The translations under genes were made by a program, and so were the position numbers. 64,000 nucleotides of DNA, taken from assembly GCA_008690995.1 (NCBI GenBank), contig VRMN01000023.1, positions 27,730 through 91,729 on the forward strand, given 5' to 3'. Under the pieces are notes generated by a model that ran no database searches, had not been told where the DNA came from, and saw nothing but the letters and a program-made list of their open reading frames with translations. Numbering within the stretch: position 1 is the stretch's first letter; each line of letters begins with the position of its first letter. The stretch comes from Porphyridium purpureum. Its lineage: Eukaryota > Rhodophyta > Bangiophyceae > Porphyridiales > Porphyridiaceae. This document shows positions 1-64,000 of the stretch, one piece after another.

Positions 1-2
1 AA

Positions 3-1103
3 GAAACGGTGCACGCATCGGCTTCCTCCAGAGCGGCGCGACCAACTGCAGCATCAGTTTCGAAGGAAGTCGAGGATCTGCGGGATCAGATGGCCTCGAT
101 GAAAGAGCAATTGGAGGAGTTAAAGACGGACATGCCTACCACGATGCGCGAGGCAATGCAGGATGCGCTGAGTGCGTGGTCGCAGTCGAAGGACAATGTG
201 TCAGTCCCGAACCAGCCTATAGTCGATCATGCATTAATGTCCAACGTCGTCCCAGTCAAGGATCTGTTCGAGCAGACTCGATTTGAGCGCGTTGTGCGCG
301 ATGCGATGCGAGGAAATGAGATTCGTGGACCGAGAGATCTCCGATTCATGAATACATATCGAAAATGGATGAACTGCACGCACCGATTCCCAGAGGAATG
401 GGCGCGCGATTGCGTTGTCTTCGCGTTTTCCGGGCCAGCAGAGCATATGATCAACGATGCATTTATGAATGGTGCGCTGAAGCGAAGCGCGACGTCCGAG
501 GATATGTGGTGCTGGGCACAGGAGCGTTTCTGGTCGGAGTCCATCGTTTCTTCGATCCGCAGCGAGTATCGCAGTCGGAGACTGCAGCGCAACGAGAATC
601 TGTCGGCTTTCCATCGTGACTTGCGAGAGATCGGGGCAGCGCTGGGGATGACAGAAGCTGACCTGAAGGTGGACTTCGTCGAAGGTTTACCGAAAAGGTA
701 TCAACCGATGGCTAGGCTCCACTCCAAGCAAGAGCAGTATGAAGGTCTTGTCCACGAGATGCTGAAGGAGCACGGCGAGCGCTTGACGTTCAGTGACTTC
801 CGCTTCCGGTCGCCGAGTGTTGCATCGATTCGCCAGAACAACGAGAGCCCATCGCTTCCAGAACACGGTGGAGATTACCAGGAAGGCCTGCTACCGCGAC
901 ATAATGAAGCCATTTCCCCCGCGTCGGACTGGACAGTCATTGCGGAGCATGTCGCGCAAATCCTGGAGAAGCGCCAGGATTCCAGCGTGTGTTATCGATG
1001 CAAGCAACCAGGGCATTGGGCACGCGAGTGTCAGGAGACAGCTCCGGTTCAGGCGAGTGGACACCATCGGGTTGGAAGGAGTGGTCCTCTAGGATCTGAG
1101 TGA
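3..1103 (+). CDS. gag: Gag protein of Ty3/gypsy (chromovirus) retrotransposon, 5' partial
   Basis: The frame is open to the left edge, so the true start lies outside the window; the first in-frame ATG is at 90. An acidic, probably coiled-coil N-terminal segment is followed by a helical retrotransposon Gag domain (about residues 90-260, with the typical FW...R...L...FR..L block and ...F..GLP...). A CCHC zinc knuckle (CYRCKQPGHWAREC, bases 990-1031) lies near the C-terminus and should bind the element's RNA. The protein would form the cytoplasmic virus-like particle. It ends in TGA (1101-1103), and pol continues in exactly the same frame. The family assignment rests on the zinc knuckle, the general Gag pattern and the adjoining pol. 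Confidence 0.85.
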   Translation, partial: ETVHASASSRAARPTAASVSKEVEDLRDQMASMKEQLEELKTDMPTTMREAMQDALSAWSQSKDNVSVPNQPIVDHALMSNVVPVKDLFEQTRFERVVRDAMRGNEIRGPRDLRFMNTYRKWMNCTHRFPEEWARDCVVFAFSGPAEHMINDAFMNGALKRSATSEDMWCWAQERFWSESIVSSIRSEYRSRRLQRNENLSAFHRDLREIGAALGMTEADLKVDFVEGLPKRYQPMARLHSKQEQYEGLVHEMLKEHGERLTFSDFRFRSPSVASIRQNNESPSLPEHGGDYQEGLLPRHNEAISPASDWTVIAEHVAQILEKRQDSSVCYRCKQPGHWARECQETAPVQASGHHRVGRSGPLGSE

Positions 1104-1157
1104 CTCGCTGGAAAGCAAAAAGGATCAGCGGATGCAGGGGCGCATCCGGCACAGGCG

Positions 1158-4100
1158 ATGAGCATCGAGGCCGTTCCGAGCTTGTCAAAGTGCGACACAC
1201 CGGCTGATCCATCCGATTTACTACCGGTGTCATGGGAGTACGGGACTGTGAAGATATTCGACAAGGCAGTCCTTTGTTCAGTGCGTGGGAGTATCGACCG
1301 CCGACCCTTTGTTGCAATCCGCGTCCTCGATTCTTCCGGACTGTGGCTTCCGATAATAGCGCTAGTGGACACGGGAGCCACGGGGTACTCGTACACGTCG
1401 CGGACGGTCGCCGAAAGATGGGGTGCCACGATGGAGCCTACTGGTACGCGCGTGGACCACGCGCAGGGAGGAAACATGGGCCCGGCATGGGAGACACTCG
1501 TCGAGGTAAGGCTGGGACAACTTCGAACGAAGCTTCGATGCATCGTCGTCGAAGAATTGGCGGAAGACCTGATCATTGGCATGGAATTCTGGCACCGTCA
1601 CTCGCATTCGCTCAACTTCAAGAACCGAATCGTCGAGATGCGGAACGGCGAACATATTCCGTGCTTCACAAATAAGACGAAGGAAAGGTCGTTCATCCGA
1701 AGCGTTATGGATACAAAGATTCCGGGACTCGGACAATGTGAAATTCTCATCGAGCTTCCAGAAGGTGTTGTGGACACACATCAGAGAACGTGGACCATAC
1801 AGAACAAGTCGAAGGAGCCAGTCTGCATCCGCGCTGGGCAAAAGCTGGCGAGTATTCGAGTGACCGAATCGCAAATGGGACGAGAGACTCTCGATCTCAT
1901 CAATGCGCTTGACCTCGGTCATATCCTCGACTCCGGCACTCGGGAGAAGATTCGTGGGGTTCTCAAAAAGCGGTGGCGAGTGTTCCGAGCAGAAGCCGGA
2001 AGGGCCCGCTCTGTCGAGCACGTAATCCGGGTGGAGCCGGGCGCGACCTTTCCCGCGGCGAAATTGCGACGACGGTCGGAGGCAGAGCGCGAAGCCGAAG
2101 AAACAATGGTACGCAAGCTCCTTGATCATCGTGTCTTGGAACCGTGCAATGGCCCGTTTGCCTCGGCAAACGTCTTGATCCGGAAACCGACGGGTGCGTG
2201 GCGATTAACTACGGATTTCAGGAACCTGAACGCCATTACGGTGAAGGATAAGTACCCGATCCCACTCGTGCATGAATGCCTCGATTGGGCTGGTCGATAT
2301 TCGTTGTTCAGTACTCTCGATTTGACTGACGGGTTCTTTCAGATCCCGCTGCACGCTGATTCCCGAGACTTGACCGCGATGATTACCCCACTGGGGCTTT
2401 TCCGATACTGCGTCATTGCTCAAGGCATGTCGAATAGCCCAGCAACATTCCAACGATTGATGAACACGGTCCTCGGTGACCTGCGCTGGAAACACGCACT
2501 CATTTACATCGATGACCTCATCGTAGGTTCATCGTCTGGAGAGGATCACATTCAAATACTGGATCAAATTCTGGAACGCTTCGAAAGAGAAGGTCTCACA
2601 TTTTCTTTGAAGAAGTGCTCCTTCATGTGCACCAAAATCGAATTTCTTGGTCACCAAGTGCAAAATGGTAAGATTCGCCCGAAAGAGCGAAACATCGAGG
2701 TCATCCGACAATGGACCGAACCGAGAAATCCGACAGAAGTTCAGCGGTTTCTAGGCGTTGTGGGCTGGTTTCGTGAGTTCGTTCCGAACTTCGAGCGCGT
2801 CGCAGCTCCGTTGCGTGCGTCTCTCGAAGGTCTCGCCATGTCCGCGAAAAAACATTCGAAGAAGCAGGTCGTTGAATGCAGCGATTGGGCCAATCGGTTT
2901 GGCGCTGGGCAGAAGCTAGCATTCGAGGCCCTTAAGTCGGCGCTGACGGACCCAACGGTGGTTTTGCATCAGCCATCTGCGGGAGCAGAGTGGGTCCTTG
3001 ATACAGATGCCTCGTTGACGGGACTCGGAGCAGCGCTGTATCAGCGCGTTTCGAGCGAGTATCGACCGGTGTGCTTTCTATCGCGGTCATTGACTGCCGC
3101 GGAGAAGAACTACGCCGTGACAGAACTAGGGTGCCTTGCGGTTGTGTGGGCGGTACGTAAGTGTCGGCATTATCTATACGGTGAGTCGATTATAGTCCGC
3201 TCTGATCACGAGCCGCTCCGATGGTTGTTGAATCTGCGGGAGCCGAGGGGCCGTCTAGCAAGGTGGGCATTGGCTTTGGCAGATTATTCGTTCGTTATTG
3301 AGTACGTGAAGGGTGCGTCGAATAAGGTACCTGACGCACTCTCGCGTATGAATCTCGACGAACAAGAAAGCAGGAGTTCTCGTGGCGACCGCGTGGCGTA
3401 CCTCGTCACAGCTGTGAGTGAAGACAGCAACACGGCACACGAACTACCAACTGACGAAGAGCTGAAGGCAGCGTACCCGAGAGATGAGCTCATCGCCAAA
3501 GAAATGGAGAACCTCGCTCGAAGCACACCACAGTACAGCGACCCGGAATACTTCTGGAACGAGGCGGGCATTCTGATGGCGGCAACAAAAAAGCCTCGGC
3601 GTGTGGTTCCGGATGCGTTCGTGAGTCGTGTTCTGGGATACTATCATTCAACGGGTGCAGGCGGGCATATGGGCGCGGCTAAGACGATCTCAAGGATCGC
3701 GGATGCGTCATGGTACTGGCCGGGTTGGACCTCGGATGTCAGCGAATTCATCCAATCATGTCGGTTTTGCTCAAGGCGAAAGGGTCTGCGAAGGCAGCAG
3801 GTAGTCATCGGCAGACGTCGGCCAACGCGACGCTTCGAGCTTGTTGCAGTCGATCTCCTCACGATTTCCCCGAAGACACCTCGCGGATATACCAAGGTCT
3901 TGGTGGTCGCTGATCTGTTCACTCGTTTTACCGTCGCAGCACCGGTGGTCGACGAGTCAGCTCGATCTGCGGTGGAAGCTTTTCTGCACGTATGGGTCGC
4001 ACCGTTTGGGCCCCCCGAGGACCTTCTTAGTGACAACGGACCTGCATTTCGATCCGAGTTTTTGTCACGAGTCAGCCAGCTTCTCGGCATCAAGGTCTTT

Positions 4101-4922
4101 ACTATGGCACATAATCCAAAAGCAAACGGAGTCGTGGAACGCTATAACCGAACGCTGTGCGGCTTGTTATCCGGCATGATGGCAGATCACGACGCGTCTA
4201 TCGGGTGGGATCTGTGGCTTCCGTTATCCGTGCACGCTTATAATTCGTCGCGACATTCATCGACTGGCGTGAGTCCATACGAAGCTATGTTTGGACGTAC
4301 TGCGAATGACTATTCTCAGCCAGCGATCGACGCCGAGCTGGAAACGGACAGCCTCGAGGAATTTGGCTATCAGCTACGCGGTAGGATTCGGATGATGCAT
4401 CAAGTAGCGTTGCGCGCATCGGATAAAAGCCACGACAAGGATGCGAGGCGCAGTGCCGAAAAGGTCACAAAGCAAGGCCAGCGCCTCTCGGAGGGCGACG
4501 CGGTAATGCTCTGGCGTGGGGTGAGTACACTTCAAGGTCGTAAACTCGAGAGCCCGTGGGTCGGTCCGTATATACTCGAAGTCATCGATGGCGCCCGCGC
4601 TACGATCCGCAATGCCTTGGAGACATTTTTCGTGCATCTTGACAGGCTGAAGCGTGTTGATCAATCTGTAGAACTCAGGGATGACTTCAACGCGGATGGA
4701 GAGCGTCGCGACAGTGTCCTCTCTGAGATAGCAAGTTTGCAGAAACAGCGCCTCATCGATGGCTCCACCGAGTTTCTCGTCGCGTGGTACGGGGCCAAGC
4801 GCTCTGAATGGACTTGGGAGAAGTCCGAGGACTTGCCGGAAACATTGGTTGCCGAGTTTCTCGAGTCTGCGCAAAATCCCGCTGATGTCCTTCGATCACG
4901 GTCTGGTCGTCGGTTCCAATAA
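1158..4922 (+). CDS. pol: Pol polyprotein of chromodomain Ty3/gypsy retrotransposon (PR-RT-RH-INT-chromodomain)
   Basis: This is an intact 1254-residue ORF. In order it shows an aspartic protease (VDTGATG, active Asp at about residue 71), a reverse transcriptase with YIDD (about 450-453), RNase H (DTDAS, about 615), an HHCC integrase zinc finger (H...H...CRFC, about 830-880), a DDE integrase core with DNG at about 959 and the catalytic Glu in VVERYN at about 993, a GPY/F module (WVGPY...) and a C-terminal chromodomain (EFLVAWYG...WTWE..EDLP). That order and the chromodomain identify a chromovirus; in this group the chromodomain steers integration to marked chromatin. The first ATG (1158) is 18 sense codons after the gag stop in the same frame, so expression by stop readthrough is plausible. 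No internal stop or frameshift is visible. Confidence 0.95.
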   Translation: MSIEAVPSLSKCDTPADPSDLLPVSWEYGTVKIFDKAVLCSVRGSIDRRPFVAIRVLDSSGLWLPIIALVDTGATGYSYTSRTVAERWGATMEPTGTRVDHAQGGNMGPAWETLVEVRLGQLRTKLRCIVVEELAEDLIIGMEFWHRHSHSLNFKNRIVEMRNGEHIPCFTNKTKERSFIRSVMDTKIPGLGQCEILIELPEGVVDTHQRTWTIQNKSKEPVCIRAGQKLASIRVTESQMGRETLDLINALDLGHILDSGTREKIRGVLKKRWRVFRAEAGRARSVEHVIRVEPGATFPAAKLRRRSEAEREAEETMVRKLLDHRVLEPCNGPFASANVLIRKPTGAWRLTTDFRNLNAITVKDKYPIPLVHECLDWAGRYSLFSTLDLTDGFFQIPLHADSRDLTAMITPLGLFRYCVIAQGMSNSPATFQRLMNTVLGDLRWKHALIYIDDLIVGSSSGEDHIQILDQILERFEREGLTFSLKKCSFMCTKIEFLGHQVQNGKIRPKERNIEVIRQWTEPRNPTEVQRFLGVVGWFREFVPNFERVAAPLRASLEGLAMSAKKHSKKQVVECSDWANRFGAGQKLAFEALKSALTDPTVVLHQPSAGAEWVLDTDASLTGLGAALYQRVSSEYRPVCFLSRSLTAAEKNYAVTELGCLAVVWAVRKCRHYLYGESIIVRSDHEPLRWLLNLREPRGRLARWALALADYSFVIEYVKGASNKVPDALSRMNLDEQESRSSRGDRVAYLVTAVSEDSNTAHELPTDEELKAAYPRDELIAKEMENLARSTPQYSDPEYFWNEAGILMAATKKPRRVVPDAFVSRVLGYYHSTGAGGHMGAAKTISRIADASWYWPGWTSDVSEFIQSCRFCSRRKGLRRQQVVIGRRRPTRRFELVAVDLLTISPKTPRGYTKVLVVADLFTRFTVAAPVVDESARSAVEAFLHVWVAPFGPPEDLLSDNGPAFRSEFLSRVSQLLGIKVFTMAHNPKANGVVERYNRTLCGLLSGMMADHDASIGWDLWLPLSVHAYNSSRHSSTGVSPYEAMFGRTANDYSQPAIDAELETDSLEEFGYQLRGRIRMMHQVALRASDKSHDKDARRSAEKVTKQGQRLSEGDAVMLWRGVSTLQGRKLESPWVGPYILEVIDGARATIRNALETFFVHLDRLKRVDQSVELRDDFNADGERRDSVLSEIASLQKQRLIDGSTEFLVAWYGAKRSEWTWEKSEDLPETLVAEFLESAQNPADVLRSRSGRRFQ

Positions 4923-5819
4923 GCGCACGCGAGCCTTTCCTCGTGAGTTTGAACGCGGACTTCGAGTCTCTCAGATCCAGCGCGGTTGCGCCTTGAATGT
5001 ACACAGTGTGCGACAGCGAATCCCACATTCATTTCGTCGAAGCGCCGATGCGCAGTCGAAAATAAGTCGAACAGCAGAGAACGACAGTTCTCACATCGCG
5101 CAGGGAGGCGTCGTGGAGCCGAAACGAGCGTTCGCGCATTGCCCTCGATGTCGAGATGGAGGCTGCACCGATTTGTGTCACCTACGTCAACTCAAACGCA
5201 GAGAAAGAGTGCGCGCATCGAGTTTGCCTCGACGATGAAACTTTCGACTACAAAAAAAAGTGCACTTCGAGTTCTCCTTGAGTTCACCGGCAGACCCGGC
5301 TAAAAATTGGCATGTGCGTTGCGTCAGCCTAGAAAGTGAACGATGCGAAAGCGTTTTCTCGTTGCTTTCACCTTTGCGAAGATAATCGCATTCACAATTT
5401 CCGGCCGGGAAATCCGCAAAAGTCGCACTCCGCGCGCGAGCGAATGCGTGAACCGCTCTTCGAGTTTCTAGGGCCAGTGTTTGTCATTTCCTTGGATGAT
5501 GTCCCGGAAAGCTTCACGAGTCGTCTGGCGTTTGTTCGCCCGCACAAGAAGTGTTCGCAGTGTTCGAGGCCTTCGACATCTTCGTGATGCTCTGGCTCGG
5601 GTGTTCACCTGGTGTTCAGTACTTGAGGTACAGTATTGTACCTACTGCGTCCGTTTCGCGCTCGATCCGAAGCATTACTCGTCCTTTTCCTCGTCTTTCG
5701 ATCTCGTTTTTTCAGACAGTCGTTGCACATTTTCGCGTGTAACTTTGCACGGTTCCGGTTTTACGGTTTTCTCCGACAGACTGTCCAAGTTCCTCTGCCG
5801 CGCACTAGCGCAAGCGGCT
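4923..5819 (+). other. Non-coding spacer between pol and 3' LTR
   Basis: About 900 bases follow the pol stop before the putative polypurine tract. Only short ORFs occur (for example 4986-5303), and none resembles a known protein. It includes a perfect inverted repeat GGTACA-GTAT-TGTACC at 5627-5642. I read it as the 3' untranslated part of the element. Confidence 0.5.
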
Positions 5820-5837
5820 TAGGGGTTAGTGGGGATG
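5820..5837 (+). other. Putative polypurine tract of the gypsy element
   Basis: A G-rich purine run (TAGGGGTTAGTGGGGATG) directly precedes a TGTCATGAC sequence. It sits where the primer for plus-strand DNA synthesis should be. Placement is by position and composition only. Confidence 0.5.
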
Positions 5838-6075
5838 TGTCATGACTCGCTCTCTCCGCCGTACCCCTCCACGCACTGTACAGCACTGCCCCGCACTGTA
5901 CCATAACAATCCTTGTCCGTACCGGGCAGCGGTTATTCTTAGGTTCTTAAACAGTCTAACGGTTAGCGTAGGGTAGAGAAAGGTATTTAAGACCGCCGTC
6001 GCGGCGATCTAGCAAGAGTAAAAGAGAGGGCCGATGGGGCCAGCAGGATTGGGGTATAGGTTCTCCGTGCGGCCG
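5838..6075 (+). repeat. Start of putative 3' LTR of the gypsy element (right end uncertain)
   Basis: The segment starts TGTCATGAC, the TG...-type start common in chromovirus LTRs, immediately after the polypurine tract. It carries two CTGTAC motifs (5876, 5896) and a TATA-like TATTTAAG at about 5983, followed by a purine-rich leader. The 5' LTR is outside the window, so the two ends cannot be compared. The decayed Tc1-like element begins just downstream and may interrupt the LTR. Confidence 0.45.
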
Positions 6076-6097
6076 GGCTAGCGGAGGAGGGGAGTGA

Positions 6098-6996
6098 GTG
6101 GGCCATTCAGGACCATATCACGGCACATATGCCAATGTGAACGCTTCAAAGCTGACTGAGGCGGTCAAAACAAAGATTTTTAACATCGCTAAGCTTCCGA
6201 ACATTCACACGGCACGTCAGGTTCAAGCAGCTCTGCGAATTCGTGGAGCTAAACCAATCCAAAGCTTGACGACAATCAGGAAGGCAATGAGTGTCACGCA
6301 TGCATACCGCAAAATTCCAGCTTGTCCGCCACTGACACTCAATCGCAAGCTCAAGAGGCTGGCCTGGGCCAGGCATCATCAGCTGGAACAAACCAATTGG
6401 GCCGCAATTGTGTTCACTGACGAAAAGAAGTTCAACCTGGACGGACCCGATGGTTTCCACAAGACGTGGGTTGAGCGTACGGCGGACGTTCCGAACGTTT
6501 GGTCGCGACATTCCGGCGGCGGTGGATGCATGGTTTGGAGTGCAATTTCTGCAAGAGGAAAGATTCACCTTCATTTTATTGAGGGTCATTTACGGCTGCA
6601 AAATATTTCTCCCTGCTTCGAGAGGACAATATGCTGGACCGCTGCCGTCAGATAGTGGGCCCGAACATGGGTTTTCAGCAGAATAACGCGCCAGTGCACA
6701 AAAGTTGCCTGGTTAAGAATTTCATGAATAACGAGAATGTGGAGCTCCTAGACTGGCCAGCGTACTCGCCGGACTTCAATATTATCGAAAATCTGTGGGG
6801 AATACTAGCGCGCAAGGTTTACGAGGGTGCAAGGCAGTATCAGACGGTGCTAGAGCTCAAGAATGCCATTTTACTGGCTTGGGAGACTTTGGACCAGCCT
6901 GTGATGGCCAATTTGTACGCGTCGCTGCCGAAACGAATATTCGACTGTGCGTGTCTTCAAGGCGCGTACGTGCAAGGAAACCGCGACCAATTCTGA
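6098..6996 (+). pseudogene. Decayed Tc1/mariner (DD34E) transposase
   Basis: Two ORF pieces make one transposase. The first (from about 6098, with no ATG start) holds the helix-turn-helix-like N-terminal half and the first catalytic block FTDEKKFNLDGPDG. The second (in the next frame, through 6996) holds QNNAPVH and DWPAYSPDFNIIENLWG. The frame changes near 6590-6600. The second catalytic Asp, expected in Q-D-N-A-P-x-H, is Asn (AAT). Spacing from that position to the last Glu is 34 residues, so the family is DD34E. With a frameshift, a lost catalytic residue and no clear start, it cannot encode an active enzyme. I found no convincing terminal inverted repeats. Confidence 0.85.
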
Positions 6997-7829
6997 TTCT
7001 CTATGGCTGAGTAATGGCCAGAAATGTGCCGTGTCCCCTATCCGTTTCGACCTATTCCACATTCCCTTTTCACCGGACCTCTTTCCCTTTTATAGTAAAG
7101 CAGATCATTTTGCTAGTGAAACTTGAAAAAACGTACTGTCCCCTATTTGATTTGGTCGCACTTCACATGGTGTGTTTGAGGAAGCACGCTCGCGGCGCGC
7201 GAGCAAGGCGTAGATGCCGAGTGCCAAAGTTGCTCGAGGAATGTGTTCGTGCGCATGGCATTTGTAAAGAGCCTGCATACGCTCCCAAAAATGTCACCAG
7301 CCATCTTTGTGGACATACGACACAAAGTATCCCTCATCAGACCGTTCTGGGGAGCACAGAACATCCGCGGACTCAGGCCCATCTGGCTGCACGTACATAC
7401 ACTGGCGAGGCCTGCTGATTTTCGGCGCACATTTGCACCGAGCCATTGGTCCTAATCCTCGTTGTGTAACCGTCGCATCAGAGCAGAGGCACGAGCATCC
7501 TTTTCGACAGCACCAGGATGAACTTGGCGCGTGGCTAGCAGAGCGCAGTCCGTGCAGCCACTGGCGCCGGAAACGCGCGACCGCGCTTGGATATTTCAGC
7601 CAGCAACAATAAAGTGCTACATGGCAGGCCTTCCGCAGCAACACAATGACATTATTGCGACGCGCCAGAAAACATAGCCCGTCCCAGGCGCAGCAACCAT
7701 GTCGGTGTTCGCAGGGTCTGTTCAGCCAGTGGCCCCCTCATGTGCGCACCCGACACACGCTCACGAGCGACCGGCGCGACACCGGGACAGTGCTCAGCCC
7801 TTCCAGAACCCAAAGACACCAGCGCTGAC

Positions 7830-10061
7830 CTACTTCCAGTCCTCCACCTCCGGCCCGCCCGGCCACGTCCCGAGCTCCGGGAAGCGCCGCACAATAACTC
7901 TCATATTTGCCCGCTTGCTGGGCTGCTTCCGAAACCACAACCACTCGTCCAAGTTCGACACAGCGTGAGACTCTAAAAGCAAAGCGCACGCACGCTCGGC
8001 GCGCTCCGAATCACCACCAAGCACGCCAAACAGGTATTCCTCGAATCCTTCGTACGATTTCCGCCCCGCCACCCACTTTTCAACTTTCTTCTTGTCCGGA
8101 AATGACAGCCTTGCAAGCTCTTGAAACTCCCTCATGTCGTGCAGCGCGTCACCGTTCAACTTGCGCTCCCTCACATTCCTCACCGAGGCCTCATCAACCT
8201 GGAAGACCTCTTGCAGCACTCGAGCCAGCTGCTCACATGTCAGATCATCCAGCGCAGTTTCCGCAAGCGTCTTCTTCAAGTCAGCACCCTGGCTGTCGTT
8301 TCGGGACGGCCTGAACGGATCTGACACCGGCTCCGACACCGGCTCTAGCACCGGTTCTGGCACCGGCTCTGGCACCGGTTCTGGCACCGGTTCTGGCACC
8401 GGCTCTGGCACCGGTTCTGGCGCCGGCTCTGGCACCGGTTCTGGCGCCGGCTCTGGCACTGGTTCTGGCACAGGCTCCGGCACCGGTTTTGGCGCCTGCT
8501 CGGGCGCCGGCTCGGGCGCCGGCTTCGCGACATTAATTTTGAAGTCCGCAATCAGTTCCATCTCGCCACCTGCCGCCTCCTTCACATCCAGCCTCATTCC
8601 CTTCTGCGCCATTGCCACCAGACGCAACGCAGTCTTGAACCGCTCCGTGTCCAGGGACGAAAAAACCCCTTGACTGGTTGCAAGGCCCCAGATCTCATTC
8701 AGCACGCGGTTCCGCAGTCCAGACTTGGACAAAAACGCTACCGCTTCATGCACGTCCACCTCCCCGCTTCCGTCTGCGACAGCCACCTTCCAGTACTCCT
8801 CATGGCGCGCTGTCTCCAACGGCGTGCGCAAAACCGTGTCAAACCGGTTCCAACCCGGTACGTCGATCTTGGCGTGCAAGGACAACGAACCTTGCTGCAC
8901 ACGTGCGAGGCTCGCCTCCTCGCCGTTCTGCGCCAGCGCAACCCACCGCAGTGCGAGCACAAAGTCGTCGTAGGTGAGAGCGCGCTTGCCGCGAGCTGTC
9001 GCAATCTCGTCCCACATCCGATACAGCACCGACATCGGCAGCCGCGCCTTCGAGAAGAATACCAGTGCATTCTGAGCGTCCAACTCTCCGCTCCGATCCG
9101 AGTCGACGACCTTCCAATAATCTTTGCAATAATTTTCCTCGTCCGCGGCGCTTGACGTTCCTTCGGGGCCACACTGGAGGTCGCTCGTGTCCCACACCTT
9201 GGCCGTTTTGTCGCCGCCGCCAGACGCGACGACGCGGCCGTCGGGCGAAAAAAGCACCACACGCACCGAGTTCGAGTGCCCCATCAATGTGCGTACGCAC
9301 GCGCCGGTGTGTGCATCCCATACCTTGACCGCTTGGTCTTTGCTGCCAGACACGATGAACCGGCCATCGGGCGAGAAGTGAATCGCGCTCACCGCATCTG
9401 AGTGCCCCTCCACTGTGCGCACGCACGCGCCGGTTTGTGCATCCCAAACCTTGACCGTCGTATCCTCGCTGCCGGACGCGATGTACCGGCCATCGGGCGA
9501 AAAGTGCACCGCGCTTACCGCACCTGAGTGTCCCGTCAATGTGTGCTCGCACGCACCGGTGTGTGTGTCCCACATCCTGACCGTTTTGTCCCAGCTGCCG
9601 GACGCGATGAAGCGGCCATCGGGCGAAAAGTACACCGAACTTACGGAATTTGAGTGCCCCATGACGGTACGCACGCACGCGCCGGTATATGCATCCCACA
9701 CCTTGGCCGTTCTGTCGCTGCCGCCGGACACGATGAACCGGCCATCGGGCGAAAAGCGCACCGTGAAAACCAAATTTGAGTGCTCCGTCAATGTGCGCAC
9801 GCACGCGCCGGTGTGTGCGTCCCACACCTTGATCGTTCCGTCATGGCTGCCGGACGCGATGAACTGGCCGTCGGGCGAAAAGTGAACCGCACTCAGCCAA
9901 TCTGAGTGCTCCGTCAATGTGCGCAAGCACGCGCCGCTGTGTGCGTCCCACACCTTGATCGTGTCGTCAAAGCTTCCGGACACGATGAAGCGGTCATCGG
10001 GCGAAAAGTCCAGGGCGACCACCGCATACGAGTGCCCTACCAAATTCAACGCGATCGCCAT
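7830..10061 (-). CDS. WD40-EH-EH-SAM-like protein, copy A
   Basis: This is a 743-residue protein. I chose the ATG at 10061 because [11 protein letters not shown] aligns with the starts of copies B and C; the frame extends further 5' but loses homology. Seven 42-residue WD40 repeats form a propeller (about residues 7-297). Two EH domains follow, with EF-hand-like loops and FFSKARLP / FLSKSGL helices. Then come a long Pro-Glu-Val linker (8318-8525), a SAM-like helical segment ([13 protein letters not shown]...NGDALHDM) and a conserved C-terminus ending EDWK. EH domains usually bind NPF peptides in endocytic traffic, and WD40 propellers bind partners. The combined role here is unknown. In this copy both EF loops have lost a calcium ligand: the first has Asn at loop position 12, and the second has Val at position 1. 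Confidence 0.85.
8318..8525 (-). repeat. Coding hexanucleotide minisatellite, copy A (Pro-Glu-Pro-Val linker)
   Basis: Six-base units (GGCACC/GGTTCT type on the + strand) encode alternating Pro-Glu/Pro-Val/Pro-Ala on the minus strand. It is the longest of the three alleles of this linker and the main source of length difference between the copies. Confidence 0.9.
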
Positions 10062-10272
10062 CCCTCTTTTTCGCTTCACGTGCGCGTCGCCGCGCACTTC
10101 CCGTGTTCTTTTGCGGCAACCGCACACCCGCCCGTCCACAAACAGGCCTTCACCACCGGCCCTCCCACACACTCGTGCGCGCCCACTCCGTTCCGTGCGG
10201 CGAAACTAGACGCCAATCACGATTCCCGACATCCATCCACCGCCGCTAAGCGCGCGCGCTCGCATTTTCTAC

Positions 10273-10306
10273 CATTCCACCCGAAACGCCGGATCTGGCG
10301 CCGAAT
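10273..10306 (-). promoter_or_regulatory. Conserved upstream block of WD40-EH gene, copy A
   Basis: The block CATTCCACCCGAAACGCC and the following GGATCTGGCG..GAAT lies 212 bp upstream of the ATG. It recurs at nearly the same distance upstream of copies B (217 bp) and C (209 bp), while sequence around it has diverged. A promoter or leader function is inferred from conservation and fixed spacing. Confidence 0.45.
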
Positions 10307-10510
10307 GGAGGCCCGAAATATCGTAACGCGGCTGTGTAAATAGCGACTGGCGTTTTCCCGCCCGATGACATATCGCGCCTGCTGCCGCGTAGCACGCACG
10401 ATAGACAGTGCAGAATCAGAACGCGTCTGTGCGCGTCTGCATGGACGCGCGCGCATGTTGTGTGACCGCAACCCGCCCCGCCCTCGACCGCGCAGCGCTG
10501 GAGGTGGATG

Positions 10511-11244
10511 CATAACGCGCTAGTTCGTGTTTGTCAAAACCACTTTCAACACTTTATCAGAGCGCACGTCATTGTCAGGCTGTACCACTGAGCCACGTGC
10601 AGACAAGCAGTCGTGCCAGCATTTCCTAGACAGCGTTGATCATGATACAACGTACCAGCAAGACAAGATCACCAACCAGAACAATGCCGATCCGTGTGCA
10701 TGCGTGTCCACCAGGGCCTTAGTGCAATTGACACATCGGCGCGTGGCAGTGCCGTCGGGTGTAAACGAAGGGCCGCTTGCGGAGCTATGCAACTTTGAAA
10801 ATAAATGTAAAAACAATAAGGAAAAAGTTTGTGAAAACAAGAAGGGGTCTTATTCATTCGCGACACTGCCTGGAGTAGAGCAACTCGGCAGTGCGACATC
10901 TCTCTACGAGCTTTGGAGGAACCGGCTCACGTTCGGGCAGACCCCGCGCTTGGTGTAAACAAACGAAAGCAACAACACGTGTATTTCAACAGTTGCAATT
11001 CCAGGAAAGGAGAAAAACGAGAATCCAACCTTACGCGTACAGGCCCGACGTCTGGAACTTGTCCAGACATGAGTACCGTGCGGTCAGTTCAGACAATCGA
11101 GACGAGCAAGAGCATCAAACGACGTCCGCGATAGCTGCAAGGCGGTGTTTTGGAAGCTAGTGGCGACGTGTCAGGAAGAGTCACAAGGAGCGGTCGCAGC
11201 GAGTCACCAAGAAACTCGCGGATATGGTGGGCGCGGGTGCGAAT
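10511..11244. other. Intergenic spacer between duplication units A and B
   Basis: About 730 bp with no ORF that resembles a protein, no tRNA-like structure and no clear repeat. I see nothing assignable. Confidence 0.5.
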
Positions 11245-11930
11245 GTTGTGGATGAGGAAGCACTTTCACACTGCACGGGCACGGCGTAGATGATGAATGC
11301 CATAGTTGCTCGAGGAATGTGTCCCTGTGCGCGTGACATTTGCAAAGAGCTTGCGCACGATCCCAGCAATATCACGCCCGGCCAAGTATTAAATCACCAG
11401 TCAATTTTTGTGGACATGCCATACACAGTATCCCAGATCAGACCGTCCTGGGGAGCACACAACATCCGCGGACTCAGGCCCATCTGGCTGCACGCACATA
11501 AACTGGCGAGGCTTGGTGATTTTTGGCGGACATTCGCACTGAGCCACTGGTTCCAATCCTCGCTTTGCAACCGTCGCAGCAGCGCGTAAGCACGAGCTTT
11601 GTTTTACACCGCATCCGGATTAACTTCGCAGGTGGCTTGCAGAGCGCAGCCCGTGCAGCCACTGGCGCCGGAAACGCGCGACCGCGCTTGGATATTTCAG
11701 CCAGCAACAATAAACTGCTACATGGCAGGCCTTCCGCAGCAACACAATGACATTATTGCGACGCGCCAGAAAACATAGCCCGTCCCAGGCGCAGCAACCA
11801 TGTCGATGTTCGCAAGGTCTGTTCAGCCAGTGGCCCCCTCATGTGCGCACCCGACACACGCTCACGAGCGACCGGCGCGACACCGGGACACTACTCGTCC
11901 CTTTCAAATCCCAAAGACACCAGCGCTGAC

Positions 11931-14063
11931 CTACTTCCAGTCCTCCACCTCCGGCCCGCCCGGCCACGTCCCGAGCTCCGGGAAGCGCCGCACAATAACT
12001 CTCATATTTGCCCGCTTGCTGGGCTGCTTCCGAAACCACAACCACTCGTCCAAGTTCGACACAGCGTGAGACTCTAAAAGCAAAGCGCACGCACGCTCGG
12101 CGCGCTCCGAATCACCACCAAGCACGCCAAACAGGTATTCCTCGAATCCTTCGTACGATTTCCGCCCCGCCACCCACTTTTCAACTTTCTTCTTGTCCGG
12201 GAACGACAGCTGCACAAACTCCTGGAACTCCCTCATGTCGTGCAAGGCCTCACCGCTCACCTGGCGCTCCCTCACATTCCTCACCGAGGCCCCGTTAACC
12301 TCCAAGACCTCTTCCAGCACTCGAGCCAGCTGCTCACACGTCAGATCATCCAGCGCAGTTTCCGCAAACATCCTCTCCAAGTCGGTGTCCGGCTCTGGCA
12401 CCGGCTCTGGCACCGGCTTCGGCATCGGCATCGGCATCGGCATCGGCATCGGCATCGGCTTCGGCATCGGCTTCGGCATCGGCTCTGGCATCGGCTTCGG
12501 CTTCGGCATCGGTTCCGGTGCCGGCTTCGCGGCATTGATTTTGAAGTCCGCAATCAGTTCCATCTCGCCGCCTGCCGCCTCCTTCACATCCAGCCTCATT
12601 CCCTTCTGTGCCATTGCTACCAGACGCAGCGCAGTCTTGAACCGCTCCGTGTCCAGCGACGAAAACATCCCTTGGCTGGTTGCAAAGCCCCAGATCTCAT
12701 TCAGCACGCGGCTCCGCAGTCCAGACTTGGACAAAAACGCTACCGCTTCATGCACGTCCACCTCCCCGCTTCCGTCCGCGTCGGCCACCTTCCAGTACTC
12801 CTCGTGTCGCGCAGTCTCTGACAGCGTGCGCGCGACCCTGTCGAACGGGTTCCACCCGGGTACGTCGATCTTGGCGCGCAGTGACAGCGAACCTTGCTGC
12901 ACACGTGCGAGGCTCGCCTCCTCGCCGTTCTGCGCCAGCGCAACCCACCGCAGTGCGAGCACAAAGTCGTCATAGGTAAGCGCACGCTTGCCGCGAGCTG
13001 TTGCTATCGCATCCCACATCCGATGCAGCACCGACATCGGCAGCCGCGCCTTCGAGAAGAACGCCAGCGCCTCCTGAGCGTCCAACTCTTGGCTCCCATC
13101 CGAGTCGGCGACCTCCCAATAATCCTTGCAATATTTTTCCTCGTCAGCGTCACCTGACGTTCCTTCGGGGCCACACTTTAGGTCGCTTGTGTCCCACACC
13201 TTGACCGTTTTGTCAACACTGCCGGACGCGATGAATCGGCCATCAGGGGAAAAACGCACCGAACGTACCGAATTTGAGTGCCCCGTGATGGTTCGCACGC
13301 ACGCGCCCGTGTGTGCGTCCCATACCCTAACCGTCTCGTCGTCGCTGCCGGAAGCAATGAACCGGCCATCGGGCGAAAAGTGCACCGCGCTCACCGCCCC
13401 TGAGTGCCCCGTCAATGTGCGCACGCACGCGCCGGTGTTTGCGTCCCATACCTTTACCGTCTCGTCGTCGCTACCGGACGCGATGAACCGGCCGTCGGGC
13501 GAAAAGTGCACCACCTTAACCCAATCTGAGTGCCCGATCAATGAGCGCACGTACGCGCCGGTTTGCGCGTTCCAAATCTTGACCCTTTCGTCATCGCTGC
13601 CGGAAGCAATGAATCGACCATTGGGCGAAAAGCGAACCGCCTCCACACAATCTGAGTGCCCCGTCAACGTGTGCACGCACGCGCCCGTGTGTGCATCCCA
13701 CACCTTTACCGTCTCGTCATCGCTGCCGGACGCGATGAAACGGCCATCGGGCGAAAAATGAACCGCCTCCACAAAATCTGAGTGCCCCGTCAATGTGTGC
13801 ACGCACGCGCCGGTGTGCGTGTCCCACACCTTGACCGTTTTGTCATGGCTGCCGGACGCGATTAACCGGCTATCGGGCGAAAAGTGGACCGCGCACACCT
13901 TACGAGAGTGGCGGTCCATGGTGCGCACACAAGTGCGGGTGTGTGCGTCCCACACCTTGACCGTGTTATCCCAGCTGCCGGACGCGATGAGCCGGCCATC
14001 GGCCGAAAAGTCCACCGCGACCACCGCATCCGAGTGCCCCACCAAAGTCAACGGACGCGCCAT
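11931..14063 (-). CDS. WD40-EH-EH-SAM-like protein, copy B
   Basis: This is a 710-residue protein starting MARPLTLVGHS; the ATG at 14063 is preceded by AAAGGGGC, as in copy C. Seven WD40 repeats are very alike: four of them carry SGSDDE at the loop where the other copies vary. Two EH domains follow. The first EF loop has Gln in place of the Gly at loop position 6, and the second is canonical ([12 protein letters not shown]). The linker here is rich in Met-Pro and Lys-Pro rather than Pro-Glu-Val. The SAM-like segment and C-terminus ([16 protein letters not shown]...) match the other copies. No signal peptide or membrane segment is visible, so a cytosolic scaffold is likely. The function is unknown. 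Confidence 0.85.
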   Translation of the reverse strand: MARPLTLVGHSDAVVAVDFSADGRLIASGSWDNTVKVWDAHTRTCVRTMDRHSRKVCAVHFSPDSRLIASGSHDKTVKVWDTHTGACVHTLTGHSDFVEAVHFSPDGRFIASGSDDETVKVWDAHTGACVHTLTGHSDCVEAVRFSPNGRFIASGSDDERVKIWNAQTGAYVRSLIGHSDWVKVVHFSPDGRFIASGSDDETVKVWDANTGACVRTLTGHSGAVSAVHFSPDGRFIASGSDDETVRVWDAHTGACVRTITGHSNSVRSVRFSPDGRFIASGSVDKTVKVWDTSDLKCGPEGTSGDADEEKYCKDYWEVADSDGSQELDAQEALAFFSKARLPMSVLHRMWDAIATARGKRALTYDDFVLALRWVALAQNGEEASLARVQQGSLSLRAKIDVPGWNPFDRVARTLSETARHEEYWKVADADGSGEVDVHEAVAFLSKSGLRSRVLNEIWGFATSQGMFSSLDTERFKTALRLVAMAQKGMRLDVKEAAGGEMELIADFKINAAKPAPEPMPKPKPMPEPMPKPMPKPMPMPMPMPMPMPKPVPEPVPEPDTDLERMFAETALDDLTCEQLARVLEEVLEVNGASVRNVRERQVSGEALHDMREFQEFVQLSFPDKKKVEKWVAGRKSYEGFEEYLFGVLGGDSERAERACALLLESHAVSNLDEWLWFRKQPSKRANMRVIVRRFPELGTWPGGPEVEDWK
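12391..12526 (-). repeat. Coding hexanucleotide minisatellite, copy B (Pro-Met linker)
   Basis: GGCATC units dominate and encode Met-Pro on the minus strand, flanked by GGCTCT/GGCACC units (Pro-Glu, Pro-Val). The array sits at the same place as in copies A and C but with a different unit, so it has been rewritten since duplication. Confidence 0.9.
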
Positions 14064-14279
14064 GCCCCTTTCCGATCCACGCGCGCGTCGCCGCACCGAC
14101 ACGCTACCGCTTGCATGAACCACACACCCGTCCGTCCCTGCACAACTCTTCACCGCCGCCCCTTCCGCTTACTCGCGCGCGCTCTCTCCGTTGCGTGCGG
14201 CGAAACCAGACGTCACTCGCGATTCCCGACATCCAACTATCGCCGCATTACTCGTGCATGCTCGCATTTTCTATCGCGA

Positions 14280-14316
14280 CATTCCACCCGAAACGCCGCA
14301 TCTGGCGTCGAATTGA
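14280..14316 (-). promoter_or_regulatory. Conserved upstream block of WD40-EH gene, copy B
   Basis: CATTCCACCCGAAACGCC followed by GCATCTGGCGTCGAATTGA, 217 bp upstream of the ATG. It matches the blocks at 10273 and 21190. Confidence 0.45.
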
Positions 14317-14849
14317 CATATGAAACATCGAAACGGGGCCATGAAAATCGCGACTGGCGGTTTTCCTCACCCACGGCGCATTGCATCTGCGGCTCGCGCA
14401 GCACGCATGGAAAACAGCGCAGACTCAGAACGCGTCTGCGCGAGCCTGCATCGAGGCGCGGGTGTTTTCTGTGACCACCACTCGCGTCACCCTTGAACGC
14501 GTAGCGCCATAAGTGCACGCACAACGCGCGTATGCGTGTTGAGGTGCGTGTAAAAGTAGCGGGTCAGGTAACGGTTAAGGTGTAGTCGATAAACCGTCCA
14601 ACCGGTAACTGATAAGGTGTGTGTTTTAGAATCACGGTGGTGAATCATGATCAATGCCAGCGTGTCCCTGGGTAGGGCCAGCTGAAAAATTAAATGAGCT
14701 GAGTTTGGTCGCGTAACGTCCTGTCCACGGGCCAGTGCGCCGATATGGTACTCTGCACACCAACGTCCACAGATAGTTCCCGCTATCCCCACATGATCGG
14801 GCTCCCCTCTAGATACTACCAGAAAACACGAAAAGGTGTATTCCCAAGT

Positions 14850-15000
14850 CCGTTACGGATCAATAACATGAGCTGCCTCTCCGTTACCTGCGAATCTTCT
14901 GTTGTGAAAGATCCAAGAGCACGCTTCTCCACAACCCTTGTTATAACTGCGGTCATAATAAGAACTCCGTGCTAGGCTGCGCGGTACAAAAGCCAGCCGC
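14850..15000 (+). pseudogene. Degenerate gag zinc-knuckle fragment of a retroelement
   Basis: Codons 14939-14980 read CYNCGHNKNSVLGC, a CCHC zinc knuckle in which the His position is Asn. No long ORF surrounds it. I take it as the remains of a retrotransposon gag inserted in the B-C spacer. The call rests on one motif only. Confidence 0.3.
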
Positions 15001-15534
15001 CTCTCGGTGGACGTGTCGCAATGTAGAGTTCTCGTCAGAGTGGAACAGAGTAAGAAGGGGCTGGTAAAGCTTTCAGTTGACTCGTAACGGGAAACCGAAG
15101 CAATAAGCTGCGCGGGTCACGGGAGGTGCGCGCAGCTATCCGCTCTCAAAACTGCCAGTAGATACGCACCATGATAGTACAACGACACAACGCAAAAGCA
15201 CTGACAATCGCGATTCGGTGTCTTTTTAGGTTGGAAAGCGTATCGCGTGTATCGGCACGCTTCTCCTCCACCTCAAAACGTGGAGCTAATTGACCTGTCC
15301 GAGTGTTCTACCGACCCAATAATCGCTTAACCGTTTCCGTACAATGGTATCCCCTCTGGACCTCCCGGGTCCTAAACATAACTCACACTCGATTAAACTC
15401 AGGGCTGATGCGATCTCCCACAGTTTAAGCCCGTCGTTAGCGGCGGGCTTCAGGAGAAGATCACGAGAAGAACTAGAAAGAGAAGAATGGCCAGAATAAA
15501 GAAAGGAGAGGGAGGACGGGTGAGATAGAACACC
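15001..15534. other. Spacer sequence, probable retroelement debris
   Basis: No convincing ORF or RNA gene. It includes a short hairpin AAGCCCGTCG..CGGCGGGCTT at about 15427-15451. It lies between two gag-like fragments and is probably decayed transposon sequence. Confidence 0.35.
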
Positions 15535-15770
15535 GAGGAGACACTCGAGAGGCTGTCAGTGTCTGAAGTGCGAGACGCAGCAACAAACCTAGGCATTGAG
15601 CCGGTCCCTCGTCAGCGCGCAGGACTTCTGCGCGCACTGCGGGAGCACCGCCCGCTACAGATATTAAACGGCGAAACTGAGGATGCACAGGACGTAATTG
15701 AGGACCATGCGCTTTCTGGACAGAGCCCAGGAGATCAAGCGGCGCTGGACATTGGAGAAAGCACGCGTCA
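15535..15770 (+). pseudogene. Gag-like N-terminal fragment (SAP-like segment)
   Basis: The plus-strand frame reads LERLSVSEVRDAATNLGIEP, then RQRAGLLRAL. This resembles the SAP-like or helical N-terminus of some retrotransposon Gag proteins and continues with acidic sequence up to an LTR-like segment. It lacks any downstream domain. The assignment is tentative. Confidence 0.3.
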
Positions 15771-15772
15771 AT

Positions 15773-16078
15773 TGTTATCAGCTGTGTATCTGAGTGTTTT
15801 TTTACTGTCGGTCTCTTCTTCCTACCTCTTCTCTCTCCGAGCAAGACCTGACCGGCTAGTCCGGGCAGGCGCGTCGCCTTTTTATACCCTTACTTCCGCC
15901 AGGGACAGCAAGGGGCCAAGAGAAATGACAATGCAAATCATTGGCATTTCTGCGCGCGTCTGGAAGGTTCTGGAACCTCTAGAAGCTTTTAGAAACGATT
16001 AAACGGTCTACCGGTTAACGGTTTACCGGTTTCGGATTAACCGAACCGTTCTAGGTGACTGGGGTCGAACGGATAACA
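15773..16078 (-). repeat. LTR-like segment bounded by TGTTATC...GATAACA
   Basis: A 306-bp segment has perfect 7-bp terminal inverted repeats of the TG...CA type (TGTTATC at 15773, GATAACA at 16072). Read on the minus strand it has a good TATA box (GGGTATAAAAAGGCG, about 15879-15893) at the place expected in an LTR. Flanking pentamers (TCAAT / TTGAG) do not match, so it is not a clean solo insertion. A short terminal-repeat DNA element is the alternative. Confidence 0.4.
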
Positions 16079-16172
16079 TTGAGGAAATAAGAGCCGGCAA
16101 GTTGTTAGGTAGCTGCACGACGGTCCTTTGGCAGCAAGGAAGAAGAGGAGGAGGTGAGTACCGTCCGTGAAA

Positions 16173-16210
16173 AGTGCGTCTCAAACAATCAGCAAACTGC
16201 AAAGTTTGTT
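16173..16210. repeat. Left terminal inverted repeat of Tc1-like element
   Basis: It matches the reverse complement of 17480-17517 with only a few mismatches over about 36 bases. The shared core is TGCGTCTCA.ACAAT.AGCA. Confidence 0.75.
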
Positions 16211-16322
16211 CTTCTTCAGTGAATTATGAATTTTTATTATGAAGACCTGTTATGGCGAGGGAAACAGGATGCTCGATCAAATAGCTCAATGGACAAAGAG
16301 AGACTATATGGAGATCTAGGAA

Positions 16323-17336
16323 CTAAACGTTCTGGACGTTCGCGCCCTCCATGTTCACGCACCGGTGTAGACGTGCATTCCACCCCGTCACAAGGCTCCC
16401 GACCTCTGCGTTCGTGATCGACGCCCACACTTCCATGATTTCAGCCTCCAGCTCCGAGAGAGACTCATACTGCCTGTTTCCGGCGTACATTCGGCGCGAC
16501 ATAATGCTCCACACGTTCTCCACCGGATTCAGGTCTGGCGAGTACGCTGGCCAATCCATTACATGCCATCCTTCGCGCGCGAAGAAGGACTTTGTATTCC
16601 GCGCCACATGAGCAGGGGCATTGTCCTGCATGAATGTCCATCCTTCTGGATGGGTTTCACTGACGATGGTCGCCACTCGAGAGGACTCCAGCATGGCCAC
16701 ATAGTTTTCTGAAGTGATCCTTGCTGGGGTCTTCAGGAGCGCCATCTTCCCGGCGGAAGAAATTGCCATCCAAAACATCACACTTCCGCCGCCCGTATGA
16801 CGACGGACTCGATCCGGGAACTCTCCTGTCCGGACCCACTGACCAGAATACCCATCAGGGCCATCTAAATTGAACTTCTTTTCATCCGTAAAGATGACTT
16901 TTCTATGCTCTTCAATTTTGTTCAGATTTTGCATGGCAAATGCCACGCGACGCAGCCGATTCTCACGGGAAAGAGGCTGCCTCACGATGGCACGCCGAAA
17001 GGACAGATCATCAGCCATATTGCGCCTCACTGTCTCACGGCTTACCGGCTTGCTTTGGGACCTGCCGGTATTGACCTGCATTGTGAGAGCCTTTAGAGGG
17101 CTCCTAGGAGCCGCTCTAAGTTTATTCAAAACGCGCGTTTGAGCGGGTCCTGTGAATTTGCGGGCATTCTGATTGCCGACGTAGCCTGGGGTCGCGTCGG
17201 GCTGGTCCAGAAAGCGTTTTACGGCATTTCTGGACCGATCCGCGCGCGTGGCTATATCGGACAATTTCAGCCCCTCCGCGCGCCATCCCCAGATGGCACG
17301 CTTCTCCGCCTCGGTCAACGCACCCGCGCGCCCCAT
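16323..17336 (-). CDS. Tc1-like DD34E transposase, full length
   Basis: This is a 337-residue protein, the usual length for Tc1 enzymes; the first in-frame ATG is at 17336. A homeodomain-like helix-turn-helix (ALTEAEKRAIWGWRAEG...LSDIATRADRS) is followed by a second DNA-binding helix set. The catalytic core has Asp in FTDEKKFNLDGPDG, Asp in MQDNAPAH and Glu in SPDLNPVENVW, with 34 residues between the last two. All three metal ligands are present and no frameshift is seen. The enzyme would cut and paste its own element into TA sites. It shares the FTDEKKFNLDGPDG and DWPAYSPD blocks with the decayed copy at 6.1-7.0 kb. Confidence 0.9.
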   Translation of the reverse strand: MGRAGALTEAEKRAIWGWRAEGLKLSDIATRADRSRNAVKRFLDQPDATPGYVGNQNARKFTGPAQTRVLNKLRAAPRSPLKALTMQVNTGRSQSKPVSRETVRRNMADDLSFRRAIVRQPLSRENRLRRVAFAMQNLNKIEEHRKVIFTDEKKFNLDGPDGYSGQWVRTGEFPDRVRRHTGGGSVMFWMAISSAGKMALLKTPARITSENYVAMLESSRVATIVSETHPEGWTFMQDNAPAHVARNTKSFFAREGWHVMDWPAYSPDLNPVENVWSIMSRRMYAGNRQYESLSELEAEIMEVWASITNAEVGSLVTGWNARLHRCVNMEGANVQNV

Positions 17337-17479
17337 TTCCCGCCCGAAATCGCCCTCTTCTTGTCGACTGGCCGCCGCCGGGCGCGCCAAAACGCTTGTG
17401 TCCTATTTGTTTGAGCATCGTGTTTCCCCCTTCGAAACACGTCTTCATAGTAAACTTTCATAATTTACTATGAAAATGG

Positions 17480-17517
17480 ACAAATTTTGCAGCGTGCTAA
17501 TTGTCTGAGACGCATTT
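17480..17517. repeat. Right terminal inverted repeat of Tc1-like element
   Basis: The reverse complement pairs with 16173-16210. It ends CGCATTT before a TACT flank. Confidence 0.75.
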
Positions 17518-18179
17518 ACTGGCGAAGGACTGTGCTGCTAAGTACGCAGTGAGACAAGAGCAATGAATTTTGAGTGTGGCATGGTTTGGGCAAATGGGCG
17601 CACTTCAGGTTTTCGGAGATAGTCGTCATTGCTTGCGAGGCCGGTCATTGTGATAAGGTGCGATTCCTCAATACTTGAGGGGTTGTGATTGATGCGCTCG
17701 ACGCAGTTTTTGAGTCCAGGCGGGCTTTTGCGAGCCGAGGGGTGCCTATATGATCAACCATCTACCAACTTCTCCGAGTTTCTCAATCCACAATAAAAGG
17801 TAAGGCTGATTGAACAACGGAACTTTTCCTAGAGGTAATCTACGTGAAGTAGCCTACCGTGCAGTGCACGCGAGCTCAGGACCTCCCCGCGCAAGCGTCC
17901 AGGCTCAGCTCTTTCATCCGTCGAGAGAGAGGACACGACCGGATTTTACAGTACGCGGAGAGGAGTGGGAAGCCGTCTTCAACAACATCTGTTGACGGAG
18001 TTGTCATGGGCAGAAGTATTGCGAGAATTGTGATGGAGCCGAGTGCGAGTCGCACGATCGTATTCACGAGGATTCCGATGAGTGAAAACCTGTGCGCAAG
18101 CGTCAGATGGAGCGGTCACGGCGAGCGGCCAACGGATTCATGGGCATGGTGTGCGTAGGTAGGCATAGCGCAGTGAGAA
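17518..18179. other. Spacer between the Tc1-like element and duplication unit C
   Basis: About 660 bp with no recognisable gene. Similarity to the far 3' flank of units A and B starts near its right end. Confidence 0.5.
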
Positions 18180-18845
18180 AGCGTGTTCGTATCGCGGGCA
18201 CGGCGTACATGCTGAGTACCAAAGTTGCTCGAGGAATGTGTCCGTGCGCGTGGTATTTGCAAAGAGCTTGCGCACGACACCAAAAATGTCCCCAGCCATT
18301 TTTATGGAAATGCCATTTGAAGGGTTCGCATGAGACTGTCACGCGGAGCACACAACATGCGCAGACTCGCGCCCATCTGGCAGACAGCATTCGAACCAGC
18401 GGGTCTTGCTGATTTTCGGCGCACATTCGCGCTGAGCCACTGGTCTCAATCCTCGTTCTGTAATCGTTGCGTCAGCGCACAGGCAGGAGGATCCTTTCAT
18501 ACAGCACCGGGATGAACTTGGCGCGTGGCAAGCAGAGCGCAGCCCGTGCAGGCGTTGACGCCCGAAACGCGCAAATGTGCTTGGATACACCAGCCAGCGC
18601 CAATCAAGCGTTCCACAGCACGCTACACGGGCCCGGCCTCCAGGCGTTCCGCAGAAAGAAAACAACATTCTCGCTTCCAGCCGGAAAACATAGCCCGTCC
18701 CAGGCGCAGCAACCATGTCGATGTTCGCAAGGTCTGTTCAGTCAGTGGCACCCGCGCGTGCGCTCCACGTACACACTGACGAGCAACCGGCGCGACACCG
18801 GGACACTGTTCGTCCGCATCAAAACTCAAAGGCACCAGCATCGGC

Positions 18846-20981
18846 CTACGTCCAATCTTCCGCGTCCGGCCCGCCCGGCCACGTCCCGAGCTCCGGGAAG
18901 CGCCGCACAATCGTCCTCATACTTGTTCGCTTGCTAGGCTGCTTCCGAAACCACAACCACTCGTCCAAGTTCGACACAGCGTGAGACTCTAAAAGCAAAG
19001 CGCACGCACGCTCGGCGCGCTCCGAATCACCACCAAGCACGCCAAACAGGTATTCCTCGAATCCTTCGTACGATTTCCGCCCCGCAACCCACTTTTCAAC
19101 TCTCTTCTTGTCCGGGAATGAAAGCTGCACGAACTCCTGGAACTCCCTCATGTCGTGCAAGGCCTCACCGCTCACCCGGCGCTTCCTCACATTCCTCACC
19201 GAGGCCCCATCAACCTGCAAGACTTCTTGCAGCACTCGAGCCAGCTGCTCACACGTCAGATCATCCAGCGCAGTTTCCGCAAGCGTGTTCTTCAAGTCAG
19301 CACCCTGGCTGTCGTTTCGGGACGGCCTGAACGGATCTGACACCGGCTCTGACACCGGCTCTGACACCGGCTCTGACACCGGCTCTGACACCGGCTCTGG
19401 CGCCGGCTCTGGCACCGGTTCTGGCGCCGGCTCGGGCGCCGGCTTCGCGACATTGATTTTGAAGTCCGCAATTAGTTCCATCTCGCCACCTGCCGCCTCC
19501 TCCACATCCAGCCTCATTCCCTTCTGCGCCATTGCCACCAGACGCAACGCAGTCTTGAACCGCTCCGTGTCCAGCGACGAAAAAACCCCTTGACTGGTTG
19601 CAAGGCCCCAGATCTCATTCAGCACGCGGTTCCGCAGTCCAGACTTGGACAAAAACGCTACCGCTTCATGCACGTCCACCTCCCCACTTCCGTCTGCGTC
19701 GGCCATCTTCCAGTACTCCTCGTGTCGCGCAGTCTCCGACAGCGTGCGCGCGACCCTGTCGAACGGGTTCCACCCGGGTACGTCGATCTTGGCACGCAGT
19801 GACAACGAACCTTGCTGCACACGTGCGAGGCTCGCCTCCTCGCCGTTCTGCGCCAGCGCAACCCACCGCAGTGCGAGCACAAAGTCGTCATAGGTAAGCG
19901 CACGCTTGCTGCGAGCTGTCGCAATGTCATCCCACATCCGGTACAGAACCGAGATCGGCAGCCGCGCCTTCGAGAAGAACGCCAGCGCCTCCTGAGCGTC
20001 CAACTCCCCACTCCCGTCCGAGTCGGCGACCTCCCAGTAATCTTTACAATATTTCTCCTCATCAGCGTCACCTGACGTTCCTTCGGGGCCACACTTGAGG
20101 TCGCTTGTGTCCCACACCTTGACCGTTTTGTCAACACTGCCGGACGCGATGAATCGGCCATGGGGCGAAAAATGCACCGCGCTCACCGAATCTGAATGCT
20201 CCATCAATGTGCACACGCGTGCGCCGGTGTGCGCTTCCCACACATTGACCGTTTTGTCCCAGCTGGCGGACGCGATGAGCCGGCCATCGGGCGAAAAGTG
20301 AACCGCGCTCGCCACATCTGAGTGCTCCATCCATGTGCGCACGCACGCGCCAGTGTGTGCGTCCCACACTTTGACCGTTTTGTCGCAGCTGCCGGAAGCG
20401 ATGAACTGGCCATCGGGCGAAAAGTGCGCCGCGCGCACCGAATTTGAGTGCCCCGTGATGGTTCGCACGCACGCGCCGGTGTGTGCGTCCCACACCTTGA
20501 CTGTTCTGTCCTTGCTGCCGGACACGATGAGCCGGTTATCGGGCGAAAAATCCACCGCATATACCGTATTAAAGTGCCCCGTCAATGTGAGCACACACGT
20601 GCCGGTGTGTGCGTCCCACACTTTGACCCTTCCGTCCTTGCTTCCGGACACGATGAATCGGCCATCGGGCGAAAAACGCACCGCGAAAACCACATCTGAG
20701 TGCCCCGTCAATGTGCGCACGCACGTGCCGGTGTGTGCGTCCCACACTTTGACCGTTTTGTCGGAGCTGCCGGACGCAATGAACCGGTCATTGGGCGAAA
20801 AGTGAACTGCAAGTACCCAATCTATGTGCTCCGCCAATGTGCGCAAGCACGCGCCGGTATGTGCGTCCCACAACTTGATCGTCTTGTCTTTGCTGCCGGA
20901 CATGATGAACCGGCCATCGGGCGAAAAGTCCAAAGCGTACACCGAAGCTGAGTGCCCCACCAAAGTCACCGCGGTCGCCAT
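18846..20981 (-). CDS. WD40-EH-EH-SAM-like protein, copy C
   Basis: This is a 711-residue protein starting MATAVTLVGHS. Domains: seven WD40 repeats (7-297); EH1 (about 309-383) with a canonical EF loop DSDGSGELDAQE; EH2 (about 417-489) with [12 protein letters not shown]; a Pro-Glu linker (513-551); a SAM-like segment (about 566-636); and a C-terminal helical tail. It is the only copy with both EF loops intact, so it may be closest to the ancestral state. The WD40 repeats differ mainly at the residue before the Asp of each SGSxD turn (K,S,K,K,C,W,V) and around HSxxVxxV. The cytosolic location and partner-binding role are inferred from the domains. Confidence 0.85.
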   Translation of the reverse strand: MATAVTLVGHSASVYALDFSPDGRFIMSGSKDKTIKLWDAHTGACLRTLAEHIDWVLAVHFSPNDRFIASGSSDKTVKVWDAHTGTCVRTLTGHSDVVFAVRFSPDGRFIVSGSKDGRVKVWDAHTGTCVLTLTGHFNTVYAVDFSPDNRLIVSGSKDRTVKVWDAHTGACVRTITGHSNSVRAAHFSPDGQFIASGSCDKTVKVWDAHTGACVRTWMEHSDVASAVHFSPDGRLIASASWDKTVNVWEAHTGARVCTLMEHSDSVSAVHFSPHGRFIASGSVDKTVKVWDTSDLKCGPEGTSGDADEEKYCKDYWEVADSDGSGELDAQEALAFFSKARLPISVLYRMWDDIATARSKRALTYDDFVLALRWVALAQNGEEASLARVQQGSLSLRAKIDVPGWNPFDRVARTLSETARHEEYWKMADADGSGEVDVHEAVAFLSKSGLRNRVLNEIWGLATSQGVFSSLDTERFKTALRLVAMAQKGMRLDVEEAAGGEMELIADFKINVAKPAPEPAPEPVPEPAPEPVSEPVSEPVSEPVSEPVSDPFRPSRNDSQGADLKNTLAETALDDLTCEQLARVLQEVLQVDGASVRNVRKRRVSGEALHDMREFQEFVQLSFPDKKRVEKWVAGRKSYEGFEEYLFGVLGGDSERAERACALLLESHAVSNLDEWLWFRKQPSKRTSMRTIVRRFPELGTWPGGPDAEDWT
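19336..19445 (-). repeat. Coding hexanucleotide minisatellite, copy C (Pro-Glu / Ser-Glu linker)
   Basis: GGCTCT and GACACC units alternate and encode Pro-Val-Ser-Glu on the minus strand. It is the shortest of the three arrays. Confidence 0.9.
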
Positions 20982-21189
20982 GCCCCTTTACCCTTTCGCG
21001 CGCGCGTCGTCGCGACCGCACCGTGCCCTCTGCGTCTACCGCACACCCGCCCGTCTACACACAGCCTCCACTTTCGCCCCTCCCGCAAACTCTCGCGCGC
21101 CCTCGTGCGGCGAAAGCAGGTGCGACTCACGATTGCCGGCAGTCGATCACATCCGCAACGCTTGCGCGCGCGCGCGTGTTTTCTTTAAC

Positions 21190-21226
21190 CATTCCAACCG
21201 AAACGCCGGATATCGCATCGAATTGA
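21190..21226 (-). promoter_or_regulatory. Conserved upstream block of WD40-EH gene, copy C
   Basis: CATTCCAACCGAAACGCCGG followed by a GAATTGA stretch, 209 bp upstream of the ATG. It matches the blocks at 10273 and 14280. Confidence 0.45.
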
Positions 21227-21486
21227 TGGCCGAAATATCGTGAACTGGCCACGAAAATCGCGACTGGCGGTTTTCCTCCCCAACGGCGCACCGCGTGCGG
21301 TTAGCGCAGCACTCACGGGAGACAGCGCAGACTCAGAGAGTGCCTGCACGAGCCTGCATCGACGCGCGCGTGCGTTCTGTCGCCGCCAGCCGCGTCGCCC
21401 TGCGACACGCAGCGCAGCGCCGCAGGTGCGCGCAGAACGCGCGCAAGCGCACAGCGTCATCACCATCGCGCCGTGCCGCACCTTTC

Positions 21487-21654
21487 CTTCCACTGTACTT
21501 GCGCTGTACTTGCGCTGTACTTGCGCTGTACTTGCGCTGTACTTCCGCTGTACTTGCGCTGTACTTGCGCTGTACTTGCGCTGTACTTGCGCTGTACTTG
21601 CGCTGTACTTGCGCTGTACTCTCACTGTACTTGCGCTATACTCCCACTGTACGT
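21487..21654 (+). repeat. 11-bp CTGTACTTGCG minisatellite upstream of RPS28
   Basis: Fifteen units with an exact 11-bp period: CTGTAC starts at 21493, 21504, 21515 and so on to 21647, with one unit reading CTATAC. It lies 210-370 bp upstream of the RPS28 ATG. The motif recurs in other intergenic regions, which suggests a regulatory element expanded in tandem. Confidence 0.9.
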
Positions 21655-21861
21655 TTCCGCCGCCGCCGCCGCGTTTGGGCCGCCGCAGGACGCATCGCGT
21701 GTTGATAGCAGAACGCGTGTGTTTGTGTATGAAGAACGCGGGAAGCGCTGAAAGTGGCGGAGGCGAGGGTCAAGTGATGGAGAAGAAGCCGGAGAAGACG
21801 TGTGGGGGTTGGAAAGTTGGCGGGAGGAGGGAGCGAGCGGGTGTGGAGAGGCGGAGGAAAT

Positions 21862-22059
21862 ATGGATCAGGAAGTCAAGCTGGCCAAGGTCACCAAGGTG
21901 ATCGGGCGCACGGGATCGCGAGGAGGCGTGACGCAGGTCAAGGTCGAGTTCTTGGACGACCAAAACCGCTCCATCATCCGCAACGTCAAGGGCCCCGTCC
22001 GCGAGGGAGATATCCTGTGCTTGCTCGAGTCCGAAAGAGAGGCCCGCAGACTTCGCTAG
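21862..22059 (+). CDS. RPS28: 40S ribosomal protein S28 (eS28)
   Basis: This is a 65-residue protein of the standard eS28 length. It contains the family's [21 protein letters not shown] and ends [19 protein letters not shown], which is almost invariant in eukaryotes. It sits in the head of the small subunit, near the mRNA exit. I chose the ATG at 21862 because upstream in-frame codons do not match the family. The CTGTAC array and a purine-rich leader (GGAGGCGGAGGAAAT) lie upstream. Confidence 0.97.
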
Positions 22060-22441
22060 GTTCGCGGGCCGCGCGCTGTCGGTCTGGGCCCGTTATCTAA
22101 GCCACTGGGAGATGGGCATTCGCGTACACCAAGCCGGTGAGCGAGGGGGGCTTCATGGAAGAGAAGAGTCGTTTGAGCTTACGCAGCGAGTCGAGTGAGG
22201 TTGCCAAATGCTCTTGCGGGCTACAGTCAGAATGGCGCCTCGCGCGTGTGTGATGTGGTTGATTGCGTTGATCCTAGAAACCATCTGATAGTTCTGTACG
22301 GATAAAATATGCGGACACTTACATGACTGTGGGTGTGGGTGTGGTTGATTGCCAGTGTGGTAGTATAGTCGACGATCTCAAGGCCGCAGCGTTTGTCGTC
22401 ATCTTGGCGGCTGCCTCCGTCTCGCGGGGTGAAAGCCTCGC

Positions 22442-23008
22442 TCATTTCCGCAGGCGCTTGATGACGCGCTCTGCGTCGATAAAGCCCAGAAACGGCAGCG
22501 CGCGTAGTGGCCGGTACTTGAACTTGCCCCACGTTGAGTTGAACGGTGGCATCATAGCGTGCATGTGTAGGTACGGCACGGAGCGCGTGACCGGCGCGTG
22601 AAAGCCCAAAACGACGTCTGCAGTCGCCGACGCGACTCCTCCGTGCGAGCCGTCCGCTTGCGCGAGCTTGGCATGCTGTGCCAGGACGCAATCGCGCCCG
22701 ACCTCGATCATATGCCGCAGAAGCGGCTCGTGCACCGCACGCAGCTTCTCGACACCACGGATGAATTCATGCCGTGGCACCACTAGCAAGTGCACGTGGG
22801 CTCCTGGTGCGCGGTCCCAGAACACCACCAGCTGCTCATCGCGCATGACCACATCATCGTTGCTCTTGTTTCTGAAAAACGCCTCCCACTCCTCGCGACG
22901 TTGGTGCGGCTGCTGCTGCTCCTGTTGCCGTGTCGTGTCGTGCGCTTGCTCCTGCGCTGAGTGAGCTGTGTCTACGCGCGGGCCGCGTTCGCGCATGCCG
23001 GCCGGCAT
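22442..23008 (-). CDS. HIT-domain protein, HINT3-like nucleotide phosphoramidase
   Basis: This is a 188-residue protein with the HIT fold: VVFWDRAPGAHVHLLVVPRHEFI, then SVPYLHMHAMMPP, ending GFIDAERVIKRLRK, the ending typical of HINT3. The family hydrolyses AMP linked through nitrogen. In the triad block the first His aligns with Tyr (YLHMH), while the middle, nucleophilic His and the last His remain. I chose the ATG at 23008; longer in-frame starts would overlap the divergent neighbour, which begins 77 bp away. It converges with RPS28. Confidence 0.8.
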   Translation of the reverse strand: MPAGMRERGPRVDTAHSAQEQAHDTTRQQEQQQPHQRREEWEAFFRNKSNDDVVMRDEQLVVFWDRAPGAHVHLLVVPRHEFIRGVEKLRAVHEPLLRHMIEVGRDCVLAQHAKLAQADGSHGGVASATADVVLGFHAPVTRSVPYLHMHAMMPPFNSTWGKFKYRPLRALPFLGFIDAERVIKRLRK

Positions 23009-23085
23009 GCTCGCGCCGTTTCCTTTGCTTGGCTTCCAAACTCTTACGGGTGAAGCAGACAAGAAGCCCTCACATGTAGAGCAGA

Positions 23086-24150
23086 ATGGAAGACGGAACA
23101 AGCGCCGACGGCGCGTCGCCCGCGATGCCACCTGAGCCAAACAACGCCGGGCTCGACGCGCGGCAGATGTGGCAGCACTTGCAGAAACACACGGGTGAAT
23201 GGCACGGTATCCGTTCCGTGTGCGCGGCATCTGGGCGCGTACTTGTTGAAGTGGGCACGTTTGTCGAAGTCGTGCCCGAGTCAACGTCAGCAGGAGGCAG
23301 TTCGCGCTCGCAGTTGGTATGGACGACGTGGGTGCAGGAAGACACGACAAGTAGCCCTGCAGTCGCAACAGTGCGCTTGCCGACAAATCGCAAATCCAGT
23401 GGTGCCGCTGCAGCACGAGTTGATCGTGTTGGAGCCAACAAGTCAGAGACCTGGAGCTCGGCAGATGTTGAGGATCTGGGTGTCGTGTTTGAGGATGGCT
23501 CGTTCTCGCTGGGTCCCGCGGAAGCTGGAAGCACGGCGGGCGAGCAGTTTCTTCTTCAGCATGGCATTTTGCAGGGCGAGATGGGCATGCGCGTGCGCGT
23601 GATTCATGCTTTCGACTATGAACGCCGTCTGGTTGGGATCACAATATGCCGCGAACGAACTCGCATGAATGTGGCACCAGCGGGAAGCATCTCGCCCGCT
23701 GCGTGGCGTTCACCGATAGCGCTGATCAAGTTCACCTTCGGGCGCTGGGAGGGCTCGGGCGTGATGGCGGACGAGCGCTCTGGGCGACTTTTGCGTATTC
23801 AGTCCGTCTGGGAACTGCGGTTAGAACGGTTTGGCGAGGTGGAGCTCACATCCTCGCTGCAGGTTGGTGCGCAAAATGGAGATCGGGAAGAGTCGCGTGC
23901 AGCCAGTACGACCGTGCGCGGACGCGAGGACGAGAATGTGCTGATGTTCCCTTCCACCGCATCGCACATGGTAGCGCTGAGCGGCGGTATCCTGGTTTCG
24001 CAGCCTCTGCAGATGTTCCGAGGCACGCGCGCAGCAATCGAGCTGTTCTTTCTCGTGCGACCCGGTTATCGAAGACGGCTGATCCGGTTCTACAACGCTG
24101 AGCTTGACTGGACCAGTACCGCGTACCTGACTGAGCGGATGGTGGGATGA
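23086..24150 (+). CDS. DUF3598-like protein, probably of plastid/cyanobacterial ancestry
   Basis: This is a 354-residue soluble protein. The N-terminal block MWQHLQKHTGEWHGIRS and the C-terminal RRLIRFYNAELDWTSTAYLTE resemble the two ends of DUF3598 proteins of cyanobacteria and plastids, which are thought to have a lipocalin-like barrel. The central part has many short beta-like stretches. No clear transit peptide is visible, although the acidic Ala/Ser/Gly-rich N-terminus is hard to judge. It shares a 77-bp bidirectional promoter with the HINT3-like gene. The family call is from memory of the pattern, and the function is unknown. Confidence 0.5.
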   Translation: MEDGTSADGASPAMPPEPNNAGLDARQMWQHLQKHTGEWHGIRSVCAASGRVLVEVGTFVEVVPESTSAGGSSRSQLVWTTWVQEDTTSSPAVATVRLPTNRKSSGAAAARVDRVGANKSETWSSADVEDLGVVFEDGSFSLGPAEAGSTAGEQFLLQHGILQGEMGMRVRVIHAFDYERRLVGITICRERTRMNVAPAGSISPAAWRSPIALIKFTFGRWEGSGVMADERSGRLLRIQSVWELRLERFGEVELTSSLQVGAQNGDREESRAASTTVRGREDENVLMFPSTASHMVALSGGILVSQPLQMFRGTRAAIELFFLVRPGYRRRLIRFYNAELDWTSTAYLTERMVG

Positions 24151-24344
24151 GAGGAAGCTTCAGCTGTAAGAAAAAGCACGCTTGTCCACAAACTTGCGCA
24201 GATCATGGACCCCCTGAGAAAGCGAATAGATAAGGCATATACTTAAAAGAAGAAGACAAAGAAAGAGCGAATAGAAATTGACCGTACGCTGCCGTTCGAT
24301 GGCGCGCATTCTCCCTCAGCGCTGCTGCCATGATTCAGATCTCA

Positions 24345-25445
24345 CTAGTTGGGCGAAGAAAACTTTTGGCTCTCAGGGGCAACGTAGAACAGCGAAGAGC
24401 GATCGCCACCACGTCGGTACATGCGCACAACGTCGGCACCTTGCTCACTCGTCACGCCGTGCGGCACATAGTCGAGGTCTTCAAAGGTGAGAATGCCTGG
24501 CTCCTCTCTCAGAATGTTATTTGTGCATTCGAGCACGAACGCATCATGCGGGACAATGGGGTTCGGATTGAACAAAGGTAACCGGAGACCAAGCAGTTTG
24601 CCCAGAAAGGGTGCCACTTGGCGCGGCAAGTGCACAGGACCGCCCAGCATCTTGGTCTCGGTGATGCAGAACTCGACCAAGTCTGCCATGGAGATCGGCG
24701 CAGGTCCCGCCAGCACGAGTGTCTGGCCCGCAAACCCTTCTGGGTCGCGCACAATACCACCCATTACCACAGCGATGTCCTGCATGTACACAGGCTGCAA
24801 CATGTACTCGCCATAATCGATGATCGGGTATCGCCTGGTTTTTTGCAGCAGCTGGCAAATGCGATTGAGCAGGCGGTCTTCGTAGCCGAAAATGTCTGTG
24901 GCGCGCACGATGACAGCGTCCGGGTAATGCGCGCGCACGGCCTGCTCCGCGGCATACTTACTGACGTTCCAGGCGGAGGGCGACACGGGCGAGGCGTTCG
25001 CGCATGACATTTGCACAAACTGGTGCACGCCGCACTGCTTCGCGATACGCGCGATCGTGTCCGAGCCCGTGACGTGCACGTCGGTGTACGAAAAGTTGCG
25101 CGTCTCATAGTGCTTACCCATGAGATTGATGACGACGTCACTGTGCTGCATGGCACGACGGACCGACTCTTCGTCGCGGATATGGAACTCCACGGGCACA
25201 ATCTGCCCCAAGTCGCCCATCAGCTTGAGGTGCCTGTGGTTGAGGCCATCGCCGCGCCACGGCACCACGACCTGTGTGCCATGCCGCCCTAGCTCGTTCA
25301 CGACGTACCGCCCGACAAACCCAGTGGCACCAAACACCGTGGCAGTCACGCCCGACACCGACGCGCGCCCGCCGGAGCCGCGCGATCCCACCTCGGACAT
25401 GCCGCTCTGCAGCATCAGCGCCAACGCGCGCCCCGTCGCGCGCAT
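24345..25445 (-). CDS. NDUFA9: NDUFA9-like 39-kDa subunit of mitochondrial complex I
   Basis: This is a 366-residue atypical short-chain dehydrogenase. After a basic, Arg/Ala-rich presequence (MRATGRALALMLQSG) comes the NADPH-binding GATGFVGRYVVNELG, then DVVINLMGKHYETRNFSY, FVQMSCANASPVSPS, SKYAAEQAV and RATDIFGYEDRLLN, all typical of NDUFA9. In complex I this subunit binds NADPH structurally at the Q-module/membrane-arm junction and is not catalytic. I preferred the ATG at 25445 because it gives a mitochondrial presequence and the usual length; an upstream in-frame start exists at 25550. Confidence 0.9.
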   Translation of the reverse strand: MRATGRALALMLQSGMSEVGSRGSGGRASVSGVTATVFGATGFVGRYVVNELGRHGTQVVVPWRGDGLNHRHLKLMGDLGQIVPVEFHIRDEESVRRAMQHSDVVINLMGKHYETRNFSYTDVHVTGSDTIARIAKQCGVHQFVQMSCANASPVSPSAWNVSKYAAEQAVRAHYPDAVIVRATDIFGYEDRLLNRICQLLQKTRRYPIIDYGEYMLQPVYMQDIAVVMGGIVRDPEGFAGQTLVLAGPAPISMADLVEFCITETKMLGGPVHLPRQVAPFLGKLLGLRLPLFNPNPIVPHDAFVLECTNNILREEPGILTFEDLDYVPHGVTSEQGADVVRMYRRGGDRSSLFYVAPESQKFSSPN

Positions 25446-25826
25446 GATGAGCAACCGTTCCCGCCGCCAATCCAACACTCCCACCTCTTCGCCGAGACGA
25501 CCTTGGCACCACCTCCAACGCCCGTTCTGTCCTGAAAACTTTTGCGCCAAGCGCTTTCTAATAAAAAGCCCTCGTTTTCATCATTTCTCTAAGGTTTGAG
25601 CTTGAGCTTCAGCAGCAGCTGCGCGCCTCGGCTTGTGCGTGCCGGGTCTGGCAATAGACGACCACTGCGAGGTTGGACGTTCCTTGATCCGCCGTGCGCT
25701 TGCGGGCTTCCTGTCCGAAAATGACAAGCGGCGGTTCGTCTGACTTTATTCCGCTTTCTCGCAAAATGCTCTGAAAAGTAGGTCGATCGCTGGCGTCCAG
25801 CGGCTAGGTTGATGTTGACGCGTGCC
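25446..25826. other. Intergenic region upstream of NDUFA9
   Basis: About 380 bp that is TA-rich near 25560 and otherwise GC-rich. No gene or motif recognised. Confidence 0.5.
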
Positions 25827-26927
25827 TCACGCGAAGGTATGAGCCAGGAAGCGGCACTTGGCCATGCCTATACTCAGCTCATTCAGATCAGCGTAAAAGT
25901 CAACCCGCCGAACCTTGTTTGCTGCGTTCAGTTCGAGCAGCAGAACGCCGTCAGTTACTGTGAAGCAGCCGTGGTGGCGCCCCATCAGCTCGAACGAGTC
26001 AAATTCTATCATCCACGTGCGGTCTTCGACCTTCTTGACGCGACTCGGGTGGTCGCGAGCAGTGACCACGGACCATACGTGCGCACTATCGATTGCAAAC
26101 TCATTGGTCACATTCTTGTAAAACTGAATGGCGTCGTCCTTTCCTTCCCTTTTGGTTACGCTCACCAAGTGGTACGTCACATCGTCCGAATAGTGCCTAG
26201 AAAGGGCGACAGTGTCGCGTCTCTCAAAAGCCTGCATAATTTGCTGGACGACTTGTTCGGCGTGCATGTAGCCATTCATCGAGTCGAACAAGGCACGCTG
26301 GTCGTTAACATCCACCAAGTACGAGTACGACGCAAGGACAAAACCGTCCTTGCCATCTGCACGCAGGGAACCCACGCCAACCGCGGGCACCCATTCGTGC
26401 GTGCCCGTGGACGAGAACCATAGCGCCAGGTGAGAGGCTGTATAGTGCATACCTGATACGGTGAGCTGGGAGACGCGCGTGAGAATGCGTGTGACGTGTG
26501 CGTCAGGGGCTGCGACACGCGTATGCACTGACCGTTTAAATGCCTTCACGGCCTCAACGCCCACGCCCCTTTCGCCAAAGAGGATGACGGAAGCGTCCGG
26601 CGCCAGTGGAAGCTGTGCGAGAAACTCGGCGTCGTTCAGCGTCGAGCTATTGTCGACCAAATATTCATTGAACAGCCGGTCCATATTCTGCAGCAGGACG
26701 CTCACCGAGTCATGTGTCGGCATGGCGGGCGCCGCGCGCTGGTGGGAGTTGTGTCGTGCATCCGAGCTCGACGACGCTGCTGCCGGCGTTGATGCCGCGC
26801 TCGCATCACCACTTTTCAGTCTCGCGGAGAGCGGTGTCTCGAAAACCTTGTCCCTGCTTGCCCACAACAACGCCAGCAGCAGCGCCGCGACCACTGTCAT
26901 AATGGAGACCACATGCAATGCGATCAT
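25827..26927 (-). CDS. Uncharacterised signal-anchored protein, possibly SnoaL/NTF2-like
   Basis: This is a 366-residue protein. It starts with one hydrophobic helix (MIALHVVSIMTVVAALLLALLW), then an Ala/Ser-rich linker and a soluble region. The part DSMNGYMHAEQVVQQIMQAFERRDTVALSRHYSDDVTYHLVS reads like the start of a SnoaL/NTF2-like barrel. A second half with WMIEFDSFELMGRHHGCFTVTDGVLLLELN...VRRVDFYAD fits the end of such a fold. I infer a type II membrane or secreted protein. I cannot name a family with confidence. The ATG at 26927 is the first in frame. Confidence 0.7.
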   Translation of the reverse strand: MIALHVVSIMTVVAALLLALLWASRDKVFETPLSARLKSGDASAASTPAAASSSSDARHNSHQRAAPAMPTHDSVSVLLQNMDRLFNEYLVDNSSTLNDAEFLAQLPLAPDASVILFGERGVGVEAVKAFKRSVHTRVAAPDAHVTRILTRVSQLTVSGMHYTASHLALWFSSTGTHEWVPAVGVGSLRADGKDGFVLASYSYLVDVNDQRALFDSMNGYMHAEQVVQQIMQAFERRDTVALSRHYSDDVTYHLVSVTKREGKDDAIQFYKNVTNEFAIDSAHVWSVVTARDHPSRVKKVEDRTWMIEFDSFELMGRHHGCFTVTDGVLLLELNAANKVRRVDFYADLNELSIGMAKCRFLAHTFA

Positions 26928-27621
26928 GGCGACGACGCGCACACCAAACCACGCGTCTCTCGTTTCTCGTCACTTCCGATCGTCTACGCGCCGAGTGCGC
27001 GCGCACCCCGCGCGAGCGCTTCGTTGCGTTTCGCCGACCCAATCGCACGCGATCGTCGTGGCGCACCACGCGGAGACTGAGCGGCGGGAAACGCGCGGCC
27101 ACCACGGCCAGCGCGCTCGTCTGCACGCTACGCAGGCTCTGTCTCTTCTGTTCCGCGGCCCGGGCTTCAGCGCGCAGCGCGCCATGCGTGTTGTGCGAGC
27201 TTTGACTTTCGGTCGAGCATTTACTGTACACTATCAGAACGCGCTGCTTTCGTGATTTTTCCGTGCCGCCGCTGCATCCGACTGTAAACCGCGTGACGAC
27301 CTCAGTTGCGCGTGTGACCGAGACGTCGCGGTACGCTGCAAGCGCGCGGTGGCACGGTGTGACGCGAGGATGGCACGCTGGAGATGCGTCGTGACGGTCG
27401 CCATGACGCGGCTCTGTGTGAGACTGGAATCGTGCGGTCACAACGCAGACGAGTTTACACTTTGAACGATAATTAAAGACGCTCTGGAGCGCCGCGGAGC
27501 GCGTGCGGTCGCTACGAGCGACAAACGGGCACGGACCGCGCCTTCGTGTTGACGAAGAGGGCTGCGTTTCCTGAGCGGATGGTTTGCGTGAACGGCATGT
27601 GTATGTTACCGCACACGCGCA
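26928..27621. other. Intergenic region
   Basis: About 690 bp, GC-rich, with one CTGTAC motif at 27224. No supported gene; ORFs here are composition artefacts. Confidence 0.5.
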
Positions 27622-28269
27622 TCACGTCACCTGGAGCAGCAGCGCCGGCTTTTCGTATGACAGGATGATGTCGTCCTCTGCCGTCGCGCGGTCCGAGTTT
27701 TTGATGCGATAGTGTTCCGTGGCGTTCTTGACGGCGTAGATTGCGCGCCCAATGATGTGGTCGAATCGAATCGCGCCAAACGAGCGGCTGTCCCGGGTGG
27801 GCGCTGCCGGGTTGTCGCACTGCACCCAGCAATGATTATCAGGTATGAAGAACGGGGGGAACTTTTCTGGCTCGCGATCGCTGATCATTTCGTCGCCCGC
27901 TGCGGCCACAATGCGACGCACATACTTTCGCCTCGCGTCGCTGGGGTCGCGCATGACCACCACGTCACGCACAAAGACCGACTGCTCTGTAGGGCGCGGG
28001 AGCCGGCGAATAAATAAAACGTCGCGCGCCTCGTCCTCGCGCGCGTTCTCATTCAGCAGTGGAGCCATGCTGTTGCCTGTCATGGCGAGTTTGTACAGGA
28101 GCGGTTTCTGCCACTCGGCGGAGATCTTTTTCGCCGTCTCGGAGTCATTCTGAGCCAGCTTTGACGCGATGACTGACGGATCCTGGCCTGCTGCGACCGC
28201 GACAGCATCGACGGCCGTCGATGCACGCGCGATGTAGTATCGATACCGCGCGAGCAACGACTGCGCCAT
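27622..28269 (-). CDS. Signal-peptidase-I-like (S26) protein with altered catalytic Lys
   Basis: This is a 215-residue protein. Box B, GNSMAPLL, keeps the Ser (residue 67). The next boxes are FVRDVVVMRDP, KYVRRIVAAAGDEM and DNPAAPTRDSRSFGAIRFDHIIGRAIYAV, all diagnostic of the mitochondrial/plastid S26 family. In active enzymes the third box is Y-x-K-R; here the Lys position (118) is Arg. A plant subgroup of S26 homologues, as I recall it, has the same change and a similar acidic-loop C-terminus, so this may be a conserved non-canonical branch. The location (mitochondrion or plastid) and activity are open. No transmembrane helix is obvious. Confidence 0.75.
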   Translation of the reverse strand: MAQSLLARYRYYIARASTAVDAVAVAAGQDPSVIASKLAQNDSETAKKISAEWQKPLLYKLAMTGNSMAPLLNENAREDEARDVLFIRRLPRPTEQSVFVRDVVVMRDPSDARRKYVRRIVAAAGDEMISDREPEKFPPFFIPDNHCWVQCDNPAAPTRDSRSFGAIRFDHIIGRAIYAVKNATEHYRIKNSDRATAEDDIILSYEKPALLLQVT

Positions 28270-30229
28270 GGGTTGGTCGCCTCTTCGCCGCGAATCGTGC
28301 GCACGGACACCGCACTTTGCTCAAGAACGCAGTGGCTTCGGCCGGTTTCAGCTGGCAACAGGCGCGCGTATGCTCGCACGCCCCCTCAAACTTCTCGCCC
28401 ACGCGCACGCGCCACGTCCCGATGGCGCGTGATTACGGCTGGAAGCCGCCCCGCCGCCTTTCACGCGACGGGCGAACGTTGCGCGCGCTCGACGCACGCA
28501 CGCGGGACATTCACCGCAGGCGCCTCGTCCCCAGCTTCTGGCTACTCACGCACGCCCAGCCCTCCTGCGCTCTCCTCCCGCAACCCGCGCTGGCCGTGCC
28601 GGTGCCCACTCCAGTCGGCGCCGACAAAGACACTTTCAGTCCGTGCACCCTTCCACTTCCGCGCCCCGCCGCCCCGCCGCAGCGCGCGCTAGTGACCAAT
28701 TATTACCCCAGCTCCGCACGCGCGTCCAGCAAGCCATATACCCTTCCCCCACTCGACACGCAATCCCTCTGTCCCTTCCTCACTCTGTCTCCCTCTCTCC
28801 CTCTCTCTCTTTGTCCCACCTCCCCCGCAACTGGCGCGCACGCGTTCCCTGCCCGCGAACGTGCTCGATCACGCACCCCTCCACCACCAGGGTACAGTTC
28901 ACCGCCACACCACCGTACCCCAGCCGGCGTTCAGCATGGTCGCGCAAGTGTACCGCTCTGAGCGTGCACGATCGTGCCTGCTCCTCTGTGCGAGCGTGCG
29001 TGCGATATGCAGTGCTCCCCTCCAACCGCTCGATCGATCGCACACAACAAATCCCGAAATAAATACCAATTGCACCAGTAACAATGGCGCCATTGACACT
29101 GCCGATGATGGCGATGACCATCATAATAATGACGATGATGCAAACGCGTCACGTGGTGTGCTGTTTCCACCAATTGCGGCGTGAGGGTGAGCGGGCGGGT
29201 GAGCGGGTTGCGGTGTACGTGTGTGTGTAAGTTACGCGTGCGACCGGTTTGTAGCCACACAAAAAGAATACAAACCGAGTAAGTTGGGTGCGCGCGGGTG
29301 CGTTGGTAGTAGCACTGGCAAGGTGTGTGTGTGTGTGTGTGTGTGTGTACACGTCAAACAATGGCCGGGGCGGGGACAAGGCGGTGCGCACGCGTCACGC
29401 GATCGCGGGACACGCGCAAGTCGCGTCGCTGGCGCGTCGACTGTAAACGCGGGTGGAGAGAGAGTCGTGGAGGAATGGCCACCGCGGGTGCGTGTCGCCG
29501 TCAGCGGGAGAGAAAGAGAGAGAGAAAGAGAGTGTGTGTGTGTGTATACAGTTTGAATTTTGGTGCGTATACGGAAGGTGTGATTGGAGGTGAGCGGTTG
29601 ACAGTTTGCCGCGCAGTGTGGCGAGGCCGCGCGAGCCTGCGCCACAGCCACAAACGCGGCGTCGCGACGCGCGAGCACACAGAATGAGACGCTAAAGTGC
29701 ATGGCCACCATCGAACGCGCACGCACCCGGACACAGACGCGAAAATCCTCCAAAGTACTCGGTCCGTACACGGCCGCATGCCACATCCGTGTGAAGGATA
29801 ACGCGCCGCAGAAAGGCACCATGTGTAAAAGAGACGTCCGCATTCGTCGCTTTGGTCGCGCTCCGTGTGTGTGTGTGGAACGGCACGCGGTGTGAAAGCG
29901 TGCTGGACAGAGCAAAGCCATCAAGTGCGCTTCGGGCCCGCCTGCGCTCATCCAACGGCTGGTTATATGCCAGAGTCGAAAAGGCTGAGCGCACAACGCT
30001 GCGTGTGCACTCGGATCGATTCGCGTAAAGGACAAAAGTGTGTGCGCGCGCGCTTCAAGGAGAAACGTCGAGAAGGCGTCAAGACGTGCTGCAGGGACCC
30101 CCACGCAAACCAAAAAGGGCGGCGTTCCGTATCAACTGGCCCTCCGGACACTGGCGGCTGCTTCATCTACCTTCGCCACGCGCGAATGGTGGCGAATGAC
30201 TCTGCCCAAATCCTGCTTTGCGCAACCGC
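28270..30229. other. Long intergenic region rich in microsatellites
   Basis: About 1.96 kb. It holds CT-rich (28780-28815), GT (about 29322-29350) and GA/GT tracts (29508-29548). Long ORFs here (for example minus 29232-30113) are low-complexity readings of these tracts. A minus-strand ATG at 29124 opens a ~34-residue hydrophobic stretch that decays into low complexity. No gene can be supported. Confidence 0.5.
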
Positions 30230-31666
30230 ATGGAATCGACCAAAGATAGCTCAGGTACCGATAGTAGAGCCAGTTCCGCAAGCTACGAAAACGATCTGAC
30301 AGAGGCGAGGCCGCCGAAAGAGCCAGCGCTCAACATCCGTCAGCGCACCATGCCGAATCGCCGCGCAGAGCAGGCCCAACAAGGGACGGAATCATTCCAG
30401 CCGTGGGCGCCGCAGCAGCTGCTGCACCGACGAGAACCAAAGTTTGAACAAGCCGCAGGGCCGGTGCTTCCGCCATTGTTAGAGGCGTTTCCGTTTCTTC
30501 ACGTGGAGCCGTTGGATCAGATCATGGAACGAAACCTTAAGCGACAAAAGCAGGAGCAATTCAAGGTGAGCTCGCAAGTGCCTATCCAGGGGCCCTTCCT
30601 CGCCCCGTGGCGCCAGATATCCAGAGATACGCAACACGTGGAGATGCCCTGTCACGCGGCAACATACAGCGCCTTTCCAGGCTCAGGTCTGGCGACCTCT
30701 CCATCCCGTGATAGTGGCATCGGCAGCAGCAAGGCGCATGCTGGTGCGTATTCTCCGCCGTCTCCTCTTCAGAGCTGTCGCGCGCGTGAGAAAATTAACA
30801 GGGAGCACGCGGCGGCGGCCGTGTTCGCGGATCCTTCTTGGCATCGAATATCGTCCCTGTCGTCGCCACCAGCGGTTCCGTCTGCCATGCCATCGTTCCG
30901 GTGCTTTGCAGACGATCCGCAGCTGCGCCCATCACGACGTGACGAGCCGCAAGGGCAAGAGGGCCGGCACATGGCGGACAGTAGGCAGCAACCCGCTGCA
31001 GGGGAACCAGGTGCAAGCCTCGAGCCGATTGCGATTGCTCCCCGGATGGAAAAAAGCGCGCCAAGATCGGAGCGCGCGATGGCTGCGCAGGCAGACATGG
31101 TACCACAGCGTGGCGCCGAGGCTAGCTCTGCCAAGGACACCACGAAGGATCTGTCCAAGCCTAGCGGCAAGGCCATGTTCAGCCGCATGGACAAAGGCAA
31201 GCAGCCGTTGCGTAACGAAGAGCCATCGGAACGGGAGCGCCCCGGGGGCAGCCAGGCGCAAAAGCCGGTCGCTGAGGCCGAGATGGCGGTTTCGGCGCCG
31301 ACTGCGCGCAAGCCGAAGCACTACTGGACTGCCGAAGAGGACGAGACGCTCATGCGAGCGGTCAAGAAGCACGGCGCGCGCAACTGGGGCTACCTTGCGC
31401 GGCACTACTTCCAGCTGCGGCGCTCGGAGCTGCAGCTGCGCGCGCGGTGGGCGTACGTGCTGCAGCGGCGCGGCTTTGTGCGCACGTTCACGGCGCAGGA
31501 GGACGAGTACATCCTGCGTTCGTACCACGAGCGCGGCGCGCAGTGGAGCGTGTTCGCGCGCGAGCTCACCAACTGCACCGACCAGGACGTCAAGCTGCGC
31601 TTCCGCAAGCTCCGCAACGCGTACACCCGCAGAGCCACCAGCTCCAGCAGCCCCTCCAACCATTAA
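30230..31666 (+). CDS. Two-repeat MYB/SANT DNA-binding protein
   Basis: This is a 478-residue protein. The N-terminal ~360 residues are disordered and rich in Ser, Pro, Gln and charged residues. Two C-terminal MYB/SANT repeats follow. Repeat 1 (about 364-411) is YWTAEEDETLMRAVKKHG..NWGYLARHYF.LRRSELQLRARW. Repeat 2 (about 417-464) is FTAQEDEYILRSYHERGAQWSVFARELTNCTDQDVKLRF. The regularly spaced aromatic residues and the third-helix pattern support sequence-specific DNA binding. A nuclear transcription regulator is inferred; the target is unknown. The ATG at 30230 is the first in frame. Confidence 0.85.
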   Translation: MESTKDSSGTDSRASSASYENDLTEARPPKEPALNIRQRTMPNRRAEQAQQGTESFQPWAPQQLLHRREPKFEQAAGPVLPPLLEAFPFLHVEPLDQIMERNLKRQKQEQFKVSSQVPIQGPFLAPWRQISRDTQHVEMPCHAATYSAFPGSGLATSPSRDSGIGSSKAHAGAYSPPSPLQSCRAREKINREHAAAAVFADPSWHRISSLSSPPAVPSAMPSFRCFADDPQLRPSRRDEPQGQEGRHMADSRQQPAAGEPGASLEPIAIAPRMEKSAPRSERAMAAQADMVPQRGAEASSAKDTTKDLSKPSGKAMFSRMDKGKQPLRNEEPSERERPGGSQAQKPVAEAEMAVSAPTARKPKHYWTAEEDETLMRAVKKHGARNWGYLARHYFQLRRSELQLRARWAYVLQRRGFVRTFTAQEDEYILRSYHERGAQWSVFARELTNCTDQDVKLRFRKLRNAYTRRATSSSSPSNH

Positions 31667-32667
31667 ATGTACACCGCTGTACTCCTAGTGCTTTTCACTG
31701 TACTCCCACTGTACTTTCACTGCGTTCTCTGTTAAGACCTTGTCACTCAAAGAAGGGTTGGATTCAACAACACTCGAGCTTGCAATCGACACTCCAGAGT
31801 GCAAACTTACGATGCTACGCCCTGTACGTTTGCGCGGCTCTTCGCATTCACCCGTCCACCCGGCTTGTGCAGACTCTGTTGAGACCCTGCTCGTAAAACC
31901 ACGTCCCCCACAAACCTCCATGATTCTTCCAGCTCCGCTCGAGCACACAATTCGGCACATCACCCCCACTCCTTCGCACCGACCTCTCGGCCTCTGCGAT
32001 TCTTCACTTGGCACACCATTCGCCCCGGAGGCAAAGCGCGCACAACAGCTTGATTCTCGCTGTACTCCCGCTGTACTCCCGCTGTACTCGCGAACCTGTT
32101 CACTGTACCCATACCCACTTGTGCAAGATTTTCTCCGCGTTCATTTTCGAGCCTGCGTGCGGCAGAACGCGCGACGTAGCGCGTACAGCGCGGTGTACCT
32201 TCCACATCCAAACCGAGCCGTTTTCGTCTTGCGCGCGCGCGTGCGCGCGTTCATTACGCGTGGCGGTCTGTGCGTGCTGGTTGTGTGGGCGCCTGCTGCC
32301 CGCATGGTTTCTCTTCGGTGTGTGCGTTGGATGCAGACACCACGAATCACAAGAATCACACGGAACAGCGAGAAGAAACAGCAAGCGCGCGCGCGTGTTT
32401 GAAGTCGGTGTGTGTGTGGGTGGGGGCATCGCCAGTTGGTATGAAATCGGGGCGGTTTCAGACGCGCCGCGTGGCAGCTGCTGCACTAGTGCGTGCGAGA
32501 AAGCTAACGGAGTAAGAGGAGCAGGGGAGAGAGGGGAGAGAGAGAGAGAGAGGAAGGAGACCGGTGGGTGGGGTGGGGTTGTGTGGATTGGACAGCGGCG
32601 TGCGTGGTGGTGGTGGTGGTTTCCTGGGTGGAGGGGCGTGGGGATCGTAGCGGGTGAGGCGGGGAGG
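31667..32667. other. Intergenic region with CTGTAC motif clusters upstream of the reticulon gene
   Basis: About 1 kb without a supported gene. CTGTAC occurs at 31677, 31698 and 31709, and again at 32060, 32071 and 32082 (exactly 11 bp apart) and 32103. A purine tract (32524-32560) precedes the reticulon start. Some in-frame sequence extends upstream of the reticulon ATG but is low complexity. Confidence 0.6.
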
Positions 32668-33621
32668 ATGGAGGGCGACGAGGACGCGTTCACGGCCGCG
32701 CCGGCGGCCGAGTATCCAGACGTGCCCGACGTGGTGAAGAGCGTGGGGCAGAGCATGCAGGATGGGGTCGCGGCCGCCGTGGAGCGGGTGGAGAACGCGA
32801 CAAGCAGCATGCAGAGCGCCCCGGCAAGCGCGTCCGCGCCGCCGCCGGCGGCCAACGAGTCCGCGGGGATGAACCCCCTGGCGTACCTGCCCAAGGTGGA
32901 GCTGCCGGTCGCCGCAAAGCGGCCCGTCACCACGCTCAATGACGTGATCTACTGGAGGAACCCGCTCGTCACCGGGATTGTGTTCGGCACGTTCAACGTC
33001 GTGTTCATGCTCGTGCTCTTTGGCAAGTACTCGTTCCTGCGCGTGTTCAGTTCTGCGGCCGTGTTCTACCTCTTACTCGGCCTCCTCATCGTCAACGGAT
33101 CCAAGCTTTTGGTCGGCTTCACCGAAAAGGCCCGCATCCCGCAGCCATCGTACGGCGCCGAGTACATCGACAAGAAGGTGTGGCTGCCGCGCATCGAAAA
33201 GTCGATCGCGACCGTGAACAAGACGATGGACGTCCTGATCGCGGCGCTGTACTGCGTGGACAGCAAGCGAACGCTGCAGCTCATGGTCGCGTTCTATTTG
33301 CTGTCGCTCGTGGGCCGGGTTATCCCAGACGCCGTGCTCATCTACCTGGTCGGTCTGACGATTTTCACGGCGCCCGTCGTCTACGAAAACTACAAGGAAG
33401 AGATTGACGTGCACCTTGTCAAGATCAAGAAAATGCTCCAGGAGTACTACGCAAAGGGCAAGGCGGCGGCCGAGGAAAAGGCCGTCGAGCTAAGAAAGGT
33501 CGCTGATGTGAAGATGGCCGAACTCAAGGAACAAGTGCAGCAAAAAAGCCAGCCGCTGCTCGAGCAATCGGGCGTCGCGAAGAAGCTCGGCTTGTCACCG
33601 GCGCCGAAAAAGACGCAATAA
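32668..33621 (+). CDS. Reticulon-family ER membrane-shaping protein
   Basis: This is a 317-residue protein. An acidic/Ala-rich N-terminus is followed by the reticulon homology domain: DVIYWRNPLVTGIVFGTFNVVFMLV, a second half of the first hairpin, a ~65-residue loop (KKVWLPRIEKSIA) and a second long hydrophobic hairpin (LMVAFYLLSLVGRVIPDAVLIYLVGLTIFTAPVVYENYKEEID). The C-terminal tail is a Lys/Glu-rich helix and ends KKTQ, a dilysine KKxx signal for ER retrieval. The hairpins wedge into the cytosolic leaflet and curve ER tubules. I chose the ATG at 32668, after the purine tract; an upstream in-frame extension is low complexity. Confidence 0.9.
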   Translation: MEGDEDAFTAAPAAEYPDVPDVVKSVGQSMQDGVAAAVERVENATSSMQSAPASASAPPPAANESAGMNPLAYLPKVELPVAAKRPVTTLNDVIYWRNPLVTGIVFGTFNVVFMLVLFGKYSFLRVFSSAAVFYLLLGLLIVNGSKLLVGFTEKARIPQPSYGAEYIDKKVWLPRIEKSIATVNKTMDVLIAALYCVDSKRTLQLMVAFYLLSLVGRVIPDAVLIYLVGLTIFTAPVVYENYKEEIDVHLVKIKKMLQEYYAKGKAAAEEKAVELRKVADVKMAELKEQVQQKSQPLLEQSGVAKKLGLSPAPKKTQ

Positions 33622-34118
33622 GAGAAGAACGGTCGGCTTGCAGGATAGCAGCGAAACTGACTGACTCGCTTTGGACGGAAGGCGACGAGCGCAGAGGCAG
33701 AGGAGGAGAAGCAGAGCGCAGCGGATCTCAGCGCGCCCTGCACAAAATGCCCGTGCATGGCGGCATTCCCCTCTCGTTGTCTGTTGCTTGGTGGGCCTGA
33801 ATCATGCTTCCCTCTTCAGCCTGCTTTTTCCTACCTTTCGCCTTCTCTTCAAGTTTGTTCCCTTCGTCTTGTCGCACGGTACTTGTTTTTCCTGCCCTGT
33901 TTTCTTTTTTCTTTTCTTCCTTCTTTTAGCAGAGACCCTGCTGCCGAAGAAGACGCATCGCACGTGTCGTGTAAGGGGTTAGACGTCACGTGACCGTGCG
34001 CACCGCGAGACGCTATTCATAGAGGTCGTGCCTTCCGTTCATCCTTTTTCGGGGGCTATAACCATACTTGAAATAAACAGGCCGACCTTGTTGGGCAACT
34101 TTCGCAGGCGGGGGGAAG
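33622..34118. other. Intergenic region, pyrimidine-rich
   Basis: About 500 bp with long T/C-rich stretches at 33840-33930, probably the reticulon 3' end and the next promoter. No gene seen. Confidence 0.5.
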
Positions 34119-34454
34119 ATGTTGTCTTGGGCTTGCGGCGCGCTGCCTGCGCGCCTTGCGCGCCCACGCGCCGCTCATTGTGTTGTACCGCTGCGGATGC
34201 TCGCGCAGCCGTCGCGTAAGATGCCGGACAAGACGGTCACGATCTTCTGCAGGAAATGCACTGAGAAATTGTTCAAGTACCGCAAAGGTGGCAATGGCGC
34301 GCTCGTCAAGTGCTGGCTGGAGCGCATCGTCGAGGACTTTACGCGCGAGCCGTGCGTCTGTCCCAAATGTGGCGTCGAGTTTGCCCGGCATGCCGTTATC
34401 AAGGCGCGTCCCGCATACAAGTTCAAGGGCGGGAGTGTGTTTATGAAGAAATAA
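34119..34454 (+). CDS. Small zinc-ribbon protein, probably organelle-targeted
   Basis: This is a 111-residue protein. The first ~34 residues are Arg/Ala-rich and lack acids, like a mitochondrial or plastid presequence. The remainder has two Cys pairs, FCRKCTEKLF and CVCPKCGVEF, separated by ~30 residues, forming one zinc ribbon, and ends KFKGGSVFMKK. An internal ATG at 34221 (MPDKTV) would give the ribbon alone. The function is unknown; the basic tail and ribbon suggest RNA or DNA binding. Confidence 0.7.
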   Translation: MLSWACGALPARLARPRAAHCVVPLRMLAQPSRKMPDKTVTIFCRKCTEKLFKYRKGGNGALVKCWLERIVEDFTREPCVCPKCGVEFARHAVIKARPAYKFKGGSVFMKK

Positions 34455-34546
34455 CATCCGTTTTGCTTTTCCTGGTGGTGGTTGCAACGTGGCGTCGGCG
34501 GCAGCAGCAGCATATTCTGCCTCCCTCTCCACGTGCTCGACACGAG

Positions 34547-35479
34547 TCAAGTCAGCTCGAGGCGGCCGCGGCATTTGCCGCACGCGCTGCGCTGCAGATC
34601 GATCGACTTGCTGTTGCGCCCGTACGAGACTCCGCACGCCGCGTTGGTGCATCGGTAGACAAACTTGTACGCAATTTGATACGAATGACACCTCGAAATC
34701 AGCAGAGTCGGGTCAAATTGCGCTGCCTTGAGTGCCCAGAGCTTAAAGCTGGCGCCGTGGTGCGGGCGCTTCTCGCGGTCGACAATCCATTGTGCCGCGT
34801 GGCACAGTTCGTGAGCAAGCGTGTTCCGCAACCGCTCTGTGCGATCTACCACTTTCCAACTCAGCTCGATGCGAGCTGTGCGCAGACCGGTCGTACCGTC
34901 CTGGGCCGCGCGCGTTACTCCAGCAGTCTTGCACAGGCGCTTATTCCATGCCACGTGCACGTGCTCGCGAACCCGAACACCGAAAATGTGCGCGCAGTAG
35001 TACGCCGTCAACTGGTTCGCCAGCTCTTCGCGGTGGCGCTTAAAGGCATGCTCGCTGAACTCTCTCTGCAAAAATGCGAGGTCGTAGCCGACCTGATTGA
35101 CTGGCTCTGCAAGCGATACAGCATGCACTCGCGCGCACAGCTCATCCTCAGACTTGGGCGCCCCATCATGCCAGTCATCAGCCACTAGCTTTTGCATCGC
35201 GCGATCCAGACTCTGCTGCGCCAAGCGATGAGCTTTCGGGTCAGTAAACAGGTCGTCGATTCGCGCTAGCGCACAGGACTTGTCCTGAGTCACATGGCGG
35301 CAGTTTTCGTCGGCGTCGATCTGGATGCCTGCACAGAACGTCGGCTGTTGAATCTCATCCACCAGACGCAGGATCTCGGGCCATTCGTTCCACCGATACT
35401 TTTGCGCCGCGCAACTCGCCAGGCCGCGCACATCCTGAGTGGCTTGAGCGAGTTTCGCGGCCCGCAGCGTATTTTTCAT
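34547..35479 (-). CDS. SprT-like metalloprotease (GCNA/SPRTN type)
   Basis: This is a 310-residue protein. The C-terminal half carries RIELSWKVVDRTERLRNTLAHELCHAAQWIVD with the zinc-binding HExxH, a later His (RPHHGASFK), and a zinc ribbon CTNAACG...CGKCRGRLEL. These match the SprT domain of GCNA (germ-cell nuclear acidic protein), which cleaves DNA-protein crosslinks. The N-terminal ~150 residues are helical and unassigned; the long acidic repeat region of animal GCNA is missing. A nuclear DNA-repair role is inferred. It converges with the zinc-ribbon gene (92 bp) and diverges from the securin-like gene. Confidence 0.85.
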   Translation of the reverse strand: MKNTLRAAKLAQATQDVRGLASCAAQKYRWNEWPEILRLVDEIQQPTFCAGIQIDADENCRHVTQDKSCALARIDDLFTDPKAHRLAQQSLDRAMQKLVADDWHDGAPKSEDELCARVHAVSLAEPVNQVGYDLAFLQREFSEHAFKRHREELANQLTAYYCAHIFGVRVREHVHVAWNKRLCKTAGVTRAAQDGTTGLRTARIELSWKVVDRTERLRNTLAHELCHAAQWIVDREKRPHHGASFKLWALKAAQFDPTLLISRCHSYQIAYKFVYRCTNAACGVSYGRNSKSIDLQRSACGKCRGRLELT

Positions 35480-36088
35480 GACTAGCGTCTGCCGAGAAGG
35501 CTCTCAACGCTACTTTTTTTTACCAGCCGCGCAATGCCAACACAGCAGTATAAATGTTGTCTTGGGCAGGCTGCTCGCAGGTGCTGTATGTAACCTCTGC
35601 CGTCCACACACCTGCGCCTCTGTCTCGCTTCCTCTTCGTCGGCTCACGTGTATTGCGACCGATTTTACAGAAGCCTCCGACGCCGCGAAGAGGCAGACGA
35701 CCCGATATGCGAGCCGCAGCGGCGTATCTCGAGCAGTACGTACAGACCACGCAACAAGGTCACATCGACAACGTCCCACCCACACCCCCCACTGACGCGT
35801 GCGCGCGTTCGCAAAACCAAGTGGTGCCATGCGAACTGTACACTACTGACGATCAGCGAGCGTTACGTGGGTGTACAGTGGAGCTGAATGAGCTGCGGCG
35901 CGCCGTTTTTCAAAATTTTGAAAGAAGAAAAAAAGAAGGCGTAACGGCTACTGGTGTAGTGTACAGTTCGCGGTGCATTGGCGGATGTCCCGCAGGCAGA
36001 ATGGGACAAAGTCTGATGTGGGCGCTGGGCAATAAGGCTTTGGTGTGAGGGTGCGTTGGGGCGGAGGAGGACGCGCAGATAGCGGGAG
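35480..36088. promoter_or_regulatory. Bidirectional intergenic region with CTGTAC/GTACAG motifs
   Basis: About 600 bp separate two divergent cell-cycle or genome-stability genes. CTGTAC lies at 35836 and its reverse complement GTACAG at 35873 and 35961, all within 260 bp of the securin-like ATG. The promoter role is inferred. Confidence 0.4.
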
Positions 36089-36811
36089 ATGGACGCGCAA
36101 CGCAGCGCGCAGTTCGGACTTGCGCCGCCAGTGCTCCACGATGAAAATGCGCTAGCTGGGAAAACGCCGCTGGGAAAGGCCAAGACCGGTGTTGCGATGC
36201 AGGGCCATGCGCAGACGCCCGGAGCGTTGAGGACGCCTGGCGCAAAGCAGTTTGGTGCTCAGGCTAGTGGTCACGTGAATAAGCATCAGCAGACACCGGG
36301 AACCACGTCAGTGCGGCGCGCGCTGGGGAACATTACTAATAGTGGCGCGCAGGGCCAAAGCGGTCAGTCGGTGACTCGGTCACTGTTCTCACAGCAAACA
36401 CCCTCGGCCTCGGCGCGCAAGACGCCCGCCGGTGTGACCACGCAGAAAGCAGCGCTATCAGTGAAGGTGCCCGTCGACCCGTATGGGGATGTGCTGGACA
36501 TCGAGAGCATGTCAAGGCCGTACGATCCACAAGTCCACATGATGTCCGTGGAGCCGCAAATCCAATTGTCACCCGTGCCGCAGCACGACGAGAGGAGAGA
36601 CGAAATGCCAGAGCCTGAGCTTCTTCCGATTGTAGTTCCGCCCTTGGATTTTGAAGTCAACTTTGATGCAGACATGGAATCTTATCCATCAAGAGAAACC
36701 GCCGCGGCACAACGCGCGGCGTCAGATACAGTCAAGAGCAACCGGCCGGCTCGCGCTCCACTCTCTGTGAAGAAAACAGACAAGCCCAAGGCCCGAGTCA
36801 TTATATTGTGA
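36089..36811 (+). CDS. Securin-like APC/C substrate (DEN box and D-box)
   Basis: This is a 240-residue, mostly disordered protein. A DEN motif sits at residues 18-20 (LHDENALAGKTPLG). A perfect destruction box RRALGNITN lies at 76-84 (counted R-x-x-L-x-x-I-x-N from R76). The middle has several Thr-Pro sites (QTPGALRTPG, QQTPGTTS, QTPSASARKTPAG) fit for cyclin-dependent kinase. An acidic, hydrophobic patch PPLDFEVNFDADMESYP sits near the C-terminus, and the tail is basic. Order and motifs resemble securins and plant PATRONUS proteins, which hold separase or the APC/C in check until anaphase. Sequence conservation in this class is very low, so the assignment rests on motifs. Confidence 0.55.
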   Translation: MDAQRSAQFGLAPPVLHDENALAGKTPLGKAKTGVAMQGHAQTPGALRTPGAKQFGAQASGHVNKHQQTPGTTSVRRALGNITNSGAQGQSGQSVTRSLFSQQTPSASARKTPAGVTTQKAALSVKVPVDPYGDVLDIESMSRPYDPQVHMMSVEPQIQLSPVPQHDERRDEMPEPELLPIVVPPLDFEVNFDADMESYPSRETAAAQRAASDTVKSNRPARAPLSVKKTDKPKARVIIL

Positions 36812-36972
36812 GAGGAAAGGATAGCCCGCTGCTTTTGTGATCGAATGACGCGAAAATGTAGTCCTACGCTGGTGCCATCTACTTCTCCTGTTTCTTGTCC
36901 GTTCAAAATTGGGCAGAGTCGTTGTCTCTTAGCAAATAAAAACTCCATGGAGCAGAGCCAAGACGATCGACC

Positions 36973-38028
36973 TTACTTGCTGCGTTTATACACCTTTTGG
37001 AGCAGGAACTCAAATGCTCCCGTCGGCATGACCCCCTCTAGCTCCGCAATCATGGCGCGAATCGAGTCGTAGGATTTTTGCTCGTACGCCTGAAAGGCGT
37101 CGGGGATACCTAACTTGCCATACATCTCCTTGACACGCGCAACGCACTCCTTGTCATTGCGTCCATAGTTGGCCTCGAGCAAAGCTCGGTCTTCTGCACT
37201 AGCGTTGCACTCGTGCAGTGCGGTGACGACGAGCCACGTGCATTTGTTTTCTTCAATATCTGTACCCACTTTACCGATCAGCTCTGGCTCACCAAAGCAG
37301 TCAAGGTAGTCGTCTTGCGCCTGGAAGTACTCTCCGATGGCCAGGCACACCCGCTCGGCGTGCTTGTAGAGCTGCGGGTCCTCGACGTTGGCCAGCCGCA
37401 TGCCAAGCGCAACGCTCAGGTAAAACGAGTAGTACGCCGTCTTGTAGCGGTAGATGCGGTACAGCGTGTCGCTTGTGAATGCCGTGAGGTCGACATGCCC
37501 AGGTTCCTGCTGCGATGTGAGATCCAGCAGCTGTCCGACCTCTGTGATAAACGTGATCTCGCGAAAGAGCTCGGTCAGCTCCACGTACGCCCGATGCGAC
37601 CGGAAGTTGGCCTTGAGAATGCGGAAAATCATGGCTTCTAGAATGAGCGAGTCGTTGACTGCCTTGAGGCCGATTTCTGGGAGCTTGTAGTAGCACGCCT
37701 GTCCGCGGCGGGTGTGGCTGCCATCCATGATATCGTCCGCGACTAAGAAGCACGCCTGGAGCCACTCGACGCACCACCCGAGCATGTTTGCCTGCCGCGT
37801 CTCCTCCGCAGACAGCTCGTGTGCGTGGCCACAGAACGACTTGTAGCACTGCAGCACTGCGAGGCCGCGCGTGAGCTTGCCGTGCGGCACGTTGTACGTC
37901 ATTATCTTGTGGATGTACGCCTGCGCCGGCGGCGGGACATCGAACGAGCTCGCCAGCTCTGCATCCAGCTGCGCGACCAGCTCATCAAACACGGCCATGA
38001 ACTCCCGCTTCACCAGATCCGCGTCCAT
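36973..38028 (-). CDS. FPPS: Farnesyl diphosphate synthase
   Basis: This is a 351-residue prenyltransferase of normal length. Both Asp-rich motifs are present: DDIMDGSHTRRG (first Asp at residue 98) and DDYLDCFG (from 239). It also has GKVGTDIEENKCTWL and ends KVYKRSK. It joins isopentenyl diphosphate to DMAPP and GPP for sterols, prenyl groups and dolichol. The residue five places before the first motif is Cys (QACFLVADD), where FPP synthases usually have an aromatic residue; the one at -4 is Phe. The ATG at 38028 follows a (GA)n leader on the coding strand (38048-38069). No organelle presequence is seen in this form, so it is probably cytosolic. Confidence 0.95.
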   Translation of the reverse strand: MDADLVKREFMAVFDELVAQLDAELASSFDVPPPAQAYIHKIMTYNVPHGKLTRGLAVLQCYKSFCGHAHELSAEETRQANMLGWCVEWLQACFLVADDIMDGSHTRRGQACYYKLPEIGLKAVNDSLILEAMIFRILKANFRSHRAYVELTELFREITFITEVGQLLDLTSQQEPGHVDLTAFTSDTLYRIYRYKTAYYSFYLSVALGMRLANVEDPQLYKHAERVCLAIGEYFQAQDDYLDCFGEPELIGKVGTDIEENKCTWLVVTALHECNASAEDRALLEANYGRNDKECVARVKEMYGKLGIPDAFQAYEQKSYDSIRAMIAELEGVMPTGAFEFLLQKVYKRSK

Positions 38029-38225
38029 CTCGCTCACTTTTTCCGGCTTTCTCTCTCTCTCTCTCTTTCTCACACAAACAAACGCTTGAAGTCTCACACC
38101 AAACCCACGCCCTCGACCTTATCGCGCTTTCTCTCGCACGCACGCACGCTCGCCGCAGCTCGGCTATCTGCCATACACCACCATGCACACGCCGCGCTCG
38201 CCTTTATCCTACCTCCTCGCTCGCT

Positions 38226-38262
<37 letters not shown>

Positions 38263-38339
38263 TGACACATATGTCAACTACCGCCACACGTCCGCGAGGT
38301 CTGGCCGCGCTCTGCACCTGCCATTCTCGCTCTAGGGTT

Positions 38340-38460
38340 TCACACCCACTGTACACCCATCACTGTACACCCATCACTGTACACCCATCACTGTACACCC
38401 ATCACTGTACACCCATCACTGTACACCTAAAACCGCTGTACATCCAGGTGTACAGTGAAT
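38340..38460. repeat. 14-bp CTGTACACCCATCA tandem repeat
   Basis: Six CTGTAC starts at 38349, 38363, 38377, 38391, 38405 and 38419 are spaced exactly 14 bp apart. A further CTGTAC and an inverted GTACAG follow at 38436-38456. It lies about 320-430 bp upstream of the FPP synthase ATG. Confidence 0.9.
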
Positions 38461-39303
38461 TGACCTCGCAGGTTGCGTGCGTCGGTGGTGTGAGAAATGC
38501 GACAAGCCGTTGGTTTTTCTCAGCTCACGCGCAGAATGTGGCGCGCCGCTGTCAGGGCAGATATACAGCGAGGACGCACCTGCGTGCTCGCCATTGGCCA
38601 TGCTCCTGGTGTCGGTTCCGAGCTCGCCTCACGCGTGCCGGGGTATCAGCTGGTCGGCATAGAGTCAACACGACTGGATGTCTTTTGTGCGCTGTGAGTG
38701 GAACGCGGACGCGCCTGGGTGTGTAAGAGCCGCGTAGAGATGAGACCGCCAAAAATGTCAAATGTCTTGCCCGCGAAACGGGCGCCACGCAGAACGCCGA
38801 CGTGTAGCGGCAGGCTGGTCTCACCAGTGTGCGAGCAGGCGGCCGGCGTCGTCGTACCCATCGAGTTCTTCATAGGAGGAGGAATCTGTTGCGTATCGAT
38901 GACCTGGGGTTTCCTCCAGTCCGGCGACGCCTTGATCATTGCCGTACGTCCCGGAAGAGCAGCTGCCTCACTTTCCTCGTGCGTCTGTGCAAAGACATGG
39001 AATCCTCAAAGCCGCTTCTCAATCTCACACCCGCATTCGCGCGCGCTTGGCAGCATTGAGATGCGTGACCATGGAGGTTCCGCGCAAAAGCTCGCTTGTC
39101 TGAAATCTCCGATGCGCGGCTGCAATCCTGTATCCACTGCCCAAGCGCGAGTCCACCAATAACCAATAAGCCGAACCGGTTTCGCCACATGAACCGTTTA
39201 GTCAAATGCGCGCAGCGCGCGCTGCGGCGAGACGGAACGAAGCACAAGGTTGCGGGGCGCGCAGTAGGATTTCGGATTTTGCGGCGCGCAAGGCTATCAA
39301 GCA
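38461..39303. other. Intergenic region, no supported gene
   Basis: About 840 bp. A minus-strand frame (stop at 38646, open to about 39005) reads IKASPDWRKPQVIDTQQI and LPLHVGVLRGARFAGKTFDI, which looks moderately protein-like but matches nothing I know. A plus-strand frame ending at 38697 has CVLAIGHAPGVGSELASR, reminiscent of a dinucleotide-binding loop, but stops at once. Neither is strong enough to call. Confidence 0.35.
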
Positions 39304-40272
39304 ATGGATCTGGGAACAATGTCTGGCGTCCCGCCGCGGTATGCGCCAGATATGGTGCGATTCTATACTTCGCTGATGCGTGAGATCGGCCAGCACGCCG
39401 ATCCGAGCAAGCCCGAGCTGCTCTCGCCGCATGTGGCGTTGTGGAAAGACGCCCCCGTGTCGTTGGTGGTTGCCTCTGCGCTGTTTTTTTTCCGCTGGCT
39501 TGTTGAGCGCCGCATCTTCCCGCGCTTATTCCAAAAGTTTGACGCGCGCAAGCGCGCAAAATTGTCTGAGAACGCGTTCTACACGATCTTCTACATCTGC
39601 TCGTTTGCGTTTGGGGTCAGCGTCTACTCACGCGAGAACTGGAGCGTGCAGTTTATGTCGAAGGAGAAAATGTTTGACCTGTTCACAGATTACCCGCCGG
39701 CCATGTCCACCGATCTCCGCTTTTACTATCTCGCGCAGCTCGGCTTTTACATTGGCTGTCTTGTGTTCCTCAACATGGACACGCGCCGGTCAGACTACGT
39801 ACAATACATCATCCATCACGCCGCCACGACCATACTGGTCAGTGGCAGCTACGTAACGGGATACGTGCGCGTGGGTGTCATTGTGCTCATCTTGCACGAC
39901 GTGGGCGACATTTTTCTGTACGGTGCCAAGACGATGCACTACCTTGGGCTGGCGCCGTTCGACACCATTCTGTTTGTTATATTCATGGTTGTGTTCTACA
40001 TTAGCCGGCTGGTCTTTCTTCCGCGCGTGGTGTACGCAACTGTGCTTGAAACGTTTTTGATTGCCGCCATGGACCCGCAATTTAACGAATGGGTCATGTA
40101 TTGGCATGTGTACACGCTGCATTGGTTTGTCTTTTGCGTGCTATTATGTGTGCTTATCGTATTGCACACCTTTTGGTTCAACCTTATTCTCCGCGTGGCC
40201 TACCGCGAGGTCATGCAGCCAGGCAAAATCTCGCAGGATGGCGACATTCGCAGCGACTCAGAGAGTGAGTAG
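39304..40272 (+). CDS. Ceramide synthase (LAG1/TLC domain)
   Basis: This is a 322-residue multi-pass membrane protein. It carries the Lag1p motif: YIIHHAATTILVSGSYVTGYVRVGVIVLILHDVGDIFLYGAK, with the paired His and the HD..D that form the active site. Hydrophobic spans flank it on both sides (SLVVASALFFFRWL; IFMVVFYISRLVF; WFVFCVLLCVLIVLHTFWFNLILRV). The acidic tail ends SDSESE. It acylates sphingoid bases with acyl-CoA in the ER membrane. The N-terminus is shorter than in animal enzymes and has no homeobox-like part. Confidence 0.9.
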   Translation: MDLGTMSGVPPRYAPDMVRFYTSLMREIGQHADPSKPELLSPHVALWKDAPVSLVVASALFFFRWLVERRIFPRLFQKFDARKRAKLSENAFYTIFYICSFAFGVSVYSRENWSVQFMSKEKMFDLFTDYPPAMSTDLRFYYLAQLGFYIGCLVFLNMDTRRSDYVQYIIHHAATTILVSGSYVTGYVRVGVIVLILHDVGDIFLYGAKTMHYLGLAPFDTILFVIFMVVFYISRLVFLPRVVYATVLETFLIAAMDPQFNEWVMYWHVYTLHWFVFCVLLCVLIVLHTFWFNLILRVAYREVMQPGKISQDGDIRSDSESE

Positions 40273-40881
40273 TGGGTAGTTGAGGTGCGCGGCAGAATAG
40301 CTATCCAATATGCCAAGCATTTGTCGTGCGACCTAGGCGGTGATGCTAACCGGTCACGCCGCCTGTTTTTAGGCACTGTCCGCGCACAGGGCCGAGTGGG
40401 CCGACCAGAAAATGGTGTGTTCTAGACGTCAGTTTCAGAATCGCCTTGGGTGACGCGAGCGATAAACGAGACTCGGTTCCTTTGAATGTCGGTAGGTGAC
40501 CCGCATGTATTCATGTAAAATGGTAGGCAGAGCTTTCTTGGAAAGCACCCAGAATGCTTCCTCATGCAGAATGCATGATCATTGCCTTCTTTTTTGTGCA
40601 AGCGCCTTTTTGGTCTCTCGACTCGTTTCGATCTTTGTTTTGTTCTGATCAAAAAGATCAGGTTCGATTCGTTCCTCGGCGATCCGCGTCTTGGTTCATC
40701 TAGTCAGTCTGATTACTCGTCGCGCATTGCGGCACCGCGCTCGCCGTAAAAGGAAGGCGGTCCCGGTTGGATATCTGTGCGTCTTCCTTTCCGAAAAGGA
40801 CTCACCGTGATTCGAGGTCCAGGCGCCGACAACGAGTGCTCAACAGTTTTCTCTGATCTCGTGCGCCCCGCTGTGCATGAT
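40273..40881. other. Intergenic region
   Basis: About 600 bp, less GC-rich than neighbours. I see no gene. A T-loop-like GGTTCGATTC at 40671 does not fold into a tRNA. Confidence 0.5.
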
Positions 40882-41160
40882 ATGGCGCCGCAGAAGAGCC
40901 CGGAGGAACCTTCAGCGCCGCAGCACACGCCGCTGCGTAGTTCGGAGCGCAGAAAGTGCCACGCGGCGAGGGACGCCTACCTGGCGTGCGTAGACACGGT
41001 CGCCGGCGACACCGACGAGAAGAACAAGGCGTGCAGCGATGAGTGGACTCAGTTCCAGGCCGACTGCCCGGCGACGTGGGTGTCGTACTTTATCAAGCAG
41101 CACGTGCAGAAGAAGCAGTTTGCGCAGTGGGAGGCTGCTGTCAACCAAAAGCCGGCATGA
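40882..41160 (+). CDS. COA6: COA6-like cytochrome c oxidase assembly factor
   Basis: This is a 92-residue protein with twin Cys motifs: C-x9-C (CHAARDAYLAC) and C-x10-C (CSDEWTQFQADC), then CPATWVSYF and KKQFAQWEAAV. The spacing and the ...C..AWV.YF.K... ending match COA6 and the related COX6B fold. In the mitochondrial intermembrane space COA6 helps metallate the copper A site of COX2. The first in-frame ATG is at 40882. An AATAAA at 41184 lies in the 42-bp gap before the next gene. Confidence 0.85.
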   Translation: MAPQKSPEEPSAPQHTPLRSSERRKCHAARDAYLACVDTVAGDTDEKNKACSDEWTQFQADCPATWVSYFIKQHVQKKQFAQWEAAVNQKPA

Positions 41161-41202
41161 TGCGAGCGAGATCCACTGCGAGAAATAAAAGACGGCGATA
41201 CC

Positions 41203-41961
41203 ATGTCTCTGGCTACTGTGGAGGGCAGTGGCGTCGCGGAATGGCGGCGCGACCGCGATGCGTACAAAGATGTTCTGGCCGCACACGCGAAAGCGGGCGG
41301 AACGCGCGCTGCGCGTCTTGTCGCGCTGGAGCATGCGCTGTTCGAGTTTGACGAGTCACAAGTACCGCGATTTGAGGTGAGCAAGGCGCACCTACTGGAT
41401 CTGGTCGAGTACAAGCACGCGCGGGGGAAGTTTCGACCGAATAAGCACCTCGTGGAGCGGAATGCCGAGGCGCAGGTGCTGGAGGTGACGCGCCGCGCGC
41501 TGAGCTCACTTGTTGGGGTCGAGAATCCGTCATTGGCCACGTTGCTTCACGCAGTGGATACGGTGTGTGAGCTTTCAGGAGTCGGGCCGTTCACGGCGAG
41601 CTTGGTGGTGGCGCGTGCATGTCCTGCGCACGCAGCTTTCGGGTCAGATGAGGCGATCCGATTTGCGTTTGCGAAGAAACATTCCACGGCAGCGCCATAC
41701 AAGCCAAAGTACAACATGACGGAACTCCGCGAAGTGTGGCAAAGATTGAAGGTACTGCAGACCCACCTTCAAAGCAAAGACGGCGCTAAAACATGGCCGC
41801 TCCGTGATGTGGAGCGCGCCATCTTTGTGCGCGAGCGTGCGGGTATGTTGCCGCCCGCGGCGGAGCAAACGGCCCCGGTGAAACGGCCCCATGACTCGCA
41901 GTCGGGGACGGCTCTTTCAGAGCAGAGCACGAAAAGGAAAAGGCCCAGAAGCCATGGCTGA
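41203..41961 (+). CDS. Conserved protein with helix-hairpin-helix-like core
   Basis: This is a 252-residue protein. The helical core has LLDLVEYKHARGKFRPNKHLVERN and later LLHAVDTVCELSGVGPFTASLVVARACP, where LSGVGPFTASLV resembles the helix-hairpin-helix of base-excision glycosylases. A conserved DEA[IV]RF block follows, and the C-terminus is a basic nuclear-localisation-type tail (TKRKRPRSHG). I remember similar uncharacterised eukaryotic proteins with the KARGKFRP motif. No catalytic Lys/Asp pair typical of glycosylases is obvious. It starts only 42 bp after COA6 on the same strand. Confidence 0.65.
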   Translation: MSLATVEGSGVAEWRRDRDAYKDVLAAHAKAGGTRAARLVALEHALFEFDESQVPRFEVSKAHLLDLVEYKHARGKFRPNKHLVERNAEAQVLEVTRRALSSLVGVENPSLATLLHAVDTVCELSGVGPFTASLVVARACPAHAAFGSDEAIRFAFAKKHSTAAPYKPKYNMTELREVWQRLKVLQTHLQSKDGAKTWPLRDVERAIFVRERAGMLPPAAEQTAPVKRPHDSQSGTALSEQSTKRKRPRSHG

Positions 41962-42132
41962 ATGATGATTCAAGTCCATTTTGTATATCGCAATGGCGCC
42001 CACTCGACCCTGGGTCGTCCAGTCTGGCTCTTGGAGGACCGTCACGCTCGCAAGTTTGCGCCGAGGCACAAGTTGCGTGGTGAAGCTTACGATGCCCAAA
42101 CATATCAGCTCAGTCGGGTCTTTTTTTCGTGT

Positions 42133-42669
42133 CTACATGCGCTGCGGAGCAGATGTGCGCAGCTGATTCAGCTGTTCGTCCTTATTCAACGACTTGTGCG
42201 ACGGAGACAGTGCGCGGTCCACGCGCTCGTGCCGGGGCCTTTCGACATTGGCACTGCGCACGTGCGTACTCGGGGCCTGGCCCTCTTCGTGCATCTGTGC
42301 ACGGATATGCATCGACTTTGAGGAACTCTTCAGAATGCTCGAAACGTAGTGCGGCGTCTGCGTTGATTGCGCATCTAGCTCGAGCGGCATCTTTTCGCTA
42401 CCGGTAGACGGCGACATTGGTCTAGTCGGCGCGCCTACTGTTGTATGCCTTTTTGGCCCTCGAGTCGAGGAATGCTGATGCTCGCGCTGAACGCTCTGAG
42501 CCTTTGTGCTTTGGGTCTTCCTGTTTATGATCTCGGGATCCCATTGCAGGGCCGCGACGTCTTTGCCACTCACGAACACGGCAGCGCCGCCATGTATCCT
42601 GCTGCTATTCCCCGCGGCGTCATGTTCTTTTCCGTGGTAGCCGCCGTAGTACAAGTCGGCAAACTCCAT
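42133..42669 (-). CDS. Unknown protein, member 1 of a local two-gene family
   Basis: This is a 178-residue, mostly disordered protein starting MEFADLYYGGYHG at the ATG 42669. It contains GKDVAALQWDPEI. Both motifs recur in the gene at 43999 (IEFANLFYSS...; DVAALEWSREI). The rest is rich in Ser, Thr, Arg and His with no recognised domain. It may be a short linear-motif protein. The upstream frame stays open without an ATG, so a 5' exon is possible. Confidence 0.5.
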   Translation of the reverse strand: MEFADLYYGGYHGKEHDAAGNSSRIHGGAAVFVSGKDVAALQWDPEIINRKTQSTKAQSVQREHQHSSTRGPKRHTTVGAPTRPMSPSTGSEKMPLELDAQSTQTPHYVSSILKSSSKSMHIRAQMHEEGQAPSTHVRSANVERPRHERVDRALSPSHKSLNKDEQLNQLRTSAPQRM

Positions 42670-43998
42670 GGCGTGGTTGTCTCTGTCACTCCGGTGCGGC
42701 AAAGTTGTATCCTTGGTGGCTCACACGTTCTCAAAGGGTATAAATTGCCTCTGTCGATTCCCACCTGACGTTGACGACGGTCTATGTACGCCGCGCTCTT
42801 ATGCCCCATGCAAGACAAAGTCAACGCGGTTTGAAATATGAGCCATGCGAAAAAGCAGCTCCCAAATCCCAAACTATAAACGAAGAAAAGACGTACTGCC
42901 ACGGCAATCCTCATGTACTAGGCGCCAAAGAGTATCAGTGTAAAATCTAATCAGGGGAGCGAGCCAACCTGTCTTGTCAGCCCGCCAGTCAGCTGTGTCC
43001 AAAGAGAGAGAGAGAGAGATAGAGAGAGAGAGAAAACATGAAACAGTCTATGCGGACATCCCCGGTTGATTACGGACCCTAACCGCAAGACCTGTTTCTC
43101 AATCCACATTCAGCTGATTCAGCCCATCTGCGGCGACGACCGCTGACCCTGTGTTGCTGCAGATGCGCGACGGTCTCTTCCACAAGGACGCGCACAGGCA
43201 GCACGCGCGTGATCAGCGGGCACAGGACCGCGCACAAATGCCCATATCAAAACGTGCCTGTTTTAGCATGGACGTTGGACTGTAATCCGCGTTTGCGAGT
43301 TTACAGGTCACCCTGCGCTCACCCTGTAGCTCACGGAGACAAAAAGTCGGCGTCCATGCTGATTGCCGTAATAATGATGTGGCACGTGAGTACCAAGGCG
43401 GTCGTGGGTATGCGTGATGAGCATGCCATCCGCGGGGTTAGCCTGCACCAGAGTAGTGAGGGGTGGGTAGTGACACGGGTGGTCGGCCCTTGTGTGCAGG
43501 ATTGGCAACTGCCGTGTGCTGCTGCGTTTCAGTATTGCCGGGTGTTGGAATTCGACAACCCACTCCAACTCAAGAGGCACAGTTTCAGGTGGCACGGTTT
43601 CGGATTACGCGGTTTCGGATTGCACAGTTTCAGGTTGCACGGTTTCGGACTACACGGTTTCGGATTGCATGGTTCCCCGTAAAGACGATGAGCATAAAAG
43701 GGCGAGTGGAGCGCACGGAAGACGCGAGAGGCAAGAGAGATAGAGGCAGAGGTTTTTGGCTGAAGGTATAGAAGTAAACGGTGCTCCACTCGTTTACTTG
43801 AGAGAATCTCCGGCGAAGGCAGAGAGCCTGCGCGGTGCGCCGGGCACGGAGGCCGAGTGGCGAATTGCGCGAACGACGAGCCATTTTCAACACCGGGTAC
43901 CTTACGCAGTAGTTGATGCCCTCAGGAAGAATGGTGAATGTCTTGCTTCCCTTTTGTCCGGGGTTGATTCCTATTACAGTCGGCGGGCGGAATGAGCT
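42670..43998. other. Intergenic region with GA tract and 15-bp repeat
   Basis: About 1.3 kb. A GA tract lies at 43004-43033 and a 15-bp tandem repeat at 43585-43677. No gene is supported; a short frame at 43756-43995 lacks an ATG. Confidence 0.5.
43585..43677. repeat. 15-bp GGTTTCGGATTGCAC tandem repeat
   Basis: Six imperfect units of GGTTTC[GA]G[AG][TC]T[GA]CAC. In one plus frame it would read HGFGLHGFGL, but no start or context supports coding. Confidence 0.85.
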
Positions 43999-44769
43999 TT
44001 ATGAAATCGGAATGGTTTCCATGTCTGGCTCATGCATGAGGTGTGCGTTCGGTGAGTAGAGGCCATCCTGCAAGATTTGTGCGCCACGTGGGCTCAGCAG
44101 GACAGGACGCCTGAGCTGCTTGTGATCATCATGCTCATAACTTCCCTGGGCTTCGTCGTCACTAGGCGCTGCGCTGCTGGAGCCCTTCGGACGCACTGCG
44201 CGCGATCGCCAGCGGCGGCAGCGCTGGTTGGCGCCGGATGCCGGCGTCTTGCTTGGTCTTGGACTCGAAAAAGCCGGTGCATTGCTTTTGGAACACTCAT
44301 GTGCTCGGTTCAGCACCGACTCGGCAGCGCTCACCAGCAAGCGCGATGATTGTCTGGGCGACTTGAGCTGATGATGCACAGTGACGCCCCGCGTCAAATG
44401 CTCAGATGTGCCGCGACGACTCGGTGAATCAACGTTAGCGCGTCTAGGCGACATGAGCGCGGAGTGCTGCGTCTGCGTTGGCATTGGCCCACATGGCGTG
44501 GCGGAGTGAGAGGGAGAGCGCTCACTCGGGCTGCTGAAAATTTTGCAGTTTTCCTTGATCTCTCTGCTCCACTCAAGCGCCGCGACATCCTGGATGCTGG
44601 CGCCCAAGGAGGTTGGCGAGTTGATCCTTCTTCCCGGCAAAGACGATGACGATGGCGGCGAGGAGTAGAACAAGTTGGCAAATTCAATTGCGACAGAAGT
44701 GCACCCTCTGTGCAACCAGTGTGTAACTGTGTACCTCCGGAATTCTCTCGTCTCGATAGTCCCCGGCAA
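43999..44769 (-). CDS. Unknown protein, member 2 of a local two-gene family; 5' end unclear
   Basis: The open frame of up to 256 codons shares IEFANLFYSS and QDVAALEWSREI with the gene at 42133. The rest is disordered and Ser/Pro/Arg-rich with several SPR/SPS phosphosite-like motifs. No in-frame ATG precedes the conserved block: the Met at that place in member 1 is Ile here. Either an upstream exon supplies the start (an acceptor-like CACAG lies just before the block on the minus strand) or the gene is decaying. The function is unknown. Confidence 0.45.
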   Translation of the reverse strand: MPGTIETREFRRYTVTHWLHRGCTSVAIEFANLFYSSPPSSSSLPGRRINSPTSLGASIQDVAALEWSREIKENCKIFSSPSERSPSHSATPCGPMPTQTQHSALMSPRRANVDSPSRRGTSEHLTRGVTVHHQLKSPRQSSRLLVSAAESVLNRAHECSKSNAPAFSSPRPSKTPASGANQRCRRWRSRAVRPKGSSSAAPSDDEAQGSYEHDDHKQLRRPVLLSPRGAQILQDGLYSPNAHLMHEPDMETIPIS

Positions 44770-45899
44770 GCATGCGGCTGGAACACAGCTTCACTTTGCA
44801 TTCATTTGTTGGCCAACCCATCCCGTCCCGCACAAAAGCGATATTCCGGCGTCTGTTTACAGTCAGTCAAGCTGCGCCAGATTTCTGCGTCGTATCATAT
44901 GATTTAGGGCGACATGTTTGGATACTTAGCAGTACTGACGCGAAACGCCGCATTCGTAGCGCTCCATGAGCTGCTTCAATACTTCGAAGCAAGGCTGACC
45001 GAAGACCTGTATCTGATGTGGCCATCGGTTTCCTCCTCGCGCGATGCCGGCGGATCGGTACTTGTCGGCGTCTGCCAGTGCACGCTGGATCGTGCTGAAC
45101 GCCCCATGTCTGCACTGACCATGCCTGCTCTGCTCCGTCCTACCGTGCACCACTGCCCACCACGCCACACCGGAGCACAATCAGCGCGCGCCGAACCGGA
45201 AGCGCGACACGTCACTCTTATAAAAAAGCGCTGTTTTGCTATGAAGAAACCGGAACCCTAACCCTGATTGTGAGAGAGCAACCGCGCACGCGTGAACCGT
45301 TTGATTTCGGAGCAGCGCAGTCACGCATGGGCGAAGTGGTATCCAGTCAGCAGCGCAACCAGCACTTTTACCACCACCTATGAGGTTACTTGCCGTTGTC
45401 AGGTGAAAGGGGGCACAGAAAGCCACCGGAGACGCCCGTGGCGGATCATGGACACACAAAAGCCCACAAAAGGAAATGTGCCCAATGAGACCGGCCCCGT
45501 CAGACTTCATCACGTGTCTTCGTTCCTGGCGTGAATGTAGGGATCGATCCCTGCCATTTTAACGTCCGGAAGAATGGCGAACCGATTGAACGACGGTAAA
45601 GGTTGCCATGAGCATCAAGGTGAATAGGTGCCCGCCCCTGATTACGGCTTTTCGAGAGTCCTGGTTCTCCCATCTGCCTGCAGGTGAACGTGGCCGGATT
45701 AGACTGCCACGCAAGCCCGGCTGCCTGCCAAAGTCTATCGTGGGCACAGACTGGGAACACGCCCGCGGGTATAAAATAGGTCAAACTTGCTCGTTCCGAA
45801 GATGAAGGTGCAAAACTCAGATCAGTACGAACGAGTAAAAGGTGAAGCAAAGTGTGGGCTGATAGCAGCCGTCGAACTTTATTGCACAGACAAGACAGA
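44770..45899. other. Intergenic region
   Basis: About 1.1 kb with no supported gene. It contains a CCCTAACCCT dimer at about 45257, probably chance. Confidence 0.45.
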
Positions 45900-46253
45900 A
45901 TGGATGCAAAGGAGGAGGTCGTGGTGCTGGAGGATGAGAAGCATCGTCCGGAGCTCTTGCAACTGACGGAACAGGAAGAGCAGCAGCCTTTACTGCAAGA
46001 CGGTCCAGTTCGAGGCGATGTCAAACCTAGAAGTCCTCGCATGCGCAACCTAAGGAAAGATCTTGGTCTAGGCGGGCGCTCGGGCTCGTCGGTCGACATG
46101 CGCAGCTCGGGCTCGTTCCGTTTTTGCGCCGATGAGCGACCGGGACGGGACCCGAAGCGCACGCCTCGCTCCGCACCAATGTCTCGACGAGCGAGGCCGT
46201 CCAGGCATATCATGATAATGCACGGGTCGGCGCAAGCTAGCGAGGACGCATAA
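45900..46253 (+). CDS. Small uncharacterised charged protein
   Basis: This is a 117-residue protein. An acidic N-terminal half (MDAKEEVVVLEDEKHRPELL, then TEQEEQQPLLQDG, where EQQPLL resembles an acidic dileucine sorting motif) is followed by a basic, Ser/Arg-rich half (RSPRMRNLRKDLGLGGRSGSS) with possible phosphosites. No domain is recognised. A minus-strand ORF of 272 codons covers the same bases but is Ser/Cys-rich and reads as a shadow. Real coding status is likely but unproven. Confidence 0.5.
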   Translation: MDAKEEVVVLEDEKHRPELLQLTEQEEQQPLLQDGPVRGDVKPRSPRMRNLRKDLGLGGRSGSSVDMRSSGSFRFCADERPGRDPKRTPRSAPMSRRARPSRHIMIMHGSAQASEDA

Positions 46254-47584
46254 GCTGACACGTTCCGTAAGCTACACATGCCGTGTGCTTCTAACTGTAC
46301 TAACTTGATCGTTGTCATGGTCGGTGAAGACAGGCCGTGATTATATCGTCGCTCTCATTGCGTCGTGCATGAATAAAGAGACAAAAGTCCAGACTTGTAT
46401 CAGCGACACTAGACGAGCTCACGCAAAAGAAACAAGCCATTGCAATGATCAGCACATTGAGCTCGGTCTTGCGCGGCATCTTTCAGAGCCACGCACCGAG
46501 GAAATCTACGGGGAAGTCCTGTTTATTGCGTGGAGGTGGACCGCGCCGCGCTTCCCAGGAAGACGCGGACACCAGTCGGTGGAGTCTAGAGCTCGACTGC
46601 ACGGTTGCGCTGTCTGTCCACGTGTCGAGAAAAGCGTTCCTTCACATCATTGGGCGACTGGCTGCATGCTCGTTCGCTCGTCACTGTCCAAGGGCCAGCA
46701 GCTCGACCGTACGCGGCGGCTTTTAGCTGCGCCCGATTCTCATTGGCGCACTCACGCTTTCTGCACAGAACTTGCAGGTCTCTGCATATGCTTGCTCTGA
46801 CGATTCTGACCGTTGAACGTTGATGAAAGCATCCTGCCCAAACTGGTTGATTTCTGATTCACTGACTTGCTTTTGAGTGTGTTACTCTTTACCACCCGGC
46901 TCATAGGAATGCTTTACCAAGAGGCACAGAGAAGGGAAGGGTCTACCACTCTTGAAGCCACTCCACCGCTTCCATTCAGCTGTTTTCCGTGCCTTTAGAC
47001 AAGAGTCCAGGCCCCGCAAAGCGGGCCCATCATGAAGCAGCACCATAATTCAGCCGGCCTGGTTGTTTTTCTGCATTCACGCTCACACGAGCAAATGCAC
47101 GCTCATCCAAACCAGCACTCGGCCGGCAAAAGGATCTCACGACTTGAACAAAGGATCAAGCCATCCCGCAATATTTCCCACGCAGCTTGCAATTCGCGAA
47201 TCTCTGGCCCAACTGTCTCGCTCAATGGCATAAGCAGCCTCAGGGATGTCCGCAAGCGATTGCGCTGCCCATCATAGTCGGCCACGCGCAAGACTTGCGC
47301 GCACTTGCAGAACTGAACAGTCACATGTTGGCTTCGACGCGGCTTACGTTCAAGCACGCCGCGGTCCGATATCGCGCGCAACATGCCTCGTCTATTGATA
47401 GTGTCGCATACACTGTAGACACATTGCACAGCCGCACCGCGCGCCTGCCTGACAAGACTTCGCCGTCGAGGTGTTTCCACCTCTCCATCTTGCCTCGACA
47501 GGTCGCAACTCTGGCACCTGTCGGGTTTTCCGGAAGAGCGAAGAAGCGACTCGCGCGGCTTTTGTGCCGCGTTGTGGTGGTACG
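46254..47584. other. Intergenic region, no supported gene
   Basis: About 1.3 kb. A minus frame at about 47103-47330 has a helical-looking stretch (LRTSLRLLMPLSETVGPEI) that may be a small gene, but no start or family supports it. Confidence 0.4.
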
Positions 47585-49138
47585 ATGCGTGGCATTCGGG
47601 ATGCAGGTGGTGCGTTGCCTTCGTTTGCATTGGCACCGCCAGTTTTGGCTGCAGTGGTGGCGCTGAACTTGCTCGTCGCGGCCGCATATGACCTGCGGGA
47701 GACTGGTCGACCGGCTGGTTCTGAGATGTCGAGAGTTGTGGGCGGAGTGGACGCCCAGTGCGGCGAGTTTGACCAGTTTGTGCTGCTGCAGAGCCGTTTT
47801 GCTGTCCTCGACGGGATTTTGTGCGGTGGCACGCTCGTCAGCGCCAATTATGTGATGACGGCCGCGCATTGCTGCGACTCTCCGGCCATGGCATTTTTGG
47901 GCATCACTGCATACATTGGTGCGTGTCGGGGGAGAAGAGATCGTGATACATTGGGTATTGAGCAGATTGCTGCGTCTCGTTTTTTACGGCACCCGCAGTA
48001 CGATCCAAATACGTATGAGTACGACGTGTGCCTGGTGCGTCTCGCATCGCCAGCGTCGGTTCCCCCTTACACGAATCTGAATCGCAATCCGAGCGTGCCA
48101 CGAGACGGCGCTGACCTGACTGTTATCGGCTTTGGACGCACAAACAACTCGCTTGACTCACAGAATCAAATCGTGGAGTCACCGTACGCCGAAAACTTGC
48201 AAGTCCGGACCGGAGTGCCCGCGCTGAGCAACCTGGTATGCAACGATTCGTTCGGGCCCGGCTTTTTCTATGATGCGACGGTGCAGGGCTGCTTTCAGGT
48301 TCCCAGCGCGTGCAATGGCGATTCGGGAAGTCCCATATTTGCTGGCGAAACGATCGTTGGCTTTCCGAGCGTCAGTTACGGCGGCTGCGGGCAGAAAAAC
48401 TTTATGCCGAATCCGCTTCCGGCTATCTATGGCCGTGTCAGTTCCTTTATTGATTGGATTGACAGTATCGTAGCCGAGCCGAGCACGAGCACGAGCCCGA
48501 GTGCGACTCCGAGTGCGACTCCGAGTGCGACTCCGAGTGCGACTCCGAGTGCGACTCCGAGTGCGACACCGAGTCCAGGTCCCGGCGCGAGCCCTAGCCC
48601 GAGTCAGAGTCCGACACCCACTCAGACCTCGACACCGAGTCCGAGTCCGGCACCCACTCAGACCTCGACACCGAGTCCAAGTCCTAGTCTTAGCGCGTCG
48701 TCGACACCTGCACCCACACCAACGCCAGTGTGTATTGATGCGGACTGGATCGAGGCACGTGGCCTCGCCAAGCTGCACACCAGCGACGGCGTGGGTGAGC
48801 TGCTGTGCATTTTGGGCCTAGATCAAATACCCTGCGGGACGCCTGATCACGTCTTGCAAGATACACGCAACGGAGCGCTGCGCACGTACGCGCAGCTATG
48901 TTCCGACTCGCAGCGCACGTGTGTGTCTAGGACAGGGCGATTCAACGGTGTATTACATTCCGACGCGCGTCTCATGCCCAGCCAGGACGGACTCATGCTA
49001 ACCACAGTTGCGCACCGGGGCACCGTATGGAGTAGCATGGAGAACGCGGTGGTGATCGCGGCGCAAAAGCTGCAATCGCGCGTGATCGACCGCGCTCTGA
49101 CCTTTTTGCAGCGTCGCAACAGCCAAGGTGCCTCGTAA
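47585..49138 (+). CDS. Secreted chymotrypsin-type serine protease with Ser/Pro linker and C-terminal Cys-rich domain
   Basis: This is a 517-residue protein. A hydrophobic signal or anchor segment (VLAAVVALNLLVAAAYDL, about 20-37) precedes a pro-segment ending SR, then VVGG (51-54), the typical mature N-terminus of S1 proteases. The catalytic triad is His95 (TAAHCC), Asp147 (DVCLVRL) and Ser247 (CNGDSGSP). The base of the S1 pocket, six residues before the Ser, is Ser241, which suggests chymotrypsin/elastase-like specificity rather than trypsin-like. A linker of PSAT/TPSPSP repeats (about 300-378) joins a C-terminal domain of ~135 residues (DADWIEARGLAKLHTSDGVGELLC...) that I do not recognise. 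A secreted or cell-surface protein is inferred. The ATG at 47585 fits the signal peptide. Confidence 0.9.
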   Translation: MRGIRDAGGALPSFALAPPVLAAVVALNLLVAAAYDLRETGRPAGSEMSRVVGGVDAQCGEFDQFVLLQSRFAVLDGILCGGTLVSANYVMTAAHCCDSPAMAFLGITAYIGACRGRRDRDTLGIEQIAASRFLRHPQYDPNTYEYDVCLVRLASPASVPPYTNLNRNPSVPRDGADLTVIGFGRTNNSLDSQNQIVESPYAENLQVRTGVPALSNLVCNDSFGPGFFYDATVQGCFQVPSACNGDSGSPIFAGETIVGFPSVSYGGCGQKNFMPNPLPAIYGRVSSFIDWIDSIVAEPSTSTSPSATPSATPSATPSATPSATPSATPSPGPGASPSPSQSPTPTQTSTPSPSPAPTQTSTPSPSPSLSASSTPAPTPTPVCIDADWIEARGLAKLHTSDGVGELLCILGLDQIPCGTPDHVLQDTRNGALRTYAQLCSDSQRTCVSRTGRFNGVLHSDARLMPSQDGLMLTTVAHRGTVWSSMENAVVIAAQKLQSRVIDRALTFLQRRNSQGAS

Positions 49139-49196
49139 ACAGGCTAACCAAGACAGCACGACGTTGATTGACCAAAGGCGATGGTTCTGGCGATGA

Positions 49197-50294
49197 TCAG
49201 CCGAATTTGAAGAAGGTGCGCTTTGCAGGTTTGAGGTGGTCCAACCGCTTCAGAGGCACGTCTTGCACCGCGGCGCGCGGCAGGCCGCGCTGAAACTCGA
49301 CGATTTCCGCCGGGTCGCTTAGCGCGCGGCTGTACATGGGCAGATGGTCAACGAGGTAGTCGCGAAAAGCACCGGGCACGCCGGCTAGCGATGATCCAAG
49401 GGAGCGCGACTGGAGTGAATACACGCACTTTCCTGGCCCGTACCAGCTCGGGCACGTGCCGATGCGCGTCCATGAGCTCGAGCCAGCAGCGGAGCCCAAA
49501 TCCAAACCCCACAGCGTTGGCGTGGGCATAAACCATTCGTACCGTTCCCAGAAGCTCTTGCGGACCGAGCCGGCCGATTTTTTGAGTTTCGCGCCAGGGG
49601 CACTCCCATCCACGGGCGCCAAGTCGCCACTGGAGAATCGACTGAGGCTCAAGTGCTGCCGATCGAATGTGAAAGCGCCGAATGGTACGAGGTGACAGAG
49701 CGTGCGCACCGCCTTCTCGGCATTCAGTTCGACCCGGAGCTTGAGTAAATTGCGTGCAGAATTGCCGGCGGGTACTAGTAATACGTCTGTTCTTTGGTAA
49801 GGCACCAGCATCGGCTGTACGCTGTGTGCGCGTGAGTTTGGCGACATGCGAAACTCATGCATGTACGCTCCTGTCTCGCGATCTTTGAACAGCAGGACCT
49901 TGCGGGAGAGCAGTGTGCCCATGTACTGCTCTTCCTGTGCATCGTCATCTTGAAGCATATGAGGATCGGCAGGCTGCTTCTTGCCTGCGTCTTTCTGTAG
50001 CTGCTGCTGCTGCTGTCTTCCAGCCCTTTGCGTACGACTCCACGCCGGCTGCTCAGCATCGTACCTCAGCGACACAAACTCGAGCCCTTCCAGTTCTGCC
50101 ACGACCGCGCCCGTGCCGAGATTCACCACCTCTCCGCGGGAATACCAAGCGCGCGTTTGCCCGCGCCCACCGACACGCTGTCGCACAAACGCGCGCGCAG
50201 ATTCCGCGCTCCAGCCGGCCGGTCGCTCACGACGCTCCTCACACTGGGCGGTCTGCGCGTGCGCCACCACGTTCTTGCCAAGCGACGGAAACAT
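49197..50294 (-). CDS. DUF1838-like protein
   Basis: This is a 365-residue soluble protein. RAWYSRGEVVNLGTGAVVAELEGLE and LLSRKVLLFKDRETGAYMHEF resemble the repeated pattern of DUF1838 proteins (W..G.vy....g..l...eG; sRe.l.Y.Dp.Tge.l). A Gln/Lys/Asp-rich insert lies between. The second half has WERYEWFMPTPTLWGLDLGS and CPSWYGPGKCVYSLQSR. DUF1838 proteins occur in cyanobacteria and plastid-bearing eukaryotes; their role is unknown. The ATG at 50294 is the first in frame. It converges with the protease gene (58 bp) and diverges from the fibrillin gene (198 bp). Confidence 0.5.
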   Translation of the reverse strand: MFPSLGKNVVAHAQTAQCEERRERPAGWSAESARAFVRQRVGGRGQTRAWYSRGEVVNLGTGAVVAELEGLEFVSLRYDAEQPAWSRTQRAGRQQQQQLQKDAGKKQPADPHMLQDDDAQEEQYMGTLLSRKVLLFKDRETGAYMHEFRMSPNSRAHSVQPMLVPYQRTDVLLVPAGNSARNLLKLRVELNAEKAVRTLCHLVPFGAFTFDRQHLSLSRFSSGDLAPVDGSAPGAKLKKSAGSVRKSFWERYEWFMPTPTLWGLDLGSAAGSSSWTRIGTCPSWYGPGKCVYSLQSRSLGSSLAGVPGAFRDYLVDHLPMYSRALSDPAEIVEFQRGLPRAAVQDVPLKRLDHLKPAKRTFFKFG

Positions 50295-50492
50295 CCCGAT
50301 TCTTACCCGTTGCCTCGCAGATTTATGTGCTGCGGCTCGCAACCCGCACCCGCGCACAGTCCACCACCACAACCACCGCAACAACAACCGCCGCCGCCGC
50401 CAATGCCTCAACCATAAGCCCTGCTTGTTCGTCGTCTCGCGCGCGCCAGCCTAAAGCGGGCAAAGCCGGGACGGAATCTCTGGTCGTAAGGC

Positions 50493-51368
50493 ATGGCGTT
50501 TGCGGCTCGCGCCGACGCACTGTGGCTGGCGAAGTCGCCACGTCAAAGCCCGGCAGTGGTCTCGCATGAGCACGCTCGCCGCACAAGCATGCGCGCCGCA
50601 GCGGCTTTGGCGCGACGTTCATGGTGTCGTCGCTCTGCACGTCAAGCCGCACGTGAGAGTTGTGGGGTTGTGGTACGAGCGCAGCATGGATTCGGCGGAG
50701 CGGAAACTGCACAGCGGTATGACAATGAGGCTCAAGAGCTGAAAGAGCAACTGTTGGAGTTGGTTCAGCCCGCGCAGAATGCGCGCGGGCGTCTGACGCC
50801 CACGCAAGTGCGCGACCAGGTACTTGAATTGGTGCAGTTACTCGAGGCGTGCGCTCAGAAACACCAGACAAAGCGCGTGACCAGTGCGCAGCTGCCAGGT
50901 ACGTGGAAGTTGCTCTACACTACCCGGCCGGGCACCGCGTCGCCCATTCAGCGCTTTGTTGTTGGACAGAGCGAGTTTGTCTCCAATGTCTTTCAGGATC
51001 TTTCGATTGACTTGGAGTCCGGCACTGGACGCTTCAATAATGTGGCTGATTTCAAGCAGCGCGCGGGCGGCAAGCTGTACGTGCAGGCGCTGATCGAGCG
51101 AATAGATTCAGAGCTGAATCGGTTGCACATCCGCTTCGACCTCGCGTATTTCGAATTTACCTCGGGCTTGGTCATGTCTCTCCTGCGGCGTGAGGAGCCA
51201 CTTCGAGTTCCATATCCGGTGCCTTTTAAGCTACTTGGGAAAAAGGCATGTGGGTGGCTAGACGTAACATTTGTAGACGCCGACCTGCGCATCTCGCGTG
51301 GCAACAAGGGCTCCATGTTCATTCTCGTGCGTGAGCGCGACGCGGAGCGGGCGTCTGAAACCAACTAG
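50493..51368 (+). CDS. Plastid-lipid-associated protein / fibrillin
   Basis: This is a 291-residue protein. The first ~60 residues are Ala/Arg/Ser-rich with no net acid, fitting a plastid transit peptide. The PAP/fibrillin domain begins ELLELVQPAQNARG, then the signature LPGTWKLLYTTRPGTASPIQR, followed by FVSNVFQDLSIDLESGTGRFNNVADF and a C-terminal YFEFTSGLVMSL...WLDVTFVDADLRISRGNKGSMFILVR. Fibrillins have a lipocalin-like barrel and attach to thylakoids and plastoglobules. It converges with pirin (43 bp between stops). Confidence 0.9.
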   Translation: MAFAARADALWLAKSPRQSPAVVSHEHARRTSMRAAAALARRSWCRRSARQAARESCGVVVRAQHGFGGAETAQRYDNEAQELKEQLLELVQPAQNARGRLTPTQVRDQVLELVQLLEACAQKHQTKRVTSAQLPGTWKLLYTTRPGTASPIQRFVVGQSEFVSNVFQDLSIDLESGTGRFNNVADFKQRAGGKLYVQALIERIDSELNRLHIRFDLAYFEFTSGLVMSLLRREEPLRVPYPVPFKLLGKKACGWLDVTFVDADLRISRGNKGSMFILVRERDAERASETN

Positions 51369-51411
51369 ACAGAAACCAGACAGAAGGAGATATAAAAATA
51401 ACAGGAACGGC

Positions 51412-52440
51412 TCACTCTGGTCGCTCCTCGCGACCGTCGCCATAATGAGCAAATCGCGGACTTTCGCGCGGCAGCACGGGATCGTCCTGCTCGAATGGCC
51501 ACTTGCCAAAGTGGCCGCGATGGTAAGCTTGGATAGCTTGCTGCATCTCAGGCCTCGAGCTCGTGACAAAGGGGCCCTGCTGCACAACAGGTTCGTCGAT
51601 AGGCCTGCCCTGTAGCATGAGCAGCTCAGCTGGCGTGGTGCCAGTGTTGTGCAGCGGGCACGGCAGGCTTGCGTCGACATGCATATTGGCGTGGCGCTTC
51701 ACTGCATACTCGCCGACGTTGATCTCGTCGCCCTTGAAGAAGATAACGCTGCGGTTTACTCCGGTGGGCGCCGCCGGGATTTCCCAGCGCGCACCGGCGT
51801 CCATTGAAATGACCCAGATTGCCACGCAGTTTTCCGGGTCGCGCGCATAATTGTCTTGCGGCGGCTTCTGGGGCGCCGGCCAGCCTTCGAGCTGCCCGGC
51901 TACCGTCTCGACCTGCACGACGCGCCCATGCGAGTCCTTTATGCGTGCCTTGACTGCCTGCTCGCGCCACTGCATGGTGTAATTTGGGGCGCAGCCCTTT
52001 GATGCGCGCGGAAGGTTGAGCCATATTTGGAAAAGGTCGAGCGTGTTCTTTCCTTCCTCAGCGTGGAGCAGCGGGAGCATTTCCGAATGGGACACGCCGC
52101 GGCCTGCGTCCATCCACTGGGTATCACCGTCGGCAAAGCGCCCGTACGAGCCGAGCGAGTCATGATGGTCTACGGTTCCGCGGCGGACGAGCGTAATTGT
52201 GCTGAATCCACAATGCGGATGCTGAGGAAAACCCGGCACCAACCTTCCGTGGTACATATTCCAGTCGGAGTTGCCAAAGTCCATTCCGAGATTACGCCCG
52301 TGCAGCAGCGCCGGCTGGACGCCCATGCCATCCTGCGCGCGGCTCGGCGGGTAATTATCCAGATGATACACCGCGAACAGAAACGGACTCTGCGTCTGGA
52401 ACGGCCCGCGCGGCACCGGCAACACCTTTTGAATCAACAT
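51412..52440 (-). CDS. Pirin-like cupin protein
   Basis: This is a 342-residue bicupin. The N-terminal cupin has the metal-binding set HPHCGFSTITLV (two His) and AGRGVSHSEML (His and Glu), as in human pirin, and NMYHGRLVPGFPQHPH. The C-terminal cupin has INVGEYAVKRHANMHVDASL and ...LLMLQGRPIDEPVVQQGPFV, also typical. Pirins are iron-binding proteins of nucleus or cytosol; some have quercetinase activity. The upstream leader is a long CT/GA tract (52447-52575). Confidence 0.92.
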   Translation of the reverse strand: MLIQKVLPVPRGPFQTQSPFLFAVYHLDNYPPSRAQDGMGVQPALLHGRNLGMDFGNSDWNMYHGRLVPGFPQHPHCGFSTITLVRRGTVDHHDSLGSYGRFADGDTQWMDAGRGVSHSEMLPLLHAEEGKNTLDLFQIWLNLPRASKGCAPNYTMQWREQAVKARIKDSHGRVVQVETVAGQLEGWPAPQKPPQDNYARDPENCVAIWVISMDAGARWEIPAAPTGVNRSVIFFKGDEINVGEYAVKRHANMHVDASLPCPLHNTGTTPAELLMLQGRPIDEPVVQQGPFVTSSRPEMQQAIQAYHRGHFGKWPFEQDDPVLPRESPRFAHYGDGREERPE

Positions 52441-53043
52441 CCTTACTCCTTTCTCTGTGTGTCTCTCTCTGTGTCTCTATGTCTCTGTGTCTCTGTGTGT
52501 CTCTGTGTGCCTCTGTGTATCTCTCTCTGTCTCTGTGTGTGTGTGTGTGGCTCTCTCTCTCTCTCTCTTCTCTCTCTCCTTCTCTTCCTTTTCTCCCCAC
52601 AACAGCGTTTCTCCAATTTCTCTCTCGCCTCAAACCGGTTTGGCGGCGCACGCTCTTAACCGTCCACCGCACAACCGGTTCACGAGATAACAAACACATG
52701 CAGCATTCCCATCACTGTACATCACGTACAGCGCGGCGGCACAATCTCAACTGAACACGCGCCCCTCAAAAGAAAGCGACAGAGGTACAGCTCAACGCCA
52801 CGCGCGCCAGGTGAGGAGCGAGCACGACTCCATCTAAACTGACGCGATTTTATAGGATCCAAAAGTAGAATTAAAAAAGAATTTAAAAATACAGTATAAA
52901 TATTCGTGAAAGTAAGATTAAAAAAGAAGACGGGCGCACGCGCTGGCTGCACGAAGGAGAAGAGAGAGAGGGAGAGAGAAGGACAAGGGGGAAGAGGAAG
53001 AGAGGGGTGTGTGTGTGTGGCGGAAGAAGAGTTGATTGACAGG
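52441..53043. promoter_or_regulatory. Bidirectional promoter region between pirin and clathrin light chain
   Basis: About 600 bp. On the pirin side there is a CT-rich tract (52447-52575). In the middle CTGTAC (52715) faces GTACAG (52726). An AT-rich stretch with TATAAATA lies at about 52893-52901. On the clathrin side there is a purine tract (52952-53008) ending close to the ATG. The promoter role is inferred from the layout. Confidence 0.5.
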
Positions 53044-53796
53044 ATGGACGGAGACGCAAATGGGTCGGCCGATATGGCCGGATATGATGACGACGATTTC
53101 TTCAAGAGCTACCCGGCGCCTGCCTCGGATGGCGCGGCGGGCGGCGGCGGAGACGGCGACGATCCGTTCAACGCGTTCTTTGGCGACGGCCCGTCTGCCC
53201 AGGGAGAGGCCATGCCCATGCCCGCGCCCGCGGAAGGCGCGGACGCAGCGCCGGGCGTGATGCATATGCCGCCGCCAGAGGTTGAGAAGAGCGAGAAGCC
53301 GGAGGAGCCGGAGACCATGATGCCAGACGCGTATGGTGCGGGCGGCGCGGAGCCCATGTTGGGTGCGTACCCGGGCATGGACGCGCCGCTGCAGATGGAG
53401 CGCGACGAAGATCAGGATAGCGACGACCTGCCGCCCAGCCGCCCCGAGACGCCGCGTGCGATCCGCGAGTGGCGCGTAGACTTTAGCAAGCGGCTCGAGG
53501 CGAAGAAGGCGCAGGAGGACGAGATGCGCGCGAAGAATCTTGCCGACTCAAAGGCCACCATTGAAGGAATGTATGCGCGCTGGCAAGAACGGTGCAACGC
53601 GAACAAGCAGCTGAACACCGAGGAGGAAAACCGATTCATCGCCGAGCGCGATGCACTCCAGGCCCAGTTTAGCGCGCCTGGCGAGAAACCCAACTGGAAC
53701 ATGATTCCGCAGCTCGCAAACCTTTCCGGGGAGTTCAAGAAGGGACAGCGCGATACAAGCCGAATGCGATCTGTGATTCTCAAACTCAAGACCTGA
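53044..53796 (+). CDS. Clathrin light chain
   Basis: This is a 250-residue protein. An acidic, Pro/Gly/Ala-rich N-terminal half (DDDDFFKSYPAPASDG...) is followed by the heavy-chain-binding helix: EWRVDFSKRLEAKKAQEDEM...ADSKATIEGMYARWQERC. It ends NWNMIPQLANLSGEFKKGQR, then DTSRMRSVILKLK, the family's signature C-terminus. It regulates assembly of clathrin coats in endocytosis and Golgi traffic. The ATG at 53044 follows the GA tract, and the in-frame upstream extension is only that tract read as Lys/Glu/Arg. Confidence 0.92.
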   Translation: MDGDANGSADMAGYDDDDFFKSYPAPASDGAAGGGGDGDDPFNAFFGDGPSAQGEAMPMPAPAEGADAAPGVMHMPPPEVEKSEKPEEPETMMPDAYGAGGAEPMLGAYPGMDAPLQMERDEDQDSDDLPPSRPETPRAIREWRVDFSKRLEAKKAQEDEMRAKNLADSKATIEGMYARWQERCNANKQLNTEEENRFIAERDALQAQFSAPGEKPNWNMIPQLANLSGEFKKGQRDTSRMRSVILKLKT

Positions 53797-54011
53797 TCAC
53801 GTGTTGGGGGATGGGTGCATGTGCGCTTCGGACATGGCATGGTGGAGGTCAGATCTCTGAGCGATCTTTTTTCAATCGCGACCATGTAGCTTGGGTCCAC
53901 GGCGCAAATGGGATCTGGACGCAGGTGCCGCGTCAGTGGTAGCATCACGATTAAGAGCAAAGACCGGCACCAACCAAGAATTTACGGGTCTCAATCCCCT
54001 TTAAATAAACG

Positions 54012-57000
54012 TTACAATCTGAACTCGCCAGGCAACGAGATGCGCAAGACGCGCACGAGGCTGTCGCTACCGGCAACACCCAAGCGAAGCACGCCAACGT
54101 CTTCGTTCGCTCCGGGCGCTGCAGACGGCGGCTGGAACTGGACACGATGGATGCGGCTGCACGACGAGAATGGCGATGGAAGGTGCAGCGGATCGTGCAC
54201 TTGCACGGGTCCGTCAAGGCTTCCGCCCAAGCTCACGTAGACTAAAGCAAGGCCGCCTTCCTCAGTACCTACAGCTACGAGATGGCCCTGCCCACTTTTA
54301 TGCACAAGCGCAGCAGACACCGACGACACGCCCGACGCAAAGCCGAGCTCGTGCAGTTGCTCGAGCTTTTCATCGCCGTTCGCATGGTTGGGACACCAAA
54401 GGCGCCACAGCTTGAGCTTTTTGTCGCGCGAGCCAGTCACAAAATACATGACTTGTGCGTCGCTTGGACTGTCAGTCGAAAGCCATGCCGCGCACTCGAT
54501 GGAGCGTCGATGCGCCTCTTTCACCTGGCACGCCAGCGTGTAGAGCAGCGGGCCGCGATCTCGTCGAAAAACACACAGTGTGCGATCACGGCCCACTGAG
54601 AGCAGGTACTGGTCCGCGGGACTGGGGCTGAACGTCAGCTGGTTGATTGTCGAAGCATGACCAGCCAGCCGCTGCGCGTCGACCCACTGCTGCGCCTGGA
54701 CTTGCGATGAAAGTGGCGAGGGTGTCCACAGAATAATGCTGGCCTGTTTGGCGTCGGTCGACTTGCAAGATGACGCGACAACTGAACCGCTTTGAGAGCT
54801 GGTGATGGCAGCGAGCTCATTTCCGTGTCCATACATCTTGGTAATTTCAGCCCAAAGCCGGTTCTGCAGCAGGTCTTCCGGAAGCGGCCGCCATCCGTGA
54901 TGACCTGCAAGAGTCTGGGTGTGATGCTCAGTTGCACCGGTCGCCATGATCGCGACATCCTCATGTGCTCCGTCCAAGCCAGCAACATCATCGTGCTCTT
55001 CTTCGGGCATGATCCCAGGCTCTAATTTTGAAATTCCTGTTGTTGTTGCTGCAGCAGCTGCTGCTGCAGCAACAGCCTGCGCGGCAGTCGCTGACGCCTT
55101 GCCACTCACAATAGTGTTAGCCTTGTTCGACAAGCCGAGTTCAGGAAGCGTCGCTACAGAAAGCTCAGCCATGTTGACCGGCGGCTCGTTGCCTTCCGCG
55201 AATGCAGCAAATGAGCTTGGCGCGCAAAACGCGCGAAGGATCTTTTCCTCGGCACCGGTAACGAGCACCACATTTCCGGGGGCGACAAGTCCGTCATTGC
55301 AAGGTACAAGTGCGCCAGCATACACTGGGTGCCCGTGCACCTGAGGACGAAACATCTCTGCGAACTGGCTTCTGTTCATTCCATACATCCGCGAGGTCTT
55401 GTCTTCTCCAACGCTGACGAAAAAGTCTCGCCCAAGCGGGTCCCATATCAAGTCATTCACGGCTCCCAAGTGGCCACCGGCTGCACAAGGAGGGAGCGCG
55501 GCGCGCGCATTAGCGCTCAAGCTCGTTCTGTCGTGGTCTTGCACGATTTCCCATGTGTGTACTGACCCTGTGAACGAATGTGCGATCACTTCGAGCACCA
55601 ATGTGTCACTGCGCTGCACAGCTGCAAATTCGCAGCCATAGAATCCAAGCGCATACGTTCCAATACCACCGAGCAAGCCGAATCGCGCAGCCAGCTCCCA
55701 GTCCAACGCGTCTATTTGCTCGTCTGACGCCGGGCTCTCTCCTGCAAAAACAGAAGCATGCGTTGTTGCGCACCATACCGCGACGGACGAATCGATCGAG
55801 CAGGATGCAAGCAAGTGCCGCTGCGGCATCCTTTCGACAACGCAGTCGCGAGATCTTGAGGAGCTCCATTTTACGCATGTTACTTTGTCCGAATGCTCGC
55901 CCAGTCTTTTGAGACACGCCACCTCGTATAACCTTCGGCTATGACTCAAGCACCGAAATCGCGATTTCGCTGTGCCCAGGAGCGTCGATAAGTATGAGTC
56001 TTCTTCATCCTCTGCATCTTCTGCGTCACTTTGTGCTCGCGGATTTCGTTCTTTTGTCTCTGCGATGCTCCAGATGCGAATGGAACCGTCATTCGAACCG
56101 GACGCCAGAAGAAGTGCAGATTCAGTTGATTCCGAGCGAGCGGATCGCTTGACGAAGAGATTTTCATCAAATGCAACTGATCGAATCCAGTCGCTATGCC
56201 CAGAGAGCGACGCCACAACATGGCCGTGCATAACGAGGTGCGGTGCTGAAGCTTCAGCGTTACCGGCACGGGGCCAAGCCAGCAACGCCACATAAACGTT
56301 CTTATCAGAACCGCCCAGCGCGACCACCAGCGAGCTTTCATCATTTAGCTCGTGACCAGGCAATTGCGCCATGGCGACGCTTTCTGGAAGCCATGCCCGA
56401 TCCATCTCTTCGATGTGGACGCGATAGTCTGTCACAGTACTGCTGCACAGACCCGATTGCTCATCACTTTCCATATCGAGTGCCAATAGACGGAACTTTC
56501 CATCACCGAATGCCGCAAGTACCAGCACTATGTATCGCGTTTGGCCCTCTGTTCTCGCAACCTCTTCGGCGCAGACAGTTGCAATACACATCATCGCCTC
56601 GCGCGTGCCGGCGGCCTGATTCTTGATCGAGTCGATGCCATCATCCTGACAAAACGAATACGAAAGACATGGCGCCCAAAGATATCCTTCCAGCTTGCCA
56701 TCAGGCTGCTCCCTCGCATGATTCGCATGCTCAATCCGCCTGCGCTGCGACACAAAGACACTTCTGTCTGCCTTTGCCGACACACAGAGCACAACGTTTG
56801 CGCGCTCGAGTTGAACAACATGCACGTTTGTTACGTGCGCAGAAGATCCATCTGCAGAAGCGAGAACTTGGACCCAGTCCGGACCATGCAGCTCATCACG
56901 CTCGCGGATGGCCAGCACGTGCGCGCCGGCGCCATACAGCAGCTCGCCGTCCTCGCTGTATGCAAGGCACCCGCTCACACGATTGCACCCGCCCGATGCA

Positions 57001-57089
57001 AATGTCAGCTCACACGTGACAGTCGCTACCGCGGAGCTGCCCGCGCCGCTCAGCTCGCCGTCATGCCGCTGCAACATGCGTCGCGCCAT
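54012..57089 (-). CDS. ELP2: Elongator complex subunit ELP2 (WD40)
   Basis: This is a 1025-residue protein with two WD40 propellers. Recognisable blades include GHSDWIRSVAFDE...LLASGSNDGSIRIWSI, GEHSDKVTCVKWSS...LLASCSIDSSVAVW and GGHLGAVNDLIWDPLGRDFFVSVGEDKTSRMYG. The ELP2-specific RPQVHGHPVYAGA and ...VLVTGAEEKILRAFCAPSSF...LGLSNKA, then MYGHGNELAAITSS and ECAAWLSTD..FVTGSRDKKLKLW, are also present. ELP2 scaffolds the Elongator complex that modifies wobble uridines of tRNAs. An Ala/Gln-rich insert lies mid-protein. The first in-frame ATG is at 57089. Confidence 0.92.
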   Translation of the reverse strand: MARRMLQRHDGELSGAGSSAVATVTCELTFASGGCNRVSGCLAYSEDGELLYGAGAHVLAIRERDELHGPDWVQVLASADGSSAHVTNVHVVQLERANVVLCVSAKADRSVFVSQRRRIEHANHAREQPDGKLEGYLWAPCLSYSFCQDDGIDSIKNQAAGTREAMMCIATVCAEEVARTEGQTRYIVLVLAAFGDGKFRLLALDMESDEQSGLCSSTVTDYRVHIEEMDRAWLPESVAMAQLPGHELNDESSLVVALGGSDKNVYVALLAWPRAGNAEASAPHLVMHGHVVASLSGHSDWIRSVAFDENLFVKRSARSESTESALLLASGSNDGSIRIWSIAETKERNPRAQSDAEDAEDEEDSYLSTLLGTAKSRFRCLSHSRRLYEVACLKRLGEHSDKVTCVKWSSSRSRDCVVERMPQRHLLASCSIDSSVAVWCATTHASVFAGESPASDEQIDALDWELAARFGLLGGIGTYALGFYGCEFAAVQRSDTLVLEVIAHSFTGSVHTWEIVQDHDRTSLSANARAALPPCAAGGHLGAVNDLIWDPLGRDFFVSVGEDKTSRMYGMNRSQFAEMFRPQVHGHPVYAGALVPCNDGLVAPGNVVLVTGAEEKILRAFCAPSSFAAFAEGNEPPVNMAELSVATLPELGLSNKANTIVSGKASATAAQAVAAAAAAAATTTGISKLEPGIMPEEEHDDVAGLDGAHEDVAIMATGATEHHTQTLAGHHGWRPLPEDLLQNRLWAEITKMYGHGNELAAITSSQSGSVVASSCKSTDAKQASIILWTPSPLSSQVQAQQWVDAQRLAGHASTINQLTFSPSPADQYLLSVGRDRTLCVFRRDRGPLLYTLACQVKEAHRRSIECAAWLSTDSPSDAQVMYFVTGSRDKKLKLWRLWCPNHANGDEKLEQLHELGFASGVSSVSAALVHKSGQGHLVAVGTEEGGLALVYVSLGGSLDGPVQVHDPLHLPSPFSSCSRIHRVQFQPPSAAPGANEDVGVLRLGVAGSDSLVRVLRISLPGEFRL

Positions 57090-57644
57090 TCCGCGTCCCA
57101 AGCGCGCGTGTACGTGCCGTGTCGGTCGCCGCCGGCGCCTGCAACGCTCCTCCCCCTTAACGGTTTATCGGTTTCTCTGGTTTTTGGCGCGGCTGGCGCG
57201 GCTGGCGGCACAAGCAGAGCACGCGCGGCAGGCGGTGTCTGCTCGAAAAGGGACTCGCCGGCCGGGACATCAGTCCATTCTGGCGTGTCTCGAGGTTGTG
57301 CTAGACATCTTGTGTACGCGTCTACTCGTGCGTCGGTATAGTGATATTTTTTTTGCGCTTTGCCTCGAGGTCTATCGATTGGTGTGCAAGGGTCTGCCGT
57401 CGCACGGCCAAAACGCATGCTGGTTCTTGACGTTGTGGCGAGACCGGCTTTCGAAATCAACATTGCAAAGCGCCGCACGGATGCGAGTAAAAGTAGAGCG
57501 GGGGAGCACACAGAAAGACACGTACAAAAACAAAACACGTATCGACATTTTATCACGACTCGTGCACTGTCCCCTGTGTCGCTGCCTTGCGCACGAGAGA
57601 AAGCGGGAAACAGGACCCTACGAATACATCTTGTGACCTTGCGC

Positions 57645-60600
57645 CTAGTGTCCAAGTGCGGTGGTGCCTTTTCGCATGGGAGTCACGATGTCCAGGACTA
57701 CGCCCGGTGCGGCCGATGGAGCGTCACTCGTGGTCACGGCGAGACAGCTAACAGTGCGGAGATCCTGGTCCCCGCCAGACTTTGTCCCCTTGGACTGCTG
57801 GCTGGTCTCGCTCGGCAGCGGCACAAACTGCAGCAGGAACAGCAAGTCGTCTGGCGTGATCTCGTTCGCAACAGAAACAAGCTCGGCAAAGTATGAAGCA
57901 TCCTTGTTGGGGATGCAGTCCAACAGCATGCCCATGCATATTTCGCACAAGTACGCGTTCTTATCGAGCTCCGCCGAGTGCCTAGCCAGCACCGTGCGCC
58001 GCGCCGAGCTTACATTGTCAGCCAGCATCTTGCGGCGGCCCTGCTGCACATCACGGAGAGTCTGCATCATGACTTGCAGCGCACGCGAGACCTTTTCGGG
58101 TGACGCAGTCACTTCGGCCAAGTAGTACGCGCCCAGCAGCCGATCTGAGCCCAAGATGTTAAACTTGGCGTCATACGTGAGCTGCTCCGTTTCCCGCAGC
58201 GCCGAAAACAGTCGTCGGTTCAGCACCTCCTGCAGAATGGCTGATGCGGCGTTCGCAAACAGTGGGTGCGACCGGCGCGCACGCGTCTCCACGTCTGAGC
58301 AAGTTTCTGCGTCGCGCTCTTTGGTGTACATCACTGATGATCCGTCACGCAGCGAACCCCACCACGAAAAGCACTCACCGGCAATGAACGCCGCGGCACG
58401 TTCGTCTGTGTCGCCAAACCGCAGCTCCTGAAAGTGAAGCGGCTGCGCCTTACTCGTGGCGCGCTCTGCGCATGGAATCGGAACGATGGCGCGGGCGTGC
58501 TCTGCAAAGCTTGGTGGCGCCGCGGACGCCGCGATTGAGCCCAGATACAGCCGGATGTCTGGCAGAATCGCGTCCACGCTGGCAAAATCACCGGCAAGGC
58601 TGATCTCGCTGGCGTGCGTCCGCAGATGACCGTGCACAGCAGCTTCAACAGCATGTCGCGAAAGCTTGCTGAGCGCCGGCGGTCGGATAGACAGCAGGCG
58701 GGGATCTGCCCCACACAGCTGGGATAGTAGCTGCTCCACTGCCGAATCTTCGAGCGATCGGGCCACCTCACCTGCAGCCTGCTCAAATGCCTGCTTTGCA
58801 CGCGCAAGTGCATCGCTTTCCAGCACGACGCGTCGTTCCAAAATCCGGTTCAGCAGCACCAGCGCCGCCGCCAGCATGTCCGAAGGAAACCCGATGTCTA
58901 CAAAAAAGAATTCGAGCGACGCCGAGATCTCGACCTGAATGAGATTATCAACGCAGAACAACTCCACTTGCTGTCGGCTCCATGGTGCAAAAGCGCCGCC
59001 TTCTTGCAGTGTGCGCGCACCTACGGCGACCACGCCAACTTGCGCGCCATTGTGTTGCGTCTGTTCGACCATCCGCCCACCGGGCACTGCCAGGCGCACA
59101 TGAGCGCGGCCCGGCTGGCCCACCGCCGGAAGCACGTTCAGGCGCAGCCCGTTCGCCAATGCAAATTGGTGGACGAACGGCGCACTGTCCACGCCCGTCG
59201 GCTCTGGTACTGGCACGCCATTTTCGTCGGTGCGCCGGCCAATTGCGGTGACCAGAAGCGCGCGCAGCTCAAGCTCCATTCGACGTGCGTTTTCGAGAAG
59301 AGCCGCTTTGCCCTCGGCATCCAAAAGTGCGTCGGGCACAACGACGTCACCACCGCTCGCCAACGGCTCTTGCTGTGCGCGCCGAAACTCGGCCATCAAC
59401 TGCTCCTCCGTGATGTCAAAATTCGCGCCAGAATTTGCGCCATTGCCACCCGATTCTGGAGTCAAGGGAACGCACGCCGCGACAATCGGCATATATGTCA
59501 ACTGTTCTTCCCGTATTGCCTCGGTTCTGGAGCGCTGAAGTTCAAGCTCTGGGTCAGAGTTGATGGAAGGTTCAGAACTAGATTCGCTGCCTGAGTGCAT
59601 CACAAGCTCCAGATCCTCCGGAGTCATGACATGGCGACACATTTCCGTGGCCGCCGTGTTCACTTCATCCAGCGTGAGCGACGTGAGGGCGAGCTCAGTG
59701 GCATGGAGCAAGTGCGCTGGATGAAGATACGTCGACTGCAGCGCAACCGCGTCCATGAGCCCTTGCACATGCTCGGCATTTGAAATACGGTCAGCCTGCG
59801 CGGCAAGTTGGTAAATATCCTGGAACACGGCTTGCTTGTACCGCTCGAGCTCAGACTCCGAGATGCCGAACATGCCTAGCCTGCGCATCTCTGTGATTCC
59901 CAAGAACACGGCTTCCTTCCACATGTTGCGCGCCGAAATCATGTCTAGACTGCACACACTGCACGCCTCGCGCCCCGAGTCCATTTGCACGAATTCCACA
60001 AAGTTGAATGCGCAGCCGTTGGAAGATTCTTCATCCGAGTCTGAACTGTCCGTCATGACACCGCGCGAAATAACATTAAAGCGAATTTGTAGCGCAGCGG
60101 AAACAATACGCCGCACAAGCGCGCGCCGCACGTCCGCCAGCGAGCGCGTGGGAATGATGGGGCTCTTGGCAAACACATGGAGCGAAAACCCGTGCAGCAA
60201 GGCGTGCCTAAACACGCGCAGTCGAGGCTCATGCTGCTGCTCTTCCGTGCCGACAAAACTGTGGATGACGGGCGGAAACGCGCGCGACTGCGTTTGCTTG
60301 AGCGTACCTTTTACAATCGCGTCGTACTCTGAGCGCTCTGGCGCAGACTCTGGTGTGCGCTTGCGCTGCACGCCGCCCATGATCTGGTTGACCAGCGTTT
60401 GTGCGGCGGCCTCATCGAGATCGCCCACGATATACAAGAAGGCGTTGGACGGGCAGTAGTGCCGCGAGTGGTACGCGGTCACATCCTTAACGTCCCACTG
60501 GCGGATGCACTGCTCGAGGCCGATCGGGAAGCGCACGGACAGCCGATTCTCTTCGTGCAGCGCAGCGAGCAGCGCGCACTCGGTGCGGTACTCGATCGTG

Positions 60601-61277
60601 TTGACCATGCCCATTTCGGACAAGACGGCGGCTCGCTCCTTGTCCAGCCGAGCAGCACCCACCCGCGCCTCTAGCACCTCTTTGAGCGCAAACAGCGCGA
60701 GCTTGAGTGAGCGGTGACCTGGCTCCGTGTCCATGGCTGCGTAAAAGACAGTGTGGTGAAAGTCTGTGTACGCGTTGGTTTGCGCGGCACATTCGGACAA
60801 CAGTCGCTCACGCGCCGAGTTGCCCATGTATGACACGTGCTCCACGACGTGCGCAAGGCCCTGTTCGTGCTCCAGCTCGTCTGCCGAGCCCGAGAACACT
60901 TCGAGATGCGCTTCGACGCGCCGCGAGGGCGAGTTATTGCGCAAAATGACATAGCTGAGCCCGTTTGGCAGCTGTCCGGACATCAGGCCAGGGTACGAGG
61001 GCAGCGGCACGGACGCCGCGTGGTCGTTGTCGTCCGGTATCTGCTCCGGCAGCGGCGTCGTACAGATCTGAATCTCTGGCGCGGGAGACACAGGCGCGCC
61101 CGCCTTGGCCGCGGCCGCGTCGCTCGCCAGGCCCGCCGACAGACTCCCTGCCGCTGAATAGGCGCGGACGCTGCCGTGCAATGCAGCCAGACGCCGCGCG
61201 CTCTCGCGCCACGCCGCAGTGCATGATCCGCGTTCCGCCGCAATCCCAGCGCATTTCCATTCCCATTCCAGCTCCAC
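57645..61277 (-). CDS. SPP: Stromal processing peptidase-like M16 metalloprotease
   Basis: This is a long M16 protein (about 1200 residues). The inverted zinc motif HVVEH is at about 143-147 with a downstream ligand in KERAAVLSEM. GLAHVVEHVSYMGNSARERLL and TNAYTDFHHTVFY match the stromal processing peptidase, which removes transit peptides from imported plastid proteins. Further M16 repeats follow, including a second inactive half (ADERAAAFIAGECFSWWG...YDAKFNILGSDRLLGAYYLAEV). The frame has no ATG before residue 99; its 5' limit opens at GTG. A GTGAGT at 61276-61281 could join an upstream ATG exon (from 61377, Ala/Arg-rich, transit-like). Confidence 0.88.
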   Translation of the reverse strand: MELEWEWKCAGIAAERGSCTAAWRESARRLAALHGSVRAYSAAGSLSAGLASDAAAAKAGAPVSPAPEIQICTTPLPEQIPDDNDHAASVPLPSYPGLMSGQLPNGLSYVILRNNSPSRRVEAHLEVFSGSADELEHEQGLAHVVEHVSYMGNSARERLLSECAAQTNAYTDFHHTVFYAAMDTEPGHRSLKLALFALKEVLEARVGAARLDKERAAVLSEMGMVNTIEYRTECALLAALHEENRLSVRFPIGLEQCIRQWDVKDVTAYHSRHYCPSNAFLYIVGDLDEAAAQTLVNQIMGGVQRKRTPESAPERSEYDAIVKGTLKQTQSRAFPPVIHSFVGTEEQQHEPRLRVFRHALLHGFSLHVFAKSPIIPTRSLADVRRALVRRIVSAALQIRFNVISRGVMTDSSDSDEESSNGCAFNFVEFVQMDSGREACSVCSLDMISARNMWKEAVFLGITEMRRLGMFGISESELERYKQAVFQDIYQLAAQADRISNAEHVQGLMDAVALQSTYLHPAHLLHATELALTSLTLDEVNTAATEMCRHVMTPEDLELVMHSGSESSSEPSINSDPELELQRSRTEAIREEQLTYMPIVAACVPLTPESGGNGANSGANFDITEEQLMAEFRRAQQEPLASGGDVVVPDALLDAEGKAALLENARRMELELRALLVTAIGRRTDENGVPVPEPTGVDSAPFVHQFALANGLRLNVLPAVGQPGRAHVRLAVPGGRMVEQTQHNGAQVGVVAVGARTLQEGGAFAPWSRQQVELFCVDNLIQVEISASLEFFFVDIGFPSDMLAAALVLLNRILERRVVLESDALARAKQAFEQAAGEVARSLEDSAVEQLLSQLCGADPRLLSIRPPALSKLSRHAVEAAVHGHLRTHASEISLAGDFASVDAILPDIRLYLGSIAASAAPPSFAEHARAIVPIPCAERATSKAQPLHFQELRFGDTDERAAAFIAGECFSWWGSLRDGSSVMYTKERDAETCSDVETRARRSHPLFANAASAILQEVLNRRLFSALRETEQLTYDAKFNILGSDRLLGAYYLAEVTASPEKVSRALQVMMQTLRDVQQGRRKMLADNVSSARRTVLARHSAELDKNAYLCEICMGMLLDCIPNKDASYFAELVSVANEITPDDLLFLLQFVPLPSETSQQSKGTKSGGDQDLRTVSCLAVTTSDAPSAAPGVVLDIVTPMRKGTTALGH

Positions 61278-61281
61278 TCAC

Positions 61282-61377
61282 GCCAGCACGGCGCGCGTGC
61301 ACATGCTGCGCAGACACGGGCGCGCCCACAAACGCCGTGGCGCGGCGCGCGGCGCCGTCAACGTGCCCCGCTCCCAT
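61282..61377 (-). CDS. SPP: Candidate first exon of the SPP-like gene (transit peptide)
   Basis: The ATG at 61377 opens 32 codons (MGAGHVDGAARRATAFVGAP...) that are rich in Ala, Arg and Val and lack acids apart from one Asp, like a plastid transit peptide. It ends exactly at a GTGAGT donor-like sequence. Acceptor AGs in the right phase occur in the following ~90 bases. The exon is inferred and not proven. Confidence 0.35.
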
Positions 61378-61896
61378 GAGGCGCAGCGCGCCTCCCGGTC
61401 AGCGTGCGTGCGTGCTGCCGTCCTGCTGCTGCTGCCTCACACCGCAGCGCCGTTCCCGCGCCGCAACCCAATGCACTCCTTGCACCCAAACTCCACTCCG
61501 ACCTCCTCGCTCTCTCCCTCTCCCCCCTCCGCGTCTATCGCCCTTCCCGCCCCAACCCACAAACCAATCGTCTACTAAAACACACCCCTTTTACTAGACC
61601 CGCCGCCACGCGCTGCCGACCGCCTTTGCCAGGCAGCAGCACGCTCGCACCGGCTGCGCGCAACGCCAAAACGCAGGCACATTAAAAAACAGATTAAATT
61701 ATTAAAGATCTACTAGAACGGCCCCAAATAATGACGCGCAATCGGCCGCCGAACATGAATTATCGAAGTAAAAATGCATTATTTCGGGGTGCGGTACAGT
61801 GCTGCGGTACACTGTCGTGCGTTTGAGACGAGCGCAGTGGCGCGGAGGTTGAGCGCGAGAGAGAGAGAGAGAGAGAGAGAAGGGCAAGTCCATGGG
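61378..61896. promoter_or_regulatory. Bidirectional promoter region between SPP-like and plastid membrane protein genes
   Basis: About 520 bp. A CT-rich tract (61495-61535) lies on the SPP side and an AT-rich centre at 61683-61710. GTACAG is at 61794, and an uninterrupted (GA)12 at 61857-61880 ends 16 bp before the next ATG. The function is inferred from position. Confidence 0.4.
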
Positions 61897-62262
61897 ATGA
61901 TAGGCTTTGTGGGCCTGTTGGCTTGCCCTATGGGGCGTCGGCTGGAGGCGGGAAGCGGCTGTTCGAGCTCGTGGACTGGGGTGCGGCGCGGAAGCGGGGC
62001 GGGCGCGCGTCGTGCGCGCGTGGCGGTTGTGTGTGGGAAGAAGAACGGTGGCGACGGTGGCGACGGCGGCTCCGAGCCGGACTGGCTGCGTCGAGTGGTG
62101 GAGTGGGACGTGCGTGAAGAGCTCGGGCGGATGTCTGAGCAGCAGCGCACAGTGCTCGCGTTGGGGTTTATTGCCGTGTACACGTCTGTGCTTATCGCGT
62201 TCAGCGTTAATGTCATTCGCCTGGTGCGCATCCTGTTTGCCAGCGGCGACCCATTCCTGTAG
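61897..62262 (+). CDS. Small plastid-targeted single-span membrane protein, unknown
   Basis: This is a 121-residue protein. The N-terminus (MIGFVGLLACPMGRRLEAGS..., then Arg/Gly/Ala-rich and ending RVAVVCGKK) fits a plastid transit peptide with a VxC-type cleavage site. The mature part is ~50 residues: an amphipathic DWLRRVVEWDVREELGRMSE segment and one membrane helix VLALGFIAVYTSVLIAFSVN, ending SGDPFL. This could be a small thylakoid or envelope subunit. No family is recognised. Confidence 0.6.
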   Translation: MIGFVGLLACPMGRRLEAGSGCSSSWTGVRRGSGAGARRARVAVVCGKKNGGDGGDGGSEPDWLRRVVEWDVREELGRMSEQQRTVLALGFIAVYTSVLIAFSVNVIRLVRILFASGDPFL

Positions 62263-62553
62263 CTCTAGGGTTGTGCGCGTGCCCGACCCGGTCTGCGCGA
62301 AAGCGGGACAGACGTCCACTCATCGTCGTATCCGCAGATTTCGCTGGTTCATTCGGACCGGAACATGAATTATCACGCAAGCGTGGACCACGCGTCACAA
62401 TTTTGGTGTTTGAGTTCCAGCTTGCCCCTCGAACAAACAGATACCGCGTGGACAAAACAGAGTCGGAGAGAGGAATCTAGTAAACGAACAAGCCAGGGAA
62501 CTTTGCCAGCCGGCGATATGACACCGCTCAGACATGTGTCGTGACACCTCCCT

Positions 62554-63597
62554 TTATTCAGACGCTCCAGGAACGCATACAATATCGTACTCTCGGGTTG
62601 CAGAGTTTGTGCTGAGAAACCAAGGCACGCAGTGGCGTGCAGCAAGCAGCGCACAAATTTCTTGTCGGTGCGCTGGCCCGCTCTTCACGCGCTCGATAAT
62701 TCTGGCACTGAGCCGGGTGCGGTCCGGCTTGGACGGTGTTCCAGCTTCATCCGGATAGAGCAAGGCGTGCAGCGCGGCCTGGATTTCCTCCTGCGTCGCG
62801 CGCGGAAAAGGTGCGGGGCTCGAGCCTGATGCACAGATCTCGGCAAGTCCAATGGGCGAATTGTTTCTGCCCACGTCGCTGTCCGACCTGGTCAATGTCG
62901 GAAGGACGGCCAGTGCGCCGTCCGACTGGACATAAACATAAAGTGGCCGCGATACGCTGTACGCGGCCTGCATCTTGCTGTGCAAAACGTCCGCCCGTGG
63001 TTCGTTCAGCCGAACAAAGGTGTACGCGTGTTCCGTCGCATGCATGCGGACAAGCTGCGTGCGTGACAGCAACGTGACGGCAATGTCACAGTACATTCCC
63101 GGCGCGCGGCTAATGGTGGCCGGTACGCTGCCGTATGCAGACACCATGGGCGCAAAGACAATGTCATAATCGTACAGGCGCACGAGAATAACCACCACCA
63201 CTTCACTACCCGTCGAAAATTTTCGCGCGAGCTGCTCCGGCGCCGCGTTCGAGCCTATTGCTAGCACTGGAATGCGATCAGCCAGCGCGTCGTCTTCTGC
63301 CATGCTCTGGGTCCAGCCATGTCCCAGCACCTCGTCTAGACCCACGGGGTCTGCATATTGTGGTTCGCCCCGCAGATTATGCTCCCACGGCAATGGCTGC
63401 ACGCGCATGTCACTCCACTCAGGCGCCTTGTGCTCTGAAGTGTCGGGCGCACAGAAAAGCGCTTCTGCTGCGAGCACCGCGGCACGCGTCAGCAGCCACG
63501 GCCGGCCGCGCGCAAACACAAACGATGTATCTGGCCGCGCATAAGGATATCCAAGCGCGCGCCGCAGAATGGCCTCGTCCGTGCACTCATTCTCCAT
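62554..63597 (-). CDS. Conserved protein with GSN..PEQL motif, GGCT-fold-like
   Basis: This is a 347-residue protein. Centrally it has IPVLAIGSNAAPEQLARKF, which resembles the substrate-binding YGSNL...Q[ML] loop of gamma-glutamylcyclotransferase-like folds. It continues with VRLYDYDIVFAPMVSAYGSVPATISRAPG, a pattern I recall from uncharacterised bacterial proteins. The C-terminal ~120 residues are helical and unassigned. No catalytic Glu could be placed with confidence. The ATG at 63597 is the first in frame; a longer GTG-initiated frame exists. Confidence 0.55.
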   Translation of the reverse strand: MENECTDEAILRRALGYPYARPDTSFVFARGRPWLLTRAAVLAAEALFCAPDTSEHKAPEWSDMRVQPLPWEHNLRGEPQYADPVGLDEVLGHGWTQSMAEDDALADRIPVLAIGSNAAPEQLARKFSTGSEVVVVILVRLYDYDIVFAPMVSAYGSVPATISRAPGMYCDIAVTLLSRTQLVRMHATEHAYTFVRLNEPRADVLHSKMQAAYSVSRPLYVYVQSDGALAVLPTLTRSDSDVGRNNSPIGLAEICASGSSPAPFPRATQEEIQAALHALLYPDEAGTPSKPDRTRLSARIIERVKSGPAHRQEICALLAARHCVPWFLSTNSATREYDIVCVPGASE

Positions 63598-63869
63598 GTT
63601 CAGTATCGCAGAAAATGTCGCCGTGCCACCCGCAACATTTGCAGTTGCCCGCGGGTACAGGAAGGCGCGAGACACAGTTGGTCCCTAATGTCCAGTGATT
63701 CCGCGGCTCTCCGAAAGCGAGCCACGCGCGCGAACACGACCAGACTGCTGCTGCAACTGCCGGCGGCTGTCTACTGCGCAGTTGTTCAGTGAACACGTAC
63801 ACCTTGTCTGCCAGTCTCGCCTGCACGTCGCAGGAGGTTGCGCATGGCGCGTGGACAACCGACAGTCGA

Positions 63870-64000
63870 ACCGGCAATCGAGCTGGCGGTCGCGCTGGCG
63901 GTCGCGCTGGCGGTCGAGCTGGCAATCGAGCTGGCAATCGAGCTGGCAATCGAGCTGGCGGTCGAGCTGGCGGTCGAGCTGGCGGTCCGAGCTGGCGGTC
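63870..64000. repeat. 12-bp GGTCGAGCTGGC / AATCGAGCTGGC minisatellite, cut by window edge
   Basis: About eleven units alternate GGTCGAGCTGGC, GGTCGCGCTGGC and AATCGAGCTGGC and continue past the end. One unit near 63990 carries an extra C. On the minus strand a frame would give Ala-Arg-Pro-Pro repeats, but coding cannot be judged at the edge. Confidence 0.9.

Follow-up and report, generated by a model that had tools for sequence, protein, structure and literature searches.

The described systems closest to the genes considered here are the fungal WD40 genes of the het-E/HNWD type. In the excerpt of PMC1805685 used here, the codons of the NWD repeats of Podospora under selection (7, 9, 25, and 27) flank two conserved residues, and in the portion of the Podospora literature drawn upon, 10 repeats are the apparent lower limit for activity. 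Hotspots have been published for the top face of WD40 propellers in general and are designated R1-2, R1, and D-1 (PMC3419727, in excerpt). Highly repetitive WD40 proteins in general show variability at hotspot residues, according to the part of Hu et al. (2017, PMC5587647) that was available, and for this reason such variability does not by itself demonstrate recognition.

Within the window, the stretch of 64,000 nucleotides of Porphyridium purpureum DNA that was analyzed, three open reading frames (genes A, B, and C; Table 1) lie on the minus strand. An earlier note, made from the letters of this DNA, had described three paralogs on one strand with seven WD40 repeats each, and both the ORFs and the listing of the repeats confirmed this. 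The ATG codons given in Table 1 align with one another and with that of a P. purpureum relative, and are therefore the more likely starts. The WD40 consensus and seven four-stranded blades are present in the window proteins, as judged by a domain scan and by the predicted model of gene C. The C-terminal halves had been called nearly identical and proved to be only similar, with protein identities of 87–89% relative to C; over a 300-nt stretch spanning the stop codon, identity to B is 97% for A and 83% for C. The triplication holds for the three genes of the window, although not as a complete set, as the family is larger and extends over contigs C31 (the contig of the window), C22, C20, and C40.

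Table 1. Positions of the genes and their features in the window.
Feature	Position	Strand	Remarks
Gene A	7830..10172	-	7 WD40 repeats, EH1, NRF replacing NPF, EH2, PEP-rich linker with DPF, SAM-like domain, C-terminal helices; likely ATG 10061
WD40 repeat array, gene A	9187..10037	-	period 126 nt
Gene B	11931..14153	-	architecture as gene A but NPF present; likely ATG 14063
NPF motif, gene B, between EH1 and EH2	12843..12851	-	
WD40 repeat array, gene B	13191..14040	-	period 126 nt
Gene C	18846..20981	-	architecture as gene A but NPF present; ATG start 20981
WD40 propeller, gene C (residues 1-292)	20106..20981	-	28 strands predicted, pLDDT mostly >90
EH1, gene C (residues ~305-378)	19848..20069	-	EF loop DSDGSGELDAQE at 320; REPS1 EH match E 0.0027
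NPF motif, gene C (residues 405-407)	19761..19769	-	
EH2, gene C (residues ~411-486)	19524..19751	-	EF loop at 428; conserved Trp in NEIWGLA
PEP/SEPV low-complexity linker, gene C	19332..19444	-	12-nt tandem repeat
SAM-like domain, gene C (residues 561-638)	19068..19301	-	
C-terminal helical stretch, gene C	18849..19067	-	no established fold

Searching the genome with the tail as query yielded 36 matches, and the further copies that the earlier note had suggested looking for are indeed present: 14 members have open frames (A, B, C, and Y on C31; A, B, C, X, and Y on C22; four on C20; one on C40), the fourth member on the window's own contig being C31:14761-17310. In addition, there is a copy on C33 identical to C20s, and decayed copies are found on C45, C17, C11, and C1. 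The sequence of C31:10.5k-49.2k occurs a second time, in near-identical form, at C22:119.6k-153.5k, and the sequence outside these regions differs where compared. The shared block (C31:10533-49190) is bounded by a repeat element on one side and an 11-bp tandem array on the other. Positions 22000-40000 of the window have no match near the C22 cluster (the sole C22 match is of 270 bases at 619 kb), and the matches to C31:500-9000 are a 4.9-kb element, in ten copies, and the end of contig C46. A simple haplotig was considered as the explanation for the C22 copy, and both the boundaries of the block and the differing flanks argue against it; the block may be either a duplicate or a structurally different haplotype. 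The surroundings of the genes are rich in transposons.

Exchange of repeats between the genes is well supported. Along the array, most 120-nt windows are 98–100% identical between counterparts on C31 and C22, and the last repeats of C22B and C22C have only 72% identity to their own counterparts, yet are identical to each other. The tract shared by C22B and C22C is 529 nt long, replaces the last repeat and extends into the EH1 region. Exact 126-nt repeats are also common to genes that are not counterparts (C31B.7 and C22X.6; C22B.7, C22C.6, and C22Y.2), and for each of six chosen gene pairs none of 2,000 permutations reached the length, in polymorphic sites, of the longest matching run. We read the identical tracts as conversion. 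Repeat number changes as well, C31Y having about 9 repeats and its counterpart C22Y 2 within the one genome. The amino acid identity of repeats within a gene is 0.55–0.68 (genes with more than two repeats), and mean pairwise identity is 0.61–0.68 in the window genes and 0.85 in the decayed C1 array, which is an open array of 19–21 repeats with 91% DNA identity followed by a tail with stops.

Variation among the repeats is concentrated at a few sites rather than evenly spread, the latter being an outcome that the earlier note had named as contrary to its reading. The residues it had listed before the conserved Asp are exact (F,H,S,W,E,K,G in A; W,H,D,D,D,D,V in B; K,S,K,K,C,W,V in C), and the sites it had singled out, the two in HSxxVx and the residue before the Asp, were recovered; the residue that follows the Asp is a fourth such site and had been overlooked. 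In 20 of the 21 window repeats (the first of gene C, one residue short, was dropped from the 42-residue frame), the four most variable of the 42 positions are 34, 16, 18, and 36, and this set ranks first in summed entropy among the 111,930 possible four-position sets. Across the family, 14 genes gave 93 repeats, 79 of them unique, after removal of repeats that were not 42 residues long or fell below a consensus score (including the first of C31C, C22C, and C22X, and at least one each in C31Y, C20p, and C20q) and with C33s (identical to C20s), C45a, and C1 left out as duplicate or decayed. Among the 79, positions 18, 16, and 34 are the most variable and position 36 is seventh, and the four sites together hold 66 residue combinations, the fourth-highest figure among the 111,930 sets.

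Positions 16, 18, and 34 correspond, in the same numbering, to the published top-face hotspots R1-2, R1, and D-1 (PMC3419727, in excerpt), in agreement with the placement of the variable sites on the upper surface that had been proposed. Setting the selected Podospora codons 7, 9, 25, and 27 on V17 and D35, by our own mapping, yields positions 16, 18, 34, and 36. The hot sites were originally named from these same data, and the independent part of the evidence is that the literature gives identical positions. The long arrays on C3 and C1 repeat the pattern in part: in C3 (20 repeats) position 34 is the most variable, followed by 2, 18, and 16, and in C1 (19 repeats) positions 15, 16, 18, and 36 are on top and 34 is eighth.

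The hot sites have lost constraint, a conclusion we consider firm, and positive selection at them is unproven. The codon tests use one tree of recombining repeats and their p-values are consequently optimistic: outside the four hot sites omega is 0.36 (p 1e-45 against 1), whereas at the three hotspots it is 1.40 (p 0.005) with a synonymous rate shared with the remaining sites, and in the per-codon test on the repeat tree no codon had dN significantly above dS, with codon 36 significantly below 1 (p 0.006). The values above 1 (1.27–1.40) depend on the shared synonymous rate. With a synonymous rate of their own, omega is 1.01 for the three sites and 0.79 for the four, adding position 36, and these codons seem to have an elevated synonymous rate as well. 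Close pairs, where countable, gave 0.79–0.85 (three sites) and 0.45–0.77 (four sites). The per-position dN/dS check proposed in the earlier note found no codon significantly above 1, and the four- and three-site sets with their own synonymous rate range from 0.79 to 1.01. The nonsynonymous rate at the three hotspots is about four times that of the remaining sites, other variable positions (2, 11, 15, and 21) reach omega values of up to 0.85, and strong purifying selection acts on V17 and D35, each of which is flanked by a pair of hot sites. The tail domains are likewise under purifying selection, with median dN/dS of 0.13 for the C-terminus, 0.20 for the SAM-like domain, 0.22 for EH2, 0.26 for the EH1–EH2 interval, 0.33 for EH1, and 0.44 for the linker; these medians are over 63–88 of the 91 gene pairs (63–84 for domains), which are not independent, after pairs with dS ≤0.1 or saturation were dropped.

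The EH domains of the tail are genuine by both Pfam (EH, E 2e-13, above the cut-off) and structure-sequence matches (Eps15 EH structure, E 1.6e-10), EH1 giving the weaker match (REPS1 EH, Table 1). The pocket Trp is kept in both EH domains of A, B, and C in the alignment, and EF-type loops are found in both EH domains of B and C; in gene A the ends of the Ca2+ loops are changed, EH1 having N at the final E and EH2 having V at the initial D. NPF is the classical EH ligand, and 11 of the 14 open-ORF genes have this motif in the interval from EH1 to EH2, the remainder being gene A and its counterpart, with NRF, and C20s, with NPL. Gene A may have lost the EH ligand. With the pocket Trp and the NPF motif both present, the EH domains can be considered candidates for NPF binding. 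The linkers of A, C, and their counterparts contain DPF; this motif can be bound by an EH domain and, like NPF, is a reported EH ligand (PMC2238750, in excerpt), and EHD2 provides a precedent for NPF controlling self-association (PMC4398442, in excerpt). A five-helix SAM fold for the SAM-like domain is supported by structure comparison, although the tool attaches a caution to the match; the sequence search returned no SAM match. The function of the tail, including its putative link to endocytosis, is read solely from the identity of its domains.

A similar WD40 head with the same hinge (TSDLKCGP) occurs at C11:1588110-1590305, where it is followed by a dissimilar tail of 393 residues containing a hydrophobic stretch (maximum KD 1.64 over 19 residues versus 0.77 in the EH tail). 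A tail of this type follows 20 repeats on C3 at 63% identity, and pieces of it lie near WD40 frames on C33. When this tail was used as query, the EH-family tails were not among the matches, and nothing significant was found for it in Pfam and PDB sequence searches. The heads and tails look modular, by analogy with those of fungal NLRs, which are described as modular in the excerpt of PMC4986451 used here.

Protein searches covering 5.8 billion proteins, in part of which the best 8,000 candidates were scored, matched the tail beyond the linker only in P. purpureum at the sensitivity of the tool. They turned up no orthologous housekeeping family with this architecture; the existence of such a family had been named in the earlier note as speaking against its reading. 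Nine matches from outside P. purpureum (P0005-P0013) were rejected as relatives, all of them matching the PEP-rich linker and one, P0011, continuing past it; phage records gave no match. NCBI labels several relatives HET-E-1. Among the matches listed by a literature search, none described the family, and the main text of the P. purpureum genome paper does not mention WD40 (further sources drawn on in excerpt: PMC2873952, PMC6811547).

We favor the reading that these genes are a repertoire of recognition scaffolds with HNWD-like evolution wired to EH and SAM-like modules, and judge it evenly balanced between right and wrong. The top face of each propeller would bind a partner that differs between copies, and whole-repeat exchange between genes would reshuffle the binding faces. 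Binding would be relayed through the constant tail, whose EH domains would be able to take an NPF ligand; the NPF between them may leave most copies self-associating or autoinhibited, and Ca2+ is probably bound in the EH domains of B and C. The SAM-like domain, of a kind that often self-assembles, would assemble, and the complex would be brought to endocytic or membrane sites. Candidates for the partner are an intruder protein, varied self cargo, or a mate or kin marker, and since the contact sites show the greatest loss of constraint, our guess is that it is foreign or fast-changing.

The main rival is that a young duplicated scaffold undergoes near-neutral birth and death, copied and homogenized by recombination while its loops drift with no diversified partner. 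The indistinguishability of hot-site omega from 1, the lack of any codon significantly above 1, and the 0.85 likewise reached at positions 2, 11, 15, and 21 are all as this explanation would have it, as are the several decayed copies, the transposon-rich surroundings, and the generality of hotspot variability in highly repetitive WD40 proteins (PMC5587647, in the part available). We nonetheless consider it somewhat unlikely: purifying selection on the tails of the same genes indicates that the proteins are or were used, the nonsynonymous rate at the hotspots is well above that of the remainder, and the four hottest window positions are the published contact and selection sites. Alternatively, the proteins could be diversified endocytic adaptors, each propeller recruiting a different self cargo or membrane protein and the EH/SAM tail joining a shared coat machinery, with no non-self recognition. 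Ordinary cargo adaptors are expected to be conserved between species, and the restriction of tail matches to P. purpureum and the reshuffling of the faces by conversion make this improbable in our view, despite the EH pocket Trp in A, B, and C, the EF-type loops in B and C, and the presence of NPF and DPF, both reported EH ligands (PMC2238750, in excerpt). Strict allorecognition of the het type, in which the copies trigger incompatibility upon fusion of unlike cells, would fit the HNWD-like repeat dynamics and the HET-E-1 names of several relatives at NCBI. It appears very improbable, as HET and NACHT were found neither in the tails of B and C nor among the best 25 of 63–67 matches per protein, and as no mention of Porphyridium occurred among the listed matches of a literature search combining it with cell fusion, sex, or allorecognition.

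If the recognition-scaffold reading is true, a unicellular red alga shares the trick of the fungal het genes, an exchangeable pool of WD40 repeats with variable contacts, without the NACHT/HET machinery. It would be a recognition repertoire that arose convergently in a lineage whose gene inventory is strongly reduced, a candidate for red-algal sensing of intruders or kin, and a natural experiment showing which downstream parts a WD40 recognition head requires, with SAM-like and EH modules replacing the NOD. We tentatively suggest, as a possibility somewhat doubtful in itself, a NACHT-free NLR-like system in which an exchangeable pool of WD40 sensors is carried on at least two dissimilar tails and arose independently of fungal HNWD genes. 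In such a system the EH-NPF-EH-SAM tail would assemble at membranes, the other tail would have a coiled-coil-like region and a hydrophobic segment, and the alga would possess a receptor repertoire that keeps diversifying.

The likeness to fungal het-E/HNWD genes that was first proposed thus extends to the mode of evolution and not to membership. Like het-d, het-e, and het-r of Podospora anserina, the Porphyridium genes have high WD40 repeat identity, between-gene repeat exchange, and changes in repeat number, and they show the high internal identity with concerted evolution between genes that marks NWD/HNWD genes. Variation falls on either side of the conserved V and D in both, by our mapping, and C1, with its open array and stopped remainder, resembles the Podospora pseudogenes NWDp1 and NWDp2. 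In contrast, the Porphyridium proteins carry the WD40 head at the N-terminal side and have an EH-EH-SAM tail, most genes have about 7 repeats versus the apparent lower limit of 10 for activity in Podospora, and positive selection is not demonstrated. No NACHT domain appeared in the full match lists obtained with the B and C tails or in the best 25 of 63–67 matches per whole protein, and the same holds for HET, for which at most ~40 residues before the propeller leave no N-terminal room. The genome has two NACHT matches, one above the cut-off; a linkage to the family was rejected, both being on C2, a contig without a found family member. Because neither NACHT nor HET was found, the family is, by its predicted domains, not a member of the Podospora NWD/HNWD family.

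The genes also resemble the highly and moderately repetitive WD40 proteins of Hu et al. (2017, PMC5587647, in the part available) in that their propeller is young and internally duplicated and its hotspot residues vary, and differ from them in being a family of many genes whose tail is constant. With values below 0.7, the window genes belong to the moderately repetitive class, although our value is a mean and the published threshold applies over contiguous repeats (PMC5587647, same part). Tandem EH domains, the pocket Trp, and EF-type loops are shared with EH proteins of the Eps15/Pan1 type and with plant AtEH1/Pan1, and the TPLATE complex also has TWD40-1 and TWD40-2 as separate subunits (PMC8144573, in excerpt). 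Unlike these, the Porphyridium proteins combine WD40 and EH in one polypeptide and have a SAM-like domain and, in most copies, an internal NPF. Finally, the brown-algal LRR-ROCO candidate immune receptors are likewise an algal repertoire of repeats diversified by shuffling, although, as described in the excerpt of PMC11378527 used here, they are built of LRR exons and a GTPase core, where the Porphyridium genes have WD40 repeats and EH/SAM modules.

Elsewhere in the P. purpureum genome, contig C1 (positions 2367146-2370043) carries an open WD40 array of 966 aa and 19-21 repeats, with a repeat identity of 0.85 at the amino acid level and 0.91 at the nucleotide level, which precedes an EH tail that is interrupted by stops. 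The second tail type found on contigs C11 and C3, which is dissimilar to the EH/SAM tail of genes A, B, and C, has a region judged by eye to be coiled-coil-like, a hydrophobic stretch (IAAVTALISFIPYAGAGLT) and an EF-hand-like unit at its terminus, and gave no significant match in Pfam or PDB. Decayed remnants of this tail are also present at C33:190-194k.

WD40 loci on other contigs of the genome and repetitive elements in the window
Feature	Location	Strand	Detail
More diverged WD40 ORFs (L045)	C33:195728-202254		clustered, other tails
More diverged WD40 ORFs (L055)	C20:304807-308606		clustered, other tails
Second tail on similar WD40 head (L059)	C11:1588110-1590305		
Second tail on similar WD40 head (L046)	C3:207460-211752		
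11-bp tandem array CTGTACTTGCG	window 21493-21642		13.6 copies
Tc3-type transposase	window 16323-17390	-	DDE_3, E 8e-20; between genes B and C

At the hot codons of the WD40 repeat (16, 18, 34, and 36), the synonymous rate also appears raised (2.2-2.6 vs. 1.5). Gene A (window 7830-10172) and its counterpart in the C22 cluster, the near-identical second copy of the C31 block that includes gene A, have NRF in place of the EH-ligand motif NPF, and in gene A the ends of the EF-loop are altered in EH1 and EH2 alike.

Homology to the C22 cluster ends at window position 21461, and the 11-bp array begins ~30 bases further on. The Tc3-type element, among the matches listed, has terminal inverted repeats and at least 16 other copies longer than 900 bases (84-97% identity).
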